From the NCBI RefSeq assembly GCF_902364025.1, contig NZ_CABJCG010000003.1, positions 186,001 through 250,000 of the forward strand: a stretch of DNA of 64,000 nucleotides, read 5' to 3'. Positions 1-64,000 of this stretch are shown in pieces. The stretch's first letter is position 1, and each line of letters starts with the position of its first letter. Below the pieces are notes generated by a model. That model was given only the letters and a program-made list of their open reading frames with translations, was not told the origin of the DNA and searched no databases. The position numbers and the translations under genes were made by a program. Source of the stretch: Enterocloster lavalensis. GTDB lineage: Bacteria; Bacillota; Clostridia; Lachnospirales; Lachnospiraceae.

Positions 1-181
1 TGGCTGTGAACAGGCAGTTGAAAAACGGCTCCGACTGCCCGTCGCGGCTGGCAATGGGCAGGGTGAGCAGAAGCGCTCCCGTCATAATAATGATAAAAAA
101 ACCGTAGGCGATAAATTGAGTCTGGGAAATGCATTTGCTCAGCTTATTCCGTTTTTTTCGGACGCTCTTATCTTGTTCCAT
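1..181 (-). CDS. TrkH/KtrB-type potassium uptake protein, N-terminal fragment
   Basis: This is the first 60 residues of a protein cut by the window edge. A basic cytoplasmic start is followed by a hydrophobic segment and a LPIASRDG motif, then the start of FNCLFTA. This matches the first membrane hairpin and P-loop lead-in of TrkH/KtrB, the channel-like subunit of Na+- or H+-coupled K+ uptake systems. I chose the ATG at 181 because GAGG lies seven bases upstream; an in-frame ATG at 202 has no good ribosome site. It is the last visible gene of the leftward zinc-type transporter cluster, 53 bases after the permease gene. The partner KtrA/TrkA subunit would lie outside the window. Family call is good; substrate is inferred from family. 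Confidence 0.75.
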   Translation of the reverse strand, partial: MEQDKSVRKKRNKLSKCISQTQFIAYGFFIIIMTGALLLTLPIASRDGQSEPFFNCLFTA

Positions 182-234
182 ATCGTTATCCTCGTTTACC
201 ATTCATTTTGTATCTTCATCCGGCCCAGCCGGTT

Positions 235-1056
235 TTATGCCCGCAGCTTCCCCAGGGACTGCCAGGCTCCGAACAACAGGAACGCCAGCAGATTCACCAC
301 CACCACGCTGGCCCCCGCGGGGGTGGACAGCTGGTAGGAGGCCACCATGCCGATCAGAAAGCAGATCAGCGACAGCGCGGCGCTGGAGATGGTCACGCTT
401 CGAAAGCTCTTGAACACCCGCATGGAGGTCAGCGCCGGAAAGATGATCAGGCTGGAAATGAGCATGGCGCCCATCATGCGCATGCCCAGCACAATGGTCA
501 CGGCCGTCAGCACGGCGATCACCACGTTGTAGGCGTTCACGCGCACGCCCGTGGCCTTGGCGAAGCTCTCGTCAAAGGTCACTGCGAATATCTTGTGGTA
601 GCACAGGCCGTACATGGCCAGCACCACCGCGGAGAGGATCACGGAAAAAATCACGTCCTCGCGGCTCATGGCCAGGATGCTGCCGAACATATAGCTGCTC
701 ACATCCGTGGTCATGCCCGTGGTCATGGAGGTGACGATGATGCCGATGGCCAGGGCGCTGGCCGAGATCATGGCGATGGCCGCGTCGCTCTTCACCTGGC
801 CGTTCTCCGTGATGCGCAGCAGGAAAAACGCGGCGAGCACCACCACCGGGATGGACACCTTTAAGGGCGACCAGCCCAGGGCCAGGGCGATGGACAGCGC
901 CCCGAAGGAGACGTGGCTCAGTCCATCCCCGATCATGGAGTAGCGCTTTAATACCAGGCTGACGCCCAGAAGGGAGGCGCAGAGCGAAACCATCAGACCG
1001 CCCACCAGGGCGCGCACCAGAAAGGGATAAGAGAGCATCTCACTGATCATTTCCAT
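235..1056 (-). CDS. znuB: Zinc/manganese-type ABC transporter permease (ABC-3 family)
   Basis: A 273-residue membrane protein with about eight or nine hydrophobic segments. It has the ABC-3 family hallmark GDGLSHVSFG near residue 45 and a conserved MMGAMLISSLIIFPALT stretch near 215. Such permeases form the membrane channel of ZnuABC, AdcABC or MntABC importers, moving Zn2+ or Mn2+ into the cytoplasm. The ATG has AAAGGAGG upstream, and the gene overlaps the end of the ATPase gene by 17 bases, so the two are translationally coupled. The neighbouring binding protein has a His-rich loop, which favours zinc. No Zur box was recognised. Family is certain; the metal is inferred. Confidence 0.9.
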   Translation of the reverse strand: MEMISEMLSYPFLVRALVGGLMVSLCASLLGVSLVLKRYSMIGDGLSHVSFGALSIALALGWSPLKVSIPVVVLAAFFLLRITENGQVKSDAAIAMISASALAIGIIVTSMTTGMTTDVSSYMFGSILAMSREDVIFSVILSAVVLAMYGLCYHKIFAVTFDESFAKATGVRVNAYNVVIAVLTAVTIVLGMRMMGAMLISSLIIFPALTSMRVFKSFRSVTISSAALSLICFLIGMVASYQLSTPAGASVVVVNLLAFLLFGAWQSLGKLRA

Positions 1057-1897
1057 GGCAGCAGCCTCCTTTCTCCTCCTGACGGCCCGTATGCCTGCTG
1101 CCGGAAGCGCCCAATACCGGCGCCGGAATCCCCTCTGGTCCGGTCTGCAGATGGACCGCGTGGCAGCCCGCAGTGGGTTTGCATTTCCCCTGCTCCTTCT
1201 CGTGGAAGAAATGGCCCGCCGCCTGGCTGTTCATATAGTCGTGGGCAGGCCCGTAAAAGAGCACCTGTTTTTGCAGGTGCAGAATCTTGTTGGCTTCCTC
1301 CACCGCGTTGCGCAGGTCGTGGGAGACCATGAGAATGGCCACCCCGTCCTCCCGGTTCAGGCGGCGGATCATCTGGTAAAAGTCCTGGATCGCCGCCGGG
1401 TCCAGTCCGGTGATCGGCTCGTCCAGAATCAGAAGGCGGCTGGTGGCGCACAGCGCCCGGGCGATTAAGACCCGCTGCTGCTGCCCGCCGGACAGCTCCC
1501 GGTAGCAGTGCTTTTTCAAGGGGGTGATCCCCAGCTTCTCCATATTTTTCTCCGCCAGCTCCTTCTCCGCCCTGGAGTAAAAGGGCAGGCGTCCCGTGCG
1601 GCTTAAGGCGCCGCTTAAAACCACCTCCCGCACCGTGGCGGGAAAATCCTTCTGGGCCGCGGTCTGCTGGGGCAGGTAGCCGATGCCGGTCCGGCGCAGC
1701 TCCTCCGCCACCGTCAGGCGGCCGGCGGTGGGCTTTAACAGGCCCAGCAGGCCCTTCATCAGGGTGCTCTTGCCGGAACCATTTTCCCCGACAATGCACA
1801 GGTAGTCTCCCGCGTCCACTTCCATGTTCACGTCCACCACCGCGTCCTGGTTGTCATATCCGAAATCCACGTGTTCACATTTAATCAATGGTGTCAT
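1040..1897 (-). CDS. znuC: Zinc/manganese-type ABC transporter ATP-binding protein
   Basis: A 285-residue ABC ATPase. The Walker A motif GENGSGKST is at residues 37-45, the signature LSGGQ at 136-140 and Walker B LLILDEP at 156-162. It energises metal import together with the overlapping permease and the upstream-encoded lipoprotein. The family usually ends near residue 230-250. Here about 40 extra residues follow, with two Cys and several His (C-K-P-T-A-G-C-H near 240), which could be a metal-sensing tail or merely a run-on created by the 17-base overlap with the permease gene. It lies in a tight leftward operon. Confidence 0.9.
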   Translation of the reverse strand: MTPLIKCEHVDFGYDNQDAVVDVNMEVDAGDYLCIVGENGSGKSTLMKGLLGLLKPTAGRLTVAEELRRTGIGYLPQQTAAQKDFPATVREVVLSGALSRTGRLPFYSRAEKELAEKNMEKLGITPLKKHCYRELSGGQQQRVLIARALCATSRLLILDEPITGLDPAAIQDFYQMIRRLNREDGVAILMVSHDLRNAVEEANKILHLQKQVLFYGPAHDYMNSQAAGHFFHEKEQGKCKPTAGCHAVHLQTGPEGIPAPVLGASGSRHTGRQEEKGGCCHGNDQ

Positions 1898-1957
1898 TCT
1901 ATTACCTCGTTATCCATTCTGCCTTAACCGCCGGGCTGTCCGGCTCTCAAATCCGGC

Positions 1958-2953
1958 TCAGCTAAGCCCCGCCCGCAGCGCCTCCACGTTCCGCTTCATC
2001 AGCTGAAGGTAGGTGATGCCCTGGTCGAACTCCCGCCTGGTCACGTTGTGGCAGGAGTGAAGGAGCATCGGTTTGGCTCCCGTCTCCTCCCCGATCACCC
2101 TGGCGGTGCTGTGGCTGGACAGTTCCAGATAGTAAACCACCGGAATCTGCTCCGCATTGATCTTGTCGATCAGGTAGGCGATGGTTCTGGCGCTGGGCTC
2201 CGTATCGCTGCTGCACCCGGAAAAGGCCGCCCGGTAGGACAGGCCGTACTCGTCAGCAAAATAGCGGAAGGGGAACTTGTCCGCCACGATAATCATATGG
2301 CGTTTTCCCTGGGCGGCCACCTGCCGGAATTCCCCATCCAGCTCTTCAAGCTCCCCGAGGTACGCCCGGGTGTTCTCATCGAACCGCCCGGCCTCCCCTG
2401 GAAGGGCCTCGTCCAGTGTCTGGTTGATGATCCTCACAATGGCCATGGCGTTCACCGGCGACGTCCAGATGTGCTCGTCGTACTCAATCTCCACCCCGTG
2501 GCCGTCGTCGTCCTCATCCGCGTGTTCATGGTCCGCATGCTCGTGTTCTGTATCCTCCATGCCCTCCACATGCTCCTCCTCCACCGCGTCGACGTAGTCC
2601 ATCATGGTGACGATCTTCATGTGGGATTTGTCGATGGAGTCCAGAACCTGGCTGAGCCAGTGCTCCATCTCTCCGCCGTTGCAGATCAGCACGTCGGCCT
2701 CCTGGATGGTGATCATGTCCGCCGGGGTGGGCTCAAAGGAATGGCTGTCCATCCCAGCCGGAACCACCAGGGTCAGGTTCACCCGGTCCCCCGCCACCTG
2801 GCGCACAAAGTCATAATAAGGAAACAGCGTGGTAACGACCTTCAGCCGCCCGTCCTCCGTCGTCTCCGGCCTCCGGGCGCAGCCGGCCGTCACCGCCGCC
2901 GCCAGGAAAAGCAGAGCCATAAGCCCTGCCGTCCGTTTAATCCAATTACGCAA
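1958..2953 (-). CDS. znuA: Zinc-type ABC transporter substrate-binding lipoprotein (cluster A-I)
   Basis: A 331-residue ZnuA/AdcA-type binding protein. It has a signal peptide with lipobox TAGC (lipidated Cys25), a metal ligand in GMDSHSFEPTP (His71), a His/Asp/Glu-rich loop at residues 128-152, and DEHIWTSP (His161). Such charged His loops are typical of zinc rather than manganese receptors. The start codon is TTG at 2953, read inside the last codons of the upstream HAD gene (8-base overlap), so translation is probably coupled. It captures metal outside the membrane and delivers it to the permease and ATPase encoded downstream. Confidence 0.92.
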   Translation of the reverse strand: MRNWIKRTAGLMALLFLAAAVTAGCARRPETTEDGRLKVVTTLFPYYDFVRQVAGDRVNLTLVVPAGMDSHSFEPTPADMITIQEADVLICNGGEMEHWLSQVLDSIDKSHMKIVTMMDYVDAVEEEHVEGMEDTEHEHADHEHADEDDDGHGVEIEYDEHIWTSPVNAMAIVRIINQTLDEALPGEAGRFDENTRAYLGELEELDGEFRQVAAQGKRHMIIVADKFPFRYFADEYGLSYRAAFSGCSSDTEPSARTIAYLIDKINAEQIPVVYYLELSSHSTARVIGEETGAKPMLLHSCHNVTRREFDQGITYLQLMKRNVEALRAGLS

Positions 2954-3623
2954 TCCCGTTCACGTCCTTTACAATCTGTATCACCTGGGAGGGATGATCC
3001 ACGATATAAGCCGGATGAAACGCCTCCAGCTCTTCCCGTCCGCGAAAGCCCCAGGTGACGCCCACCGTGTCCGCTCCCGCGGCCAGGCCCGTCTCCATAT
3101 CCGTGTTGGTGTCCCCCAGATACAGGCACTCCTTCACATCCGCGCCCAGCTCCCGGGCGATCATCCACACGCCGTCCGGCGCGGGCTTGCGGCGAATTCC
3201 CTCGCTCTCGCGCTCCCCGTTTACAATGTCAAAATAGCCGCTGCCGAACACGCCCTCCACATTTTCCAAGGTCCGCTCGTGGGGTTTGTTGGAGAGCACC
3301 GCGGCCTTAATCCCGTTAGCTTTCAAAAAATCCAGCAGCTCCGAAATTCCCTGGTAGGGCTCCACCCGGTACATGCAAACATCCTTGAAAAATTCCGAGT
3401 AGCGGACCAGGGACTCCTGGTAATTCACCAGCGATTCATCGCCGCAGGCGGTCAAAGCGCGCTCCATCAGCTTCCGGTACCCGTCGCCCACAAAGCGCTT
3501 GGCCTCCTCCACCGTGATCTCCCGGAGCCCGAACGACGCCAGGGTGAGGTTTACGGATTTACGGATGGCGTGGATTGAATTCACCAGCGTGCCGTCCAGG
3601 TCGAATATACAGCATTTATACAT
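2946..3623 (-). CDS. HAD-superfamily phosphatase (phosphoglycolate phosphatase/PpaX-like)
   Basis: A 225-residue HAD hydrolase with motif I FDLDGTLVNS (nucleophile Asp8, Asp10), motif II SNKP near the middle and motif IV YLGDTNTDMETG, plus an alpha-helical C1 cap. These enzymes remove phosphate from small phosphorylated metabolites; the closest types are phosphoglycolate and pyrophosphate phosphatases, but substrate cannot be read from sequence. I start it at the ATG at 3623, preceded by GAAAGGA; an in-frame ATG at 3644 lacks a ribosome site. It heads the metal transporter operon and overlaps the next gene by 8 bases, although it is probably a passenger rather than a transport component. Confidence 0.85.
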   Translation of the reverse strand: MYKCCIFDLDGTLVNSIHAIRKSVNLTLASFGLREITVEEAKRFVGDGYRKLMERALTACGDESLVNYQESLVRYSEFFKDVCMYRVEPYQGISELLDFLKANGIKAAVLSNKPHERTLENVEGVFGSGYFDIVNGERESEGIRRKPAPDGVWMIARELGADVKECLYLGDTNTDMETGLAAGADTVGVTWGFRGREELEAFHPAYIVDHPSQVIQIVKDVNGIA

Positions 3624-3740
3624 AGCATTGGCATTCCTTTCCATATTTATACTTTATACCATTTCCGACGGTGATTGCCGGACCGCAAACGACGGTTTTG
3701 CCTGCGCGGACGGGGCTATCGCCGATAAATGTTCTTATTT

Positions 3741-3904
3741 ATGCCTTATTATACCTTGTCGCCAGCCATAGGTTGGCGATAAGAAATACGTTTCCTTATT
3801 ATACCTTGTCGTCAACCGCAGGTTGATGATAAGAAATACGTTTCCTTATTATACTTTGTCGTCAACCGCAGGTTGGCGATAAGAAATACGTTTCCTTATT
3901 ATAG
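3741..3904. repeat. Three tandem 50-bp hairpin repeats plus a partial unit
   Basis: The stretch contains near-identical 50-bp units at 3741-3790, 3791-3840 and 3841-3890, with the first 14 bases of a fourth after it. Each unit carries an inverted repeat (CTTGTCGTCAACC, a 3-base loop, then GGTTGATGATAAG). Differences between units largely fall where G-T pairing keeps the stem, as if RNA structure were conserved. A related copy lies at 54480-54536 on the opposite strand. The repeat is AT-rich compared with the flanks and lies in the 510-base gap between the HAD phosphatase and DegV genes. Confidence 0.9.
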
Positions 3905-3971
3905 CATAGATTACTAGTTTTGTAACCTCTTTCTAATTTCTTTATCATTCTTTCCCATACCGGTCTCCGAA

Positions 3972-4001
3972 TTGACACCTTACCCCGGGCCGTGTTATAC
4001 T
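3972..4001 (+). promoter_or_regulatory. Sigma-A type promoter of the DegV gene
   Basis: A perfect -35 TTGACA at 3972-3977 is separated by 18 bases from a -10 TATACT at 3996-4001. Transcription would start near 4008, giving a leader of about 125 bases before the DegV start codon. Confidence 0.8.
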
Positions 4002-4007
4002 TTTCCC

Positions 4008-4133
4008 AGACCAAACGACAGCCAACCCCGCAGCCTGCTGCGGGGTCTGTACCTTAAAGCACGGCGGAACACGGGGAGGCCATAGCCGATCCCCGGCCTG
4101 CCGCTTTGGGGAAAATACGAGGGGGAATTATAG
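4008..4133 (+). other. Structured 5' leader of the DegV gene
   Basis: The predicted untranslated leader contains a strong hairpin (CCCCGCAG/CTGCGGGG with a 4-base loop, about 4026-4045). A second GC-rich region, about 4060-4115, can pair AGGCC with GGCCT and GGCGG with CCGC. No T-run follows the first hairpin, so it is not an obvious terminator. I do not recognise a known riboswitch class. Confidence 0.4.
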
Positions 4134-5021
4134 ATGAGCGATTATATTATTACCTGCTGTTCCACCGCGGACATGCCGGAATCCTTTTTTACTGAAAAAA
4201 ATATTCCGTACGCCTGCTTCCACTTCACCATGGACGGGTGCGAATACGCCGACGATCTGGGCAAATCCATCACCAACGAGGAATTTTACCAGCGCGTCAA
4301 AAACGGCGCTATGCCTGTGACCTCACAGGTAAACGCCGAACAGTACGAAACTATGTTTGAGCCGTTCTTAAAAGACGGCAAGGATATCATTCACATTACG
4401 CTGTCCTCAGGCATCTCCGGAACCATCAATTCCGCACAGATTGCAAGGGACGAGATGGCGGAGCGCTATCCGGACCGCCGGATCACGGTGGTGGACTCCC
4501 TGTCCGCCTCCTCGGGGTACGGCCTGCTGGTGGACACCGCCTGGGAGAAAATGCAGTCCGGCTGCGGCTACGACGAGCTCTGCGCCTGGCTTCTTTCGTA
4601 CCGGGCCAACCTGCACCACTGGTTTTTCACCTCGGACCTCTCCCACTTAAAGCGCGGGGGACGCATTTCCGCTTCCGCGGCGTTCTTCGGAGGGATGTTA
4701 AACATCTGCCCCCTGATGGAGGTCAACCAGGAGGGTAAGCTGATCCCCCGGGAGAAAATCCGCGGCAAAAAGAAGGTGATCCGAGAGATCGTGGAGCGGA
4801 TGAAGGAGCACGCCCTGGACGGAACGGATTACAGCGGGAAATGCTTCATCTCCCAGTCCGCCTGCATGGAGGACGCCAGGGAGGTGGCCGATCTGGTGGA
4901 GCAAACTTTCCCCAAACTGGACGGCCCCGTAATGATCAACGACATCGGCACGGTCATCGGCTCCCACACCGGGCCGGGCACCGTGGCCCTGTTCTACTGG
5001 GGCGATCCACGGACCGTGTAA
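4134..5021 (+). CDS. DegV family fatty-acid-binding protein (FakB-like)
   Basis: A 295-residue DegV protein. It has the N-terminal CCSTADM motif (Ser10), TSQ at residues 63-65, SSGISGT at 91-97 and a C-terminal GTVIGSHTGPGT motif near 285. DegV/FakB proteins hold a fatty acid in a buried pocket and present its carboxylate to the kinase FakA for phosphorylation, feeding phospholipid synthesis. No fakA lies nearby. GAGGGGG sits ten bases upstream of the ATG, and the gene is a single transcription unit behind its own strong promoter. Residues aligning with the carboxylate-binding Ser/Thr and His (STAD, SHTG) appear intact. The fatty acid bound is not predictable. Confidence 0.9.
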   Translation: MSDYIITCCSTADMPESFFTEKNIPYACFHFTMDGCEYADDLGKSITNEEFYQRVKNGAMPVTSQVNAEQYETMFEPFLKDGKDIIHITLSSGISGTINSAQIARDEMAERYPDRRITVVDSLSASSGYGLLVDTAWEKMQSGCGYDELCAWLLSYRANLHHWFFTSDLSHLKRGGRISASAAFFGGMLNICPLMEVNQEGKLIPREKIRGKKKVIREIVERMKEHALDGTDYSGKCFISQSACMEDAREVADLVEQTFPKLDGPVMINDIGTVIGSHTGPGTVALFYWGDPRTV

Positions 5022-5057
5022 GGCAGATAGCGGGAATCGCGGAGGGCAGCAGCCTTT

Positions 5058-5879
5058 TTACGCCGCAGCCGCCTCCCGCCGCGACATGGCGTATAGCGCC
5101 GCGAACCCGGCAGCCGCGGTGAGCGCGCTAAATACCAGCGCCCCGCCCGCGGGAATCCCCGGGAACAGCTCGGGCAGGGAGCCGAACATAAAGCCCAGGA
5201 TAATCAGGTAGGTGGGCTGTGGATGGCGCTCCATCAGGCGTTCCAGCACCTTGGTGGTGAGGAAAATGCCGCCCACCACGCCGATTCCCAGGGGAATCAG
5301 GGGCAGGATGTTGAGATTCCCAATATTTTCCATTATCCCTTCATAAATCCCCAGCATGTAGAGCATCTGGGACACGCTGATTCCCGGCAGAACCAGCCCC
5401 ACTGCGATGATCACGCCGCCCACAAGCTGGAGCAGCATCCCGAGAAGCCCAGCCCCTTCCTGAGGGCCGAACAGTCCCTGGGGCAGAAATGCCAGAGCCA
5501 CCACCAGGGCGATTCCGATTGCCGGGTAGACAAAGGCTTTCACATCCAGGCGCTTCACCCCGGCCTCCCGGTAGATCATGGGCACGCCACCGGCCACGGC
5601 TCCCAGGAAGAAAAAGCGCACCGGGATGTCCGCAGGCCCGGTCAAAAGGGCGTTGATCAGCCGGGCGAACAGAATCATGCCCAGCCCGGCCCCTCCCACA
5701 AAGAGCGCCAGAAACGTCACGCTCTCCTTCGGGTGTTTAAAAAATGAGCTGACCGAGGTGATCAGCCGGTCGTATATTCCCATAATCATGGCCATGGACC
5801 CGCCGCTGACGCCGGGCACCGTCATGGTGCCCCCGATCCACATGCCTTTTAAGATTGTAGTGATTCCTTCACGGTTCAT
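5058..5879 (-). CDS. DUF368 family polyprenyl-phosphate transporter (PopT-like)
   Basis: A 273-residue protein with about eight membrane segments. It shows the DUF368 signature near the start (KGMWIGGTMTVPGVSGG) and a second half-repeat near residue 165 (VGLVLPGISVSQMLYMLG), the two inverted GxSGG/PGIS halves typical of the family. DUF368 proteins have been shown to recycle undecaprenyl phosphate across the membrane for peptidoglycan and teichoic acid synthesis. I use the ATG at 5879 because GGAG lies seven bases upstream; an in-frame ATG at 5900 has no such site. It converges on the DegV gene with only 36 bases between them. Confidence 0.85.
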   Translation of the reverse strand: MNREGITTILKGMWIGGTMTVPGVSGGSMAMIMGIYDRLITSVSSFFKHPKESVTFLALFVGGAGLGMILFARLINALLTGPADIPVRFFFLGAVAGGVPMIYREAGVKRLDVKAFVYPAIGIALVVALAFLPQGLFGPQEGAGLLGMLLQLVGGVIIAVGLVLPGISVSQMLYMLGIYEGIMENIGNLNILPLIPLGIGVVGGIFLTTKVLERLMERHPQPTYLIILGFMFGSLPELFPGIPAGGALVFSALTAAAGFAALYAMSRREAAAA

Positions 5880-6010
5880 CGTATTCTCCTTTTCCCACAC
5901 ACTGTCTCTTCAATATATTCCCCGACTCAGGCCGTCTATGCAGCCCATTGTAACTTGTGGGGCGGAAAAAGTCGAATTAAAATTCTGCAAAGAAAATGGA
6001 AACGGTGCGG

Positions 6011-6052
6011 AAAGGGGACCCCAAAGCCCGCCGCCGGCCTCTGGGGCCCCCT
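6011..6052 (-). terminator. Possible terminator of the Cys-rich protein gene
   Basis: Reading leftward, GGGGCCCCA pairs with TGGGGTCCCC across a GC-rich loop, followed by only a short CCTTTCC tract. Position just after the Cys-rich gene supports the call; the weak T-run lowers confidence. Confidence 0.4.
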
Positions 6053-6094
6053 CTCATAAAAAGGAGTATTGAAAATGTCGAATCAGTCTGTCAA

Positions 6095-6457
6095 TCAGCG
6101 GTAAATGCCGCTGTAATTCCGGCTGCCGCAGCCGGTGCCGGAACCCTGGAGACCGCAGCTGTTGCCCTGGCCCGCGCAGTTATTACCGCCGGTAAAGCAG
6201 CTCCCGTCCAGTCCGGCGCCGCAGCTTCCGGTGGGGCAGTTGCTGTCAAGTCCGTCGCAGATCCCGCCGGGGCAGGAAACGCCCATCTGCCGGAGCAGCG
6301 CGTCCAGGTCTGCGCCGCCATTCTGCATCTGTATGTAAGGCTGTGCGCTGCCGGGATTGTTCATGACCTGACTATACTGGTTCATGTTCGCCTGGTTTAC
6401 CGGGCATCCGGAGCCGACCATGGCTGCCAGCGCCATTGCGGGAATCGTTACTGTCAT
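6095..6457 (-). CDS. Small cysteine- and glycine-rich protein of unknown function
   Basis: A 120-residue protein with nine Cys. After a short hydrophobic start (AMALAAMVGSGC) comes a Gln/Asn-rich stretch and a Gly/Ser/Asn-rich C-terminal half. There the cysteines recur in pairs and singles (SCPGGIC, NCPTGSC, then SC, NC, SC, GC). GTGAGG lies seven bases before the ATG, and two direct repeats TTGTTAC occur about 20-60 bases upstream, so it looks expressed. No known domain is recognised. It may be a metal-binding or disulfide-rich cell-surface protein, or a precursor peptide. No modifying enzyme lies next to it. The N-terminus is too short and weakly basic for a confident signal peptide. Confidence 0.65.
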   Translation of the reverse strand: MTVTIPAMALAAMVGSGCPVNQANMNQYSQVMNNPGSAQPYIQMQNGGADLDALLRQMGVSCPGGICDGLDSNCPTGSCGAGLDGSCFTGGNNCAGQGNSCGLQGSGTGCGSRNYSGIYR

Positions 6458-6708
6458 AGTTTGTCCTCACTTTCCGTCGTTAAAATTGTTACGAAATTAT
6501 TTCTTTTTTGTTACAAATCTATATTAGCACACTTTTCCTCATCTGTGCGCGGTAATTTCTGGGCGGTCCTCCAGAATATTCCATCTCCCCCATCCGTCAA
6601 AAAAGTGTAAATTTTTCCATCCCATGGTTATATTTTCTCTTCTTCATGCATATTCTAATTAACATGTGTAATTTTACGCGGAATAACTTGTGAGAAAAGG
6701 AAATACAA
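6458..6708. other. Divergent regulatory gap between the Cys-rich gene and the diguanylate cyclase gene
   Basis: An AT-rich gap of 251 bases. It holds two direct copies of TTGTTAC about 22 bases apart (near 6486 and 6508), a plausible operator for the leftward gene. An AAAGGAAA ribosome site precedes the rightward gene. No convincing -35/-10 pair or conserved RNA was found. Confidence 0.35.
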
Positions 6709-8028
6709 ATGTTAGACAATGTTAAAAAGAGCGTATTCTGGTGCAACTGCCCGAGCCGGAATTCCACGCCTCAGACGGAACGGCAGCTGACCGACAGAAT
6801 CCGCCTGAGCAATCTGCGGCAGATTTTAAATTTCTCCATTATGATGATTCTCGTGCAGGCTGTCAATGTCAGCATTTTCTGCATGATCCACGCCCGGACA
6901 AGACAGTTCGGGCTCTATATGGCGGTGATCGCGCTGTTTGTGTTTGTCATGGCCGGAAATATTTTTTTGACCGAGTACATGTTCCGCGCATTGGCAAAGG
7001 GCGCCGGTACCACCCGGCTGAAATACCATACCTACGCCTTCACCGCGGTGATGGCGCTTTTCTGCCTCTCCATGACGTTTCTGAACCTGCGGGAGCGGAT
7101 CACCATGGAGAATTATCTGCTGTTCATGCTCTACATCGCCGCGTGCCCGCTTCTTACCCTGCGGGAACTGGTCACCACGATCTCCCTCACCGCCTCGGTG
7201 GCCTTCTGCCTGTTCAGCCTCCGGCAGGCTCCGCCCATGATCTATTCCCACATGGCCCTGTTCTGCTGCGCGGCTGTCTTTCTCTCCCGCAGCCGTTACC
7301 ACAGCATCACCGGGAGCCTTCGGGAGCTGTACCAGGCCAACGAGACCAATCTATGCCTCATGAACCAGGCCCACCACGACTCCCTGACCCGCCTGTTAAA
7401 CCGCTGCGGCTTTGCCCAGAAACTGGAAGAGCTTCTCCCCATCACCATCCGCATGGAAATCCCCATCGCTGTGATCATGGTGGACATCGACTATTTCAAG
7501 CGCTTTAACGACGCCAACGGCCACTGCGAGGGGGATCTGTGCCTTCAGCAGATCGCTTCCGCCCTGGCCGGCGGCATCCACCGCAGTTCCGATCTGATCT
7601 GCCGGTACGGCGGGGAAGAATTCCAGATTCTTCTCTACGGCATCGACCACGCCAACGCGGTCAAGGCCGCCGAGCGGCTGCGCAGGCTGGTGGAGTGCCT
7701 TGAAATCCCCGCTCCCGACCACAGTGTATCTCCCCATATGACCATCAGCCTGGGGCTGGCCTCGGGCGTGCTGAGACATGAACGGGATTTCGACGCCCTG
7801 GTCCGGTTGTCGGACCAACAGCTGTACCATTCCAAGGAAACCGGAAAAAATAAGGTGAGCGCCTGCCGCCTGTGCGGCTCCGCGCCCGGAGAGTGCCCGT
7901 TTGGGACGGATTTTCAGGACTTCCCAGTAACCGCGGCGGAGCATGGGACGAACATCTCCTCTGCGGGCTCTGACTCTGGCATCCGGTCCATCGGCTCCTC
8001 CTTACCGGCTCATTTTCCTCCTTCATAA
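6709..8028 (+). CDS. Membrane-anchored GGDEF diguanylate cyclase
   Basis: A 439-residue protein with five or six hydrophobic segments at about residues 38-195 followed by a complete GGDEF domain. The active-site motif is GGEEF at 301-305. Two-metal/substrate residues lie in VDIDYFKRFND (259-268), and an inhibitory-site RxxD (Arg292-Asp295) sits five residues before the motif. It should make cyclic di-GMP from two GTP, with product feedback through the I-site, in response to an unknown membrane-sensed signal. About 55 residues after the GGDEF domain are unstructured and Gly/Ser-rich. The ATG has AAAGGA upstream. It is a single gene ending at a good terminator; no EAL or PilZ partner is in the window. 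Confidence 0.92.
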   Translation: MLDNVKKSVFWCNCPSRNSTPQTERQLTDRIRLSNLRQILNFSIMMILVQAVNVSIFCMIHARTRQFGLYMAVIALFVFVMAGNIFLTEYMFRALAKGAGTTRLKYHTYAFTAVMALFCLSMTFLNLRERITMENYLLFMLYIAACPLLTLRELVTTISLTASVAFCLFSLRQAPPMIYSHMALFCCAAVFLSRSRYHSITGSLRELYQANETNLCLMNQAHHDSLTRLLNRCGFAQKLEELLPITIRMEIPIAVIMVDIDYFKRFNDANGHCEGDLCLQQIASALAGGIHRSSDLICRYGGEEFQILLYGIDHANAVKAAERLRRLVECLEIPAPDHSVSPHMTISLGLASGVLRHERDFDALVRLSDQQLYHSKETGKNKVSACRLCGSAPGECPFGTDFQDFPVTAAEHGTNISSAGSDSGIRSIGSSLPAHFPPS

Positions 8029-8081
8029 GGGCCGGGATGCTGTTCCCTCGCCACCGACCGCGATGGAAGCCGTGATATAAG

Positions 8082-8121
8082 TAAGGCGCTGTGAGAGTAT
8101 GTCCCACAGCGCCTTATTTTT
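8082..8121 (+). terminator. Terminator of the diguanylate cyclase gene
   Basis: AAGGCGCTGTG pairs with CACAGCGCCTT and is followed by ATTTTTAT. It also stands between this gene and the convergent metH gene. Confidence 0.85.
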
Positions 8122-8158
8122 ATGAAAATTAAGTTTATACGTCCCTGTAACGCCCGGA

Positions 8159-10894
8159 TCACGTCCCCGCGAAAACCTCCTCCGCGTAGTTCACCGAGGC
8201 CATTGCGTCCCGGCAGTAAGCGTCCGCGCCGATGGTTCTGGCGTATTCGGGCGTCAACACGGCTCCGCCCACCATCACCAGGGTGCCCGGCAGCTGCTCC
8301 CGCAGCAGACGGATGGTTTCCTCCATACTGGGAACCGTGGTGGTCATCAGAGCGCTGAGGCCCACCAGGCGGACCTTCCGCTCCATCGCGGTTTCCACGA
8401 TGGTTTTTGGCGGAACGTCCCGGCCCAGGTCGATCACCTCGTAGCTGTAGTTTTCCAGCAGAACCTTGACGATGTTCTTGCCGATGTCGTGGATATCGCC
8501 CTTCACCGTAGCCAGGATGATCGTTCCCTTCTTCTCCTGCACCTGACCGGAACTGGCCATCCGGTCCTTGATCACTTCAAACGCCGCCTTTGCAGCCTCG
8601 GCGCTCATGAGCAGCTGAGGCAGGAAAATGGTCCCGGCTTCAAAGCCCTTTCCCACCCGGTCCAGGGCCGGGATCATCTCGGTGTTGATCACGTCCAGCG
8701 GCTCCCGGGTTTCAAGAAGCTCTCCCACCGCCCGGTGGGCCTCCTCCCTCAGGCCGCGCTCGATGGCGGCGGACAGGCGTGAGGCGATTTCGAAAGCGGC
8801 TGCGGACTGGCCGGAGGCGGATTCCGCTCCTGCGCCGGTGGTGCCGGAGGCGGAGCCCGCACCGGTAGTTCCAGCGTTCCCCGTACCCAGGCCCCCACCG
8901 GCAGTTCCAGCGCTTCCCGCGCCCAGGCCCCCACCGGCAGCACCGGCGCTTCCCGCGCCTGGATTCCGGGGCAGGGTTTTCCCCAGGCTTCCCGCCTGGC
9001 CTCCATAGATGCGGATATATTCCCCGCACTGTGGATCCATATCCATCAACGCGTTAAAGCTGTAGTAGGCCCGCATCATGGCCTCGGAGTTGGGATTCAC
9101 GATAGCCGCGCTCAGGCCGCACTCCATAGCCATAGTGAAGAACGAGGCGTTGATGATTTCCCGCTGGGGCAGGCCGAAGGAAATATTGGACACGCCCAGC
9201 ACCGACTTGCAGCCCAGCTCGTCCCGGATGCGGCGCAGAGTCTCCAGCGTGGTCAGCGCGCCTTTGCTGTCGGAGCTGACCGTCATGCACAGACCGTCGA
9301 AAATCAGGTCCTCGGTGCCGATGCCGTAGCGGGCGGCCTCCCGGATGATCTTTTTCGCCACCTGGATGCGGCCCTCGGCCGTCTCCGGTATCCCGGACTC
9401 GTCCAGGCACAGCGCTACCACTGCGCCGCCGTATCGGGCCACCAGCGGGAAGATTTCATCCATCACCTCGGCCTTGCCGTTGACGGAGTTGATCAGCGCC
9501 TTGCCGTTGTAGACCCGAAGGGCCCGTTCCATGGCCCGGGGATTGGAGGTGTCGATCTGTAAGGGCAGGTCGATGATGGCCTGCAGCTCCTTCACCACTT
9601 CCTCCATCATAGAGGGCTCGTCGATCTCCGGCAGTCCAACGTTCACGTCCAGCACCTGGGCCCCGTTGTCCTGCTGGGTCACGCCCTCTTTCAGAATATA
9701 CTCCAGGTTGTGGTCCCGCAGGGCCTGCTTAAACTTGGATTTGCCGGTGGGATTGATCCGTTCGCCGATGATTACGGTCTTTCCCTCGATGCACACCGCC
9801 TGGGAATAGGAGGAAATCACCGTGCGTTTCCTGGCCTGCGGCCAGACCAGGGGCACATCCTTGCAGCGGCCCACGGTTTTCTGAATATGTTCCGGCGTAG
9901 TGCCGCAGCAGCCCCCCAGGAAGCAGGCGCCCATGCGGGCGATCTCCTCCATCACCTGGGCAAACCGGTCCCCATCGATGTCGTAGAGCGTCACCCCGTT
10001 CTCGCTGCGGGGAAGGCCCGCGTTGGGGTTGACGATCACGGGCAGGGAGGAGACCTTCAGAAGCTCTTCAACGATCCCCTTCATCTGCACCGGCCCCAGG
10101 CCACAGTTGATCCCAAGGGCGTCCACCCGCAGCCCTTCCAGCAGCGCCACTGTGGACTCCACGTTTCCGCCGGTTAAAAGCTTGCCCTTTCCGTCGAAAA
10201 CGACGGTGGCGAACACCGGCAGCCCCTCCCCCGCCTCCTTGGCGGCCAACACCGCGGCTTTCAGCTCATAGCTGTCGCTCATGGTCTCGATGAGCACCAG
10301 GTCCGCGCCTTCCCTGCGCCCGATCCTCACCACTTCCTTATAAAGCTCCACCGCATCCTCGAAATCCAGGTCGCCCAGTGGCTTTAAAAGCTTGCCAGTC
10401 GGCCCAAGGTCCAGGGCGATATAACCGTGACCGGCCTCCGCCACCGCCCGGCGGGCGTTTTTCATAGCTGCGGTGACGATCTCGTCCACGCTGTAGGAGT
10501 CGGCCGGGCGGGCGGCGGCAGGGGGCGCCGTGGACGCTGTCTGCTCGGCGCCGGGGTGACTCGCCGTAGACGCGGCCTGCTCTGCGCCGGTGCACCCCGC
10601 CGTGGACGCTCCCCGCTCTGCGCCGGAGTGGCCCGCCGTGGACGCGCCCTGCTCCGCGCCGTTCGCATTTTCCCGCCCCTTAAATTTCAGCCCGTTGGCT
10701 CCGAAGGTATTGGTCTTGATGATGTCCGCGCCCGCTTCCAGGTAATCCCGGTGGAGCTTCACGCAGACTTCCGGGCGGGTGATGCTCCACACCTCCGGCA
10801 ATTCCCCCGCTTTCAGCCCCTGGGCCTGTAACAGGCTTCCCGTGCCGCCGTCGAAAAACAGGCGGCGCTGTCTCATTTCCCTTAACAAATCCAT
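8159..10894 (-). CDS. metH: B12-dependent methionine synthase without its own reactivation domain
   Basis: A 911-residue MetH that methylates homocysteine using methyltetrahydrofolate and cobalamin. Domain order: homocysteine-binding barrel (about 1-345, zinc ligands Cys264, Cys329, Cys330), pterin-binding barrel (about 365-630, NPTGK and DVNVG motifs), cobalamin cap and binding domain (about 700-911, DIHDIG with base-off His802). The C-terminal AdoMet reactivation domain is absent; a separate protein with that fold is encoded in the same operon (12087-12734). Two low-complexity insertions are odd. One is four 12-residue GAEQGASTAGHS-like repeats at residues 79-126, within the catalytic barrel. 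The other is a Gly/Ala/Ser linker of three 12-residue repeats at 645-695 before the cobalamin cap. Both are coded by 36-bp tandem repeats. The start has an ordinary spacing after the aldolase gene, 13 bases upstream. Confidence 0.93.
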   Translation of the reverse strand: MDLLREMRQRRLFFDGGTGSLLQAQGLKAGELPEVWSITRPEVCVKLHRDYLEAGADIIKTNTFGANGLKFKGRENANGAEQGASTAGHSGAERGASTAGCTGAEQAASTASHPGAEQTASTAPPAAARPADSYSVDEIVTAAMKNARRAVAEAGHGYIALDLGPTGKLLKPLGDLDFEDAVELYKEVVRIGRREGADLVLIETMSDSYELKAAVLAAKEAGEGLPVFATVVFDGKGKLLTGGNVESTVALLEGLRVDALGINCGLGPVQMKGIVEELLKVSSLPVIVNPNAGLPRSENGVTLYDIDGDRFAQVMEEIARMGACFLGGCCGTTPEHIQKTVGRCKDVPLVWPQARKRTVISSYSQAVCIEGKTVIIGERINPTGKSKFKQALRDHNLEYILKEGVTQQDNGAQVLDVNVGLPEIDEPSMMEEVVKELQAIIDLPLQIDTSNPRAMERALRVYNGKALINSVNGKAEVMDEIFPLVARYGGAVVALCLDESGIPETAEGRIQVAKKIIREAARYGIGTEDLIFDGLCMTVSSDSKGALTTLETLRRIRDELGCKSVLGVSNISFGLPQREIINASFFTMAMECGLSAAIVNPNSEAMMRAYYSFNALMDMDPQCGEYIRIYGGQAGSLGKTLPRNPGAGSAGAAGGGLGAGSAGTAGGGLGTGNAGTTGAGSASGTTGAGAESASGQSAAAFEIASRLSAAIERGLREEAHRAVGELLETREPLDVINTEMIPALDRVGKGFEAGTIFLPQLLMSAEAAKAAFEVIKDRMASSGQVQEKKGTIILATVKGDIHDIGKNIVKVLLENYSYEVIDLGRDVPPKTIVETAMERKVRLVGLSALMTTTVPSMEETIRLLREQLPGTLVMVGGAVLTPEYARTIGADAYCRDAMASVNYAEEVFAGT
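8810..8962. repeat. 36-bp tandem repeats coding the MetH interdomain linker
   Basis: About three 36-bp units (GGCAGTTCCAGCGCTTCCCG... in the + strand) followed by degenerate copies. They encode repeated GAGSAGTAGGGL-like blocks between the pterin-binding and cobalamin domains, where a flexible linker is tolerable. Confidence 0.8.
10517..10660. repeat. 36-bp tandem repeats inside the MetH homocysteine-binding domain
   Basis: Four in-frame 36-bp units code 12-residue repeats (GAEQGASTAGHS type). They sit at MetH residues 79-126, between the conserved NTFGANGLK segment and the helix before GYIALDLGPTG. Reading frame is kept and all flanking catalytic motifs are intact, so the insertion probably forms a surface loop. 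Confidence 0.85.
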
Positions 10895-10907
10895 GTATCC
10901 GTCCTCT

Positions 10908-11942
10908 TTAACTGTTGCGAATGTCGTCGGCCAGGGCTTTCACGTCCTCCGGCCTGGTGGCCCAGCTGGTGCAGAAGCGCACGGCGCTGTGGCTCTCGTC
11001 CACGCGGCACTGGTACGCGAAGGCATATTTGTCCTTCCAGCTCTCCAGCACGGCGTCCGGGATCACCGGGAATATCTGGTTGGTATTGTTCGGCACCAGG
11101 AAGGGATAACCCCGGTCCTCGCAGGCTTTGCGGATCTCGTCCGCCAGCCGGTCGGCCCTGCGGCCCGTCTCAATGTAAAATCCGTCGCGCAGAAGCTCGG
11201 AGAACTGGATTCCCAGCAGACGCCCCTTGGCCACCAGGCCGCCTTCCTGCCTCATAATGTAGCGGAAATCCGTTTTCAACGCGTCGTTTAAGATCACCAC
11301 GGCCTCGCCGAACAGCGCGCCCACCTTGGTGCCTCCGATATAAAATACGTCGCAGTTGGCAGCCAGTACCTCAAAGTCCACGTCCATTCCCTCAGCTCCC
11401 AGGGCGTAGGCCAGGCGCGCGCCGTCCACGTAGAGGTAGAGGCCGCACTCCTTGCAGACCCGGTACATTTCCTCCAGCTCCGCTTTGGAATAGGTGGTGC
11501 CCAACTCCGTGGACTGGGAAATGTACACCAGGCCGGGCTTTACGATCTGGTCGTAGCTCTCGTCGTTTATGTGATCCACATAGGCCTGTTTCACCTGCTG
11601 GGCCGTGATCTTTCCGTCGGGCGCGGACAGTCCCAGCACCTTGTGACCCGTGGCCTCCACAGCCCCCGCCTCGTGGACCGCAATGTGCCCGGCCTCGGAG
11701 CAGAGCACGCCCTGATGGGGACGCAGCGCGGCCGCGATCACCGTTAAGTTGACCTGGGTTCCCCCGGTCAGGAAATGCACCGCCGCCTCGGGCGCCTTGC
11801 ACAGATCGCGGATCATCTGAGCCGCCTCGGCGCAAAAGCGATCGTTCCCGTACCCGGGCGTCTGCTCCATGTTGGTCTCCACCAGCTTGTCTAAAATGCG
11901 CTGGTGCGCGCCCTCGCAGTAATCACAGTTAAAACGTATCAT
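10908..11942 (-). CDS. ltaE: Low-specificity L-threonine aldolase (beta-eliminating lyase family)
   Basis: A 344-residue fold-type I PLP enzyme. The PLP lysine is Lys206 in FYIGGTKVGAL, the cofactor-ring Asp is in YVDGARLAYA (Asp173), and the phosphate site GGTQVN is at 60-65. It splits L-threonine or allo-threonine into glycine and acetaldehyde. Glycine can feed one-carbon folate metabolism, which fits its place between the MetH reactivation gene and metH in the metF operon. AAGGAGG lies about eight bases before the ATG. A second, more distant copy is at 30222-31250. Exact substrate preference is not predictable. Confidence 0.88.
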   Translation of the reverse strand: MIRFNCDYCEGAHQRILDKLVETNMEQTPGYGNDRFCAEAAQMIRDLCKAPEAAVHFLTGGTQVNLTVIAAALRPHQGVLCSEAGHIAVHEAGAVEATGHKVLGLSAPDGKITAQQVKQAYVDHINDESYDQIVKPGLVYISQSTELGTTYSKAELEEMYRVCKECGLYLYVDGARLAYALGAEGMDVDFEVLAANCDVFYIGGTKVGALFGEAVVILNDALKTDFRYIMRQEGGLVAKGRLLGIQFSELLRDGFYIETGRRADRLADEIRKACEDRGYPFLVPNNTNQIFPVIPDAVLESWKDKYAFAYQCRVDESHSAVRFCTSWATRPEDVKALADDIRNS

Positions 11943-12086
11943 TTTTCTCTTCCTCCTTATATTGTGGCACAGCCCATGAGGTTGTGTTCCATTCTCGATT
12001 GACGGACGACGGAAATGATTGGCCCATAGCGGAAATGAGTGACGGACGGCGGAAATGCCTGCCCGGACCGCCAGGCCATACGCATC
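11943..12086. other. Intergenic spacer with CGGAAATG repeats
   Basis: The spacer inside the metF-metH operon contains three copies of CGGAAATG within 50 bases (about 12010-12058), with GACGGAC before two of them. No terminator or promoter was recognised. Confidence 0.35.
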
Positions 12087-12734
12087 CTACCTCCGGTAGG
12101 CGCAGTCCGTCTTGCCGCAGGCCTCGCAGCCCCTGACGTCGCAGCGGTGCGGCTTTTTGCTGATTCCCATGACCGCGGTCACGGATTTGGACGGCATCAT
12201 GAGCAGGCTGTCCGTCAGCTTGATTCCGATGCGCTTACCCGCCTCCAGTGCATTTAACAGGGCCGGCTGGCATTCCAGCGGAAAATCCCCGTAGCCGGGG
12301 CTGAACCGTGGCCGCAGGTACTCTCCCCGGGCCTCGTATTCTTCCTTTAGCGCGGAACAGACCTGATCACAGTATTCCTCGATCATAGCCGCGGCGGCGG
12401 CCTGCAAGACCACGGCCCGGCTCATTTCCAGGCGGCTGTACTTGTGGATCAGGTGATCCGCCCCGGTGCCCAGGGTGGCTGCAAATACGATGATTTTGTG
12501 GCAGTCCGCCAGGTTCCGGGACAAATTCCGGCTGTGGGTGCGAAAACAGCCCCCGTCGATCCCTCCGTCCGCCGAAAGAGACAGCGGAAACACGGCCGTC
12601 AGATGGCGCGGCTCACAGGCCTGACCCAGCTGGGCCAGACAGTCCTCCACCAGCGCCATTACCGCTTCACTCTGTGCGCCCTTGCAGCCCATATACCGGA
12701 GGACCTCCCCCCGGCTCACCTCGCTCTGGTCCAT
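12087..12734 (-). CDS. Methionine synthase reactivation-domain protein
   Basis: A 215-residue stand-alone version of the MetH C-terminal activation domain. The AdoMet-binding signature RPRFSPGYGDFPL is at residues 141-153, and the tail carries a four-Cys cluster (Cys198, 203, 206, 211; pattern CxxxxCxxCxxxxC). It should reductively remethylate oxidised cob(II)alamin on MetH using S-adenosylmethionine, supplying in trans the domain the downstream metH lacks. GGAGGTGG stands six bases before the ATG. The Cys tail, common in clostridial versions, may bind a metal or iron-sulfur cluster for electron delivery; that is inference. Confidence 0.9.
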   Translation of the reverse strand: MDQSEVSRGEVLRYMGCKGAQSEAVMALVEDCLAQLGQACEPRHLTAVFPLSLSADGGIDGGCFRTHSRNLSRNLADCHKIIVFAATLGTGADHLIHKYSRLEMSRAVVLQAAAAAMIEEYCDQVCSALKEEYEARGEYLRPRFSPGYGDFPLECQPALLNALEAGKRIGIKLTDSLLMMPSKSVTAVMGISKKPHRCDVRGCEACGKTDCAYRR

Positions 12735-12772
12735 AGGCCACCTCCATTTTCCTTACAATCCATATTTCCCGG

Positions 12773-13627
12773 TCACAGGATTTCCGACAAATTCTCCCGG
12801 ATTCTGGCCGCCACGTCGGGTTTGTTCATGGAATAGACGTGGATCCCGTTCACTCCGTTGGCGATCAGGTCGATGATCTGATCCGTGGCGTAGGCAATGC
12901 CCGCCTGCTTCATGGCCGCCGGGTTGTCACCGAACCGGTCCACAATGGCTTTGAACCGGGCGGGCAGATAGGTGCCGGACATGCCGGTAATGCGGCTGAT
13001 CTGTTTGGCGTTGGTCACCGGCATAATTCCGGCGATCACAGGAACCGTGATGCCCTTCTCCCGAATCCGGTACAGATAGCTGTATAAAATGCTGTTGTCA
13101 AAGAACATCTGGGTGGTGACGAAATCGCAGCCCGCCTCCACCTTTTCCTTCAGATAATCCATATCCACCGATTTGTTGGCCGACTCCACATGGCCCTCCG
13201 GATAGCAAGCCGCGCCGATGCAGAAATCGCCGCTCTCCTTGATCTCCCGGATCAGCTGGGAGGCGTACCGGTATTCCCGGGGCGTTTCCCCGTCCGCCGG
13301 GAGATCTCCCCGCAGCGCCAGCACGTTCTCGATTCCCCTGGACTTGAGTTCGTCCAATACCTGGTGCACTTTCTCCCGGGTGGAGGACACGCAGGTGAGG
13401 TGGGCCAGCGGCGTAACGCCGTACCCCTTGATGGTGTCGGCGATATCCACCGTGTAACGGCTGGTTCCGCCTCCCGCCCCGTATGTAACGCTCATAAATG
13501 CCGGTTTCAGCTTCGCAATCTCACAGGCCGCGCGCTCCACCGGCTCGTAGGCGTCCACCGTCTTGGGCGGAAACACCTCGAAGGAAAGGGTGGGTTTTCC
13601 CGCCGCCAATATATCTCTTATCTTCAC
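12773..13627 (-). CDS. metF: 5,10-methylenetetrahydrofolate reductase
   Basis: A 284-residue MetF. Conserved FEVFPPKT near residue 17 (catalytic Glu), SVTYGAGGGT near 47 (FAD/folate site), ALRGD near 104 and GIMPVTN near 200 are all present. It reduces methylene-THF to methyl-THF, the methyl donor for MetH. First gene of the leftward operon metF, reactivation protein, ltaE, metH, behind a perfect TTGACA/TATAAT promoter. No S-box or cobalamin riboswitch was recognised in the roughly 75-base leader, so regulation is unclear. Confidence 0.95.
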   Translation of the reverse strand: MKIRDILAAGKPTLSFEVFPPKTVDAYEPVERAACEIAKLKPAFMSVTYGAGGGTSRYTVDIADTIKGYGVTPLAHLTCVSSTREKVHQVLDELKSRGIENVLALRGDLPADGETPREYRYASQLIREIKESGDFCIGAACYPEGHVESANKSVDMDYLKEKVEAGCDFVTTQMFFDNSILYSYLYRIREKGITVPVIAGIMPVTNAKQISRITGMSGTYLPARFKAIVDRFGDNPAAMKQAGIAYATDQIIDLIANGVNGIHVYSMNKPDVAARIRENLSEIL

Positions 13628-13702
13628 GTTATTTTCCTCGCTTCCTTTGATTCAAACGGCCGCTTTCCCCCTTCACCGTGAGAAAAGCCGCCGACAGTTC
13701 CA

Positions 13703-13731
13703 ATTATAAGGACTGGGAAGGGATATGTCAA
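13703..13731 (-). promoter_or_regulatory. Promoter of the metF-metH operon
   Basis: Reading leftward, -35 TTGACA (13726-13731) and -10 TATAAT (13703-13708) are separated by exactly 17 bases, a consensus sigma-A promoter about 75 bases before metF. Confidence 0.9.
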
Positions 13732-13749
13732 CGGAATAAACACGGACCG

Positions 13750-13813
13750 AAAAATCCCCGGCAGTGGCGGATACCAGTCCTTTGGGACCCTCCGCCAATC
13801 GCCGGGGATTTTT
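13750..13813 (-). terminator. Long nested hairpin, bidirectional terminator
   Basis: AAAAATCCCCGGC pairs with GCCGGGGATTTTT, and inside it TGGCGGA pairs with TCCGCCA and GTCC with GGAC. T-runs flank both sides. It ends the leftward small-protein gene and insulates the metF promoter. Confidence 0.9.
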
Positions 13814-13839
13814 GTTTCTTCATAATGCTATAAATTTTT

Positions 13840-14028
13840 TTAGCTCTCTTTATATCGTTTCTCTACATCTTTGTCCTGGATCCCGTGCCCTCCCGTTTCA
13901 ACTTTTTTGGCTATCCTCCGCTTCGCTATTAGCAGCACGCAGACAATGACGGCCGGAATCAGACTGTCCCGTTTGCATATCAAAATAATCAGCAGCACAA
14001 TCACGGCCGGAACACTCGTTAGATTCAA
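13840..14028 (-). CDS. Small hydrophobic protein with an internal duplication
   Basis: A 62-residue protein starting at TTG with AAGGAG nine bases upstream. Two hydrophobic segments are near-copies (PAVIVLLIILICKR and PAVIVCVLLIAKRR), each ended by basic residues, followed by a charged tail. This is typical of a small two-pass or hairpin membrane protein; type I toxin-like peptides and small holin-like proteins look similar, but no family is recognised. It is monocistronic and followed by a strong terminator. Upstream an 84-codon open frame (13898-14152) overlaps out of frame and lacks a good ribosome site. Confidence 0.5.
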   Translation of the reverse strand: MNLTSVPAVIVLLIILICKRDSLIPAVIVCVLLIAKRRIAKKVETGGHGIQDKDVEKRYKES

Positions 14029-14304
14029 AATAATGTTTCTCCTTCAATTTCATGGAAATCATCTTTTGCCTCACCACATTCACATTGTACTCATGAAGCA
14101 CCAAGTTGAGAATGGCGATCTCCAAGTGCAGAGAGGCCGCCGTTGAGGCCAAAGAAGCTTCTATAAAATAAGCTGTACGTCTGCAAGTTACTATGGAATT
14201 TATTAGTTACTCATTAAATTCCTCCCCACTGCCTCAACCATTGCAATCTCCCCGCCCGGATGCTAAACTATTTCCAAAACATAAGCCCCCACGGAGGTAT
14301 CCCT
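14029..14304. other. Gene-poor spacer before the GNAT gene
   Basis: A 276-base stretch with a GAAGCTTC palindrome (about 14152-14159) and AT-rich sequence. A GGAGG ribosome site at its end belongs to the GNAT gene. No conserved RNA or gene was recognised. Confidence 0.3.
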
Positions 14305-14748
14305 ATGGAAATTATAAACGCCCGCCCTGAACATTTCCCACAAATCTACTCCCTGATCTGCGAACTGGAGGAAGCGCCCCTGGACCGGACAAAGCTTGAA
14401 GCAGTCTATCTGCAAAATCTGGCGGACCCCAATATCCATTATCTGATCGCCCTGGAAAACGGCGGGGCCGCGGGCTTTGCCAGCGTGCATGTCCAGTGTC
14501 TGCTGCACCATGGCGGAAAAATCGCGGAATTGCAGGAGATTGTGGTGGCGGAAAGCCGCAGGGGCCAGGGCATCGGCAGCCTTCTCTTCTCAGAAGCCGA
14601 AAAAACCGCCAGAGCGGCGGGATGTTTACAGCTGGAGGTATGCTGCAACCGGAAACGGACGGACAGTCACCGGTTTTATGAGCGGCAGGGGATGGTGGCC
14701 AGCCATTTTAAATTCACGGAGGCGCTGGACGGGCAGGAACAGACGTGA
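14305..14748 (+). CDS. GNAT family N-acetyltransferase (PhnO-like)
   Basis: A 147-residue GNAT domain. The acetyl-CoA pyrophosphate loop is SRRGQGIGSLL, preceded by the beta-4 segment IAELQEIVVAE and followed by the SHRFYERQGM motif of beta-6/alpha-4. It transfers acetyl from acetyl-CoA to an amine. Architecture resembles aminoalkylphosphonate acetyltransferases, but substrate is unknown. I start at 14305, where CACGGAGG stands seven bases before the ATG; an upstream in-frame ATG at 14260 has no ribosome site. It precedes the MATE gene but is separated from it by a leader with terminator-like hairpins. Confidence 0.85.
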   Translation: MEIINARPEHFPQIYSLICELEEAPLDRTKLEAVYLQNLADPNIHYLIALENGGAAGFASVHVQCLLHHGGKIAELQEIVVAESRRGQGIGSLLFSEAEKTARAAGCLQLEVCCNRKRTDSHRFYERQGMVASHFKFTEALDGQEQT

Positions 14749-14817
14749 AGATTGCGAAAATGCCCAACCATGAGGCGGATGATAGTTTGTGAAAAAATGC
14801 CTTTGAAAATTTTTTTC

Positions 14818-14971
14818 TATAATGATATGCTGATAGACGTAAATTAAATAAGGGCAATCAACGACACATGTAGCGCACGGCGCATAAATCTGATCACGGT
14901 ACAGATGCATGTGTTGTTTTTTTTGTTGTGATTTTTTGACAGCGCATGGGTTCTGCATGTGCTGTTTTTGC
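14818..14971 (+). promoter_or_regulatory. Leader of the MATE gene with two tandem terminator-like hairpins
   Basis: After a TATAAT element (14818-14823) come two hairpins each followed by T-runs. Hairpin 1 pairs 14860-14870 with 14908-14918 (CGACACATG/CATGTGTTG), followed by seven Ts. Hairpin 2 pairs 14940-14948 with 14956-14964 (CAGCGCATG/CATGTGCTG), followed by five Ts. Within hairpin 1 lie two smaller stems (GCGC/GCGC and ATCTG/CAGAT). The CATG-containing arms of the two hairpins are similar enough to pair with each other, so alternative folds are possible. This layout resembles transcription attenuators of drug-efflux genes. No known riboswitch core was recognised; the -35 element is poor. 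Confidence 0.5.
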
Positions 14972-14991
14972 CTGTAAACCGGAGGTATGTT

Positions 14992-16968
14992 ATGCAAGAA
15001 AGCAACTATTTGGGAACCGAAAAAGTGGGATCGCTGTTAAGAAAATTTGCGGTTCCATGTATCTTTTCTTTACTCATTTCCTGTCTCTACAACATTGTCG
15101 ACCAGATTTTTGTCGGAAACGGGATCGGGTATCTGGGTAATGCAGCGACAGGCGTCATTTTCCCAATCACAGTCGTAGGCTGGGGGCTGTCCCTGTTCTT
15201 TGGCGACGGAGCCGCCGCCGTGCTCAGTGTCTCACTGGGCCGGAAGGAAACCCAGAAAATTCACAAAAGCGTAGGAAACAGTATTCTGTGTTCCTTTTTG
15301 GCCGGGCTTGTCATCACTGTGGCCGGGTACCTCGGGGGCGATCACCTTCTGCGCCTGATCGGGGCAACCGACGCGAACCTCACGTTGGCCCGCGATTACG
15401 GCTTCATTATCTATGCCATGATCCCCTTCGCCCTGGTGCAGAACACGCTGGCCTCGATTATCCGCGCGGACGGCAGTCCCCGCTATGCAATGGGAGCTAT
15501 GCTGGCCGGAGCCGCCATCAACATCGTCGGCGATCCACTGGCAATCTTTGTTCTCGATCTGGGAATTAAGGGCGCTGCCTGGGCAACCATACTCGGGCAG
15601 TTTGTCAGCTTTTTAATCTGCTCCGCCTACTTAGCCAAGAGCAGGACGTTCCGCCTGTCCACGGACAGCTTCCGCCTTGATTTCATTGAGTTAAAGCACG
15701 TGATGGCGCTGGGAACTTCCAGCTTATTGACACAGTGGTCCATTGTTGTGATCACCGTGATCAACAACATCCTGCTGGTACGTTATGGCTCAGTGTCGGT
15801 TTTTGGCCCGGACATTCCGTTGGCTGCCTTTGTCGTCATTATGAAGCTGTTTCAGATCGTGCTGAATATCGGAATCGGGATCGCCGCAGGCGCGCAGCCA
15901 ATCGTCGGATACAACTATGGGGCGGGGCAGTATGATCGTGTACGGGAGCTGCTGAAACTGATGTTAAAATGGACGGCGATCATCTGCCTGATCTGTACGG
16001 TGCTGTTCGAGGCAGTCCCGCAGCTCTTTATCCGCATGTTCGGTTCGGACGGTGAACTTTATACGCAGTTCGCCACCCAGTGCCTGCGGATTTATCTCTC
16101 ATTGATTGTGTTCACCTGCGTGCAAAAGGTGTGCGCGATCTTTTTACAGTCCATCGGCCACGCCAGGGCCGCAGTTCCGCTCTCCATTTTGCGCGACGCG
16201 CTTCTGATCGTGTTCTCCCTGATTCTGCCACTCAGGCTGGGCGTAACCGGAATCTTTTGGGCCGCTCCCGCCGCCGATACAATCGCCATCCTCGTCACAT
16301 TCTTTTTCATGATCCGGCTTTGGGGTGAACTGCCCCGCCGCCCTGCGGCTTCAGAGGAAACGGAGATAACCGTCCTTCAGCCGTCCCGGGCCGGTATTAT
16401 TTTGACCATCTCCCGCGAACACGGCTCGGCCGGAAAACAGATCGGGCAGCTTGTTGCGGAAAAAATGGGGATTCCATGCTATTACAAGGAGATGATCGCC
16501 CTGGCCGCAAAGGAAAGCGGTCTGTCCAGGGAATTCATTTCCAGCCTGAATACCAATGAAAACATGGCCATGAGGGAACTATACCTGAGCACGGAGGCCG
16601 TCCAGCAGGCGGTCACCGCCCAGGACAAGGCGATTAAGCGTATCGCGGACATGGGTTCCTGCGTCATCGTGGGCCGGGCGGCTGATTATGTGCTGCGCGG
16701 CTGCAAAAATGTGGTCCGCGTCTTTATCTACGCCCCTGCCGGTTATCGTGTTCAAAATGTGATGAAAATGTATGGGGACACCCATGAACAGGGCCAAAAA
16801 AGCATCACCCGATCCGACGCCGCACGCTCTGCATACTACAAAAGCATCTCCGGCCGCGAGTGGGGCGATCCCCATGAATACGAATTATGCGTTGACAGCT
16901 CCATCGGGGTGGAGGCCACGGCAAGCTTGATTTGTGAGTATATGCGGCATAGGGGAAAGAATAACTAA
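14992..16968 (+). CDS. MATE family efflux transporter fused to a cytidylate-kinase-like domain
   Basis: A 658-residue fusion. Residues 1 to about 445 are a MATE transporter with twelve membrane segments (DQIFVGNGIGYLGNAA near 35; second half starting near 220; QPIVGYNYGAGQY near 300), which exports organic cations or drugs using Na+ or H+ gradients. After a short linker, residues about 465-655 form a cytidylate-kinase-like (Cytidylate_kin2) NTPase domain. It starts ILTISREHGSAGKQIG, followed by GSCVIVGRAADYVL and YYKSISGREWG. GGAGG lies six bases upstream of the ATG at 14992. The kinase domain faces the cytoplasm and may couple nucleotide state to transport; that is inference. Confidence 0.9.
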   Translation: MQESNYLGTEKVGSLLRKFAVPCIFSLLISCLYNIVDQIFVGNGIGYLGNAATGVIFPITVVGWGLSLFFGDGAAAVLSVSLGRKETQKIHKSVGNSILCSFLAGLVITVAGYLGGDHLLRLIGATDANLTLARDYGFIIYAMIPFALVQNTLASIIRADGSPRYAMGAMLAGAAINIVGDPLAIFVLDLGIKGAAWATILGQFVSFLICSAYLAKSRTFRLSTDSFRLDFIELKHVMALGTSSLLTQWSIVVITVINNILLVRYGSVSVFGPDIPLAAFVVIMKLFQIVLNIGIGIAAGAQPIVGYNYGAGQYDRVRELLKLMLKWTAIICLICTVLFEAVPQLFIRMFGSDGELYTQFATQCLRIYLSLIVFTCVQKVCAIFLQSIGHARAAVPLSILRDALLIVFSLILPLRLGVTGIFWAAPAADTIAILVTFFFMIRLWGELPRRPAASEETEITVLQPSRAGIILTISREHGSAGKQIGQLVAEKMGIPCYYKEMIALAAKESGLSREFISSLNTNENMAMRELYLSTEAVQQAVTAQDKAIKRIADMGSCVIVGRAADYVLRGCKNVVRVFIYAPAGYRVQNVMKMYGDTHEQGQKSITRSDAARSAYYKSISGREWGDPHEYELCVDSSIGVEATASLICEYMRHRGKNN

Positions 16969-16995
16969 AACCGATTTCATTGCGCAAGCACGTTA

Positions 16996-17022
16996 AGAGG
17001 ACGCCGTTACCCGGCGTCCTCT
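16996..17022. terminator. Bidirectional terminator between the MATE gene and the peptide transporter operon
   Basis: AGAGGACGCCG pairs perfectly with CGGCGTCCTCT around a 5-base loop. T-runs on both sides are weak, but it lies exactly between two convergent genes. Confidence 0.7.
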
Positions 17023-17045
17023 CTCATCCTGGCCACACTCTGCTG

Positions 17046-18650
17046 TTATTCCCTCACCAGATACGCCATACTCGCGTTCTCGTCGGGATAAATAATAAAC
17101 CCATTCACATCCGCCCCGCTTCCATAGGTCTGCTGCTCGTAATACAGTGGCGCGCCGCAGGCGTCATTTTTCAATTCTTCCTGAATCTGGTACATCACCT
17201 TGGAGCGCTCCTCGGCGTCCAGGATGGTGCTCTGCTCGGCCAGCAGCTGATCCACGGTGGCGTTGCTGAACCGGGAGTAGTTCTGGGGGCCTTCCGTGCC
17301 GAAGTTCATAAACAGATTGAATTCCGGGTCGCCGGTGGGGCAGCCCATGCCCAGAAGGAAGAACTGGTGCTGGCCGGAAGTAGCCTGCTCGCTGTAAGCG
17401 CCCCAGTCCAGAACATTGATCTCCGCCGTGATGCCCACTTCCATCAGCATGGCCTGAATCACCTCCGCCACCTGGCGGTCCATGGCGTAGCGGCCTTCCG
17501 GCGTGCTTAAGGTCAGGGTGAAGCCGTCGGCATATCCCGCCTCGGCCAACAGCGCTTTGGCCTTCTCCTGGTCGAACTCATAGCAGCCCAGCCCCTTGGC
17601 GGAGTTGTCGATCACATTGGACACCATAAAGGAATCCGGGTAGGAGGCCACGTCCCGCATCACGTTCTTGATGATGGACTCCCGGTCGATGGCGTAGTTC
17701 ACGGCCTGGCGCACCCGCACGTCGTCCAGTGGCTTCACTGTGCTGTTCATCCCCAGGAAAATGGTCCGGTAGCCGGTCTCCACCAGCACCTTCACGTTGG
17801 GATCACTCTGCAGTTCCTCGATCTGCACCGGCGGAATACCTGCCACCAGGTCGGCGTCGCCGGTCTTTAACATCATCACCCGGGAGGCGTCCTCGGGCAC
17901 GATGCGGAAGGTAATGGAATCCACCGTGGCTTTCTCCCCCCAGTAATCGTCAAAACGGGTCATCACCAGGCTGCTGCCGTAATCCCAGGACTCCAGCTTT
18001 AAGGGGCCTGTGCCCACGGGGTGCTGACCGAATTCCTTGCCCTGGCTCTCCGCCGACTTGGGGCTCAACATGCCCGTGGTGTAGCTGCTGATCTGAGCCA
18101 GGAACACGCTGCTGGGCTCGGACAAGGTGAAGGCCACCGTATACTCGTCCACCACGTCCACGCTCTTCACCATATCCACCACCGAAGCCTTGGGCGCCGC
18201 AGTCTCGGGATTTTTCAGCCGCTCGATATTGTACTTCACCGCCTCCGCGTTGAAGGTTTCCCCGTCGTGGAATTTCACGCCCTGGCGCAGCTTGAAAGTC
18301 CAGACCGTACCGTCGTCCGAGGTGGTCCAGCTCTCCGCCAGCCTGGGCTTGATGGAGGAATCCGTGTCGCGGTAAACCAGCGTCTCGTAAATCTGGAACG
18401 CCGCTCTGGCCGTGGCGTTGTCGTTGATCAGATGGGGGTCCAGCGTGGTCGGTTCCGTGCCGCAGCAGTAGACAAAATCCTTGCTTTTCGCGGACTCCCC
18501 GCCTCCCGCCGCCTCGGTGGCGGCCGGACTGTTCTGTCCCCCCTGGCTCTCTGCCGTAGCCGCGCCCTTTCCTCCGCCGCAGCCCGCCAGCGCCAGCATT
18601 GTCAGTGTCAATAAAACTGCGCATCCCCTGGTCAAATTTCTTTTTTTCAT
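17046..18650 (-). CDS. Peptide ABC transporter substrate-binding lipoprotein (SBP family 5)
   Basis: A 534-residue family 5 solute-binding protein. The signal peptide ends at lipobox LAGC, followed by a low-complexity Gly/Ala/Ser/Gln linker. The typical start EPTTLDPHLINDNA and the hallmark LRQGVKFHDGETFNAEAV follow, then NYAIDRESI and a long C-terminal domain. Such proteins bind di- or oligopeptides, nickel or glutathione-type ligands outside the membrane. GAGGGG lies before the ATG at 18650; longer in-frame starts lack ribosome sites. It is the last gene of the sigma-54-driven operon with two permeases, two ATPases and an M20 dipeptidase, so di/oligopeptide uptake followed by cleavage is the likely role. 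Confidence 0.92.
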   Translation of the reverse strand: MKKRNLTRGCAVLLTLTMLALAGCGGGKGAATAESQGGQNSPAATEAAGGGESAKSKDFVYCCGTEPTTLDPHLINDNATARAAFQIYETLVYRDTDSSIKPRLAESWTTSDDGTVWTFKLRQGVKFHDGETFNAEAVKYNIERLKNPETAAPKASVVDMVKSVDVVDEYTVAFTLSEPSSVFLAQISSYTTGMLSPKSAESQGKEFGQHPVGTGPLKLESWDYGSSLVMTRFDDYWGEKATVDSITFRIVPEDASRVMMLKTGDADLVAGIPPVQIEELQSDPNVKVLVETGYRTIFLGMNSTVKPLDDVRVRQAVNYAIDRESIIKNVMRDVASYPDSFMVSNVIDNSAKGLGCYEFDQEKAKALLAEAGYADGFTLTLSTPEGRYAMDRQVAEVIQAMLMEVGITAEINVLDWGAYSEQATSGQHQFFLLGMGCPTGDPEFNLFMNFGTEGPQNYSRFSNATVDQLLAEQSTILDAEERSKVMYQIQEELKNDACGAPLYYEQQTYGSGADVNGFIIYPDENASMAYLVRE

Positions 18651-18728
18651 CTTTCCCCTCGTATGATGTATTGTCGCCAATACCCATACCTCTCCTTTCT
18701 TTAGAGTGTTATATCCCTTACACACCCG

Positions 18729-19679
18729 CTACCCCACAAAATGGCAGGCAGCCTGGTGGTCTGTTCCCACATTCTTTAACTCCGGCGTCTCCTGATGGCA
18801 GATTTCCTTTGCCATCCAGCACCGGTTGGCGAACCGGCAGCCGGGCCGCGGATTCACCGGGCTGGGCACGTCGCCCTTTAACAGAATCTGTTCCCTGCGG
18901 TTGTAATTGTACTTGGCGATGGGAACCGCCGACAACAGCGCCCTGGTGTAGGGGTGGACCGGATTGGCGAACAGCTCCCTGGACCGGCAGATTTCCACGA
19001 TCTTTCCCAGATACATCACGATGATGCGGTTGCTGATATGGCGCACCACGCTGAGGTCGTGAGAAATGAACAGGTAGGTCAGCCCCATATTTTCCTGCAT
19101 CTCCTGGAGCAGGTTGAGAATCTGCGCCTGGATTGACACGTCCAGGGAGGACACCGGCTCGTCGCAGACAATGAACTCGGGGTTCATTGCCAGGGCCCGG
19201 ATGATGCCCACCCGCTGCCGCCTGCCCCCGTCCAGCTCGTGGGGGTACGCGTTGTACAGCTTCCGGCTCACGCCGCCCTTACTCATCAGGTCCAGCACCT
19301 TGGCGTTCAGTTCCTTCTTTCCGGCCAGCCGGTTGATGACTAACGGCTCGGAAATGATCTGTCCGATGGTCTTTCGCGGGTCCAGGCAGGAGTACGGGTC
19401 CTGGAAAATGATCTGAATCTGCCTGCGCAGGGACCGCAGCCTGGCCGGGGAACAGGTGAGAATGTTCTCCCCCTTGTAATGGACCTCCCCCGAAGTGTGT
19501 GGGATCAGCCGCAGCACCGTGCGCCCGATGGTGGATTTCCCGCAGCCGCTCTCCCCTACCAGCCCCAGCGTTTCCCCCTTGTTGATGTGGAAGCTGACGT
19601 CGTCCACCGCGTGGAGGGTGCCGCCGGAGACCGGATAATACTTACAGAGATTTTTTACGTCCAGAAGAATCTCACTCAT
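18729..19679 (-). CDS. Peptide ABC transporter ATP-binding protein (DppF/OppF type)
   Basis: A 316-residue ATPase with Walker A GESGCGKST (42-50), Q-loop FQDPYSCLDPR (92-102), Walker B/D-loop VCDEPVSSLD (171-180) and the C-terminal oligopeptide-type zinc/iron-sulfur-like Cys region PGCRFANRC. The ABC signature reads LDGGR (149-153) instead of LSGGQ. I believe other clostridial DppF proteins share this variant, but the Ser-to-Asp change at the ATP-contacting position may make this site degenerate and leave the partner ATPase dominant. It overlaps the preceding ATPase gene by eight bases. Confidence 0.92.
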   Translation of the reverse strand: MSEILLDVKNLCKYYPVSGGTLHAVDDVSFHINKGETLGLVGESGCGKSTIGRTVLRLIPHTSGEVHYKGENILTCSPARLRSLRRQIQIIFQDPYSCLDPRKTIGQIISEPLVINRLAGKKELNAKVLDLMSKGGVSRKLYNAYPHELDGGRRQRVGIIRALAMNPEFIVCDEPVSSLDVSIQAQILNLLQEMQENMGLTYLFISHDLSVVRHISNRIIVMYLGKIVEICRSRELFANPVHPYTRALLSAVPIAKYNYNRREQILLKGDVPSPVNPRPGCRFANRCWMAKEICHQETPELKNVGTDHQAACHFVG

Positions 19680-20655
19680 CTTTGCCGCCTCCTTGATATT
19701 TGTGGCATTTCACCATGTGCTCGCTGTCCACCCGGATTTCCTCCGGTTCCTTTACCCGGCAGATGTCCATAGCCTCGCTGCAGCGCTTGCAGAACTTGCA
19801 GCCTTCCGGCAGGTTCATGGGGTCCGGCATGGCGCCCGGAATGATCTGCAGCCGTTTGGACTCCACGGACTCGATGTCCGGCAGGCAGCCGAACAGCCCC
19901 CTGGTGTAGGGGTGCAGGGGATTGGTGAAAATGGACTTGATATCCCCCTTCTCAATCACGCTGCCCGCGTAGGCTACCACCACATAGTCCGCGATCTCCG
20001 CCACCACGCCCAGAGCGTGGGTGATAAATATGATGGAGGTGTCGTACTGATCCTTAAGCCCTTTCATCAAATTCAGAATCTGCGCCTGGATGGTCACGTC
20101 CAGGGCCGTGGTGGGCTCGTCGGCGATCAGCAGGCTGGGATTGCAGGCCAGCCCCATGGCGATGCACACCCGCTGCCGCATGCCCCCGCTGAACTCGTGG
20201 GGGTAGTTGGCCGTCCGCTCCCTTGGGATTCCCACCACTTCCAGCATATCCCCGGCCCGCTTCTCCGCCTCCGCCTTGTTCACGTTCTGGTGCTGCATGA
20301 TCACGTTGGCGATCTGCCGCCCCACCGTGTAGACCGGATTCAGCGAGGTCATGGGGTTCTGGAAAATCATGGAAATTTTATCTCCCCGGTACTTCCGCAG
20401 CTTTGCCTCGCCTGCCTTCAGCAGGTCCTCGCCGTCAAAGAGGATTTCCCCCTCTGTAATCACGCCGGGAGGCGACTGCACCAGCCCCATCACGCTCAGC
20501 GCGGTGGTTGTCTTGCCGGCCCCCGTCTCGCCCACCAGACCCACGGTCTTTCCCCGGGGGACGTCAAAGCTCATGCCGTTGATGGCCTTCACCACACCGT
20601 CGAAGGTGCGGAACTCCACGCTGAGATTTTTGATCTCTAATATATTTTCACTCAT
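19672..20655 (-). CDS. Peptide ABC transporter ATP-binding protein (DppD/OppD type)
   Basis: A 327-residue ATPase with Walker [10 protein letters not shown] (42-50), a standard FSGGMRQRV signature and [11 protein letters not shown]alker B/D-loop, and the CKFCKRC oligopeptide-transporter C-terminal Cys motif. It pairs with the DppF-type subunit to drive import. The ATG at 20655 has GGGGAG five bases upstream and directly follows the M20 peptidase gene. Unlike its partner it keeps a canonical signature. Confidence 0.92.
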
Positions 20656-20714
20656 AAACACTCCCCTTTCGTCGCCGCCCTCCGGCGCGGTGTATGTTCC
20701 GGCGCGCTGCCGCG

Positions 20715-22085
20715 CTAACACAGATATTCATAGAAAATATTGGCCATATACTTGATGCCGGTCAGGTACTGTTCAATGCTGATGTTTTCATTTGGCGCGT
20801 GGGTATTGGCGGTGGCAAAGGGCGCTCCCAGGCCGATGACGAAGATGTCCCCTCCGATGTAGCGCGGGAACAGCCCGAAGGGAGCGGTGCCGTCCAGATA
20901 GGGCCAGACCACCGGGTCCCGGCCGTATACCTCCTTGGCAAGCCGTCCGGCCAGCTGCACCAGCTCGTCGTTTGGCGGAACCTTGTAGGGCGGAATGCTG
21001 GGCACCGCCGTCACCTCAAACGGCCCGTAGGGGGAAGCCTTCACAAACTCCTCCAGCCGTTTCGCGGCATCCTCCGCCGTCATGTCCTTGATCAGCCGCA
21101 AATCCAGCCGCACCCAGGCGTCGCAGGGCACGATGGTCTTTCCCCGTTCCCCGGTCCAGCCGCTTTTGATCCCGGAAATGTTGCAGGTGGGCCGGTACAG
21201 CAGCTCCTTCACCAGCTCCTCCCCGTCCTTGTCCCCGCAGACCAGCCGGTCCACGGCGTACTCTGTCTTGTAATCACCCAGATCCATGGGAACAGTGCCA
21301 ATCAGCGCCAGTTCCTCCTCCGTCGGAGGCAACACCGCGTCCAGATAGCCCGGTATGGTAATGTGATGATTTTCGTCCATCATGGAATTTAACAGCCGCA
21401 CCAGATCCCAGGCCGCGTTGGGGATCAGCGGGGCCTGGCCGGAGTGCACGTCCCGCTTGGCCCGGTGGCAGGAGATTTCCGCCCGCACCATACCCTTGCA
21501 GCCCAGATACATCTGAGGCCGCCCTGACTCGTGCACGCCCCGGTCGCAGGCCACCGCGCCGTCCGCGTGAAGCTCGTCCGCAAAACGGCTGAGATAACGC
21601 TCCAGATTGGGGCTTCCGATCTCCTCCTCGCCCTCCACAAACAGCTTGATTCCCGGGGGAACCTCCCCCAAAAGCTCCTTCAAAACCTCCAGCGCCTTCA
21701 TGTTGGCGTAGAGATTCCCCTTGTCGTCCGTTGCGCCCCGGGCGTACACATACCCGTCCCGAATCTCCGCCCCAAAGGGATCGGACTGCCACTGGTCCAG
21801 CGGATCGGGGTCCTGCACGTCGTAATGGTTGTAGACGAACAGCTCCTTCTTCTCCCCCTTTTTAGGGCTTCTGGCAAATACCGCCGGGAACGCCCCCTCC
21901 ACCTGCAAAAGTTCCGTTTTCAGTCCAAGGCCCTCCAACTCTTCCCGGAGCATATCCACACACTCCTCCATGCCCTGGTTCACGGTGGAAATGCTGGGCT
22001 GGCGCAGAAAGCGCTGCAGCTCCTCCACCAGACGCCCGGCGTTGGCGTCCACATAAGCCGATATCTGTTCCCTGATTGCCGTCAT
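20715..22085 (-). CDS. M20 family dipeptidase
   Basis: A 456-residue M20/M25 zinc peptidase. Metal and catalytic motifs are YNHYDVQDP (His87, Asp89), GATDDKG (Asp120) and EGEEEIGS (catalytic Glu near 153), with a lid domain in the middle and a late metal His near TANTHAPNEN (about 430). It hydrolyses short peptides in the cytoplasm. Its position between the permease and ATPase genes of a peptide importer suggests it cleaves the imported substrate, as in other clostridial dipeptide operons. GGGAGGT lies before the ATG. Confidence 0.92.
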   Translation of the reverse strand: MTAIREQISAYVDANAGRLVEELQRFLRQPSISTVNQGMEECVDMLREELEGLGLKTELLQVEGAFPAVFARSPKKGEKKELFVYNHYDVQDPDPLDQWQSDPFGAEIRDGYVYARGATDDKGNLYANMKALEVLKELLGEVPPGIKLFVEGEEEIGSPNLERYLSRFADELHADGAVACDRGVHESGRPQMYLGCKGMVRAEISCHRAKRDVHSGQAPLIPNAAWDLVRLLNSMMDENHHITIPGYLDAVLPPTEEELALIGTVPMDLGDYKTEYAVDRLVCGDKDGEELVKELLYRPTCNISGIKSGWTGERGKTIVPCDAWVRLDLRLIKDMTAEDAAKRLEEFVKASPYGPFEVTAVPSIPPYKVPPNDELVQLAGRLAKEVYGRDPVVWPYLDGTAPFGLFPRYIGGDIFVIGLGAPFATANTHAPNENISIEQYLTGIKYMANIFYEYLC

Positions 22086-22104
22086 ACTTACCTCCCTGTC
22101 AAAA

Positions 22105-23010
22105 TCAATCCTTCATCTTGGGGTCCAGAACGTCCCGCAGGCCGTCGCCCAGAAGGTTTAAGCCCAGCACCAGAAACAGGATGGCCAGGCCGGTGTACGT
22201 GGTCACGTGGGGGGCTACCAGCAGGTACTGGCGGCCACTGGAGAGCATTGCGCCCCATTCCGGCGTGGGCGGCTGGGCTCCGATCCCCAGAAAGCCCATG
22301 CCCGAGGTGGTGATAATGGCTGTGCCGAAGCTCAAAGTTCCCATGACGATCATGGGCGAGACGATATTGATGAGGATATGAGAAAATACGATGCGGATAT
22401 CCCCTGAGCCCATGGCTCTGGCCGCCTCGATAAACTCGCTGTTTCTGAGAGCCAGGGTCTCCCCCCGCGCCATCCGGGCGAAATTAGGCACCGTGTAAAT
22501 GCCCACGGACAAAATGGCGTTGTCCAGATTGGGCCCCAGCACGCTGACGAACACGATGGACAGCAGGATGCCCGGAAATGCCAGCAGCACGTCCATGGCG
22601 CGCATGATGAGAAGATCCACCTTCCCGCCGAAATATCCGGCGAAAATCCCCAGGGGAATCCCGATCACAAAGGCCACGCCCACCGCGTAGAAGCCCACCT
22701 TCATGGAAATCCGCGCCCCGTAAATGATCCTGCTCAAAATATCCCGTCCCATCTCGTCGGTTCCCAGGAGATGTTTGGGCCCGGGCGTCTGCAGCATGTT
22801 GGCCAGATCCTGCTTCACCGGATCGTAGGGGGCCAAAAGCGGCGCGAAGATCGCAACGATGATATAGATCAGCACGATCACCAGCCCCAGCACCGCCACC
22901 TTGCGCTTGCAGAAGCTGTACCACATGCGGCGGAGCTGATTGCCCACCACCACTTCATTATCTTCATCCTGCAACAACATGCAGGCCATGTTCTGATTCT
23001 CTGCGCTCAT
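22105..23010 (-). CDS. Peptide ABC transporter permease (DppC type)
   Basis: A 301-residue permease with a soluble N-terminal tail, one early membrane segment, the DppC hallmark HLLGTDEMGRDILSRIIYGAR near residue 75 and the EAA loop EAARAMGSGDIRIVFSHIL near 190. It forms half the membrane channel. Gene spacing to the dppB-type permease is 15 bases, within the same sigma-54 operon. Confidence 0.93.
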   Translation of the reverse strand: MSAENQNMACMLLQDEDNEVVVGNQLRRMWYSFCKRKVAVLGLVIVLIYIIVAIFAPLLAPYDPVKQDLANMLQTPGPKHLLGTDEMGRDILSRIIYGARISMKVGFYAVGVAFVIGIPLGIFAGYFGGKVDLLIMRAMDVLLAFPGILLSIVFVSVLGPNLDNAILSVGIYTVPNFARMARGETLALRNSEFIEAARAMGSGDIRIVFSHILINIVSPMIVMGTLSFGTAIITTSGMGFLGIGAQPPTPEWGAMLSSGRQYLLVAPHVTTYTGLAILFLVLGLNLLGDGLRDVLDPKMKD

Positions 23011-23025
23011 AATCTCTCTCCCTCC

Positions 23026-23946
23026 CTACACATATTTGATCCGAGGGTTAATCAGCACGTACAGCACATCCACAAACAGATTCACCGCCACAAAGGACAC
23101 CGCGATCACCAGAATGGTCGTCTGCACCACTGGGAAATCCCTGGCCTTGATGGCCGTGATCACCAGCTCGCCAAGCCCTGGCCAGCCGTACACCTTCTCC
23201 GTGATCACCGAACCGCCCAGCAGTGTGCCGAACTGGATGCCCGCCACCGTGACGATGGAGTTCATGGCATTTTTCAGCGCGTGGCTGAAAATGATCTTCC
23301 GGCTGTTAAAGCCCTGGGCCTTGGCCGTCAGGATGTAGTCCTGGCTCATGACCTCCAGCATACTGGACCGGGTCATGCGGGCGATGGTGGCAAGGCTTCT
23401 GGCCGACAGCGTCAGGGACGGCAGGATCATGCCCACAAAGCTGACCTCGGCGGTGATGGGAAGCCATTTCAGGATGACGCAGAAAATCAGCATCAGCATG
23501 AGCCCCAGGTAAAAGGGCGGAATAGACAGTCCCACCAGCGCCAGCACCATACTGACGCTGTCAAAAATCGAGTTCCGCTTGGTGGCGGAAATGAGCCCGA
23601 TCCCGATGCCGAACACGATGGAGATCACAATGGCCGCCACCGCCAGCAGCATGGTATTTGGAAAACGGATGGCGATCTCCTGGGCCACCGGACGCCCGGT
23701 ACGGAAGGAGGTGCCGAAGTCGCCCCGGAGGGCTTTACTTATGTAGCGGAAATACTGCTCGTACAGCGGTCTGTCAAATCCGTAGGCCACCCGGATCTTC
23801 TCCACATCCTGCTCCGTGGCCGTGTCCCCGGCCATGATCCGCGCCGGGTCCCCGGGCATCACATGCACCATCAGAAACACCAGAATCGAGACGACAATCA
23901 AAACCGGAATCAGCGTGCACAATCGTTTTAATATAAATTTTCTCAT
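23026..23946 (-). CDS. Peptide ABC transporter permease (DppB type)
   Basis: A 306-residue permease with six membrane segments, N-terminal MRKFILKRL start, MPGDPARIM motif near residue 30 and the EAA loop TAKAQGFNSRKIIFSHALKN near 200. First gene of the leftward operon; the transcript should start about 110 bases upstream at a sigma-54 promoter. It forms the second half of the channel with the DppC-type protein. Confidence 0.93.
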   Translation of the reverse strand: MRKFILKRLCTLIPVLIVVSILVFLMVHVMPGDPARIMAGDTATEQDVEKIRVAYGFDRPLYEQYFRYISKALRGDFGTSFRTGRPVAQEIAIRFPNTMLLAVAAIVISIVFGIGIGLISATKRNSIFDSVSMVLALVGLSIPPFYLGLMLMLIFCVILKWLPITAEVSFVGMILPSLTLSARSLATIARMTRSSMLEVMSQDYILTAKAQGFNSRKIIFSHALKNAMNSIVTVAGIQFGTLLGGSVITEKVYGWPGLGELVITAIKARDFPVVQTTILVIAVSFVAVNLFVDVLYVLINPRIKYV

Positions 23947-24067
23947 AATACCATCCTTTCCCCTTTTTGACGGCGCGGCGGCGTATGCGGGCCGCGGTAG
24001 GCCGGGCTCGGCGTATGCGGGTCCCAGCAGGCCGTACTGGCCGGGCCGCCGTTTATAACCCTAAATA

Positions 24068-24085
24068 GAGCAATTTCAGTGCCAA
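24068..24085 (-). promoter_or_regulatory. Sigma-54 promoter of the peptide transporter operon
   Basis: Reading leftward, TTGGCAC (24079-24085), five bases, then TTGCTC (24068-24073) match the sigma-54 consensus TTGGCAC-N5-TTGC. Start of transcription would be near 24058. Its -24 element abuts the U-tract of the regulator gene's terminator. Confidence 0.9.
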
Positions 24086-24086
24086 A

Positions 24087-24119
24087 AATTCCGCGCCTTC
24101 CCCCGCGGCGCGGAAAATT
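24087..24119 (-). terminator. Terminator of the sigma-54 activator gene
   Basis: Reading leftward, TTCCGCGCC pairs with GGCGCGGAA across a short loop, followed by TTTTTGG. The last bases are shared with the -24 element of the next promoter. Confidence 0.8.
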
Positions 24120-24211
24120 CTTTTATTTGCTGGTATTTTTTTATATCTGACAAATTAATAACAAACTTTCTGCAGAATTTTTCTCATCCCTGCCCCTGCT
24201 TTTGCCTTTTT

Positions 24212-24253
24212 TGTTGCAAAATGGCAACATTTTCTGCATCATTTCCTGCAACA
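24212..24253. promoter_or_regulatory. Candidate upstream activator sites (TGTTGC inverted repeats)
   Basis: TGTTGC-AAAATG-GCAACA (24212-24229) is an interrupted palindrome, and a further TGCAACA lies at 24247-24253. They sit about 130-170 bases upstream of the sigma-54 promoter, the usual distance for enhancer-binding proteins. TGTTGCA also occurs twice in front of the activator gene itself. Confidence 0.6.
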
Positions 24254-24268
24254 CTCCCCCGGTACGCC

Positions 24269-26236
24269 TCAAATTCCATATTTCTGCCGCTTCCGCCAGA
24301 GGGTGGACCGGTCCATTCCCAGCAGCTTCGCCGTCCTGCTCTGGTTGCCCTGGCACTGCTTCAGGCCCCAGAGAATCAGCTCCCGCTCGCTGACGCCGGA
24401 GGGCTGCTCCTTCTTATATTCACGCTCCCAGGTTCCGGCGCTCTGCCCGTCGTCTCCCTCCGCTGGCAGTTCCTCGTCCTCCACGTCCCGTGGATAGAGA
24501 ATCTGTTCCATGTCCGCCGCGGAGATTCTTCCGCCCCGGCAGAGAACCATAATGCGCTCTGTCACATTTTCCAGCTCCCGGATATTTCCCCGGAAAGGAT
24601 AGCTGCGAAACATCGCAAGGGCCTCCGGCTCCATGGCGGGCGCGCCCGTCCGGTCCGCCCCGTAGGAGTCAAGCAGCCGCCCGAACAGCAGCCAGGCGTC
24701 CTGGCCCCGCTTGCGCAGCGGCGGGATCAGCAGACGCAGCACATCCAGCCGGTACATCAAATCCCTCCTGAAATCCCCCCGGCCCGTCAGCCGCGTCAGA
24801 TTCTTGTTGGTGGCCGAGATAATCCGCACATTGACAGAGATCACCTTGTCGTCCCCAATGCGCCGCACCTCCCGCTCCTGGAGGGCGCGCAGCAGCTTGG
24901 TCTGGATGGCCAGGGAGATTTCCCCGATCTCGTCCAGAAACAGGGTTCCGCCGTGGGCCTGCTCGAACAGACCCATTTTCCCGCCCTTGGCCGTCCCCGT
25001 GAACGCCCCCTCCACGTAGCCGAACAGCTCGCTCTCCAGCAGATTCTCCGGCAGAGCCGCGCAGTTGATGGCCACAAAGGGGCCGTTCTTGCGCTGGCTG
25101 GCGTTATGGATGCTCTGGGCGAACAGCTCCTTGCCGGTGCCCGTCTCCCCAAGAATCATCACGTTGGCCTCCGAGGCCGCGTATCGGCGGGCCTGGGCGA
25201 TGGTCTCCTCCATCACCGCGCTCTCATGGATAATGTCGTCGAAGGTATACCGGGCCCTCAGCCCCTTCTCCCCCATTTTCCGGCGGATTTTACCCTCCAT
25301 CTCCTGTATCTTCGTGATATCGGACACGTTGACTACCACGCCCGCCACCTTCCGGCCTACCACCACAGGGGTAAATTCCGCCGAAACCGTGATCCGGGTC
25401 TGGGGAAAGGTGTAAATTTTCCCGCTGACCTCCCGGCCGGTGGCCACCGCCTCCCGAAACGGCTCCGCGAAAAATGGGATCACCTCCTCCAGCTTCCGGT
25501 GCATCAGACTGTTGTTCCCTTCCATCTCCCGGATCACACGGTTGCGCACCTGGATGATTCCCCGGCTGTCCACGTAGAGAATCCCCTCTTTCGAGGCGTA
25601 GATGATGGTTTTGTAGGTCTGGGACACCACCTGCTCCTTGCGGATCTGCTCCACAATCCGAACCGCCTCGCCCAGGGCCTGGCGGATCGTGTCCTCGCCG
25701 GTGCGGATCACCACCGAGGGCATCCCCTCCTGTTTTGCGTACAGGTTCACGGAATAGCCGCCGATCACCGCGTCGCAGCCCTCCTCCCTGGCCTGGCGGA
25801 TCACCTGGGCCAGCTCCTCCGGGCGGGTAGTCATATAGGCTCTGGCCTGACAGCCGAAATGGCCGCACACCGCCTCCACCTCGTAGAGCGGCCCGTCCGG
25901 GCTGATCACCGCGATCTTTCCCGGATTGGTCAGCTCCTTGCACTCCATGATAGCCCGGACAATGTCGTAGCTGGAAATTTCCAGGCCGATCACCGGCACC
26001 TGATCCGCAAGCTGGCGGATCTTCTGGGCCGAATACCCCCTTGCGATCACCGCGTCGTAGGCGCTCACGTCCATTTTCTCCGGCATCTCCTCCACCGTCA
26101 GAACCCGGATATCCACCGCGATCCGGCTGCGCTCCGGGTGATTGCGGACCACAAACTCCGCCTTCTCCTTCAGCTCCGGGTACGGCACCACAAACAGCAG
26201 CCGCGTTTTCGCCGGCCTGCCCCCCTCCTGTTTCAT
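24269..26236 (-). CDS. PrpR-type sigma-54 dependent transcriptional activator
   Basis: A 655-residue enhancer-binding protein. Residues 1 to about 190 match the PrpR N-terminal ligand-sensing domain; about 205-315 look like a PAS domain. The AAA+ domain follows (about 330-565), with Walker A GETGTGKE (363-370) and Walker B TLFLDEIGE (430-439). A Fis-type helix-turn-helix closes the protein (about 620-655, QSRTAKLLGMDRSTLWRK). The sigma-54 contact loop is GAFTGT (410-415) rather than GAFTGA. GGAGGT stands before the ATG at 26236; a longer in-frame start lacks one. With sigma-54 promoters facing both flanking operons, it most likely activates both. The inducer, probably a small organic acid, is unknown. 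Confidence 0.93.
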   Translation of the reverse strand: MKQEGGRPAKTRLLFVVPYPELKEKAEFVVRNHPERSRIAVDIRVLTVEEMPEKMDVSAYDAVIARGYSAQKIRQLADQVPVIGLEISSYDIVRAIMECKELTNPGKIAVISPDGPLYEVEAVCGHFGCQARAYMTTRPEELAQVIRQAREEGCDAVIGGYSVNLYAKQEGMPSVVIRTGEDTIRQALGEAVRIVEQIRKEQVVSQTYKTIIYASKEGILYVDSRGIIQVRNRVIREMEGNNSLMHRKLEEVIPFFAEPFREAVATGREVSGKIYTFPQTRITVSAEFTPVVVGRKVAGVVVNVSDITKIQEMEGKIRRKMGEKGLRARYTFDDIIHESAVMEETIAQARRYAASEANVMILGETGTGKELFAQSIHNASQRKNGPFVAINCAALPENLLESELFGYVEGAFTGTAKGGKMGLFEQAHGGTLFLDEIGEISLAIQTKLLRALQEREVRRIGDDKVISVNVRIISATNKNLTRLTGRGDFRRDLMYRLDVLRLLIPPLRKRGQDAWLLFGRLLDSYGADRTGAPAMEPEALAMFRSYPFRGNIRELENVTERIMVLCRGGRISAADMEQILYPRDVEDEELPAEGDDGQSAGTWEREYKKEQPSGVSERELILWGLKQCQGNQSRTAKLLGMDRSTLWRKRQKYGI

Positions 26237-26264
26237 ACGGACACCTCCTGATATGTTGGTAAAA

Positions 26265-26282
26265 TGTTGCAGATGTGTTGCA
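26265..26282. promoter_or_regulatory. Two TGTTGCA direct repeats in front of the activator gene
   Basis: TGTTGCA occurs at 26265-26271 and 26276-26282, just upstream of the activator start and about 250 bases before the rightward sigma-54 promoter. It matches the half-site of the palindrome at 24212-24229. It could serve both autoregulation and activation of the acid-sugar operon. Confidence 0.55.
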
Positions 26283-26531
26283 TTATGGAAATCATACAAC
26301 GGCAGTGCTCACCGCGTCAATGACCATATTTTCCCATATTTTTCATTTTTCTGTTTCAAAAAATTCCCCTCCCAGTCTGACGTCCCGGGGTTTTCCACCA
26401 CGCGCCGGCTAGACCCCAGCGCATTTCCGCTATGCGGCTGCCGCCGGCCGGAGATTCCCGGCTGCCCCGCGGAGGAGACGGGGACAGCCGCTCGAAGGCT
26501 GGAGAACGCGCCATCGTTCCGTCATTAAAAT

Positions 26532-26549
26532 TTGGCACCAAACTTGCTT
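26532..26549 (+). promoter_or_regulatory. Sigma-54 promoter of the acid-sugar operon
   Basis: TTGGCAC (26532-26538), five bases, then TTGCTT (26544-26549) match the sigma-54 consensus exactly. Transcription would start near 26560, about 33 bases before the first gene, which has GGAGG upstream. Confidence 0.92.
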
Positions 26550-26592
26550 TAAAAAGAAGCAGCATCAAACATATCGATTGAGGAGGATCGCA

Positions 26593-28008
26593 ATGATTTA
26601 CAGTCATCTGTTTCAACCGTTTTTGGAAAAGGGCAGGGAGGTCCAGGCAGCGGTGATCGGCGCGGGGCATTTCGGCACCGCCGTTGTGACCCAGCAGAAC
26701 CAGACACCCATGCTGCGGGTCAGCGTGGTGGCGGACAAGGACCCCGAGCGGGCGAAAAGCGCGTTTGTGAAGGCGGATATCCCGGAGGAATATATCGTCT
26801 ATTCCGCCGACGCGGCGGAGGCGGCGGCCCTGATCCGGGAAGGCCGGTACATTTATACCGACAATCCCATGATGATCATGGATATTCCGTGCATCGAGGT
26901 AGTCTGCGAGGGCACCGGCGTCCCGGAGGCGGGAGCCGGATTCTGTGTGGCCGCCCTGGAAAAGGGCAAGCACGTGGCCGCCATCAGCAAGGAAATGGAC
27001 AGCGTGGTTGGCCCTATTCTGAAAAAAATGGCCCGGGAAAAGGGTCTGGCTTACTCCCCGGTGGACGGCGACCAGCCTGCGCTTTTGATGGCCATGGTGG
27101 AGTGGGCCAGATCGGTGGGCCTGACCGTAATCTCCGCGGGTAAGGCCAGGGACGGGGAATTTGTACTGGACGAGGACAAGGGCGCCGTGTCCATTTCCGC
27201 CGACGGCATCACCGTGCACGAGGACTACGTGGCCTACGTTTCCCCTGAGGACCTAAAGTATTTCCATAAAATCCCATCAGGAAAAGCTGTGGAATACCTG
27301 AAAGGCCGGGCCAAAGCCCTTGCAGGACTTCCGGGGGCCGGAGCCTTCGATCTGTGCGAGCTGACCATGATCGCCAACGCCACCGGGCTGAAGCCGGCCT
27401 GTCCTGAGCTCACCGACGGCATTCTGCGCATCACGGAGCTGCCGGTGGCCTACTGCGCCCGGCGCAACGGAGGCATTTACCAGGATGAGGGGATCATCGA
27501 CGTGCACACCAACCTGCGGCGCAGGGACGAGTCCGGCATGGGCGGCGGTGTTTACATGGTGGTGCGCTGCGACAACGCGTACTCCAATTACATTTTGACC
27601 ACCAAGGGGCAGATTCCCAACGATGATTGCTCTGCGGCCGTCATCTACCGCCCCTACCACCTGTGCGGACTGGAGGTCTCCATCACCATCCTCTGCGCCG
27701 CTCTGCTGGGGACCGACACCGGCACACTGGAATATATTCCCCGGTTCGACCTGGTCAAAAAGGCGCTCTGCGACATCCCCGCCGGGGAGGTCCTGGGAAA
27801 TGACCACGATCTGCGCCTGAAGGCCATGATAAAGCCCGCAAGTCCCAAAGCGCCGGACAATCCCATCCCCGCCCACATGATCACCGGCAACCGGGCGGCC
27901 CGGGATATCAAGGCCGGGGAGCTGATCACCTACGGCATGGTCGAGGACCGGTCCGACACCACCCTGTGGCGGCTGAGAGAGCGCCAGGACCGGGAATTCG
28001 GGTTATAG
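26593..28008 (+). CDS. SAF-domain, homoserine-dehydrogenase-like NAD(P) oxidoreductase
   Basis: A 471-residue protein with an N-terminal Rossmann fold (VIGAGHFGTAVV near residue 22), a central homoserine-dehydrogenase-like region (CEGTGVPEAGAG, SKEMDSVVG) and a C-terminal SAF domain (about 370-455). Members of this family occur with sugar-acid kinases and are thought to act on polyhydroxy acids; the reaction is not established. GGAGG lies before the ATG at 26593; the in-frame ATG at 26578 is too close to the promoter. First gene of the sigma-54 operon. The likely role is to oxidise or otherwise prepare the C4 acid that the next two enzymes use; that is inference. Confidence 0.8.
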   Translation: MIYSHLFQPFLEKGREVQAAVIGAGHFGTAVVTQQNQTPMLRVSVVADKDPERAKSAFVKADIPEEYIVYSADAAEAAALIREGRYIYTDNPMMIMDIPCIEVVCEGTGVPEAGAGFCVAALEKGKHVAAISKEMDSVVGPILKKMAREKGLAYSPVDGDQPALLMAMVEWARSVGLTVISAGKARDGEFVLDEDKGAVSISADGITVHEDYVAYVSPEDLKYFHKIPSGKAVEYLKGRAKALAGLPGAGAFDLCELTMIANATGLKPACPELTDGILRITELPVAYCARRNGGIYQDEGIIDVHTNLRRRDESGMGGGVYMVVRCDNAYSNYILTTKGQIPNDDCSAAVIYRPYHLCGLEVSITILCAALLGTDTGTLEYIPRFDLVKKALCDIPAGEVLGNDHDLRLKAMIKPASPKAPDNPIPAHMITGNRAARDIKAGELITYGMVEDRSDTTLWRLRERQDREFGL

Positions 28009-28024
28009 GGAAAGGGGGACGCTT

Positions 28025-29467
28025 ATGGCAGTCTTGGGATGCATCGCCGACGATTTCACCGGCGCCAGCGACGCGGCCTCCTTTCTGGCCGCGGGCGGGA
28101 TGGCGGTCCGGCTCTTTAACGGGATACCGGAGGGAAAGACGGAGACAGACAGAATAAAAGAATGGCTGCGCAGCGGGACGCCTGCCGGGGGCGATACCGG
28201 GGCGGCCCTGGTGGTTGCGCTGAAAACGCGGACCCAGCCGGCGGGGCAGGCGGTCCGCGACTCCCTGGCGGCCCTCAGATGGCTGCGGGACCAGGGCGCC
28301 GGTCAGTTTTATGTCAAATACTGCTCCACCTTCGACTCCACCCCCGCGGGCAACATCGGCCCCATCGCGGACGCCGCCATGGAGTTTACCGGAAGCCCAT
28401 ACACCCTCCTCTGCCCTTCTCTCCCGGTCAACGGGAGAACCGTGGCGGCGGGGCATCTCTATGTGAACGGCGTCCCGCTGGACCAAAGCCCCATGAAGGA
28501 CCATCCGTTAAATCCCATGTGGGATTCCTTCCTCCCCGCCCTGATGGAACCCCAGAGCCGCTGGGAATGCCTGCTGCTCGAAAGGGCCTGCCTGTCCTAC
28601 TCCCGGGAAACCGTGGAGGCGGGGCTGATGAAAAAAGCCAGGAGTCTGGGCCTGGACCGCTTTTACGTAGTGCCCGACTATGGAAATACACAGGACGGCG
28701 AGCGGATCGCGGCGCTCTTCGGACACCTGCCTCTTTTGACGGGAGGGAGCGGATTGCTGGAGCCGTTGGCACGGAGATTGACGGGGGGAAGCAGGGCGCA
28801 GGAAACGCGAGAGGGGGAATATGAGACAGGGGGAGGTGGGGATTGCGGCCGGCAGAGCGGCGATTATCCCCGGCAATCCGGCGACTGTGCCGTGCAGGCC
28901 GGCGTTTTCACCTCCTCCCCCGCCCTTCTGCTGGCAGGGAGCTGTTCGCCGGCCACGCTGGCTCAGATCGCCTATTTTGAGAGCCGGGGCGGCATCGCAA
29001 AGAAACTGGAGCCCGCCCTGGTTCTGGACCATTCTCCCGAGGAGGCGGCTCAGTCACTCTGGCATTTTCTGGAAAATCACCGCGGCCAGCCGGTCCTGAT
29101 TTACAGCTCTGAGACCGCGGAACAACTCCAGGCGACCAGAAAGCTGGCGGGAGGCAGGCCCCTCTCCCCACTTTTGGAGGAGACCGTGGCCCTGCTGGCC
29201 AGCAGGGCTGTAGAGCGGGGATGGCGACGGCTCATCGTGGCCGGGGGCGAGACCTCCGGGGCCGTCACCCGCAAGCTGGGCCTGAACTCCTACGACATCG
29301 GAGCCAGCGTGGCGCCGGGCGTTCCTGTGCTGATCCCGCCGCAGTTCCCGGAGCTGCGGATCGTACTCAAATCCGGGAATTTCGGCCAGAAAGACTTCTT
29401 CTTCCGCGCGCTGGAGATCACCGGGGATGACAAAATCTGCGAACCGCAGAGAGGAGATGTGACATGA
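28025..29467 (+). CDS. DUF1537 four-carbon acid sugar kinase (OtnK/DtnK-like)
   Basis: A 480-residue kinase of the family shown to phosphorylate 3-oxo-tetronate, threonate or erythronate. The N-terminal substrate domain starts ADDFTGASD (residues 9-17) with KYCSTFDSTPAGNIG near 99. The C-terminal nucleotide domain carries VAGGETSGAVTRKLG near 405. Between them, about residues 250-300, is an unusual Gly/Gln/Ser-rich linker with a 7-residue repeat (RQSGDYP, RQSGDCA). It phosphorylates the C4 acid for the adjacent aldolase. The aldolase start overlaps its stop by four bases, so the two are coupled. Confidence 0.9.
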   Translation: MAVLGCIADDFTGASDAASFLAAGGMAVRLFNGIPEGKTETDRIKEWLRSGTPAGGDTGAALVVALKTRTQPAGQAVRDSLAALRWLRDQGAGQFYVKYCSTFDSTPAGNIGPIADAAMEFTGSPYTLLCPSLPVNGRTVAAGHLYVNGVPLDQSPMKDHPLNPMWDSFLPALMEPQSRWECLLLERACLSYSRETVEAGLMKKARSLGLDRFYVVPDYGNTQDGERIAALFGHLPLLTGGSGLLEPLARRLTGGSRAQETREGEYETGGGGDCGRQSGDYPRQSGDCAVQAGVFTSSPALLLAGSCSPATLAQIAYFESRGGIAKKLEPALVLDHSPEEAAQSLWHFLENHRGQPVLIYSSETAEQLQATRKLAGGRPLSPLLEETVALLASRAVERGWRRLIVAGGETSGAVTRKLGLNSYDIGASVAPGVPVLIPPQFPELRIVLKSGNFGQKDFFFRALEITGDDKICEPQRGDVT

Positions 29468-30102
29468 ATCAGAATCAATACCTGCCGGAGATTCCGGCGG
29501 ATGACGATATAGAAACAATACTCTCGGAAGCCGTCTGGGCCGCCCACAGCCTGTTCCAGCGTGGCAAGACCTCCGGCTCCTCCGCCAATTTAAGCGTAAT
29601 CCACAACGGCGTAATCTACATTTCCGCCAGCGGAACCTGCTTCGGAACCCTGACCACAAAAGATTTCGCCGCCGTTGCGCCCGACGGAACCGTTCTCCCC
29701 GGAAAAAAGCCCAGCAAAGAGCTGCCTCTGCACCGGATGCTCTACCAGTCGGACGCCGCCGTCCGGGCGGTCATCCACACCCACAGCACCTATAGCGTGC
29801 TCTGGAGCTGCACGGGGTATGCCGCCGCCCATCCATTTAACTGTATCCCGCCCATCACGCCCTACCTGGACATGAAGCTGGGACCTGTGGGCCTTGTTCC
29901 CTACGAAAAGCCCGGCTCCGAGGAACTCTTCGCCGCCTTCGGCAACGTCTTGGGCAAAAGCAGCGGCTTTCTGCTGAAGCAGCACGGACCGGTGGTGCCG
30001 GGGAAAGATGTGATGGATGCGTTCTTCCGGCTGGAAGAGCTGGAGGAGAGCGCCAGGATCGCCTGGGAGCTGAGAAATGAGGCGGATTTTCCATTCGCCT
30101 GA
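29464..30102 (+). CDS. Class II aldolase / 3-oxo-tetronate 4-phosphate decarboxylase (OtnC-like)
   Basis: A 212-residue class II aldolase/adducin enzyme with zinc ligands in HTHSTYS (His105, His107) and LKQHG (His174) and a catalytic Glu in SKELPLHR (Glu86). In known DUF1537 pathways this partner decarboxylates 3-oxo-tetronate 4-phosphate to dihydroxyacetone phosphate, entering glycolysis. Its four-base overlap with the kinase gene supports that pairing; an L-fuculose or ribulose phosphate aldolase is an alternative. Last gene of the sigma-54 acid-sugar operon. Confidence 0.88.
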   Translation: MNQNQYLPEIPADDDIETILSEAVWAAHSLFQRGKTSGSSANLSVIHNGVIYISASGTCFGTLTTKDFAAVAPDGTVLPGKKPSKELPLHRMLYQSDAAVRAVIHTHSTYSVLWSCTGYAAAHPFNCIPPITPYLDMKLGPVGLVPYEKPGSEELFAAFGNVLGKSSGFLLKQHGPVVPGKDVMDAFFRLEELEESARIAWELRNEADFPFA

Positions 30103-30162
30103 TCCATATGGGGCACAGCGATCCGTAAATCACCTGGCAATCGCCAGCGTCTCATTGCATTC

Positions 30163-30200
30163 AAAAAAATAGGGGGGACTCGAAATATTCAAGTCCTCCC
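30163..30200 (-). terminator. Terminator of the second threonine-aldolase-like gene
   Basis: Reading leftward, GGGAGGACTT pairs with AGTCCCCCC across a loop, followed by TATTTTTTTG. It also separates this gene from the convergent acid-sugar operon. Confidence 0.85.
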
Positions 30201-30221
30201 TGTAACATTACTGCAGCCCTT

Positions 30222-31250
30222 TCACCCCAACGCCATCTCCAACGCCATCAAATCCTCCTCCGTCGTAGACCAGCTGGTCGCGAACCGCACAACCGTATGC
30301 TTCTCATCCAGATTTTCCCAGAAACTGAACGCCACATCCCGCTTCAACCGCTCCATCCGCTCATTTTCCAGAATGACAAATTGCTGATTCGTCGGCGACT
30401 CAATATGGAACTTGTACCCTTTTCCGGTGAAAATCCCTTTCATCCGCTCCGCCATCTCGATGGCGTGGCTGCTGATTTTAAAATACAGATCATCCGTAAA
30501 CAGCGCGTCAAACTGAATCCCCAGCAGCCGCCCCTTAGCCAGCAGCGCTCCCCGCTTTTTAACCGACGTCATAAAATGCCTCGGCTTATTGTTCTTGGTA
30601 AACACCACGGCCTCCCCGCACAGCGCGCCCACCTTGGTGCCGCCGATGTAAAACACATCGCAGATTCGCGCAATATCGCAGAGCGTCATATCGGATTCCT
30701 GGCTCATCAGCCCATATCCCAGGCGCGCGCCGTCCAGAAAAAGCGTCATGCCGTACTGATGGCAAATGTCCGCGATCGCTTCCAGCTCCTGTTTCGTATA
30801 AAGCGTGCCGTACTCCGTGGGATGGGACAAATAGACCATTCCCGGAAATACCATATGCTCGTGGTTGGCGTCGGCATAGAAATCCGCCACATACCCGGCC
30901 AGCACATCCGGCACAATCTTCCCATTCTGCTCCGGCAATTCCAAAACTTTATTCCCGGTGTACTCGATAGCCCCGGCCTCATGGACGCTCACATGCCCCG
31001 TTTTTGCGGCGATCACGCCCTCGCAGTCCCTCAACATGGTCGAGATAATCACCGCGTTCGCCTGAGTCCCGCCCACCAGAAATTCCACCTCCGCATGTTC
31101 GCACCGGCACGCGGCCCTGATCTTTTCCCGGGCGCTCTCACAATATTTGTCCGTCCCGTAGCCGGACAGACATTCAAGGTTTGTCTCCGCCAGACGTTTC
31201 ATGATCTGCGGATGCGCTCCCGCTATATAGTCGCTTTCAAAAAAAACCAT
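30222..31250 (-). CDS. Threonine-aldolase family PLP enzyme (second copy)
   Basis: A 342-residue beta-eliminating lyase family member with PLP Lys in FYIGGTKVGAL, FLDGARLGYG and FLVGGTQAN. It is a distant paralogue of the 10908-11942 protein. The family cleaves threonine-like amino acids or eliminates from phenylserine-type substrates; this copy's substrate is open. AAGGAG lies seven bases before the ATG at 31250; an in-frame start at 31295 lacks one. Its base composition is a little more AT-rich than the first copy. It stands alone, apart from any folate gene. Confidence 0.85.
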   Translation of the reverse strand: MVFFESDYIAGAHPQIMKRLAETNLECLSGYGTDKYCESAREKIRAACRCEHAEVEFLVGGTQANAVIISTMLRDCEGVIAAKTGHVSVHEAGAIEYTGNKVLELPEQNGKIVPDVLAGYVADFYADANHEHMVFPGMVYLSHPTEYGTLYTKQELEAIADICHQYGMTLFLDGARLGYGLMSQESDMTLCDIARICDVFYIGGTKVGALCGEAVVFTKNNKPRHFMTSVKKRGALLAKGRLLGIQFDALFTDDLYFKISSHAIEMAERMKGIFTGKGYKFHIESPTNQQFVILENERMERLKRDVAFSFWENLDEKHTVVRFATSWSTTEEDLMALEMALG

Positions 31251-31331
31251 ATCTGAACTCCTTAACCTCTGATTTTGATTCCGCTGTAAACCCACAAATT
31301 GGAACGCTATAAATATCTCTGAAGAATCGTT

Positions 31332-32456
31332 TTAACTGCTCGCCGCTTTCTTCGCCTTCGTCATCAGGCCGCTCCCGGCCTTCTTCCCCCCGCGCGCGTG
31401 AACCGGACCGCCCTCTGCCTTTCCCGCACCGGCCCGCGCGTCTCCTTCCGCCTCCATGTCGGCCCACAACCGTTGAAAGAATCCCCGAAGGCCCGACCGC
31501 GGCTTGACCTTCCGCACCACTACTCCGTCCGGCTTCACCCGAATATGGTAAACGATCTGCAAAAAACGTCCCGCTTCCGCCCACGCTTCCCGACTCTCCG
31601 GGAACAAATCCATGCTCATCTGGAACACATGGAACATGCCCTCATAGACGGAAATCCGCCTGCGGACCCCGGCCTTCCCGGCTTTCTCCGCCGCCGTCAG
31701 GGAGTCGCTCAACAGCATTTCCAGGCTTCCCACCTGGAACAACATAGGCGGCAGCCCTCTGAAATTTCCAAAAACAGGGGATAAATAGGGATTCTTCGGG
31801 TCCTCCTCCCCAATATAGGGGGAGTCGTAGAGCATGCTCTCCCGTGTATTTCCGAACAGCGGGTCCAGCTCATAGTTGCTGTCGTAGCTCTCCCCGCCGC
31901 AGGTAAGGTCCGCCCAGGGGGACATGAGAATCATCCCGCCCGGAAGCGGCAGCCGGTGATCCCTCAGGTACATGACCAGCGCCAGCGCCAGCCCACCCCC
32001 GGCGGAATCCCCTGCAAATACCACCATATCCGGCCGGTATTTTTTCTCCCGCACCAGCCAGAGGTACGCGGCCAGCGCATCCTCCAGGGCCGCGGGATAG
32101 GGATGCTCCGGGGCCACCCGGTAGTCCACCGTCAGCACGTCCCCGCCATAGCTCAGCTTGGAATAGCGCACCGCGAATTTCCGGTAAATGTTCTTCATAG
32201 GCCCGATATAGCCGCCCCCGTGAATTTGCAATATCACCCGGCCCGTCACCACTCCCTCGGGCCGCAGATACTCCATGAGAAAATCATCTTTTTCGATAAT
32301 CTCGTACTGATATCCCGCCGGGCACACCCAGGCCGGCTCCACGGGATTTTTGCGGAACTCCCCGGTCTTGATGGGCCGCCCGAAGGTGGTTTCCGTCACA
32401 TCCTGAATCATATCGCGGATCAGTGCTCCCCGCACGCTAACGCTCTTGTCTCGCAT
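31332..32456 (-). CDS. Alpha/beta hydrolase (HGGG / hormone-sensitive lipase-like)
   Basis: A 374-residue esterase-like protein with oxyanion motif HGGGY (79-83), nucleophile elbow GDSAGG (Ser151), an acid in the SLEMLLSDS region and a late catalytic His in EGMFHVFQ. It hydrolyses acyl esters. The last 60 residues are an Ala/Gly/Lys-rich low-complexity tail, unusual for the family. It lies 35 bases downstream of the acyltransferase/membrane fusion gene on the same strand, so the pair may build and remove an ester on one molecule (inference). Confidence 0.85.
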   Translation of the reverse strand: MRDKSVSVRGALIRDMIQDVTETTFGRPIKTGEFRKNPVEPAWVCPAGYQYEIIEKDDFLMEYLRPEGVVTGRVILQIHGGGYIGPMKNIYRKFAVRYSKLSYGGDVLTVDYRVAPEHPYPAALEDALAAYLWLVREKKYRPDMVVFAGDSAGGGLALALVMYLRDHRLPLPGGMILMSPWADLTCGGESYDSNYELDPLFGNTRESMLYDSPYIGEEDPKNPYLSPVFGNFRGLPPMLFQVGSLEMLLSDSLTAAEKAGKAGVRRRISVYEGMFHVFQMSMDLFPESREAWAEAGRFLQIVYHIRVKPDGVVVRKVKPRSGLRGFFQRLWADMEAEGDARAGAGKAEGGPVHARGGKKAGSGLMTKAKKAASS

Positions 32457-32491
32457 CGTACCTCCATCTTGTCGAAATTGTCTGTCTCACC

Positions 32492-34339
32492 TCACAGGTG
32501 AAATCTCCTGATCAGCTCATTTTTCACACGCCGGTCCCCCAAAAGCACCGTCATGGTCAGAATCAGCACGGACAGAATGACCGTGATAATCGCCATCACC
32601 GGCTGGGTGATAAATCCCGCTGCCCACAGGGCGATGGGAATAAATGAAAACAGCGTGATCGCTATCTGATACATAAAATAACTCTGCCAGTTCATCCGGT
32701 TCACCAGGATCAAAAACACGATGGCGATATCCGCGAACAGGATAATGCTTGGAATCCCATAATTCACCGACCACCCCTGATACCCCAGCACGTGGTCCGT
32801 CACCAGCAGCAGTACCGCCATGCCCAACGTCTCGATCACCAGGGATTTCCCCAGATTGGCGTGGCGCAGAATGGAATAGCGCATGGTCAGACCCGCGTAG
32901 GCCATGCCGAAAATGGCGATCACCGACCACCAGAGCCCGGAGTAGGTGGCCAGGTTGACCACCCCCACAATCACAGCCGCCGCGGCCAGCACCGCGTAAA
33001 ATATCCAAACCAGTTTTTTCCATTTGCTGATATCATATCCGATTTCGGGGTAGTTCTTCTGATCCACCTCCGGCATGGCGATCCCGTTGCTCTCGAACTG
33101 CGCCTTCACGCCGTCCGCCTCCAGCTTTCCGAAAAACCGTTTCTGAAGCCGGGCGTCCGCGAACACGGTGGTGAAGGAGATCACCATGTCCTCGCCGTAG
33201 GAACAGATCCCGCACTTCACCGGTTGCTGCTTGGACACGCCGATGATCAGGTGGAATCCCTCCACCTCGTCCCGATATTCCTCGTCCACGGATATGGGAC
33301 CGATATTGGATAAGGTAATGGTATGCGCCCGGTCGTTCCTCCGGAAAATGAACCCCAGCGCCGCCCATTTCACACACAGCGGGATAATCCGCACATACCA
33401 CTTTTTCTCATTGGAAACGTTGTAGGAGATGGTCTCCTCCAGCTTCTCCTTCACGATCTTCTCGTCCATCTGCCTGCTCACCAGCTCTAAAATCCGCTCA
33501 AAGGGCATATGGGCCTCGTCGGGCTTAAAATCGATGGCCGTCACCGCGAAGAAATTGGACATGGTCCGGGAGCCGAAAAAGGCACGCAGATTGATGGGCA
33601 GGTTCACCCCGATGTGCCGGCCGCAGGGCTGGCCGTCCAGATATTCCTCATAAATGGACCAGATCAGGCAGGCGGCCAGGTATTTGGTAATGCTGACGCC
33701 GTACCGTTTGCAGACCGCTTTCAGCTCCGGCACCTTCACCTTACCGTGAATCACATTTTCCGCGCCCAGCTCCAGCTCCTCCCCACTGAGCTGTACCGCC
33801 CGCGCAGAACTGTAGCGCTTCTTGGGAAGCTTGCGGTAATTCTTCAGATAGCTGTCCTCCGGCTCGACGGCCTTTTCCTCCGGCGTCGGCTCCATCTCCC
33901 GCTCGTCTCCCCGTTTTAATTGCAGATACCGGGTGACCAGCGCCCGGATGAAGAGCACCGCCCCCATGCCGTCGGTGACCGCGTGGAACACCTCAAAATG
34001 AATCCGGCGCTTGTAGTAGGACACCCGGAACAGAAACAGCTGGTTGCTCTTGGGGTCGATATAGCGGCAGGGATAACCGCTCTCCCGCTCGATGAGCGGC
34101 GTGCGCTTATTTGACTCGAAATAATACCAGAAAAAGCCCCGCTTGAGCTTGACCTGAAAGCCCTCAAAATGAGGCAGCACGTCCTCTAAGGCCCGCTGCA
34201 GCAGCTCCGGCCGCACCTCCTCCTTAAGGGTCGCGGTGATGCGGAACACATTGCTCAGGTTTTCATTTGCAATCAACGGGAAGATTTTTCCGGTGTTATC
34301 CAGTCTACGCCACCACTTCCCCTGTGGATTTTTCTTCAT
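32492..34339 (-). CDS. Condensation-fold acyltransferase fused to a membrane domain (AATase/DUF6320-like)
   Basis: A 615-residue fusion. Residues 1 to about 440 resemble the alcohol acetyltransferase/condensation fold, with the HxxxDG catalytic motif HAVTDG (His119, Asp123, Gly124) and a second subdomain with DFxPxE-like LPINLRAFFGSRTMSN near 285. About 455-615 holds six hydrophobic segments. The enzyme probably transfers an acyl group to an alcohol or amine on a membrane-associated acceptor. GGGAGAAG stands before the ATG at 34339; earlier in-frame ATGs lack a ribosome site. Neighbouring hydrolase suggests a two-gene system; function is unknown. Confidence 0.75.
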   Translation of the reverse strand: MKKNPQGKWWRRLDNTGKIFPLIANENLSNVFRITATLKEEVRPELLQRALEDVLPHFEGFQVKLKRGFFWYYFESNKRTPLIERESGYPCRYIDPKSNQLFLFRVSYYKRRIHFEVFHAVTDGMGAVLFIRALVTRYLQLKRGDEREMEPTPEEKAVEPEDSYLKNYRKLPKKRYSSARAVQLSGEELELGAENVIHGKVKVPELKAVCKRYGVSITKYLAACLIWSIYEEYLDGQPCGRHIGVNLPINLRAFFGSRTMSNFFAVTAIDFKPDEAHMPFERILELVSRQMDEKIVKEKLEETISYNVSNEKKWYVRIIPLCVKWAALGFIFRRNDRAHTITLSNIGPISVDEEYRDEVEGFHLIIGVSKQQPVKCGICSYGEDMVISFTTVFADARLQKRFFGKLEADGVKAQFESNGIAMPEVDQKNYPEIGYDISKWKKLVWIFYAVLAAAAVIVGVVNLATYSGLWWSVIAIFGMAYAGLTMRYSILRHANLGKSLVIETLGMAVLLLVTDHVLGYQGWSVNYGIPSIILFADIAIVFLILVNRMNWQSYFMYQIAITLFSFIPIALWAAGFITQPVMAIITVILSVLILTMTVLLGDRRVKNELIRRFHL

Positions 34340-34491
34340 GCTTTTACTTCTCCCAGCTTCTTCTATGTTATAGCATCCTGCGATGTGGCTTTGGGTATGC
34401 GTTGTGAGTGGTTGGTATATTTTCCTTTTGGGATGGATTGAGATAAAGCTTAACATGTCCCTATTATAAACACATATTTTATCTTTCGCCT

Positions 34492-35520
34492 TTACCCTTG
34501 CTCTAATAATCTTTGTAAGTCCGTTTTGCTCGGCAATATTGTTTCATACTTGCTTGCAAAAATCTGATTATTGTTCATAGGAAGCGTCATTTCAACAATA
34601 GACTGCTTTTTATCCTTACATAAAATAATACTAATTGTCGGATTTTCTTCCGGCATCTTAACCTTCCGGTCATAATAATTAACATACATCTGCATCTGGC
34701 CGATATCCTGGTGCTTCAATTCACCAATTTTCAAATCAAATAAAACATCGAAGTAGTCGATTGAAAAAGACTAAATCAACTCTAAAGTGCTCCTCTTCAA
34801 ATGTAAATCGTACCTGCCTTCCAACAAATGTAAATCCTGTCCCCAATTCCAGCAAAAACTTTTGCAAGTTACTTATAATTCTACTTTCCAGTTCGGTTTC
34901 CGAATAAGCCGGCATCTCTGGTAAACCCAAAAACTCCAATACATATGGATCTTTTATTAAATCCTGGGGTGACTCAACCACCTGCCCTTCAGAGGCCAAC
35001 CGTGCAACTGCCCTTTTATCTTTGCTCAACACTAATCGTTCATATAAAGAGCTGTTGAACTGTCTTTTCAACTCTGATAAACTCCAATCATTTTTTACCG
35101 CTTCGATCTCATAGAAGTGGCGCTCGTCAATATTGGTAATTCACATCAGCTGAAGATAATGCGACCAACTTAGGAAAAACTTACGGCCTGTATCAACGGT
35201 TGGAATATTTTCAAATTGGTCAGACAGCGTCTGACCAATTTGATCCTTTGAATAAATCATATAAAATTGACGCATTTGCTTTAAATTGGTAACTGAAAAT
35301 CCCTTGCCAAATCTTTCAACCAGATGCAGTGATAGTTCTTTCAATACATATTTCCATAGTCTGCACGATCATTGCCTTTTTGTTCTTCTTCCGTAATCAT
35401 ACGCCCAATATTATAATAGGTATAAACCATAGACAAATTAACCGCTATTTTAACATTTTTTCGTGCGTCATCAAGAAGATTACATACCTGCTGCAAGAAA
35501 TTAGTGCTCAAATTTTCCAT
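34492..35520 (-). pseudogene. Broken DUF1016/YhcG-type PD-(D/E)XK nuclease gene
   Basis: Three consecutive open pieces together spell one DUF1016 (YhcG) protein. The N-terminal helical part begins at the ATG at 35520 with GGAGG upstream. A frameshift near 35343 loses one A in an A-run. An in-frame TGA stop lies near 35140, where CGA is expected (SWSHYLQLM-stop). A second frameshift near 34737 splits the nuclease motif region (FRVDLVFFNRLLRCF then FDLKIGELKHQD). The sequence is markedly AT-rich compared with neighbours, suggesting horizontal gain and decay. It is non-functional as one protein. Confidence 0.88.
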
Positions 35521-35600
35521 GCGCGGCCTCCTGCCTAATAAATTTATATTTAATAGTATATCATACCGACGCTAAAAATAAAATTAATTCATCCACTTTC

Positions 35601-35735
35601 TTGACATGCATAATCGACATCGATGACGTTACAACCAAAATTGCCTCCGGCGAGCAGCCCGTTTTCGATAGCGTGGAAGCTCTGTTCGAAAAATTGGAGG
35701 CGGATTGATGGCTTATGAATTTACATTTACCATTT
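35601..35735 (+). pseudogene. Remnant of a RelBE-type toxin-antitoxin pair
   Basis: An open frame ending at a TGA at 35706-35708 reads ...GEQPVFDSVEALFEKLEAD, resembling the C-terminus of RelB/DinJ antitoxins. The stop overlaps an ATG (TGATG) that begins MAYEFTFT, a RelE-like start, after which similarity stops at about 35732. Upstream antitoxin sequence is missing. The overlap arrangement is typical of such pairs. Identification rests on short matches. Confidence 0.45.
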
Positions 35736-35740
35736 CCTCT

Positions 35741-36097
35741 TTACCCCCTCCTCACCAACACCCCCTTCATAAACTCTGTCCCATTATGCGTCTCAAAGAC
35801 AATCTCCTCTTCCTCTTTCGTACATCCAATCAAAATCTTGATCTCCGAATCCCGTTTCAGCAAATCCACAATACACATCACCCCGCCGACCCGTTTCCCC
35901 TCATCCGTCCCCACCCAGACGTCGATTCCGCCTCCGTCCATGGACGAAGTGTTTTTCAGGTAACCATAATCCACCTTATAAATAAAATCCGGGAACTTTG
36001 GATGGGCCGTTCCCTTCGGCCGGTCAATCACAATCTCCGATTCCTCCACAAGCCGGTCAAGCGCCGCCCAGAATCCTTCATTTCTATCCATATCCAT
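35741..36097 (-). CDS. Short inorganic pyrophosphatase-like protein
   Basis: A 118-residue protein with IVIDRPKGTAHPKFP, VDYGYLKNTSSMDGGGIDVWVGT and GVMCIVDL. These motifs resemble the core of soluble family I pyrophosphatases (Tyr-Gly-Tyr and Asp-rich metal site) but in a much shorter chain than the usual 170-plus residues. Clostridial genomes carry such short versions. Activity on pyrophosphate is inferred from similarity only. AAGGAGG precedes the ATG at 36097. Confidence 0.75.
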   Translation of the reverse strand: MDMDRNEGFWAALDRLVEESEIVIDRPKGTAHPKFPDFIYKVDYGYLKNTSSMDGGGIDVWVGTDEGKRVGGVMCIVDLLKRDSEIKILIGCTKEEEEIVFETHNGTEFMKGVLVRRG

Positions 36098-36172
36098 TTC
36101 CTGCCTCCTTCGCATTTTTATCCAAAAACAGCGGCGCTCCAGGCGCCGCCGCAAAATCCCTTAATGTCTCAT

Positions 36173-36811
36173 CTAAAGTTTCGAATACCCATAACTGTTC
36201 ACCAACGCATCCAGCTTAATCCCCTTCTGACAGAACGGGCAGTCGCGGTAGTCGTGGGCCTGGTAATCCGGCAGGTCCCGCATGCCAAAAATGCTGTTGA
36301 TGTGAATACCGTCCGTCTCCTCAATGGCAGAGAAAATGGTGGAGATACCGGCCAGAATCCCGCCATAATAGCGGATGCACTCGATGCCCTTGGCAATGGT
36401 CTTGCCCGTGGTGATGGAAGCCATCAAAAGGATCACATTCTTGCCCGTGACCATGGGCTGGGTGTTCTCGCGGAACACCATCTGGCTGTTGCTGTTGTAC
36501 TCAGGCGCGATCACATAAATGGTCTGGTGAGCGTTCTTTGACATCACGCCCGCATTGGTCAACGCCTCGGCCAGATACGCGCCGATGATCTGAGTGCCGT
36601 CCAGGCAGACGATGGTGTCCACCACCGTGTCGTACATATACATGCCGGCCAGGGCCTCCGCCGCCTGGCGGGCCTCGCTCATCCTGGCCTTTAAGGTGGT
36701 CACGTCAAGATAGTAGTTGATGTGGGAGTGGTTGGTGGCAAAATGTCCCGGCGTAATCTTCAGTGGCACGTGGTTGTTCGTGGATGTGATCTTAAATGTC
36801 CGGCTATCCAT
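36173..36811 (-). CDS. Orotate phosphoribosyltransferase-like protein
   Basis: A 212-residue type I phosphoribosyltransferase with a PRPP-binding-type segment VILLMASITTGKTIAKGI near 132-149 and a hood-like start. A CxxC-type motif (DCPFCQKG) near the C-terminus may bind zinc. Such proteins transfer ribose 5-phosphate to a base, but classical PRPP residues (two acidic residues before the loop) are replaced here by Met-Ala-Ser, so activity may be altered or regulatory. GGGGG lies six bases before the ATG at 36811. Confidence 0.7.
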   Translation of the reverse strand: MDSRTFKITSTNNHVPLKITPGHFATNHSHINYYLDVTTLKARMSEARQAAEALAGMYMYDTVVDTIVCLDGTQIIGAYLAEALTNAGVMSKNAHQTIYVIAPEYNSNSQMVFRENTQPMVTGKNVILLMASITTGKTIAKGIECIRYYGGILAGISTIFSAIEETDGIHINSIFGMRDLPDYQAHDYRDCPFCQKGIKLDALVNSYGYSKL

Positions 36812-36973
36812 AAAATACCCCCTGTCCGCAGCCGTTTTCCCTCGAAAAACGCGCCGCTTTTCTTTTATTATACTACGGAACAGGGCCAACACACAAGAAA
36901 TTTCATTGCGGAGCAATCATTTTCATGCCACTTTTATACGGCGCACTGGACGGCTTGGAAAGGCGCCCGCTGC

Positions 36974-37110
36974 GCGCCGAAGCGTTTCACCCGGAAATAT
37001 GCCTGCAGCGCGCCGGAGCGTTTCACCCGGAAATACGCCTGCCGAACTTCGAAGCGTTCCACCCGGAAATACGCCCGCCGCACTCCGCAGCGCTCCACCC
37101 GAAAATTCCC
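36974..37110. repeat. Four 36-bp tandem repeats downstream of the TRIC gene
   Basis: Units start at 36974, 37010, 37046 and 37082 (last partial), each with the core CACCCGGAAATACGCC. On the minus strand they continue directly from the TRIC gene's stop as an open frame of 12-residue repeats (AYFRVERFEVRQ type) starting at a GTG that overlaps the stop. Translation of that frame is uncertain. Confidence 0.8.
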
Positions 37111-37112
37111 CC

Positions 37113-37775
37113 TCACACCACTTCTTTTTTCTTCTTCGTCGCCTTCGGCAGATTCCAGCAGTACCGCGTGGCCAGCAGCCGGATCACCACAACCAAGCAG
37201 GCGCTGACCACCACCGCGAAGTCGCCCCCGGCGAACTCCAGCAGGTAAGTGTACACAATAGCCCCGATAATCGAAGCGCAGGCATAAAAATGCTTCCGAA
37301 GAATATAAGGCGTCTGCCCCGCCATAATGTCCCGCAATACGCCCCCGCCCACGCCGGTGAGCACGCCCAGAAATACCGCCAGGAACCGGTAATCCCCGTA
37401 TCCCGCCATCACCGCCGTGTTGATCCCCGTCACTGTAAATGCGCCCAGGCCCACGGCATCGAAAATGTTCATGACCCGCTCATACATCTCGATGGACCGG
37501 CTCTCCAGGATCATCTGGTTCAGCCGCACCACAGTGAACAGGACGAGCACGGTCAGAAAGCCCGCGATCACATAGACCGGATTCATAAACAGCGCCGGGG
37601 GTACATTTCCCAGGATAATGTCCCGCAGCATACCGCCGCCCACCGCCGTGGTCACGCCCAGCACCACCACGCCCAGCAAATCCAGCTCCTTTTTAATCGC
37701 CACCATAGCCCCCGAGGAGGCAAATGCCACCGTCCCGATCATTTCTATGATAAAAAATATGGATATATTCTGCAT
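37113..37775 (-). CDS. TRIC-type cation channel family protein (YadS/UPF0126)
   Basis: A 220-residue membrane protein of two repeated three-helix halves. Each half has the family motif: ASSGAMVAIKKELDLLG with TAVGGGMLRDIILG, and GLGAFTVTGI with TGVGGGVLRDIMAG. Bacterial TRIC homologues form trimeric K+ or monovalent cation channels; some annotations suggest glycine transport. A C-terminal Lys-rich tail is present. The gene ends at the 36-bp repeat array. Confidence 0.92.
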   Translation of the reverse strand: MQNISIFFIIEMIGTVAFASSGAMVAIKKELDLLGVVVLGVTTAVGGGMLRDIILGNVPPALFMNPVYVIAGFLTVLVLFTVVRLNQMILESRSIEMYERVMNIFDAVGLGAFTVTGINTAVMAGYGDYRFLAVFLGVLTGVGGGVLRDIMAGQTPYILRKHFYACASIIGAIVYTYLLEFAGGDFAVVVSACLVVVIRLLATRYCWNLPKATKKKKEVV

Positions 37776-37826
37776 TCCGACTCATTTCCCCTTATTTCAT
37801 TTTTGACCCAAAGAGGATACTAGCCG

Positions 37827-37856
37827 AAAAACGGAGGCCTGTCAAGCCTCCGTTCT
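37827..37856 (-). terminator. Terminator downstream of the DUF692 gene
   Basis: Reading leftward, AACGGAGGC pairs with GCCTCCGTT and is followed by TTTCGG. It ends the restriction-modification/DUF692 transcript before the TRIC gene. Confidence 0.85.
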
Positions 37857-37861
37857 CAAAA

Positions 37862-37948
37862 ATATGCCGTTTTATGTCTGTTTTATGTCCATTTCGTGCC
37901 GCTGCGCACAGTTTCATGCTGTTTTATGCCATTTCATGCATTTTCATA
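37862..37948. repeat. Degenerate GTTTTATG/ATTTCATG repeats
   Basis: About eight copies of a roughly 10-base motif (TTTTATGTC, TTTCATGC and variants) follow one another, overlapping the last codons of the DUF692 gene. Confidence 0.6.
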
Positions 37949-38800
37949 CCGCCCAATCAACTTCCGCAGCCGCCCCACCTGCTCCTCAATCTCCTCCATC
38001 GCCCGCTCATTGCACACCCCGGGCTTCATCAGCGGAATCCCCGCCCCCAGCCGGTCGTCCCCCCGGCCGTACTCCAGCGTCACGATGCGCGGCTTCGTCC
38101 TGGACAGCACCTCCTCCAGCAGCTCGTACCCTTCCTCGTGAATCTTTGTGTGGGCCATCATCCCCCGCTCCGTATGCATCCAGCCGTTGATATGAATCTC
38201 ATACAGCCGGTCTAACGGCAGGCGGCCGATATATTCCCGCACGTCCATCCCCCTGGCCAATGCCGCCCCGTAAGCGTGGCTGATATCCAGCAAATACTCC
38301 GTATCCGCCTCCTCCACCACCTCCCGTATAAAATCCGGGTCCACGCAGCAATCGCTGTACGTCATATCCGAATACGGATTACCATCCACATTTTCCAATG
38401 ACAAAAACTCCAGCTCCCCCAAAGCTTCCCGCAGATACCGGATATGATCCACTATAATGCGTTTCCGCTCCCCAACCGGCAGCGCCGTATCCCCGCCGCA
38501 CAGGTGCAGGGACACCCCGCGGATGCCAGACAGCTCCAGAATCCGCCCGGTAAACGCTGGGTCAAACCGCTCCTTAAAATCCGCCCGGCCGATGTCGTTG
38601 TCCCGCTGTCCCAGCCCGTGGAGCAGCAAAGGCCCCAGCTCCCGCACCCGCGCTGCCATTTCGCCGTATTCCACAAGCGCAGGATCGTCAAACGCCTTCA
38701 TCTGAAAGCCCAGAGACGGGTATTTGAAACAGTCCACCGCGATCCTGCCCTCTCTGGCCAGCCGCTCCGTCTCCTCATAATAATTGCACGCCAACAGCAT
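37934..38800 (-). CDS. DUF692 (MNIO-like) family enzyme encoded in the restriction-modification operon
   Basis: A 288-residue TIM-barrel protein. LSLENVDGNP (about 143-152), LLDISHAYGAALARGMD (about 190), EIHINGW followed by a His-rich stretch, and a final VTLEYG match the metal-site pattern of DUF692 proteins (MbnB, TglH, ChrH), which use two or three irons to modify Cys residues in peptides. Alternatively it is a xylose-isomerase/endonuclease IV-like barrel. GGAGG stands before its ATG, which directly abuts the stop of the restriction endonuclease gene (TAA-ATG), so they are co-translated. No precursor peptide gene is visible next to it. Confidence 0.65.
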   Translation of the reverse strand: MLLACNYYEETERLAREGRIAVDCFKYPSLGFQMKAFDDPALVEYGEMAARVRELGPLLLHGLGQRDNDIGRADFKERFDPAFTGRILELSGIRGVSLHLCGGDTALPVGERKRIIVDHIRYLREALGELEFLSLENVDGNPYSDMTYSDCCVDPDFIREVVEEADTEYLLDISHAYGAALARGMDVREYIGRLPLDRLYEIHINGWMHTERGMMAHTKIHEEGYELLEEVLSRTKPRIVTLEYGRGDDRLGAGIPLMKPGVCNERAMEEIEEQVGRLRKLIGRYENA

Positions 38801-40795
38801 TTATCTGCAACCTCCCGCACGCCTGCAGGCCCCGGCGATCCGCCGTTCAAACCACTCCCTGGGCTCTTCCTCTGCCCGGTGGGCCTGCTCCAGCAGCTGG
38901 TAGACCTGGTCATATTCCACCTCCGCCTCCAGCAGATCCGCGATCTGCTCCGTGTAGAGCGGAAGAATCTTCAGTCCCTTCACCTTATGATTCCCGTCCG
39001 GGCTGTAGTACACCATATCCCGCCGCAGCCGGAAATCGGAGATCACATTATAGTTCACATTGGTGGAGGTGAACACGCAGTAAGCCTCCTCATCCCCGTG
39101 GGCCAGCCGGTAATCCCCCAGATGGCGGGAAACGGGCTCCATCTCCATGCGCCGCTGTCCGCTGCCGTCGGACAACGTGGCCTCGATCAACAGAGTGTGG
39201 GCCGGATAATGATCCGTGGCCCCGTATTTCCACACGATATCCGCCTCGCCGCCCCCCGCGTGGGTCCTTGGCAGCAGGTCCGCCTCCAGGGACAGGTTCA
39301 TATACTCCAGCACGTCCCCCTTACAGCCGCTGATCCGGTACCAGGCGATGGCCGTGATATACTCGTAAATGGTGGGGATATCCGCGTTGTCCGTGACCAG
39401 CCGGTGAATCTCCCCGTCCTGGCGCAGCCGGAACATCTCGAACAGCCGGGAAAGCACCTCTTTTGTGAACCGTGCCTCCACCATGCGGTCGAACCGGGCG
39501 TAGCGCCTGGCCTTTAACACCTGCTTGGCCGCGGCGCTGTCCGTCACCGCCACGCCCACCTCCCGGCTCAGGCGGGCGTAAAGGCGGGCAGGCTCCACCG
39601 CCAGGCAGGGCGCGATGGCCTCCAGGGGTACGTCCTCCTCCAGCTGCGCACACCGCTGGAAGGCCAGGTCCGTCAGCTCCTCCCCCGCCTCGGCGAAAAA
39701 GCATTTGGGCAGCACGTCCAGGCACACCTTTCCGTCCTCGAAGATCACCACGTCCGTGACCTTAAAATACCGCCGGTTCAGATCAAAATAGTCCGACAGC
39801 GTAGCCTTGGCCTTGATCAAGTGCATGGCTCGGAAAAATTCCCGCTTAAACGCTGCCTCGTCCGCCGCCCGCAGAAGGGGGATATCGTTCATCACGTCCA
39901 GCCGCCTGTTCTTCGCCGAAGCCTCGGTGCTGACCTTAAACAATAGCTTGCGCCATGCCCCTCCCACCTTGGAATTGGTCAATTTTGAGGTGGCGGCCAG
40001 AAGGCGCACAGGCGCGCTCCCGTCCCGGTCGAATACGATCCGCTCCAGCTCCCGGTAAATGGCGTAGTAGGGCTTGTCGTAGACCTTACTCTTGCGGTTG
40101 ATCCCCACCGTGCAGATCAGGTCCTCGGTCACCGGCTCCGCCAGCAGTAACTCCAGAGCCGCCCGGTAATTCTCCTTTTTCATCAGCACGGACAGAATAA
40201 TGTCGTCCACGCCCTGATTCCCCTCCCGGCAGCGCTGTATCTCCGCAGCCACCCGCTCCGTGGTCTCCCGGTCCACGCACAGGGGCAGCAGATAGGTGAA
40301 CTCCTCGTAAGTCAGGTAGGACAGGCGGGACGCCAGGGAGAGGAACACCACAAAGGGGCGGACGATGCTCCCGTCCACATCATTTGCGGTCTTTAACAGC
40401 TGCTTCAGGAAAATGTAGCTGTCCTTGGGAATCTCCAGCAGGTTGTCCGGCGTGAAATCCCCCTTTTTGGAAATGGCCAGCAGCGCCCTTCCGGCCGCCG
40501 TGACGTTGCGCTCCTCGTCCATCAGGCCGATGTCCTTGAGGCCGGAGGTCTTCTGCCTGGCGTCCTTGTCCGGCCTGGGCGCATCGCCCTTCACGAAGCC
40601 GTCGGCCTTCAGGTAATTGTAGTAGGCGGCCTGGAAATCGCTGTTGCTGGTCCAGGAAATCCCCCGGTTCTCCGGCAGTTCCCGAAACCGGCTCATCATC
40701 TCCAGCTGCCGCTCAATATTCAGGTTGAACTTGTCCGTCCGGTAGCTTGTGGTGCCAACGGCGAAGCAGTAGCCTTTAAAGGGTATTTTTGCCAT
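38801..40795 (-). CDS. AlwI-like type II restriction endonuclease
   Basis: A 664-residue protein beginning with the AlwI-family pattern FAVGTTSYRTDKFNLNIERQL and GISWTSNSD. A C-terminal region with TLLIEATLSDGSG could supply PD-(D/E)XK residues. AlwI recognises the asymmetric site GGATC and cuts outside it; target identity here is inferred. It follows a two-domain adenine methyltransferase by 38 bases, the standard partner for an asymmetric site, and precedes a DUF692 gene with no gap. Length is slightly larger than typical AlwI. Confidence 0.82.
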   Translation of the reverse strand: MAKIPFKGYCFAVGTTSYRTDKFNLNIERQLEMMSRFRELPENRGISWTSNSDFQAAYYNYLKADGFVKGDAPRPDKDARQKTSGLKDIGLMDEERNVTAAGRALLAISKKGDFTPDNLLEIPKDSYIFLKQLLKTANDVDGSIVRPFVVFLSLASRLSYLTYEEFTYLLPLCVDRETTERVAAEIQRCREGNQGVDDIILSVLMKKENYRAALELLLAEPVTEDLICTVGINRKSKVYDKPYYAIYRELERIVFDRDGSAPVRLLAATSKLTNSKVGGAWRKLLFKVSTEASAKNRRLDVMNDIPLLRAADEAAFKREFFRAMHLIKAKATLSDYFDLNRRYFKVTDVVIFEDGKVCLDVLPKCFFAEAGEELTDLAFQRCAQLEEDVPLEAIAPCLAVEPARLYARLSREVGVAVTDSAAAKQVLKARRYARFDRMVEARFTKEVLSRLFEMFRLRQDGEIHRLVTDNADIPTIYEYITAIAWYRISGCKGDVLEYMNLSLEADLLPRTHAGGGEADIVWKYGATDHYPAHTLLIEATLSDGSGQRRMEMEPVSRHLGDYRLAHGDEEAYCVFTSTNVNYNVISDFRLRRDMVYYSPDGNHKVKGLKILPLYTEQIADLLEAEVEYDQVYQLLEQAHRAEEEPREWFERRIAGACRRAGGCR

Positions 40796-40833
40796 ATCAG
40801 CCTCCGTAACCGGCTAAGGCCCGTTTGCGGCCA

Positions 40834-42987
40834 TTAACCATAATTGACCACCAGAACCTCCCTGGTGGCGCTTCCCTTGTCCTTGATGTGGTAGTTGGAG
40901 TTGGAATAGCTGAAATCCAGCGGAATCATCCGGTAATGCCCCGGGTGCTGCTCCACCCAGTCCGCCAGAATATCGTTCCTGCGCCCCCTGCTCTCCACCA
41001 CGTTGGACAGGGCGAACCGCATGCCGCAGCCGTCCACCCGGTCCAGATAGGCCAGAAGATCCCGCTCGTCCTGCTCCGTCCACCCGTTCTGCTCATTGTA
41101 GGTGGCGCAGGTGATCAGGTAAGGCGGGTCCACATAGAAAAATGTATCCGCCGGAAATTCCTCCGGCCTTATCTCCCGGAAATCCCGGCTGGTAAACCGG
41201 TAGTCCCCGCTTTTCAGCCGGTCCATAAATGCGGACAGCTTCTTCTGCATCCGCGGGTTAAAGTCCCGCTTGCCCACCGGCAGGTTGAACTCGCCCTTTC
41301 GGTTGAACCGTATCTGGTTGTTAAAGGAATACACGATCAGCACGTAGAGCATGAGATAATACAGATCGTCCCGCTCCCTGCGCTCATTAAACGCCTTTCG
41401 CAGCTCCAAAAAAGGCTTCCGGTTATAATCCCCCAGCCCGTCCGAGGAGCTGCCGCAGCGGTAGTGGGCGTAGCCCTTCTCCCAGGACCGGGACAGGCCG
41501 AAGCGGTCGATGATCCGGCCGATCTCCCCGAACACCGCCTCCTTGTCCATGCGCCCGAATACCTCGAACAGGCGGATCAGGTGCTCGTTGGTGTCGTTGA
41601 ACAGCACCCGGCTGGCCCCCACGTTTAATCCCACGTTGCAGCCGCCGCAGAACAGGTCCACCACCTGCCCCGCGTCCCTCGGAAACAACGGCAGAATCTG
41701 GGGCAGCAGCTTAAACTTCCCTCCCGTGTAGTTGAGGGGCGACGGAATCACCTCCCGCTCCTCCTCGCACACGCACAGAAACAGCCGCTCCTCGTTCTCC
41801 TTGATATCCGACTTGCCCGTGGTAAATGCCTTGTAGCTCTCCGAGTACACGCTGACCCGCCCCTTCTGCCCCAGAATCCGCAAAATGTCCTCGTCGCTCA
41901 TCTTGGCGTTGGACCGCTCGTCCCCCTTCTCCGCCATGTTGTTGTATGACAGCAAAATGAACCTGGCCTTAGTATTGCGGATCAGGTCCTCAAAAGCGTC
42001 CGCGGCCCTGGTGGTGCAGTAGTCGCTCTTAAGCGCGCTGCGGTCCATCTTCCGGGCCACGCCGTGGACGTCTGGCTTCTCCCAGCGGGCAACATTTTCC
42101 AGCAAATGGTAAGCGTCGCAGTATTGGCGGGAGTTGTAGGGCGGGTCGATGTAGACCAGGTCCGCCTCGATCTTTTTCATCAGCTCGTTGGTGTCCTCGT
42201 TGTAACAGATGTTGTTGGCGTTCAACGTCCCCTCGGGCACGGGCAGCGCCAGCTCCAGATGCCGGTCGAACACAGCCCCCTTGCGGTAGGCGTCGTAGTG
42301 GCCGCAGGTCTTGGCGATCTTGTCCATGGCATAGAGAAGGGAGGTAATGAGCAGCGCCCGCTCCCGCTCATTGATCTCCCCTTTTTTGTACAGGTTCTCG
42401 ATATTTTCCCGTATGTAGCCGATCCTGGCGCAGTCCTCCCTGGAAAAATAGGTGTCCGCGAAGTTCTCCGTCATGTAGTTCTCCTCGTCCACCCGGAGGC
42501 TGTTGTAGTCCAGAATCAGGTCCACCAGCTTCTCCTCCGAGTAGGGCTGGCTGTCAAACCAGGCCTTGTGACAGATATAGTTGCTGTACATGATATCGTT
42601 GGTGATCAGCTTCTTGTCGGTGAAGGCGGAGGCCACGGCCCCGGTGCCCGCGAAAATGTCGGCCACTGTGCTGATCCCGGGACAGTGCTCCTGTACCACC
42701 CTGCGGATAAAATCCAGCAGCTTGTACTTGTTCCCCAGATAGCGCCGGTTGTTGATGCGGATAGTCCGGTAGGACTCCTCCTTCTTCTCTTTGGCCGGGA
42801 CCTTGCGCTCCGCAAGCACCCGCCGGATCGCCTCCAAAACCTCCCGGTTCCACACCGGCCGGCCGTTCTCATCCACCTCCACGGTGAAGGCGTGATTGTT
42901 CTTCAGATAATACAGATAGGATCTGGAAATGTCCAATTCCCTGGCGATCTGAGTTGCCGTCATCTCCATCTTTTTCATTCTCCTCAT
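40834..42987 (-). CDS. Double-domain adenine DNA methyltransferase with N-terminal HTH
   Basis: A 717-residue fusion of two D12-class N6-adenine methyltransferases. The N-terminal half has an AdoMet motif FAGTG (112-116) and catalytic DPPY (281-284). The C-terminal half has FCGG (446-449) and DPPY (620-623), preceded by NYTGGKFKLLP. Like M.FokI, the two halves should methylate the two strands of a non-palindromic site, protecting it from the AlwI-like enzyme. A MerR/XRE-like helix-turn-helix (residues 7-30, ATQIARELDISRSYLYYLK) suggests autoregulation through the palindrome in its promoter. Several in-frame ATGs exist at the start, so the exact start is uncertain within about eight codons. 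Confidence 0.9.
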   Translation of the reverse strand: MRRMKKMEMTATQIARELDISRSYLYYLKNNHAFTVEVDENGRPVWNREVLEAIRRVLAERKVPAKEKKEESYRTIRINNRRYLGNKYKLLDFIRRVVQEHCPGISTVADIFAGTGAVASAFTDKKLITNDIMYSNYICHKAWFDSQPYSEEKLVDLILDYNSLRVDEENYMTENFADTYFSREDCARIGYIRENIENLYKKGEINERERALLITSLLYAMDKIAKTCGHYDAYRKGAVFDRHLELALPVPEGTLNANNICYNEDTNELMKKIEADLVYIDPPYNSRQYCDAYHLLENVARWEKPDVHGVARKMDRSALKSDYCTTRAADAFEDLIRNTKARFILLSYNNMAEKGDERSNAKMSDEDILRILGQKGRVSVYSESYKAFTTGKSDIKENEERLFLCVCEEEREVIPSPLNYTGGKFKLLPQILPLFPRDAGQVVDLFCGGCNVGLNVGASRVLFNDTNEHLIRLFEVFGRMDKEAVFGEIGRIIDRFGLSRSWEKGYAHYRCGSSSDGLGDYNRKPFLELRKAFNERRERDDLYYLMLYVLIVYSFNNQIRFNRKGEFNLPVGKRDFNPRMQKKLSAFMDRLKSGDYRFTSRDFREIRPEEFPADTFFYVDPPYLITCATYNEQNGWTEQDERDLLAYLDRVDGCGMRFALSNVVESRGRRNDILADWVEQHPGHYRMIPLDFSYSNSNYHIKDKGSATREVLVVNYG

Positions 42988-43001
42988 GCAACTAAATTTC
43001 C

Positions 43002-43043
43002 GTCCATATTGGACATTATACCTTAGAAGAGGCGGTAAAACAA
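43002..43043 (-). promoter_or_regulatory. Promoter and palindromic operator of the restriction-modification operon
   Basis: Reading leftward, -35 TTGTTT (43038-43043), a 17-base spacer and -10 TATAAT (43015-43020) are followed at once by the perfect inverted repeat GTCCA-TAT-TGGAC (43002-43014), covering the predicted start of transcription. This is the ideal place for a repressor, probably the methyltransferase's own HTH. Confidence 0.8.
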
Positions 43044-43077
43044 GGAGATTTTTCAGGTTTTTCCAAACATTTGTTCT

Positions 43078-43131
43078 AAAAAACGGATGCTTTTGGCGAT
43101 AGTGGGGTTATCGCCTGAGCATCCGAAAAAT
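43078..43131 (-). terminator. Terminator of the hypothetical protein gene at 43139
   Basis: Outer stem CGGATGCT/AGCATCCG (43084-43091 with 43118-43125) encloses GGCGATA/TATCGCC; reading leftward it is followed by TTTTTTAG. Confidence 0.88.
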
Positions 43132-43138
43132 TTTACAT

Positions 43139-43912
43139 TTACAGGAACCGTCTTCTCTCATAAACTTCTCCCATATAGTTCTCAACCAATGGGATCACTT
43201 GTTCCAAACTTGCGAATCCGTCAAATTCAACTCCCCTGCGGCCAAAATAACCTCTGAGCGTGCTCACCAGCTTTCCATTTCTGTATGACAGTAATAACGT
43301 GTGATCGACGGTGGCCGTTCCATCCAGTTCCAACGCAAATTCATATATTTTTTGAGAACAAAATTGGGCATCGGCAACAAGCTGCTCTTTAGGTTTTGGA
43401 TTTTTTCTGATTTGAGACGTAAGCGAATGCGCCGTGATTCTTTCAGCAGGATCCTCCGGCAACGGCAGGAAGGGATGCCCATCCATAAGTTTTTTGCCAA
43501 ACAAGGAGGATTCTGATTTTTCAAACCAAAATCCACGGGCGATTACTTCTATAAACTGATCATGAAATGAAAACAAATAATGCTTAAAATCAGTCAGCAT
43601 TTCATTCACATCTCCGCCGAATTCATAAGATTTCCCATAGTAACGATTCTCATAATCAAAACGTTCCTGCTGCCATTTCGAATTCTCCACCTGATAGACC
43701 CAGGTTCCTCTGTCCCCCAAAGAATAGTCAACTTTATAGGGCATTACCTCTCCACGGCAAATCTTAACGGAATCCAAATTTTCAAACGTAATCCGCCCAT
43801 ATTGATCATCGTCGGTCACAAAATAGATTCCCGTATTGTCACCGTAGAAAAAATCAGGGCTTAGAACTGAATCAGCAATTACCGGAATACGGATCTGCTT
43901 TACTGTCTCCAT
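43139..43912 (-). CDS. Hypothetical protein, no recognised domain
   Basis: A 257-residue soluble protein, rich in aromatic and acidic residues (GDNTGIYFVTDDDQYG, RFDYENRYYGKSYEFGG), with no signal peptide or membrane segment. GGGGGAG lies about ten bases before the ATG at 43912. Codons are more AT-rich than its neighbours and it has its own terminator, so it may be transferred DNA. It sits directly upstream of the restriction-modification operon on the same strand. I cannot assign a function; immunity or defence accessory protein would be a guess. Confidence 0.6.
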   Translation of the reverse strand: METVKQIRIPVIADSVLSPDFFYGDNTGIYFVTDDDQYGRITFENLDSVKICRGEVMPYKVDYSLGDRGTWVYQVENSKWQQERFDYENRYYGKSYEFGGDVNEMLTDFKHYLFSFHDQFIEVIARGFWFEKSESSLFGKKLMDGHPFLPLPEDPAERITAHSLTSQIRKNPKPKEQLVADAQFCSQKIYEFALELDGTATVDHTLLLSYRNGKLVSTLRGYFGRRGVEFDGFASLEQVIPLVENYMGEVYERRRFL

Positions 43913-43964
43913 AATTGTTACACTCCCCCTGCGAATTAGGTTTCCGTTATCGTCTAACACGAAC

Positions 43965-45926
43965 CTAACCTTTTTTTACCTTCTTATGCACATTGCGGAT
44001 GGTCTTTTTGCCCTTTCCAGTCCGGCTTTGGCTGTCTTTCCCACCGGAGGCTCCACGACGTCCGGGAACGCCGGCGACTCCGCCCGCCCCCTGCTCCTTC
44101 TTCGGATAATATCCCCGTCCGCCTTCTCCGCTTCTGGGCCTTATCAGACATTTCTTATCATAGCCAATCAAGTCCGTGCGGCCGGCCTTTTTCAATGCCT
44201 CCACCACCAGATCGTAATTGTTGGGGTTCCGGTACTGGATCAGGGCGCGCTGCATGGCCTTCTCGTGGGGATTGACCGGCACGTAGACCGGCTCCATGGT
44301 TCTGGGGTCGTATCCGGTATAGTACATGCAGGTGGATATGGTGGAGGGCGTGGGATAGAAATCCTGCACCTGTTCCGGCATATAGCCCAGATCCCGCAGA
44401 TATTCCGCCAGCTCCACCGCCTCGGTCAGCGTGGAGCCCGGGTGGGAGCTCATCAGATAGGGCACCAGGTACTGCTTTAAGCCCAGCCGCCCGTTCATTT
44501 CCTTATATTCCTTCACAAACTGCCGGTACACGCTGTTGGCCGGCTTGCCCATGCGGGTCAGCACCGCATCCGCCACATGCTCGGGCGCCACCTTCAGCTG
44601 GCCGCTGACATGGTGCTCGCAGAGCTCCCGCAGGAATTTGCGGTTCTTATCCGCCAAAAGGTAGTCGAAACGGATACCGGAGCGGATAAACACCTTCTTC
44701 ACCTTGGGCAGAGAGCGCAGCTTGCGCAGCAACTCGATGTAATCTGTGTGGTCCGCGTTCAGATTGGCGCAGGGCTTTGGGAACAGGCACTGGCGGTTGG
44801 GACAGGCCCCCTTGGTCATCTGCTTCTCACAGGCCGGGAACCGGAAATTGGCCGTTGGGCCGCCCACGTCGTGGATATATCCCTTGAAATCCGGCTCCTC
44901 GGTCAGAAGCTTCGCCTCCTCCACCAGGGACTCGTGGCTTCTGGCCTGGATGATGCGGCCCTGGTGGAAGGTCAGGGCGCAGAAGCTGCACGCCCCGAAA
45001 CAGCCCCGGTTGCTGATCAGGCTGAATTTCACCTCCCGGATGGCCGGGATTCCGCCCAGCTCCTCGTAACTGGGGTGGTAATTGCGCATGTAGGGAAGGC
45101 TGTAGACCTCGTCCATTTCCATCTGGCTAAGAGGCTTGGCAGGCGGGTTCTGCACTACATACACGCCGTTGTCGTAGGGCTCCACCAGCCGTTTCCCTGT
45201 AAACGGGTCGGTGTTGCAGTGCTGCACGTAAAAGCTTTTGGCGTACTCTTTCTTGTCCTCTGTCAGCTGGGCGTAGGACGGCAGCAATTTGTAGTCGTAA
45301 ACGCTTTCTAAATCCTTTGTCTTGTATACCGTCCCTTCAATAAAGGTGATGTCCTTCACGTCCAGGCCGCTTTCCAACGCTTCCGCGATCTCCACGATGG
45401 ACCGCTCGCCCATGCCGTAGGAGATTAAATCCGCCTGAGAGTCCAGAAGAATAGACCGCTTCAGCTTGTTGGACCAGTAGTCGTAGTGAGCCAGGCGGCG
45501 CAGGCTGGCCTCGATGCCGCCGATGATGATGGGCGACTTCTTGTACACTGAACGGATCAGGTTGCAGTACACCACCGTGGCGTAGTCCGGGCGTTTTCCC
45601 ATCTCTCCCCCCGGCGTGTAGGCGTCCTGGGAGCGGCGTTTCTTGGACACGGAATAATGGTTCACCATGGAATCCATATTGCCGGCCGACACCAGAAAGC
45701 CAAGCCGCGGCTCTCCCAGCAGCGTGATGCTCTCCTTGTCCCGCCAGTCCGGCTGGGCGATGATGCCCACCTTGTAGCCGTGGGCTTCCAGAATCCGGCT
45801 GATGATGGCGTGGCCGAAAGACGGGTGGTCCACATAGGCGTCGCCCGTCACATAGACAAAATCGCATTGTTTCCAGCCCCGGATATTCATATCCGCCCGG
45901 CTGATGGGTAAGTAATCGTGTATCAT
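43965..45926 (-). CDS. YgiQ family radical SAM protein
   Basis: A 653-residue protein with the radical SAM cluster motif CFGACSFC (Cys pattern CxxxCxxC, about residue 316), a B12-like N-terminal domain and the YgiQ C-terminal region, then a Gly/Arg/Lys-rich basic tail. Such enzymes cleave AdoMet to a 5'-deoxyadenosyl radical; the YgiQ substrate is unknown. GGAG lies seven bases before the ATG at 45926; a longer start overlaps the upstream phosphodiesterase gene. Confidence 0.92.
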
Positions 45927-46012
45927 GCAGTTCTCCGTTCTGATTCTATTATGATTCCAGCTTTGACCGGGCGGCGGAAATGAATTCCCCGCGCCGTCTG
46001 TCAGCTCACAGT

Positions 46013-46501
46013 TCATTGCTTCTCATGGGGAATTTCCACTTTTTCCACCGAAAACGTCCCGGTCCTCTCCTCCACCGTCACCACCGCCATAGTGATGGGC
46101 TGGTTAAAGCGCCTTGGGCCGCAGCTCCCCGGATTCAGCCAGGTTCTCCCGTCCACCTGCTTCTCCTCATATTTGTGGGAATGGCCGTAGATCACAAGGT
46201 TCCGGTCGCCCAAATCCTCCGGCAGATATTTCTTGTTGTGGACCATCAATATCCGCAGCCCAAAGAGCTCCAGACTCAACGTTTCCGGCAGGTGCTCCGC
46301 CCACTCCTTGTCATTATTTCCCCGCACCACATGGACCGGGGCAATCCTGGCCAGCTCGTCCAGAATGGCCTGGCGGTTGATATCCCCGCCGTGCAGGATC
46401 ACCTCGCAGCCCGCCAGCTTCTCCCGCACCTGAGGCCGGATCAGGCCGTGGGTGTCGGAAATGACGGCGATTCTGTGTATATTGTGTAAACCGATATCCA
46501 A
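46013..46501 (-). CDS. YfcE/MJ0936-type metallophosphodiesterase
   Basis: A 162-residue calcineurin-like phosphoesterase with the five metal motifs: [27 protein letters not shown] and WLNPGS. Such enzymes hydrolyse phosphodiesters using Mn2+ or similar metals; the cellular substrate is unknown. I place the start at a TTG at 46501 because AGAGGGAAG sits just upstream; a GTG at 46519 has no ribosome site. It lies 86 bases upstream of the YgiQ gene on the same strand, a probable two-gene operon. Confidence 0.88.
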
Positions 46502-46626
46502 ATTCTTCCCTCTTTTCACCGGACGAACCGGAAAACATCCATAACAGCTTCCCTATTGTATCATAGAAACGGCGGCGAATCAATTTGCCGGGACGCGATA
46601 CTTGATTTTTTGTTCTGACACCATAA

Positions 46627-46891
46627 GATCGAGTAGGAGGGAGTGATTAACTCCCGTCCTCTCACACCACCGTGCGTACCGTTCGGTACACGGCGGTTTC
46701 AATAGATGACACTTATATCAGGTTTCTGTTCGTCAGGCTACGATTTCGCTATCCCTTCTTCTCGCCCACACTTCACAGTGTGAACCTTGGGAGTCGCTTT
46801 GGGGTTCGTCGACAACTACGCCCCTTGTGGATTTTCACCACAGACTGACGGCATGCCCGTCATACTTAGAAACGTGCGCCGCCGGGCGCAC
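46627..46891 (-). ncRNA. Group II intron remnant without its reverse transcriptase
   Basis: Reading leftward the region begins GTGCGCCC, a typical intron 5' end, at about 46891. It ends with a recognisable domain V (46664-46699: ACCGCCGTG/CACGGTGGT helix with CG bulge and TACC-GAAC-GGTA cap) and a domain VI hairpin (AGGA/TCCT, GGGAG/CTCCC). The whole is only about 265 bases, whereas a full intron with maturase is about 2 kb; domains II-IV and the protein gene are missing. It is probably an internally deleted copy. Confidence 0.7.
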
Positions 46892-47103
46892 ATAATAAAG
46901 AAGCCGTGTATGTCCTTTGACACACACCGCTCCTTTGTCCATATTCGTATTATAGATTCTTACACGCAGCCCCTTCCCGTCGAAAACGCATCAATATCCT
47001 CCGCCACCCGCCTTCCAGACTTCCTCATCCTGGGCGCATTCCAGGGTGCGTTTCCGCTCGTCCCTAATATCCTTTCCGTACTTTGTGTGTGGCCCGCACA
47101 CTA

Positions 47104-47326
47104 CGCCCATATGTCGTACCATCTGGAACTGTAATCCTTTGAGATATGTACGGACTTCCCATATCCCCTCAGTTGGATTTCAATCACATGATATCCCATT
47201 CCGGCTAATATACCAGTATAAGAAGCAGCATGTTCAAGCCTGGAACGAGCCGAAATGATATGACGGTTGCCGCTCCCCTCTCATCATAATAAAGCATTAT
47301 ACTGCCTTAATTTCCAAAAGCGGCAT
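47104..47326 (-). pseudogene. Degraded small gene fragment
   Basis: A GGAGG ribosome site precedes an ATG at 47326 that opens only nine codons (MPLLEIKAV) before a stop. Just after it, a 59-codon frame without a start reads ...RLEHAASYTGILAGMGYHVIEI... up to a stop at 47101-47103. The pieces look like one small protein broken by frameshifts and a stop. No family was recognised. The 210 bases between it and the intron remnant hold nothing I can name. Confidence 0.35.
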
Positions 47327-47380
47327 AAAAACAACCTCCTAATTTAAAAAGGCTATGGGATATCCACAGCCCTTTTCAGA

Positions 47381-48241
47381 TTATTCAATTCCCAGATACA
47401 GCTTGTACCAACGGTAAGGCTCCGGATTAAATGCCCTGGCCGGACTATGACGCTCCTCCAAGATCTGATTGACCTGCTCCATATATTCGTTGAGATCCTC
47501 TCCCGTCACCAACGCGTTGCTGTGATGCCATGGCAGGATATACTGAACTCCCGTTCGCTCGCACTGGTCCGCGTATTCCTGGGGGCTGTATGAGCGTATC
47601 CGGTGACGGATCATAATATTGGGCTTCACCAAATCCAGGTGCCGGGCATGCTCCTCAAAATCCTGTCCTGCATTAAATGCAATCTTAAAATTCTGCCGGG
47701 TGGTCATCACCCAGTTCATCATGAACACTGCTCCCATCTGGTCCAGAAGATGATGACCTTCGATCTGGAACCGCCGCAGCGTTATGTCGTCCTGCTGGGA
47801 CGGCCGCTTGTCCGTCCCTTCCCTGGCTTTCCGGTTATCGTGAAGCCCATGGAAGGTTTGCAAGGTAAATTCCGGCAGATAGTAGGTGCATTCCTCCCCA
47901 ACAGCGTAAATGCTGCTGTAGGGGATATCGAAGAAACGCGCCACCTCCATGGCCACCTCTTTCTGGCAAATCACTCTCCCGTGAAAACGGTCCCAGATCC
48001 TGCGCACATCCATATCATGGTCAAAATGTGTGTGATTCAGAATAATGTAATCTGCCCCTGTCAACTCGTCCACCGTAAAGTCATCCACCGCTCCGCTGAT
48101 AAACGGGTCCGTTACAATCGTGGTGCCGTCCGGCAGCTTAAGTTCATAGCACTGACAGTAAATATAGCGGAACCAAAGGCATTCTGATTCCTCCCGCTCT
48201 TTGTACGGCGTCGGGAAAACCGCTTTTTGTTTTCGTTCCAT
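47381..48241 (-). CDS. MBL-fold metallo-hydrolase (UlaG-like)
   Basis: A 286-residue metallo-beta-lactamase fold protein with the metal-binding motif NHTHFDHDMD (HxHxDH), a second His site in the FHGLHDN region and LPWHHSNA near the end. It resembles UlaG-type lactonases and related phosphodiesterases; substrate is unknown. It lies 20 bases downstream of an SLC13 transporter gene, so it probably acts on the transported compound, under the divergent LysR regulator (inference). Confidence 0.85.
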   Translation of the reverse strand: MERKQKAVFPTPYKEREESECLWFRYIYCQCYELKLPDGTTIVTDPFISGAVDDFTVDELTGADYIILNHTHFDHDMDVRRIWDRFHGRVICQKEVAMEVARFFDIPYSSIYAVGEECTYYLPEFTLQTFHGLHDNRKAREGTDKRPSQQDDITLRRFQIEGHHLLDQMGAVFMMNWVMTTRQNFKIAFNAGQDFEEHARHLDLVKPNIMIRHRIRSYSPQEYADQCERTGVQYILPWHHSNALVTGEDLNEYMEQVNQILEERHSPARAFNPEPYRWYKLYLGIE

Positions 48242-48261
48242 ATTCTATTTTCCTCCCCGTA

Positions 48262-49569
48262 TCATAGTACGCTGAAACAAATGGGGAACCACACCATAAA
48301 TGTAATGAAATAGATCAGCGCCGGCCCGATTGACCCTAACACGAATTCTTTCATCTTAAATCCTCCCTCATTAAACGCCAACAGCTGTGCGGATGTGGCC
48401 ATAGGTGTAAGGTTGGAGAGGGATGACCCGTAGTGGATTGCCAGCAGTGTAAACCGCGGGTCCATTCCCAGTCCCACCGCAGCGGCGATGGACAGCGGAC
48501 GAAACACCGCTCCCACAGTACGGTTACTGGTAAACTGAGTCATAATAAAGGATGTCAGAAAAAACACGCCCGCCACAATATAGACATTGGTAACGCCTCC
48601 CAATATGCTCGAAATTCCAGTAGCAATGATCTCATTGAGTCCTGAATCATTCATAGCAGTGCTTAGGGATACTGTCCCCCCATAGATAAAGATAGTCTCC
48701 CAGCGAATGGAGCGGATGGCTTCCTTCTGGTTGATCACTCCTGCTGCAAGCGCGATCAGGATCGCGATTCCCCCTACAATGTAAAGGTCAATACTGGTAA
48801 ATGTACTGGTTATAATCATTGCAGCCGCGCTTCCGAAAAACAGAATCTTTCCCAGCTTGTTTTGGAAGGGCGTCAGCTCGGCTTTCTTCCTGTCCGCTTT
48901 TTTTGCCGCGCTCTCTCCTGCCTCCGGCACTTTGACATCGCCGTTCTTTGCATAGTGTTTAAAGCCGATAAAATAAATGTACAAAAAGAATACCAGGAAA
49001 ATCGGCACCTTTGCCAGAAATGGATCTGCGAACCTGAAACGCTCCGTGGCCCCGGCCGCTTCCAGATAGCCGTTGAAGGTTATGTAAGCGGTCAAAGCGG
49101 GGCCTACCGGCAGCACATTGTTGCTGGAACAGGCCACATCTGTGCAGGCCTTAATGGTATTTTTCACCGGCAGCCCCGTGTCCTTTGCAATGGCGACCAC
49201 AATGGGCAGCATGATAGCCATTGCGCTGACCGGAGAGGCGAATGTTGAGAACACCACGCTCATCAGCATTGCCGCCAACAGCACCCGCCGTTTTCCCTTT
49301 GCCCCAGCTCCCAGCTTTGTCACGACAAACTGCTTCAAATCTTCCAAAAAAGTAGTCTGATTTAAAATTCCTCCCAGGATAAACAGAACCACCAGAGAAA
49401 TGACCGTGCTGCTTGAAAAGCCCGCCCATGCATCCTTAAAGCTCAAAACTCCCGTAATTTGCAGAAACATCGGGACTGCCAGTGCCGTGGCTGCCATAGG
49501 TATATAACCTGCAAAAAATGAAACAATCATCACGATCAGAATGATTGCAACGATTAAACTCTGTGACAT
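48262..49569 (-). CDS. SLC13/DASS-like dicarboxylate or citrate transporter
   Basis: A 435-residue membrane protein with about ten to twelve hydrophobic segments and the family's paired substrate-site motifs (ASPVSAMAIMLP near 90, TSNRTVGAVF near 345). Such carriers import di- or tricarboxylates with Na+. GGGGG lies seven bases before the ATG at 49569. It is transcribed away from a LysR regulator gene with a palindrome between them, a classic activator-target layout. Exact substrate is not predictable. Confidence 0.85.
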   Translation of the reverse strand: MSQSLIVAIILIVMIVSFFAGYIPMAATALAVPMFLQITGVLSFKDAWAGFSSSTVISLVVLFILGGILNQTTFLEDLKQFVVTKLGAGAKGKRRVLLAAMLMSVVFSTFASPVSAMAIMLPIVVAIAKDTGLPVKNTIKACTDVACSSNNVLPVGPALTAYITFNGYLEAAGATERFRFADPFLAKVPIFLVFFLYIYFIGFKHYAKNGDVKVPEAGESAAKKADRKKAELTPFQNKLGKILFFGSAAAMIITSTFTSIDLYIVGGIAILIALAAGVINQKEAIRSIRWETIFIYGGTVSLSTAMNDSGLNEIIATGISSILGGVTNVYIVAGVFFLTSFIMTQFTSNRTVGAVFRPLSIAAAVGLGMDPRFTLLAIHYGSSLSNLTPMATSAQLLAFNEGGFKMKEFVLGSIGPALIYFITFMVWFPICFSVL

Positions 49570-49602
49570 TATAGTTCCCCCTACTCGTTTTTTAATTGTA
49601 CA

Positions 49603-49625
49603 GTATACTGATACCATAAGTATAC
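49603..49625. promoter_or_regulatory. Candidate LysR binding palindrome
   Basis: GTATACT (49603-49609) and AGTATAC (49619-49625) form a perfect inverted repeat separated by nine bases, the size expected for a LysR-type dimer site, 35-55 bases upstream of the SLC13 gene. Confidence 0.6.
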
Positions 49626-49769
49626 GTTCCATCTCCCTTCCCGTCTAATACCAATAATCCATATTACCCACATATTTTGCTTATGGGTTTTCTGCATTTA
49701 CATTCAAATATGCCTGTGTTAATATAAAAGCAACCATTGAATTACAATGAACAAAAAGGTAGAAGACAT

Positions 49770-50684
49770 ATGAAAATTCAGGATATGCAACTGTTTCTGG
49801 AAATCGTCCAGTGCGGAAGTATCTCGGCCGCTTCAAGAAAACTGTATATTTCTCAGCCGGCTGTCAGCCAATGCCTCAAAAAGCTGGAGCAGGAACTGGG
49901 CACGCCTCTGTTGATCCGGCGTTCCGGAAAAACTGCCGAGCTTACCCGGACGGGATTGGCCTTCGCGGATATTGCGCACAAAATCGTTCCCATCTATGAC
50001 GGTTTTGTCAATGAACTGGATATCACTCCGCGGTCCGGGCGGCATCTGCTCAAAATCGGAGTTCCACCAAGACATGGATATCAGATTATGGCAGCGCTCA
50101 TGAGCCACGGGGAAACTGTACTGCAAAATATTGATCTGGACTTTCAGGAAGGTCCGGCAGATGATCAGGAACGGAATCTGATAAACGGCGACATCGATTT
50201 GGCAATCATCCGCCTGCCCCTGAAAATCAAAAATTTGGACTACAAAATTATACATCGCGATTTTCTGGGGATCTGGCTGCGCAAGGGCAGCCCCCAGGAA
50301 GACAGAGCTGTCACAAAACCCGGGGAGCCTTATCCGTTTCTTCCGCTGGAGGCATTAAGGGACGAGACTTTAGTTCTCCCGCCCGCCGGCAGCCGTATCC
50401 GGTCGGCTATCGACAGTATTTTAAAGGAAAGCGGTTTTGTGCCCCACATACAGCAGAATTACCAATACAAAAAAAGTCTTCTTCTAATGGTTGAGAAGGG
50501 ACTGGCAAGCACGATCAGCCAATGTCCTGACTCCGACTACCTGGCCGACCGATTTTTCCGCATTGAGGGCTGCTCCCAATCCTATGATCTGGCCTTGGTA
50601 TATCTGCCGGATACGCCCTATAAAAATGATATCAAACTGCTCTGTTCCGTTTTGAAACCATACTTTGACGAACAAATGGTGTAA
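49770..50684 (+). CDS. LysR family transcriptional regulator
   Basis: A 304-residue LysR protein with the N-terminal winged helix (SISAASRKLYISQPAVSQCL, residues about 17-36) and a two-lobe effector domain. It is divergent from the SLC13/MBL-fold hydrolase operon and probably activates it in response to the transported acid. I start at the ATG at 49770; an in-frame ATG at 49737 would add 11 residues but has no better site. Confidence 0.92.
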   Translation: MKIQDMQLFLEIVQCGSISAASRKLYISQPAVSQCLKKLEQELGTPLLIRRSGKTAELTRTGLAFADIAHKIVPIYDGFVNELDITPRSGRHLLKIGVPPRHGYQIMAALMSHGETVLQNIDLDFQEGPADDQERNLINGDIDLAIIRLPLKIKNLDYKIIHRDFLGIWLRKGSPQEDRAVTKPGEPYPFLPLEALRDETLVLPPAGSRIRSAIDSILKESGFVPHIQQNYQYKKSLLLMVEKGLASTISQCPDSDYLADRFFRIEGCSQSYDLALVYLPDTPYKNDIKLLCSVLKPYFDEQMV

Positions 50685-50736
50685 TCTCCAAGTTACGGGG
50701 CAGCCCGGCATTTTCATGACATGTTTCTTAAGCTCC

Positions 50737-50779
50737 AAAAGGGAGGCCCTGCCGCGCAGCCGCGCAACAGGACCTCCCC
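50737..50779 (-). terminator. Terminator of the gene at 50795
   Basis: Reading leftward, GGGAGGTCCTG pairs with CAGGGCCTCCC around a GCGC-rich loop, followed by TTTTGG. It separates the convergent LysR gene. Confidence 0.85.
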
Positions 50780-50794
50780 TCTATATCAGATTTA

Positions 50795-51745
50795 TTAAAA
50801 TCCCCTTTCAATTCTCCCAAACGCCCTGAGAAACCGCATCTTCTCAATGGCCTTGGACGACATCCACCAGTTCTCGCTGACGGCAAATTCCTTCGGATAA
50901 ATCTCTCCCAGATCAAACCAGGTCCAGGTAATATTCCACACGCCGCCCGGGTTCCTGGTGTCGATCAGGTAGTCCAGTTCCGTCTCCACAATCGCCTCAT
51001 TTCCCGGATAATATACGCTTTCAGGAAACGCGATAAATTCCGACGGCCTGGGCGTATATTCCGCCCATTTCGCCACATTCCGCTCAATGGTCCGGTTGAC
51101 CAGTTCCGGCAACATCTCCTTCACCCGGCCGCAGTCAAATCGCCCGGTCAGCCCGGCCGCCTCGATGTCCTGAACCAGGATTCCGAGCGCGCCCGCCCCC
51201 ATTTCCCCGAAGTTTTCCCTGGCGGCCGCCTGTTCCAGAATCTGATCCACATAACCGCAGGCCCGCTCATATAGCGCCCCATGGCCCCTTCCGTACCGCA
51301 GAATCAGAGCGCAGAGCGCGGCCGTGATTCCCATGTCCTGGACCGCGTTGAGCTCCTCGCTGTAGCACCACCAGGGCGCCCTGGGATACCGGTCGTTGGA
51401 CGGAATGCCGAAATGCCATCCCCGCTCCGAGGTATGGACACCGCTTTCCAGATATCGGAAAATACCCTCCAGAATCGGCTGTCCCTGCTCTGCCAGCCCG
51501 ATTCCCTGGAGCATACCGGCCGCAATCATGGTGGCATAGGGGCTGGACTCAGGATTCCAGCTGTCGGGCTCCACCCCGTTGCCAAAACCTCCGTCCTCAT
51601 TCTGGTAAAACCTCAGCATGTCCGCCACCCGCTCCGGACTTCCATTCTCAAAGTCAAACTGCCACAGCGCCAACTCCAACGGCCTGGCATTGCGGTAGAT
51701 CCATGTCCTCACTTCATTGTACGCAGCCGCGCTCAATTTCTTCAT
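50795..51745 (-). CDS. Alpha/alpha-barrel prenyltransferase-like hypothetical protein
   Basis: A 316-residue protein with repeated helical motifs. Several (RFYQNEDGGFGNGVEP near 45) match the QxxDGGF/G pattern of squalene-hopene cyclase and prenyltransferase barrels. No catalytic DxDD motif is evident, so enzymatic activity is doubtful. GGAGG lies before the ATG at 51745. It is followed by its own terminator. Function unknown. Confidence 0.6.
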   Translation of the reverse strand: MKKLSAAAYNEVRTWIYRNARPLELALWQFDFENGSPERVADMLRFYQNEDGGFGNGVEPDSWNPESSPYATMIAAGMLQGIGLAEQGQPILEGIFRYLESGVHTSERGWHFGIPSNDRYPRAPWWCYSEELNAVQDMGITAALCALILRYGRGHGALYERACGYVDQILEQAAARENFGEMGAGALGILVQDIEAAGLTGRFDCGRVKEMLPELVNRTIERNVAKWAEYTPRPSEFIAFPESVYYPGNEAIVETELDYLIDTRNPGGVWNITWTWFDLGEIYPKEFAVSENWWMSSKAIEKMRFLRAFGRIERGF

Positions 51746-51860
51746 TCTGCACCTCCAAGTGTATTTGAGGAAATAATAGCACAGCCGCCATATTCTGTAT
51801 TGAAAAAAAACGACATCCCATTTAGGCTGTGCCCTGTCATGCCGGGCAAATCGTTTGTTT

Positions 51861-52229
51861 TTATTCTTGTAATCCCACAACAAGACATTTTAACTCTTCA
51901 TGTGTAATTACAAAGAGCCAGGAAAACGTGTCGTCAAATACATATGCGTCTATGTATTCCCACGGTTCTAATTCTTCTACATATTTACACACATCTTTAA
52001 ATCTTGTGCGGTATACTTCGTTCTGTCTTTCCAAATACAGTAGCACAGAGACTGGAACAGCTAATTTACTTGCTTCTTCAAAGTCTAAACACTTCGCCTT
52101 CACTCTCAAGCAATTCCACAACCGATTGGATTTAATATCATATTCTTGAGCAAAAATTTTGATTAGCTTCCGTCTGAATCGCGATAATTGATCGTCTGAT
52201 AATCTTATGCCATATTGATACTCAAACAT
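51861..52229 (-). CDS. Hypothetical protein, AT-rich
   Basis: A 122-residue acidic-aromatic protein without membrane segments or recognised motifs (ends ...SWLFVITHEELKCLVVGLQE). AAGGAG lies seven bases before its ATG. It is much more AT-rich than neighbouring genes, suggesting transfer. Confidence 0.6.
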   Translation of the reverse strand: MFEYQYGIRLSDDQLSRFRRKLIKIFAQEYDIKSNRLWNCLRVKAKCLDFEEASKLAVPVSVLLYLERQNEVYRTRFKDVCKYVEELEPWEYIDAYVFDDTFSWLFVITHEELKCLVVGLQE

Positions 52230-52378
52230 TGTATCTCCTTTACCTTTTGAGAATCCATTTCTCTGTGAAATCGTTACCCCTGCCCATCTTTTATCTTGTG
52301 TTTACATCTTACCATGTCTCAAGCCTCTTTCGGCCTGCCTCTGAGGTATTCCCGGCAATTCAGTTTCAGAATCCCCCG

Positions 52379-53275
52379 CTACCGCCAGGCCAGCGCCGCC
52401 TGTCTGGCCTGCTCCGGCCATATTCCGTGAAACCGCTTAAAATCGTTGAGCAGATGGGCCTGGTCCGCGTACCCGTACCGGTGCACCGCATCCATTATCT
52501 CAAACCGGTCCCGCCGCACCACTTCTCCCCATACGTTCTGATAGCGCACCAGGCTGGCGATCCGCTTGATGGGCAGGCCGATGTTCTGCCGGAACAGCCG
52601 CTCCATCTGGCGCTGGCTCACGCAGCTATTCGCGCAGATATCCTTGACCACGGCATTTCCCCCGGTCCGCAGCAGAAAGTCGATGGAATTGTACAGATTG
52701 GGATTGTACCGGTCCGTTTCCAGCCGTTCCAGCAGATACCCTTCCAGCCAGGAAATGCTCTCCTCCACGGACCGGTGATAAAACAGCGGCTCAAACTCCC
52801 GGTTGCAGCCCGGCTGCACCAATTCCAGATCCAGCACCCGGTTCGCCGTCTCCCCCAGCTCCAGATCCAAAAACAGCCTGGCCGACCAGAAATAAAACCG
52901 AGCGGCGATCTTGGTCACCCGGTCCCCTCCCCGGCCCTGTTCCACCATAAACGTGCAGTCCTGAAGCCCGCACAGCCGGCTGCTGATGCTCTGCCGGGTG
53001 TGATTGATCTCGATAATGATATCCATGCACGTATCCGGGATGACCCGCACCGTCCCCGCCAAAAGGACCGTTTCCCGCCCTGCGGCACCCGGGGCGGCGG
53101 CTCCCGGGACGGCAGCTTCCAGTACGTCCACTTCCCCGCCGCTAACCCCGGAGGCCCAAAAACAGCTCACATAAGGGCGCAGCGCCTCCCCGGGGAGGTA
53201 CTCCGCGTATGTGCTGTTGCTGAGAAAGGGCCGGGACGTCAACGGCCGATAGGGCGTGTCAAATGCAAGTATCAT
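52379..53275 (-). CDS. AraC family transcriptional regulator
   Basis: A 298-residue regulator with a C-terminal AraC DNA-binding domain (two HTH motifs; NSCVSQRQMERLFRQNIG and YGYADQAHLLNDFKRFHG) and an N-terminal sensing domain. The N-terminus contains an Ala/Gly/Pro-rich low-complexity loop (near 50-60). It follows the DUF1062 gene on the same strand, possibly co-regulated. Target genes are unknown. Confidence 0.9.
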   Translation of the reverse strand: MILAFDTPYRPLTSRPFLSNSTYAEYLPGEALRPYVSCFWASGVSGGEVDVLEAAVPGAAAPGAAGRETVLLAGTVRVIPDTCMDIIIEINHTRQSISSRLCGLQDCTFMVEQGRGGDRVTKIAARFYFWSARLFLDLELGETANRVLDLELVQPGCNREFEPLFYHRSVEESISWLEGYLLERLETDRYNPNLYNSIDFLLRTGGNAVVKDICANSCVSQRQMERLFRQNIGLPIKRIASLVRYQNVWGEVVRRDRFEIMDAVHRYGYADQAHLLNDFKRFHGIWPEQARQAALAWR

Positions 53276-53365
53276 ACTGATTCTTTCCTCTTCCTGTCAA
53301 ACCGATGGCCCGCAAGCTGCGCCGGCGGCCCATTGCCTTCAATAAAATCTGGATTTCAGTATAAA

Positions 53366-54040
53366 TCATGTCTGTTTAAAATACAACCTGCATCGCTCCC
53401 CGCCGGGGTTGTTTCCTGGAATTACCATATCGCCGGATGGTTCCGCTTCGCTTACGGCCTGGGACTGATAACAAAAAATCTGTCCGTCCCGCACCCTGTC
53501 CTTCGCCTGCACATTCCCCTCCTGCCCCCGGATCAATCCCCGCTCGCAGAGCCGCCTCGCCTTTGCCCGGGAAATCTCCATCTGCCCTGCGAACAGGGCG
53601 TCCACCCGCAACTTCAGACAGTCCGGCAGCCGGATCTGTACCTCGCTCCATCCCGCCTCCCCACAGGGCACCAGCGTATCAATCACCTGCACCCGGTAAT
53701 CCGCCGAAACCGCAGACATTTCCACCCGGTTTGCCGCAAACCGCGCCGGGTCACTGCCGTACTGGGCGGCCAACTGGATATCATTATCCAAAAAACGCTT
53801 ATATTCTTCCCGGTCCAGGGACGCCGCGTCCACCCGCTGGTAGATCGCCATATTCCAGGTAGCCTGGCAGGTTTTGCACCGGTAAATCAGCCATACGTCC
53901 AGGGAACGCCCATTTGCGTTCACCCGGAACCGTCCGCTGTTCTCAAAACCGGATTTTCCGCCGCACCGCGGACATTTGCGCAGCGCCATCGGCAGCCGGT
54001 CCGGTGTAATAATCCATTTTTTTCTGTATTCTGTACTCAT
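53366..54040 (-). CDS. DUF1062 domain protein
   Basis: A 224-residue protein with two CxxC zinc-ribbon motifs (CPRCGG and CKTC) at about 22-60 and a C-terminal helical region, the DUF1062 architecture. Function is not known; nucleic-acid binding is possible through the ribbon. The ATG at 54040 has GGAGG nine bases upstream, better than the GTG at 54046. An AraC regulator gene follows 90 bases downstream. Confidence 0.8.
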   Translation of the reverse strand: MSTEYRKKWIITPDRLPMALRKCPRCGGKSGFENSGRFRVNANGRSLDVWLIYRCKTCQATWNMAIYQRVDAASLDREEYKRFLDNDIQLAAQYGSDPARFAANRVEMSAVSADYRVQVIDTLVPCGEAGWSEVQIRLPDCLKLRVDALFAGQMEISRAKARRLCERGLIRGQEGNVQAKDRVRDGQIFCYQSQAVSEAEPSGDMVIPGNNPGGERCRLYFKQT

Positions 54041-54132
54041 GTTCACATACCTCCGAACCTACCCTAACATCCGGGCGCCCGGAGATAAACCTCAAACTCA
54101 GGCCAGAAATGAGGAAAAGGCGGTAAACCCGC

Positions 54133-54438
54133 TCATTCGGATTTACCGCCCATATCTTCGCCCCGCCTCATTTTCTTTTCCTGAAGCACAATTCTCTGAA
54201 TACTTTTCTCAGACAGGAAATACTGTTCTGCCAACTCCCGCGTACTCATTCCCTGACTATAACTTGCAAAAATTTCCACATTTCTCAACCGGAGCTCTTC
54301 CCTGGTCCGGGAAGCCTCACCCCAGTTCTTTTTATTTTCCTGTTTTCTGGGAATATACACATACTCCCCATCGATGTAATCCTGGATCAATTCCACCAGT
54401 TCCACCGGCAAAATCTCACTCGCCTTCTGATAGCGCAT
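54133..54438 (-). CDS. CD3324 family HTH protein
   Basis: A 101-residue CD3324-type protein with an N-terminal MRYQKASEILPVELVELIQ segment and a C-terminal HTH (SQGMSTRELAEQYFLSEKSIQRIV, about 65-88). Probably a small DNA-binding regulator. GGGAGG lies before the ATG at 54438. Its upstream region contains a copy of the hairpin repeat found at 3.7 kb and a fossil start of the same family. Confidence 0.85.
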   Translation of the reverse strand: MRYQKASEILPVELVELIQDYIDGEYVYIPRKQENKKNWGEASRTREELRLRNVEIFASYSQGMSTRELAEQYFLSEKSIQRIVLQEKKMRRGEDMGGKSE

Positions 54439-54479
54439 CACTGCCTCCCAAACGTATATTATGTCCGGATCAGCAAAGG

Positions 54480-54536
54480 CTATAATAAGGAAACGTAACC
54501 CTTATCGTCAGCCTAGCGGCAGACGACAAAGTACAA
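54480..54536 (-). repeat. Dispersed copy of the 50-bp hairpin repeat
   Basis: Reading leftward, a TTTGTCGTC arm pairs with TGACGATAA and is followed by GGTTACGTTTCCTTATTATAG, closely matching units at 3741-3904. One copy only, in the spacer upstream of the CD3324 gene. Confidence 0.85.
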
Positions 54537-54565
54537 TTACTCACATTTCACTGCATTAGCCTCCG

Positions 54566-54592
54566 CTATGCAGCCTGAATATATTTCATCAT
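54566..54592 (-). pseudogene. Fossil start of a CD3324-like gene
   Basis: AAGGAGGG precedes an ATG at 54592 that encodes MMKYIQAA before a stop at 54566-54568. This resembles the N-terminus of CD3324 proteins (MxYxKAxE). The repeat copy at 54480-54536 follows 30 bases on, then the intact CD3324 gene at 54438. It may be a leftover from a duplicated or interrupted gene. Confidence 0.4.
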
Positions 54593-54697
54593 AAAACGCA
54601 GCCCTCCTTAGGTTCCCTATTATATCACATCTGTCTGCGCAGGAAACCTTACAAATAATTCAGAAGTGTATTTAATCCAAAAATGCTACCTCCCCGC

Positions 54698-56377
54698 CTA
54701 TATACCGGCTTTTACCAGACATTCTTTTTTATAAAAGCTAATCCCATACTTCATAATCGTTTCATATCCTTCCGCTTTCAGGGCTGCCTCATATTGCTTA
54801 TCTATCTGGTGAAGAGCGATTTCACACCCAGCTTCCAAATCAGGCAGCTTATCCACAACCTTTATTCCAATGATAATCGCCCGCCCTCTGACGCTGGGAG
54901 TCCGCAGAATCAAATCCGGCCTTCCATCTCCCGATTCCCGGTTTGAGAGAATACGGTAGTTTTTCATATTTTTCAGGAGTCCCGCCAGAAAACCATGATA
55001 AAAGCTTTCCGCATAATCATAAAAGCTGATTGTTTCCTGTAGATTCAAAGACAATTCCCGGGACATTCGGTCTGTGTCGCTCTGTTCGATCGCCTGATAT
55101 AACACGGACAAATCTTTCTGTCTCACCTTTATACCAAACCACTCCCGGATTGTATTCTTATAAATGTAACGTACTTCCGTGTTCGGGATTTTCATGGTGA
55201 TATATCTGGTATCACCTTCCAGACGTTTTGAGTCCAGTCTCAAATATCCTGTAAAAAACAGGAAATTCCACAAATTGTCCTCCGAACGAAAAATATCTTC
55301 GTATGTGATATCTTCATGGATCGGTTTTTCAATTCCCTTACCGGCAATCAGATCTTCAATTTCTTCTTTTACCGTGCTATCAGCCTGTTCCACCAATGTC
55401 CTGACAATACTGTTTGAGCTTGTATTGGCCCAAAACGGAGCCGGAAGCCCGTCCTCATTAGAAGATAATTCCTTTACATATTTCGCAACGCTCCATGGAT
55501 TATAGATCTCGCTCTTTCCAAAGCAATATCCGTCATACCACTCCCGTATCAATTCGCCCTTAGCGCCAAGTCCATAATATTCCAGCATTTCGTCTACCTC
55601 CATCTGGAGGAAACCAAAATATTCTCCGTAATCTACATCCAGGACAGAGCTGATTTCCAGGCTGTTTAACCCTGTGAAAATAGATTCCCTGCTGATTCTC
55701 AAACAGCCTGTAATAACAGCAAATTCCAGACATTCATTTGTCTTTAAGGCGGATTCAAACAGGGAACGGATCAATGAACTCATCTCCCCGTAAAATCCGC
55801 CGAACCATGCATTCTCCAAAGGGACATCATATTCGTCAATCAGTATGATACAGCGTTTTTTGTAGACAGCTTCCAGGCACTGTGAAAGAAAGGCGAGGGA
55901 ATCAATATAATCCCCCTCATCCCCCTGCTCCAGCATAATTTTCATAAATCGTTCTTTCCGGCTTCCCAGCTTCGCCGCTATCTCCTCATGGCGTCGGTAT
56001 TCGTTTGCAATCTGGCGTTTGATACTCACCGCCGCCAGATGGAAATCAGGCTGTTTTGCACTTTTTAGAGTCAGGCTAATCACTGGATAACTGGTCATTC
56101 CGGATAAATATGCTTCCCCCTCCTCCATAATCTTAAGTCCTGAAAAAAGATTCCTGTTCCTTTTATTCGTTTCCTCATTGCCGGTATCCTCAAAAAAGTA
56201 CCGGAGCATACTTAAATTAAGACTTTTTCCAAAACGCCGCGGTCTGGTGAACAGATTCGCCTTGCCCTTCCGATCCAGAAGCGTTTTAATGAACAAGGTC
56301 TTATCCACATAATAAAAGCCGCCTTCTATTACTTCTCTGAAGTTATCATATCCAATCGGCAGATTCTTTTTTCCCAC
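54698..56377 (-). CDS. AAA-ATPase with C-terminal PD-(D/E)XK-like domain
   Basis: A 559-residue protein of the AAA-ATPase-like/DUF1703 type. It starts with NLPIGYDNFREV (family start), then a P-loop-like FTRPRRFGKSLNLSML and IILIDEYDVPL Walker B, and ends with a PD-(D/E)XK nuclease-like region (GDGRPDLILR, AIIIGIKV). Widespread in gut anaerobes as multicopy genes; role is unknown, possibly DNA- or mobile-element-related. I start at GTG 56377, where AAGGGGG lies nine bases upstream. AT-rich. Confidence 0.85.
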   Translation of the reverse strand: MGKKNLPIGYDNFREVIEGGFYYVDKTLFIKTLLDRKGKANLFTRPRRFGKSLNLSMLRYFFEDTGNEETNKRNRNLFSGLKIMEEGEAYLSGMTSYPVISLTLKSAKQPDFHLAAVSIKRQIANEYRRHEEIAAKLGSRKERFMKIMLEQGDEGDYIDSLAFLSQCLEAVYKKRCIILIDEYDVPLENAWFGGFYGEMSSLIRSLFESALKTNECLEFAVITGCLRISRESIFTGLNSLEISSVLDVDYGEYFGFLQMEVDEMLEYYGLGAKGELIREWYDGYCFGKSEIYNPWSVAKYVKELSSNEDGLPAPFWANTSSNSIVRTLVEQADSTVKEEIEDLIAGKGIEKPIHEDITYEDIFRSEDNLWNFLFFTGYLRLDSKRLEGDTRYITMKIPNTEVRYIYKNTIREWFGIKVRQKDLSVLYQAIEQSDTDRMSRELSLNLQETISFYDYAESFYHGFLAGLLKNMKNYRILSNRESGDGRPDLILRTPSVRGRAIIIGIKVVDKLPDLEAGCEIALHQIDKQYEAALKAEGYETIMKYGISFYKKECLVKAGI

Positions 56378-56551
56378 GTTCTTGTACCCCCTTCTCACGA
56401 AATCGGCGAGGCCATTGCTAATTACACCATTTCCATCATCATACCATAAACACTAAGCTCGTGAAAGACCTCACTAAGTGTTTCGGCATGTATTCTGACT
56501 AGACTCGAAAATACCACGGTTTCATCATAAGTTTTCCCGTTAAAAACGCGT

Positions 56552-57427
56552 TTAACCCTCCGTCCCTTCCTCCACAATCCCCCGCAGCAGCTCCTCATAA
56601 AACTTAAACACATACTGTCCCGGGGACAATCCCGATACCTGGCCGTCGCCGGTCTCCACCACGATCCAGCTTCCATCCGCCAGCTCCGCAAAGTCCACAG
56701 TGTAAAAATTGCTGTTCAGCCGCGGCAGTTGTCCCGCAAATGCCTCCGGCACCGGCACGTCCCGCTTCTGATTTGAATTCTTTGATAAGGTAATCCGTTT
56801 ACCGTACAGATAAAACGCCCGGTACTCATTGGTCGCGTTATCCGTTTTCTTTAAGTCCACAAACTCTTTCAGCACAATCCCCTTCACGAACAGCCGGTCC
56901 CGCAGGCGGATAAACTCAGCCGCATAGCGGTCCATCTCCTCATCCGTGTAGGTGTGGTCAAAATACACGGGAAAATCGCTGCCCTTGACCGATTTCACAT
57001 AGTCCTTCATCATAAAACGGCCAAACCGCTCCTTAGCCGCCCGCCAGTCCACGGCCTCGCCAATCGGGTACGCCATCATGCCGGGCGTAAACGTTTGGAG
57101 CAGATCATAAGAATTGGGAAATTCATGGCAATTCTCGTACTCGTCCGGCGTATTGATCAGCCTCAGCCCCCGGCCCGCCAATGTCCGGTACAATTCCTCA
57201 TATGCGGACGGCTGCAGCATCCACCCCCGGTAAACGCACAGGCCTCCCTCAAAATCGCCGGGATAAAACCTCAGCTTTTCCCCTGCCGCAAACTCGTCGT
57301 AATTGTAAAACAGAATCTGAAACTCCGGGAATTGAACCGCCTCCCGGTATTCATATTCGTAATCCTCGTCCACCTTTTTCAGATCGAAAAAATCGGCCGG
57401 GTACAGAATGGTGCATCTATGGCTCAT
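56552..57427 (-). CDS. ATP-grasp domain protein (DUF4343-like)
   Basis: A 291-residue protein with the ATP-grasp core: conserved Lys in FMMKDYVKSV (about 146-150), KGIVLKEFVDL and a late metal-binding DGSWIVVETGDGQ. ATP-grasp enzymes ligate a carboxylate to an amine or thiol, but the acceptor is unknown. GAGGGGG lies ten bases before the ATG at 57427. The 56378-56551 gap between it and the AAA gene has a TATGAT -10-like element for the latter. Confidence 0.75.
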   Translation of the reverse strand: MSHRCTILYPADFFDLKKVDEDYEYEYREAVQFPEFQILFYNYDEFAAGEKLRFYPGDFEGGLCVYRGWMLQPSAYEELYRTLAGRGLRLINTPDEYENCHEFPNSYDLLQTFTPGMMAYPIGEAVDWRAAKERFGRFMMKDYVKSVKGSDFPVYFDHTYTDEEMDRYAAEFIRLRDRLFVKGIVLKEFVDLKKTDNATNEYRAFYLYGKRITLSKNSNQKRDVPVPEAFAGQLPRLNSNFYTVDFAELADGSWIVVETGDGQVSGLSPGQYVFKFYEELLRGIVEEGTEG

Positions 57428-57778
57428 ATCGGAATTTCCCCCTCGTTTCAATTTATCGTATCCTACCTTTAGTATATTGTGAATCCACCGGAAACACAAC
57501 CCTCATCAATCCAGGACGTCCGCAAGCCGCCTTACATGCCGCAGAGTTTCTTGATAATATCCATTTTCGGGTATGTTTTTACGCTCTCCATCCCACATCT
57601 TCCCACCCCGGCTTCATTTGCCGGCAATTTTCTCCCCTTCCAGCCATGCTCATAAAAATGGCATAAAATTGTAAGAAAACTTTATTTGACTGGAAGCGGC
57701 ATTTATATTAGATTGGGAGCATATGGAATAGGAACCGGACAAAACGACGACAAAAACAGAAGGGTAGTGTTAACGATT

Positions 57779-58909
57779 ATGAAACGAATGGTTTGTGCAA
57801 TACTCAGCGGAATCCTGGCTGTGGGCGGCCTGGGCGCCGGAGGCGCGGTCAGCTACGGGGCGGAGCCGTCCTATATGGAGGCAAAGGAAGCCAATGCCGT
57901 GGGGCCCGGGATCAAGGCCTCGGTGGGCTTTAACGATTTTTTGGATCTGGAGGTGGCGAACCCCATTATCACGCCGGTGGAGAAATACTCCTATGAGCAG
58001 ATGGAGACGGATATTAAAGCGCTCCAGGCTGCATACGGGGATAAGATTACCGTCAATGTCATCGGCACTTCCCTGGACGGAAGGAACATTTATGACATTA
58101 TTCTGGGCAATCCCGAGGCCGAGGCGCAGATTCTGATGCAGGGAGCGATCCATGCAAGGGAATATATGACCCCTCTCATCATGATGAAGGAGCTGGAATA
58201 CGCGCTGGCCTTTTATGATACCGGACATTACAATTATAAGCCGGTTTCGGATATGCTCCAAAAAGTAGCAATTCATTTTGTCCCCATGACCAATCCGGAC
58301 GGAGTGACCCTCAGCCAGTTCGGCCTCGACGCCATCCGCTCCGAGACGCTTAAAAAAGGGATCGAGGACTGCTACGCGAGGGACACCAGCCTTGGAAAAA
58401 CTTCCGATCCCTTTGAGGTGTATCTGACAAAATGGAAGGCAAACGCCGGGGGCGTGGATTTAAACTACAATTTCCCCTACGGCTGGGAGCAGTTGTCCGC
58501 GGACCGGACGGCCCCATCCTACGCCAATTACAAAGGTCCCACCCCATTTTCAGAGCCTGAGAGCAAGGCCCTCTCACAGCTGGCGGACCAGTACCCCTTC
58601 GCTATTACAGTTAGCTACCACTCCCAGGGCGAGGTGATCTACTGGACCACCAGCAGCAACGGAGCCGAGATGGCTTCCAACACGCTGGCTGAGGCCGTAT
58701 CGGTCATGACCGGCTACCGCATGGATTCCAGCGACGGCAAAGGCGGCTTCAAGGACTGGATGCAGTCCAGAAGCAACGCGGTTCCGGGCGTAACCCTGGA
58801 AGTTGGAAGAACCCCATGCCCCGTGCCCTTCTCAGAGTACCCTGCCGTGTGGAAACAGAACAAGGGAGTCTGGGTGCAGGTTCTCGACTATGTCGTGCGG
58901 CGCATCTAG
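57779..58909 (+). CDS. Secreted M14 family zinc carboxypeptidase
   Basis: A 376-residue protein with a signal peptide (CAILSGILAVGGLGAGGAVSYGAEP) and a complete M14 domain. Zinc ligands are in GAIHAREYMTP (HxxE) and SYHSQGEVIYW (third His), substrate residues in VDLNYNFPYGW, and the catalytic Glu is in VTLEVGRTP. It trims amino acids from the C-terminus of extracellular peptides or cell-wall cross-links; gamma-D-glutamyl-meso-diaminopimelate peptidase (DgcA/EndA-type) activity is a possible alternative. The SD before the ATG at 57779 is distant. Confidence 0.9.
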   Translation: MKRMVCAILSGILAVGGLGAGGAVSYGAEPSYMEAKEANAVGPGIKASVGFNDFLDLEVANPIITPVEKYSYEQMETDIKALQAAYGDKITVNVIGTSLDGRNIYDIILGNPEAEAQILMQGAIHAREYMTPLIMMKELEYALAFYDTGHYNYKPVSDMLQKVAIHFVPMTNPDGVTLSQFGLDAIRSETLKKGIEDCYARDTSLGKTSDPFEVYLTKWKANAGGVDLNYNFPYGWEQLSADRTAPSYANYKGPTPFSEPESKALSQLADQYPFAITVSYHSQGEVIYWTTSSNGAEMASNTLAEAVSVMTGYRMDSSDGKGGFKDWMQSRSNAVPGVTLEVGRTPCPVPFSEYPAVWKQNKGVWVQVLDYVVRRI

Positions 58910-58949
58910 GAACCAGCCGCAGGCAGCCGCGCCAGCCCCATATTGACCC

Positions 58950-58989
58950 AAAAGTCCCAGGCAGACAGCAGCACCCGCCTGGGACTTTT
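58950..58989. terminator. Bidirectional terminator between convergent genes
   Basis: AAAGTCCCAGGC pairs perfectly with GCCTGGGACTTT across a 14-base loop, flanked by A and T runs on both sides, between the carboxypeptidase and aldo/keto reductase genes. Confidence 0.9.
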
Positions 58990-59006
58990 CTCGTGATCTC
59001 TCCCGT

Positions 59007-60146
59007 TTATCCGAAAATTTTGGCAGCCGCAGCCATATTGTCGATGATAGGAACGCCGAAGGGACAGCGCATCTCGCAGTTTCCGCAGCCAATACAATCC
59101 TTTCCGCTGTGTTTGAGCCATGCATAGTGAGAGCGGATGGAGGGCGGCACATTTTCCTCGTAAAGGCGGGCGATATCCAGGTATCGATTGACCGCTGCAA
59201 TATCGATCCCCACGGGGCAAGGCTGGCAATGGCTGCAATAAACGCAGTTCCCCTGAAAATCATTGCGCAGCGTATTCATCACGGCCGTGTAATCCTTTTC
59301 CTCATCGCTCAGCTCCAAATACCGCACCGCGTCCAATACCTCGCCGCGTGTCTGGCAGCCCAACATCACGCTGGCCACCGCAGGGCGCGTCAGCGCGTAA
59401 TGCACGCACTGGCCCACGGTCAGCGGCCGGTCGAAGGGCGTATGCTCCGCGGAAATCAACTTGCCCGCTCCCAGGGTTTTCATGACTGTGATCCCGATAT
59501 TCTTCTGCTCGCACAGAGTATACAAAGCAGCACGGGTGGGATCAAAACCGCAAAAAGCCGCCTTGTCCAGCCCCTGATGCAGCTCATTCAGCGCGTTGGT
59601 CTCCGCGGGATAGAAGTCAAAGGCCAGGTTGATGCTGAACATCATCATTTCCGGCAGGCCCGTACCCACCACCCGGGTGGCCATGACGGGATTGTGGGAA
59701 CTGAATCCGATATGGCGGATATCCCCCTGGCGTTTCAGCTTCTGCACATAATCTGCGAACCCCGTCTCAAAAACGCCTTTGTAGTCCTCCTCCGAGTCGA
59801 TAAAAAACATCATTCCAAAATCTATGTAGCCGAAAATGCGCAGCAGATTCTCAAAATACTGCTTTACCACCGGCAGGTCACGGCTGATGTCGTACTGCTG
59901 CCGGATATCGGTGGAGCCGATATGCCCCTGTATCATCACCTGATCCCGGCGGCTTCCCAACGCCCGGGCAATATTTTCCCGTATCTCGTTTCCGGGCATA
60001 AACACGTCGAACAGATTGATACCGTTTTCCAAAGCGGCGTTGACCGTGTCCTGCACCTGCTCAAAGGGTTTTCCGTCCAGATTCTCGCAGCCCAGGCCGA
60101 TGATACTGCTGCGTTTCCCCGTTTTTCCGATTTCCCTGTACTCCAT
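59007..60146 (-). CDS. Aldo/keto reductase with C-terminal 4Fe-4S ferredoxin-like domain
   Basis: A 379-residue protein with an aldo/keto reductase TIM barrel (start MEYREIGKTGKRSS, GLGCENLD; catalytic Asp/Tyr/Lys/His scattered) and a C-terminal cysteine-rich tail, CVYCSHCQPCP and CIGCGNCEMRCPFGVP. The tail is the common clostridial ferredoxin-like extension that may let the enzyme take electrons from ferredoxin instead of NADPH. GAGGAAGAG lies before the ATG at 60146. Substrate unknown. Confidence 0.9.
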   Translation of the reverse strand: MEYREIGKTGKRSSIIGLGCENLDGKPFEQVQDTVNAALENGINLFDVFMPGNEIRENIARALGSRRDQVMIQGHIGSTDIRQQYDISRDLPVVKQYFENLLRIFGYIDFGMMFFIDSEEDYKGVFETGFADYVQKLKRQGDIRHIGFSSHNPVMATRVVGTGLPEMMMFSINLAFDFYPAETNALNELHQGLDKAAFCGFDPTRAALYTLCEQKNIGITVMKTLGAGKLISAEHTPFDRPLTVGQCVHYALTRPAVASVMLGCQTRGEVLDAVRYLELSDEEKDYTAVMNTLRNDFQGNCVYCSHCQPCPVGIDIAAVNRYLDIARLYEENVPPSIRSHYAWLKHSGKDCIGCGNCEMRCPFGVPIIDNMAAAAKIFG

Positions 60147-60184
60147 ACTCTTCCTCGCTTTCCTGAGCGGCTTTCCGCCAGCCG

Positions 60185-60664
60185 TCACTTATGATACGGC
60201 TCCCCCGCCGCGATCCGAAATCCCCTGTAAATTTGTTCCAGCAAAATTACCCGCATCAGCTGATGCGGGAACGTCATGCGGGAAAAGCTCAGGGCGTAGT
60301 CGGCCCGGGCCATGACCGCCGGGGACAGCCCTAATGAGCCGCCGATCACAAACGCGATCTGACTTTTGCCCTCCACGCCAAGGCGGGCGATCTTTTCGGA
60401 CAGCTCCACGGAGTCCAGCATATCCCCCTCGATGGCCAGAGCGATCACATAGGCGCCGTCCTTCACCTGGGCCAGGATGCGCTGCCCCTCCTTCTCCCGG
60501 ATCTGGGCCTCCAGCGCTTCCCCGGCACCGTCCGGCGTCTTTTCGTCCGCCACCTGGATGATCTCCAGCTTGCAGTAACGGCTGAGGCGCTTGGAATACT
60601 CCTTTATGGCGTCCTCAAAATAACGCTCCTTGATCTTTCCCACAGTTACTAATGTGATCTTCAT
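60185..60664 (-). CDS. rlmH: 23S rRNA pseudouridine-1915 N3-methyltransferase
   Basis: A 159-residue SPOUT methyltransferase. Family motifs are present: KITLVTVGKIKE start, LAIEGDMLDSVELS, FVIGGSLGLSPAV (trefoil knot) and a C-terminal HQLMRVILLEQIYRGFRI. It methylates pseudouridine 1915 of helix 69 using AdoMet. Length and motifs are standard. It lies just downstream of a GNAT gene. Confidence 0.96.
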   Translation of the reverse strand: MKITLVTVGKIKERYFEDAIKEYSKRLSRYCKLEIIQVADEKTPDGAGEALEAQIREKEGQRILAQVKDGAYVIALAIEGDMLDSVELSEKIARLGVEGKSQIAFVIGGSLGLSPAVMARADYALSFSRMTFPHQLMRVILLEQIYRGFRIAAGEPYHK

Positions 60665-60667
60665 CCA

Positions 60668-61177
60668 CTAAAACTCCAAAATCATGTCGTACCAGACCGC
60701 GCCGCCGTGGACGGACTGGGAAAGCCCCAGATTCACATAGCCAAACTTCTCATAATAGTGGATCAGCCGGTCCTTGCAGGTCAGAATCAGACCCTTTTTT
60801 CCGCGCTCCCGCGCCGTCTCGATCATCCGGTTCATCAGCGCGGCCGCCACCCCGCGGCGGCGGAACGCTTCCACCACATCCAGGCCGAAAATGCTCTGAT
60901 AGGCCCCATTTGCATTATGTAAATCCGCTTTCTCAAACATATCGTCGGAAATGGTCCTGGCGTCCGTCACCGCTCCATTGATAAAGCCGATGATCCGGCC
61001 CCCGTCTGCCAACTCCGCCACCAGAAAGCTGTCCGGAAAGACCTCAAGGCGCGCCTGAAAGCTCTCCCTTCCGGCAGCCTCGGCCGCCGGGAAGCACTCC
61101 GCCTCCACCTGAATCAGCGCCTCCAGATCTTCCGGGCGCGCAAAGCGGATTGTATAGTCATCGTGATTGTATTCCAT
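60668..61177 (-). CDS. GNAT family N-acetyltransferase (AANAT-like)
   Basis: A 169-residue GNAT with the beta-4/alpha-3 loop motif FRRRGVAAALMNRMI (acetyl-CoA site, about 104-118), SIFGLDVVEAFRR and KFGYVNLG. It resembles arylalkylamine-type acetyltransferases; substrate unknown. It overlaps or abuts rlmH (4 bases between), so both are co-transcribed. Confidence 0.88.
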   Translation of the reverse strand: MEYNHDDYTIRFARPEDLEALIQVEAECFPAAEAAGRESFQARLEVFPDSFLVAELADGGRIIGFINGAVTDARTISDDMFEKADLHNANGAYQSIFGLDVVEAFRRRGVAAALMNRMIETARERGKKGLILTCKDRLIHYYEKFGYVNLGLSQSVHGGAVWYDMILEF

Positions 61178-61193
61178 CCGTGTTAAACCTCTC

Positions 61194-61898
61194 TCATCCT
61201 TTTACGTGAAAATAATAGCCCACGCCCCATTTGGTGTGTACAAACTTGGGATCGCTGGGGCTTGGTTCGATCTTCTCCCGCAGCCTGCGGACGTGAACAT
61301 CCACAGTGCGGACGTCGCCGCTGTCCATGGCCCGGTTGCCCCACACGTAGGTCAACAGCGCCTCGCGGCTGTATACCTTGTTGGGGTTGCGCACCAGAAG
61401 CTCCAGAAGGTCGAATTCCTTGGCGGTGAGGTTGATCTCCCGCCCGGAAATGTACACGCGGCGGCTCTCCGTGTCCATCTTCAAATCTCCCGCCCCGATC
61501 ACATGGCTGTTCTGCTCCTCCTTGCGGTTTTTCCGGTTCTTTCCGCTGCGGCGCATGATCGCCTTGATCCTGGCCTTTACCTCCAGGATGTTGAAGGGCT
61601 TGCTGATGTAGTCGTCCGCGCCGTACTCCAGGCCCAGAATTTTGTCCATGTCCCCGCCCTTGGCCGTCAGCATAATGATGGGCATGTCGGAAAATTCCCG
61701 GATCGCCTGACACACCTCATAGCCGTCGTGCTTAGGCAGCATCACATCCAGCAGCACCATATCGTACTCCGTCTTTCGGGCCAGCTCGATGGCCTCCTCG
61801 CCGTCGTACGCGCAATCCACTTCCATTCCCTCCTGCTCCAGGCTGAAACGGATTCCTTTTACAATTAATTTTTCATCGTCTACCACTAAGATTTTTGC
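61194..61898 (-). CDS. OmpR-family response regulator (VicR/PhoB-like), no neighbouring kinase
   Basis: A 234-residue regulator with a receiver domain (acidic pair near 8-9, phospho-acceptor in VLLDVMLPKHDGYE, about Asp51, and Lys near 101) and a C-terminal winged-helix DNA-binding domain (VDVHVRRLREKIEPSP). AAGGGG lies before the ATG at 61898. VicR-type regulators are normally followed by a histidine kinase gene, but here the next gene is a GNAT, 16 bases downstream. Some clostridia have lone receivers. Confidence 0.9.
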   Translation of the reverse strand, partial: AKILVVDDEKLIVKGIRFSLEQEGMEVDCAYDGEEAIELARKTEYDMVLLDVMLPKHDGYEVCQAIREFSDMPIIMLTAKGGDMDKILGLEYGADDYISKPFNILEVKARIKAIMRRSGKNRKNRKEEQNSHVIGAGDLKMDTESRRVYISGREINLTAKEFDLLELLVRNPNKVYSREALLTYVWGNRAMDSGDVRTVDVHVRRLREKIEPSPSDPKFVHTKWGVGYYFHVKG

Positions 61899-62089
61899 CA
61901 TTCCAATTCCCCTTACTCTATCCGCAATGCGCTGCAGGCTCCGCCCGCAAACGACTGCGCTCAATCAAGCTTTTCCCCGCGGAAAAGCGCCATCTGCCAT
62001 CTCATCAAACCGGTCAGGCTTAAAACAGCGAGACTCCGGGCGCGGACTTTGATCGTCCCGCGTCCGGAGCGCACGCCCGGCGGATTCTG

Positions 62090-62851
62090 TCACACCGTAA
62101 TTGAATCTTTTATCTTCTGAAATGCCGCATCCTTAATCCCGGAAATATTCATGATATCCTCGATCCGCTCAAAGGGGCCGTAGGTCTCGCGGTAACGGAT
62201 AATGTCCTCGGCTTTGGATTCGCCGATGCCTTTTAACGTCATCAGTTCTTCCTTGCCGGCAGTATTCAAATTGACCTTTGCGCTTTTGGCGGAGCCAGAC
62301 TCCCGCCCTCCGGCGGCGCCCTGGGAAACCGGTCCGGCCGTCACTCCGGCGCGGCCTTCCTTCCCCCATTCCTCCGCCTGGCGCTCTGTGGGTACCTCGA
62401 TCTTCATACCGTCGGCGATCTCCTGGGCCAGGTTTAAATACGACCAGGCCGCTTCCGGCCCGAAACCTCCCGCCAGGTCCACCGCCTCGTAGATCCGGCT
62501 GCCCGGCTCCATCTCGTAGACCCCGGGATTCACAACCGCTCCACAGACATGCACAAAATATATGGGATGGGACGTTTCCCCAGCTTCCGGCACCGCGCGA
62601 TACTCCGCTTCCGCTCCCTCGCCCCCGCTTTGCGCTTCCCGTTCTCCCCAGGAGGCGTTCAAATCCGCGGGCGCTGTACTCCCATCCTCCAAACCGGCCG
62701 CTTGCGCTTCGCCGGATTCCGCTTCCAGAACCATTTCCATACGGTCCGCTTCCCGGCCGGAATTACAGCCGTAGCAGATCCCCGCGGCCGCCATTCCAAG
62801 GACAACCGCCAACATTTTCATACGTTTCAGTGACTTCAGATTCAATTTCAA
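62090..62851 (-). CDS. comEA: ComEA family DNA-binding lipoprotein
   Basis: A 253-residue protein. Signal peptide with a lipobox-like ICYGC (Cys29), an acidic/Ala-rich linker (about 30-90), an SLBB domain (HVCGAVVNPGVYE, about 101-113), a Ser/Gly linker, and a C-terminal double helix-hairpin-helix (NLNTAGKEELMTLKGIG and FERIEDIMNISGIKDAA). It binds DNA at the cell surface, as in natural transformation. Start is TTG at 62851 with AAGGAGGG upstream. Confidence 0.92.
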   Translation of the reverse strand: MKLNLKSLKRMKMLAVVLGMAAAGICYGCNSGREADRMEMVLEAESGEAQAAGLEDGSTAPADLNASWGEREAQSGGEGAEAEYRAVPEAGETSHPIYFVHVCGAVVNPGVYEMEPGSRIYEAVDLAGGFGPEAAWSYLNLAQEIADGMKIEVPTERQAEEWGKEGRAGVTAGPVSQGAAGGRESGSAKSAKVNLNTAGKEELMTLKGIGESKAEDIIRYRETYGPFERIEDIMNISGIKDAAFQKIKDSITV

Positions 62852-63045
62852 TGGTCTCCCTCCTTACCGGCGGGAAGCCATCTCAGCCTGATATTATTAT
62901 TCTAACGAAATCCAGGGGTAAAAACAAGCCCTATTTCCGGAAAACGGGAAACTAATTTTAGGCATTTTTTTGTCGGGCGCACCCGGGAGCCGGAATCCCC
63001 CCAGTGGGTCCGCCCATTCCGGTTCCCGGCGTCCGGCGCACCGCT

Positions 63046-63072
63046 AAAAACCCCCGCGCACTCGCGCAGGGG
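63046..63072 (-). terminator. Terminator of the YdcZ-type transporter gene
   Basis: Reading leftward, CCCCTGCGC pairs with GCGCGGGGG and is followed by TTTTTAGC. Confidence 0.85.
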
Positions 63073-63089
63073 TCCATCCGCTGTTTTTT

Positions 63090-63515
63090 CTATTTCCGAA
63101 AAATAATAATTCCCGCCACGGCCACCGCCGCGCCGATCAGCTTGCGCCACTCAAAGTCCGCCTTGTCCACGCCGAAGAGGCCGAACAGCTCGATACAGTA
63201 GGCTACCACGATCTGGGACACCACGATCAGGATGGAAGCCTGGGCTGGGCCCAGTCCGCTCATGCTGCGGACCACGGTGTAGGTGATCAGGGCCCCCAGG
63301 ATTCCGCCCAGCATCACGTAGCGGGGCGTCACCTCCATGAGACCGCCTATGGGCTGCCGCCCTGTAAAGAGCCAGATCGCCACACAGGTGATAAACGCGG
63401 TGAGCTGCACCCAGCCCGCGGCCACCCAGATGCTGGTCTGATCCGTCACCTCCGTGTTAAATACACCCTGTATACTCATCAGGGCGCCTGAAATCAACGC
63501 AATGATTAATGCCAT
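63090..63515 (-). CDS. DMT superfamily YdcZ/DUF606-type membrane protein
   Basis: A 141-residue protein with four to five membrane segments, typical of YdcZ-type half-length drug/metabolite transporters that pair as dimers. Motifs SIQGVFNTEV near 15 and LGPAQASILIVVSQI near 88 fit the family. Substrate unknown. Confidence 0.85.
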   Translation of the reverse strand: MALIIALISGALMSIQGVFNTEVTDQTSIWVAAGWVQLTAFITCVAIWLFTGRQPIGGLMEVTPRYVMLGGILGALITYTVVRSMSGLGPAQASILIVVSQIVVAYCIELFGLFGVDKADFEWRKLIGAAVAVAGIIIFRK

Positions 63516-63594
63516 CGTCCGTATTTCCTGCCTTTCCCATAAGATTCAACATGGTTAGGATATCCGGCCGCACCGGATTCTATTCAAGCCGCCC

Positions 63595-63623
63595 TTTACA
63601 GCGATTCTGTTCTGATGTATAAT
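63595..63623 (+). promoter_or_regulatory. Promoter of the YwaF-like gene
   Basis: -35 TTTACA (63595-63600), a 17-base spacer and -10 TATAAT (63618-63623), giving a leader of about 105 bases. The leader contains a GGGCGGAATTTCACCGC segment that may fold into a hairpin. Confidence 0.8.
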
Positions 63624-63734
63624 GTCGTAAAGCATCAATGGGCGGAATTTCACCGCTGCGGACCGCGTACCGTTCTTTAAGGGAACCGCATGAAACGGAT
63701 GCGCACACCGGCCCGGTCGGGAGGCAGGAATATC

Positions 63735-64000
63735 ATGCAGGAATTGCTCCAACGTTTTTTCCAGGCGTCTGCGTGGACCATGCAGACGCCTGTTCCATAC
63801 TCGCCCTTCCACTTATCGCTCACAGCTCTGGGCATTTGCGCCGCCGCATGGATGGCCCGGCGGCTGGCAGCCGGCCGCAGAAAACACGTTCTGTTCGTCT
63901 GCGGATTGATTTTAGCGGCAAGCGAGCTCTACAAGCAGGGCTTTCTCTACTATATTGTAAATGGACGCAGCTACGATTGGTGGTATTTCCCATTCCAGCT
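63735..64000 (+). CDS. YwaF/TMEM164-like integral membrane protein, N-terminal part
   Basis: An open frame from the ATG at 63735 to the window end (about 88 residues). GGGAGG lies about ten bases upstream. Two hydrophobic segments are followed by LAASELYKQGFLYYIV and YDWWYFPFQL, which fits the start of YwaF/TMEM164 multi-pass proteins of unknown function. The rest lies outside the window. Confidence 0.7.
   Translation, partial: MQELLQRFFQASAWTMQTPVPYSPFHLSLTALGICAAAWMARRLAAGRRKHVLFVCGLILAASELYKQGFLYYIVNGRSYDWWYFPFQ

What the first reader, a model, noticed from the sequence alone, without database searches (positions are those of the whole stretch)
24068..26549. A divergent sigma-54 regulon centred on one PrpR-type activator
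The activator gene sits between two operons whose promoters both match the sigma-54 consensus (TTGGCAC-N5-TTGC at 24068-24085 and 26532-26549). One operon imports and cleaves peptides; the other handles C4 acid sugars. Joining these under one activator is unusual and suggests a single substrate, perhaps a peptide or amide conjugate carrying a C4 acid, or nutrient-limited switching between both.
Basis: partly seen in the sequence, partly recalled or inferred. Interest (0 to 1): 0.75.

Follow-up and report, generated by a model that had tools for sequence, protein, structure and literature searches.

The report
Sigma-54 acid-sugar regulon, swapped uptake module
A gut bacterium related to Enterocloster asparagiformis appears to switch on, through one activator, both a peptide importer with a peptidase and a short pathway that burns four-carbon sugar acids, which hints that it may feed on sugar acids linked to amino acids; the control signals are well conserved, but the food itself is still a guess.

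Summary
The only two exact TGGCAC-N5-TTGC sites in 64 kb flank one PrpR_N-type sigma-54 activator (24269-26236, minus). One precedes oppBC-M20-oppDF-SBP, the other DRL-otnK-otnC.

TGTTGC half-sites recur in both gaps.

In all 16 loci otnK-otnC stands beside the activator, so it is an acid-sugar regulator. The other side holds KdgT plus an amidohydrolase (6), GntP plus an alcohol dehydrogenase (6), is off the contig (2), or, in this window and E. asparagiformis only, Opp plus M20. These two also carry a distant DRL (about 30% identical). The upper pathway was exchanged behind conserved enhancers. DRL may replace LtnD and OtnI, neither above cut-off in 11 relatives.

A single substrate, such as an amide of a C4 sugar acid (threonyl-lysine), is plausible but not shown; independent peptide scavenging is the main rival. 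New variant of a known kind.

The parts
17046..18725 (-). family-5 solute-binding protein (last gene of the opp operon)
   Evidence: SBP_bac_5, 360 bits; nearest solved structures are peptide, glutathione-type, haem and nickel binders
18729..19679 (-). OppF-type ATPase
   Evidence: ABC_tran + oligo_HPY
19672..20721 (-). OppD-type ATPase (ORF as listed; the true start may lie further in)
   Evidence: ABC_tran + oligo_HPY
20715..22085 (-). M20 peptidase
   Evidence: Peptidase_M20 + M20_dimer; nearest solved: Sso-CP2 carboxypeptidase, then dipeptidases; metal-ligand motifs present by eye (sequence)
22105..23010 (-). OppC-type permease
   Evidence: BPD_transp_1 + OppC_N
23026..23946 (-). OppB-type permease (first gene of the opp operon)
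   Evidence: BPD_transp_1
24069..24084 (-). -24/-12 site before opp, TGGCACTGAAATTGCT
   Evidence: exact match; equivalent site in 13 of 14 readable loci
24212..24229 (.). enhancer palindrome TGTTGCAAAATGGCAACA
   Evidence: 1 found, 0.02 expected; aligned block in sister lineages
24247..24253 (-). further TGTTGCA half-site
24269..26236 (-). PrpR_N-type sigma-54 activator, 655 aa
   Evidence: domains; orthologue clade
26265..26282 (+). two TGTTGCA half-sites 257-268 bases ahead of the -24 element
   Evidence: aligned block in sister lineages
26533..26548 (+). -24/-12 site before DRL-otnK-otnC, TGGCACCAAACTTGCT
   Evidence: exact match; equivalent site in 16 of 16 loci
26593..28008 (+). DRL (DXR-II-like) oxidoreductase with SAF domain, 471 aa from ATG 26593
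   Evidence: DRL_cat + SAF; match to 3upl/3upy
28025..29467 (+). 3-oxo-tetronate-kinase-type (OtnK, DUF1537) kinase
   Evidence: NF043035 385 bits, cut-off 350
29464..30102 (+). OtnC-like class II aldolase/decarboxylase
   Evidence: Aldolase_II; best NCBIfam model NF043034, below its cut-off

Best explanation
One sigma-54 regulon for the catabolism of a sugar acid. The PrpR_N-type activator senses an intracellular ligand, binds TGTTGC-type enhancers on both sides of its own gene and fires two -24/-12 promoters. DRL oxidises the sugar acid, probably straight to 3-oxo-tetronate, so that no separate LtnD and OtnI are needed; OtnK phosphorylates it and the OtnC-like enzyme decarboxylates it to dihydroxyacetone phosphate. 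In this lineage the carboxylate permease and its partner enzyme found in other lineages are replaced by an Opp importer and an M20 peptidase, and DRL by a distant relative. The most likely reason is that the sugar acid arrives bound to an amino acid or peptide, enters through Opp and is freed by M20. Shown at sequence level: both promoters, the half-sites, their conservation, the gene content, the exchange. Inferred: ligand, DNA binding, the DRL reaction, and that M20 releases the sugar acid. My odds: about 0.85 for one regulon under one activator, 0.65 for DRL doing the work of LtnD and OtnI, 0.4 for a conjugate substrate; the figure below is for the whole chain taken loosely.
For: Exact sites and their rarity. 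Promoters in 16 of 16 and 13 of 14 gaps; TGTTGC/GCAACA halves 39 and 30 against 3.5 expected in each set (shuffle maxima 9 and 10). Activator clade of 12 tree rows, support 100/99; otnK-otnC beside the activator in 16 of 16 loci. Enhancer blocks align with sister lineages while the genes behind them differ. Where DRL2 stands in its own unit (L032, L050, L053, L083) it has its own -24/-12 site and half-sites. rpoN in 11 of 11 relatives. OtnI and LtnD over cut-off in 0 of 11; canonical DXR in 11 of 11, so DRL is not needed for isoprenoids. Relatives of the activator share exact contig lengths with DRL relatives (3 pairs) and M20 relatives (2 pairs). In 6 loci the slot holds KdgT plus an M38-type hydrolase; metal ligands are kept in the 5 of these 6 copies that I aligned.
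Against: No transcript, binding or growth data. Opp-M20 in this slot is seen in two near-identical loci only, and no contig in the protein lists shows activator, DRL and M20 together. Six of 14 readable loci have no hydrolase in the slot. The OtnC-like enzyme is below its family cut-off. Weaker LtnD-family matches exist in 11 of 11 genomes (best 216 bits, cut-off 350) and OtnI-family ones in 10 of 11 (best 78, cut-off 325), so an unusual LtnD or OtnI elsewhere is not excluded. DRL relatives in 6 of 20 genomes have no OtnK in the fetched stretch, so DRL is not tied to this pathway alone. The window's DRL is only 28-31% identical to that of the other loci. The 16 loci are not independent.
Confidence: 0.5

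Rival explanations
1. One activator, two jobs: the opp-M20 operon scavenges ordinary peptides and was recruited to the sugar-acid activator as an extra source of nitrogen and carbon. The M20 products do not enter the DRL-OtnK-OtnC pathway.
For: M20 and Opp families are general peptide scavengers; six of 14 readable loci have no hydrolase in the slot; in G016 an opp-M20 operon stands beside another PrpR_N activator, away from otn.
Against: The slot otherwise holds the uptake step of the sugar-acid pathway, and DRL was exchanged in the same lineage, which fits a change of substrate better than an added function.
Confidence: 0.32
2. The family-5 importer carries a non-peptide conjugate of a sugar acid (glycoside, ester, opine-like compound) and the M20 enzyme is a deacylase or hydrolase of another kind.
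For: Solved relatives of the binding protein include agrocinopine and nickel binders; M20 relatives include deacylases such as DapE/ArgE.
Against: The best-scoring solved relatives of M20 are a carboxypeptidase and dipeptidases.
Confidence: 0.12
3. The sugar acid is not a tetronate: DRL, kinase and aldolase handle a related acid such as a branched or C5 acid.
For: OtnC below its cut-off; DRL relatives occur with other sugar-acid genes, such as a dehydratase-family gene in G1088 and a 5-keto-L-gluconate-epimerase-like gene in G428.
Against: The kinase passes the 3-oxo-tetronate kinase cut-off in the window and in 6 other loci tested, while apionate- and threonate-kinase models score far below theirs.
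Confidence: 0.2
4. The two promoter-like sites are chance matches or relics.
For: At two mismatches the motif is as common in the window as chance predicts.
Against: Conservation in 16 of 16 and 13 of 14 gaps.
Confidence: 0.02

Closest known systems
L-threonate / D-erythronate pathway LtnD or DenD, OtnI, OtnK, OtnC (Zhang et al. 2016; not read, known here only as cited in passages of PMC12540250 and PMC10580937)
   Same: OtnK-type kinase over its cut-off; an Aldolase_II-type enzyme, the type PMC12540250 (passages) gives for OtnC of the 3-oxo branch
   Different: no LtnD or OtnI over cut-off in 11 relatives; a DRL oxidoreductase present instead; sigma-54 control, not the DeoR-family VdtR described for Brucella (PMC10580937, passages)
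PrpR and PrdR enhancer-binding proteins
   Same: PrpR_N sensor, sigma-54 AAA+ domain, Fis-type HTH; PrdR and PrpR are the best NCBIfam hits
   Different: both below the equivalog cut-offs (372 against 795; 372 against 499); the neighbours are otn genes
Sigma-54 regulons of Clostridiales (Nie, Dong and Yang 2019, PMC6615313; abstract, outline and passages seen)
   Same: PrpR_N among the activator domains; upstream sites built of inverted TGT/ACA repeats in many groups; control of catabolic operons
   Different: the words DUF1537, four-carbon and oligopeptide do not occur in the main text; its supplements were not available to me
DXR-II (DRL) and the uncharacterised DLO1/DLO2 oxidoreductases (PMC3847144, abstract, outline and passages; structures 3upl, 3upy)
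   Same: related over nearly the whole length; Lys191 equivalent kept
   Different: Asp where DXR-II has Thr229 in 21 of 21 sequences aligned; ordinary DXR present as well

Membership tests
PrpR_N-type sigma-54 activator | PrpR_N sensor + sigma-54 AAA+ domain + Fis-type HTH | tested here: met
   all three over Pfam cut-offs
PrpR_N-type sigma-54 activator | GAFTGA sigma-54 contact loop (motif recalled) | tested here: inconclusive
   reads GAFTGT in relatives P0242-P0245 and P0250 and, by eye, in the window
PrpR (propionate regulator) proper | score over TIGR02329 cut-off | tested here: not met
   371.6 against 499.2 bits
Sigma-54-dependent promoter | TGGCAC-N5-TTGC, correctly placed, conserved, rpoN in the genome | tested here: met
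   rpoN in 11 of 11 relatives; the window's own assembly is not held
Sigma-54-dependent promoter | mapped start and dependence on RpoN and the activator | not testable with these tools
   needs an experiment
3-oxo-tetronate kinase (OtnK) | score over NF043035 cut-off | tested here: met
   385 against 350 bits; also in 6 of 6 other loci tested, 414 to 452 bits, one of them (L116) outside the 16
[quoted passage not shown]
   176.7 against 250 bits; best-scoring model, so called OtnC-like only
canonical threonate/erythronate pathway | LtnD and OtnI in the genome | tested here: not met
   0 of 11 relatives over either cut-off; in the controls 1 of 14 named genomes is over each; two of the 11 genomes are under 90% complete
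DXR-II (DRL) isoprenoid enzyme | Thr229 substrate anchor (PMC3847144, passages) | tested here: not met
   Asp in 21 of 21 aligned sequences
M20 dipeptidase/carboxypeptidase | M20 and dimerisation domains | tested here: met
   PRK06446 356 bits against a cut-off of 369; specificity not testable here
Opp/Dpp-type importer | two permeases, two ATPases with oligo_HPY, family-5 binding protein | tested here: met
Opp/Dpp-type importer | the cargo is a peptide | not testable with these tools
   relatives bind peptides, haem, nickel and opines

The most novel reading that the evidence does not exclude
A dedicated regulon for eating amide-linked sugar acids, such as the threonyl-lysine that forms when vitamin C degrades on protein lysines. 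Opp imports the conjugate, M20 frees the acid, and a DXR-like oxidoreductase turns it in one step into 3-oxo-tetronate (the work of LtnD and OtnI) for OtnK and OtnC. In sister lineages an unrelated amidohydrolase does the same job behind a sugar-acid permease.
Probability: 0.22. Interest if true: 0.8.

Novelty: new variant of a known kind. Interest (0 to 1): 0.55.

Why it matters
It gives a testable job to two loose ends: the DXR-II-like oxidoreductases of unknown function, which have OtnK in the fetched stretch in 13 of 20 genomes found to carry one, and the way these Lachnospiraceae could run OtnK without a recognisable LtnD and OtnI. It shows an upper pathway exchanged behind a conserved sigma-54 activator. 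If the conjugate idea is right, it points to a bacterial route for breaking down amide-type glycation products; the review PMC8116961 (passages) says that no enzymatic degradation of threonyl-lysine is known.

Tried and rejected
Chance origin of the sites: rejected by the orthologue test. DRL as an isoprenoid enzyme: rejected, ordinary DXR in 11 of 11 genomes (in G004 only a fragment of 29 bits) and no Thr229. Activator as PrpR or PrdR proper: below cut-offs. Sensor domain tracking the import module: not seen, L049 (GntP) and L051 (KdgT) share 73% in PrpR_N. G858 (L116) as a second case of Opp beside DRL-otn: not used, because the binding-protein ORF matches only the first part of its family, OppD and OppF are fragments, and no -24/-12 site lies before them. 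G016, with an opp-M20 operon beside a 46% relative of the activator and DRL2-otnK-otnC elsewhere without an activator in the stretch: suggestive, but that activator falls outside the clade (which also warns of long branches there) and only one half-site precedes its opp promoter, so not counted. A search for M20 in 145 relatives found no close copy outside G001 (next best 38%). Literature: threonate + sigma-54 + Lachnospiraceae, 0 papers; four-carbon acid sugar kinase + SAF domain, 0; any two of sigma-54, PrpR, four-carbon acid sugar, 13 papers, 8 listed, none of these 8 with the third term; any two of Enterocloster, sigma54, threonate, 4 papers, none on this subject by title and abstract start (one of them, PMC11770544, looked at in passages); a wide search was uninformative. 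Only the open papers held were searched.
Full report
What was checked. The window has exactly two TGGCAC-N5-TTGCW sites and one more at a single mismatch with GG and GC fixed. They flank a PrpR_N-type sigma-54 activator and face away from it. The minus-strand site precedes oppB-oppC-M20-oppD-oppF-SBP; the plus-strand site precedes DRL-otnK-otnC. Both gaps also hold TGTTGC-type half-sites, among them a perfect TGTTGC-N6-GCAACA.

Where it comes from. The window's own assembly is not held. The nearest held genome, G001, has one contig of the same length as [Clostridium] asparagiforme DSM 15981 (CP102272.1). Its activator is 98% identical and the locus is collinear, with 92-100% protein identity.

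Orthologues. I gathered 16 loci with close activators, window included. In 16 of 16 otnK-otnC stands beside the activator, read away from it; in the window and G001 the DRL gene comes first. OtnC is cut by the contig end in L047 and matches in two pieces in L084. The other side holds Opp-M20 in 2 (window, G001), KdgT plus an amidohydrolase in 6 (G003, G004, G006, G010, G013, G014), GntP plus a zinc alcohol dehydrogenase in 6 (G009, G054, G103, G1015, G1103 and an Angelakisella MAG, L034), and is off the contig in 2 (L033, L035). In G003 the kdgT and amidohydrolase matches are broken into pieces; in G006 the activator is split by an insert and a transposase lies between kdgT and the amidohydrolase. 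Several loci are close kin (window with G001; G003 with G006 and G014; L033 with L034), so independent lineages are fewer than 16. The type is rare: 5 of 397 genomes of the family have an activator at E 1e-190 or better.

Test of the regulon. With one mismatch allowed, the gap before the activator holds a correctly oriented -24/-12 site in 16 of 16 loci and the gap after it in 13 of 14; dinucleotide shuffles give means of 0.14 and 0.16 gaps and never more than 2. In the miss, L117, a one-mismatch site at 13827 overlaps the start of the GntP match and so falls outside the gap as I drew it. TGTTGC/GCAACA halves total 39 and 30 against about 3.5 expected in each set; two or more halves occur in 14 of 16 and 11 of 14 gaps. 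The control regions of the window align with those of G004 and G010, the nearest lineages in the tree, half-sites included, although the genes behind them differ. So the control region looks inherited while the genes were exchanged. Where DRL2 stands in its own unit (L032, L050, L053; also L083 of G016) it has its own -24/-12 site and half-sites. rpoN is present in 11 of 11 relatives tested.

The chemistry. OtnK is over its family cut-off in the window and in 6 of 6 other loci tested. The class II aldolase is best matched by the OtnC model but below its cut-off. According to PMC12540250 (passages) the 3-oxo branch runs through LtnD and OtnI and uses an Aldolase_II-type OtnC. Neither LtnD nor OtnI passes its cut-off in 11 genomes; weaker matches are present in 11 and 10 of them. 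The gene that is present is DRL, related over nearly its whole length to Brucella DXR-II. In 21 of 21 sequences aligned the Lys191 equivalent is kept and Asp, in a DLCE motif, stands where DXR-II has Thr229 (residue roles from passages of PMC3847144). All 11 genomes also have ordinary DXR. I infer that DRL makes 3-oxo-tetronate; this is not shown. Of 20 genomes found to carry a DRL relative (a sample weighted towards the window's kin), 13 have OtnK in the stretch fetched, one (G004) has DRL2 at a contig end with otn on another contig, and 6 have none.

The exchanged module. The window's DRL is 28-31% identical to the DRL2 of the other loci, and Opp-M20 stands where the others have a permease and a partner enzyme. 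Among solved structures M20 is closest to a carboxypeptidase and dipeptidases. The KdgT-linked amidohydrolase has among its solved relatives an arginine carboxypeptidase, an Xaa-Pro dipeptidase, an amide hydrolase and ochratoxinase, besides unnamed amidohydrolases and proteins called imidazolonepropionase; HxH, Lys, His, His and Asp are kept in the 8 sequences aligned, 5 of them from these loci (by eye). Two unrelated amide-type hydrolases in one regulatory slot is what a conjugate substrate would predict; the GntP-dehydrogenase variant lacks one and presumably imports a free acid. Elsewhere, relatives of the activator share the exact longest-contig length with DRL relatives (6552, 34107, 26447) and M20 relatives (13456, 15288), all within ranks 2-10 of each list. 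This suggests linkage beyond the two confirmed genomes, but no contig in these lists (best 120 each) shows all three.

A candidate substrate. PMC8116961 (passages) describes threonyl-lysine, an amide formed when ascorbate degrades, and says that no enzymatic degradation is known. It would fit import by Opp, cleavage by M20 and use by DRL-OtnK-OtnC. This is a proposal, not a result.

Verdict. A conserved sigma-54 regulon for sugar-acid catabolism, with an unusual peptide-type uptake module in one lineage: a new variant of a known kind. The case for the regulon is strong; the substrate is open.

Noticed in passing
window 14959-16968: MATE-family transporter and a cytidylate-kinase-like domain in one 669-residue ORF.
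   Followed up: no
window 30222-31295: Beta-eliminating-lyase-family gene convergent with the otnC-like gene, in the same place in E. asparagiformis; no NCBIfam match at 1e-20.
   Followed up: partly
window 36391-36405: A third -24/-12-like site with one mismatch, plus strand.
   Followed up: no
L053 8057-9366 and 12316-13572: In G006 the activator gene is split by an insert with transposase-type domains, and an IS110-type transposase lies between kdgT and the amidohydrolase.
   Followed up: partly
L054 1396-10486 and L083 7075-10563: G016 has an opp-M20 operon beside a distant activator and, elsewhere, DRL2-otnK-otnC with a sigma-54 site and half-sites but no activator in the stretch.
   Followed up: partly
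L113 11081-13040: In G1088 one ORF joins the front of a PrpR_N activator to part of a family-1 binding protein, perhaps a deletion fusion or an assembly fault.
   Followed up: no
L116 8917-19648: In G858 DRL2, a MatC-type transporter gene, otnK and otnC are followed by opp fragments, an enolase-superfamily gene and a beta-lactamase-family gene.
   Followed up: partly
L047 6876-8141, L054 6-905: A 421-residue protein without Pfam or NCBIfam match sits near two of the regulon-type loci.
   Followed up: no
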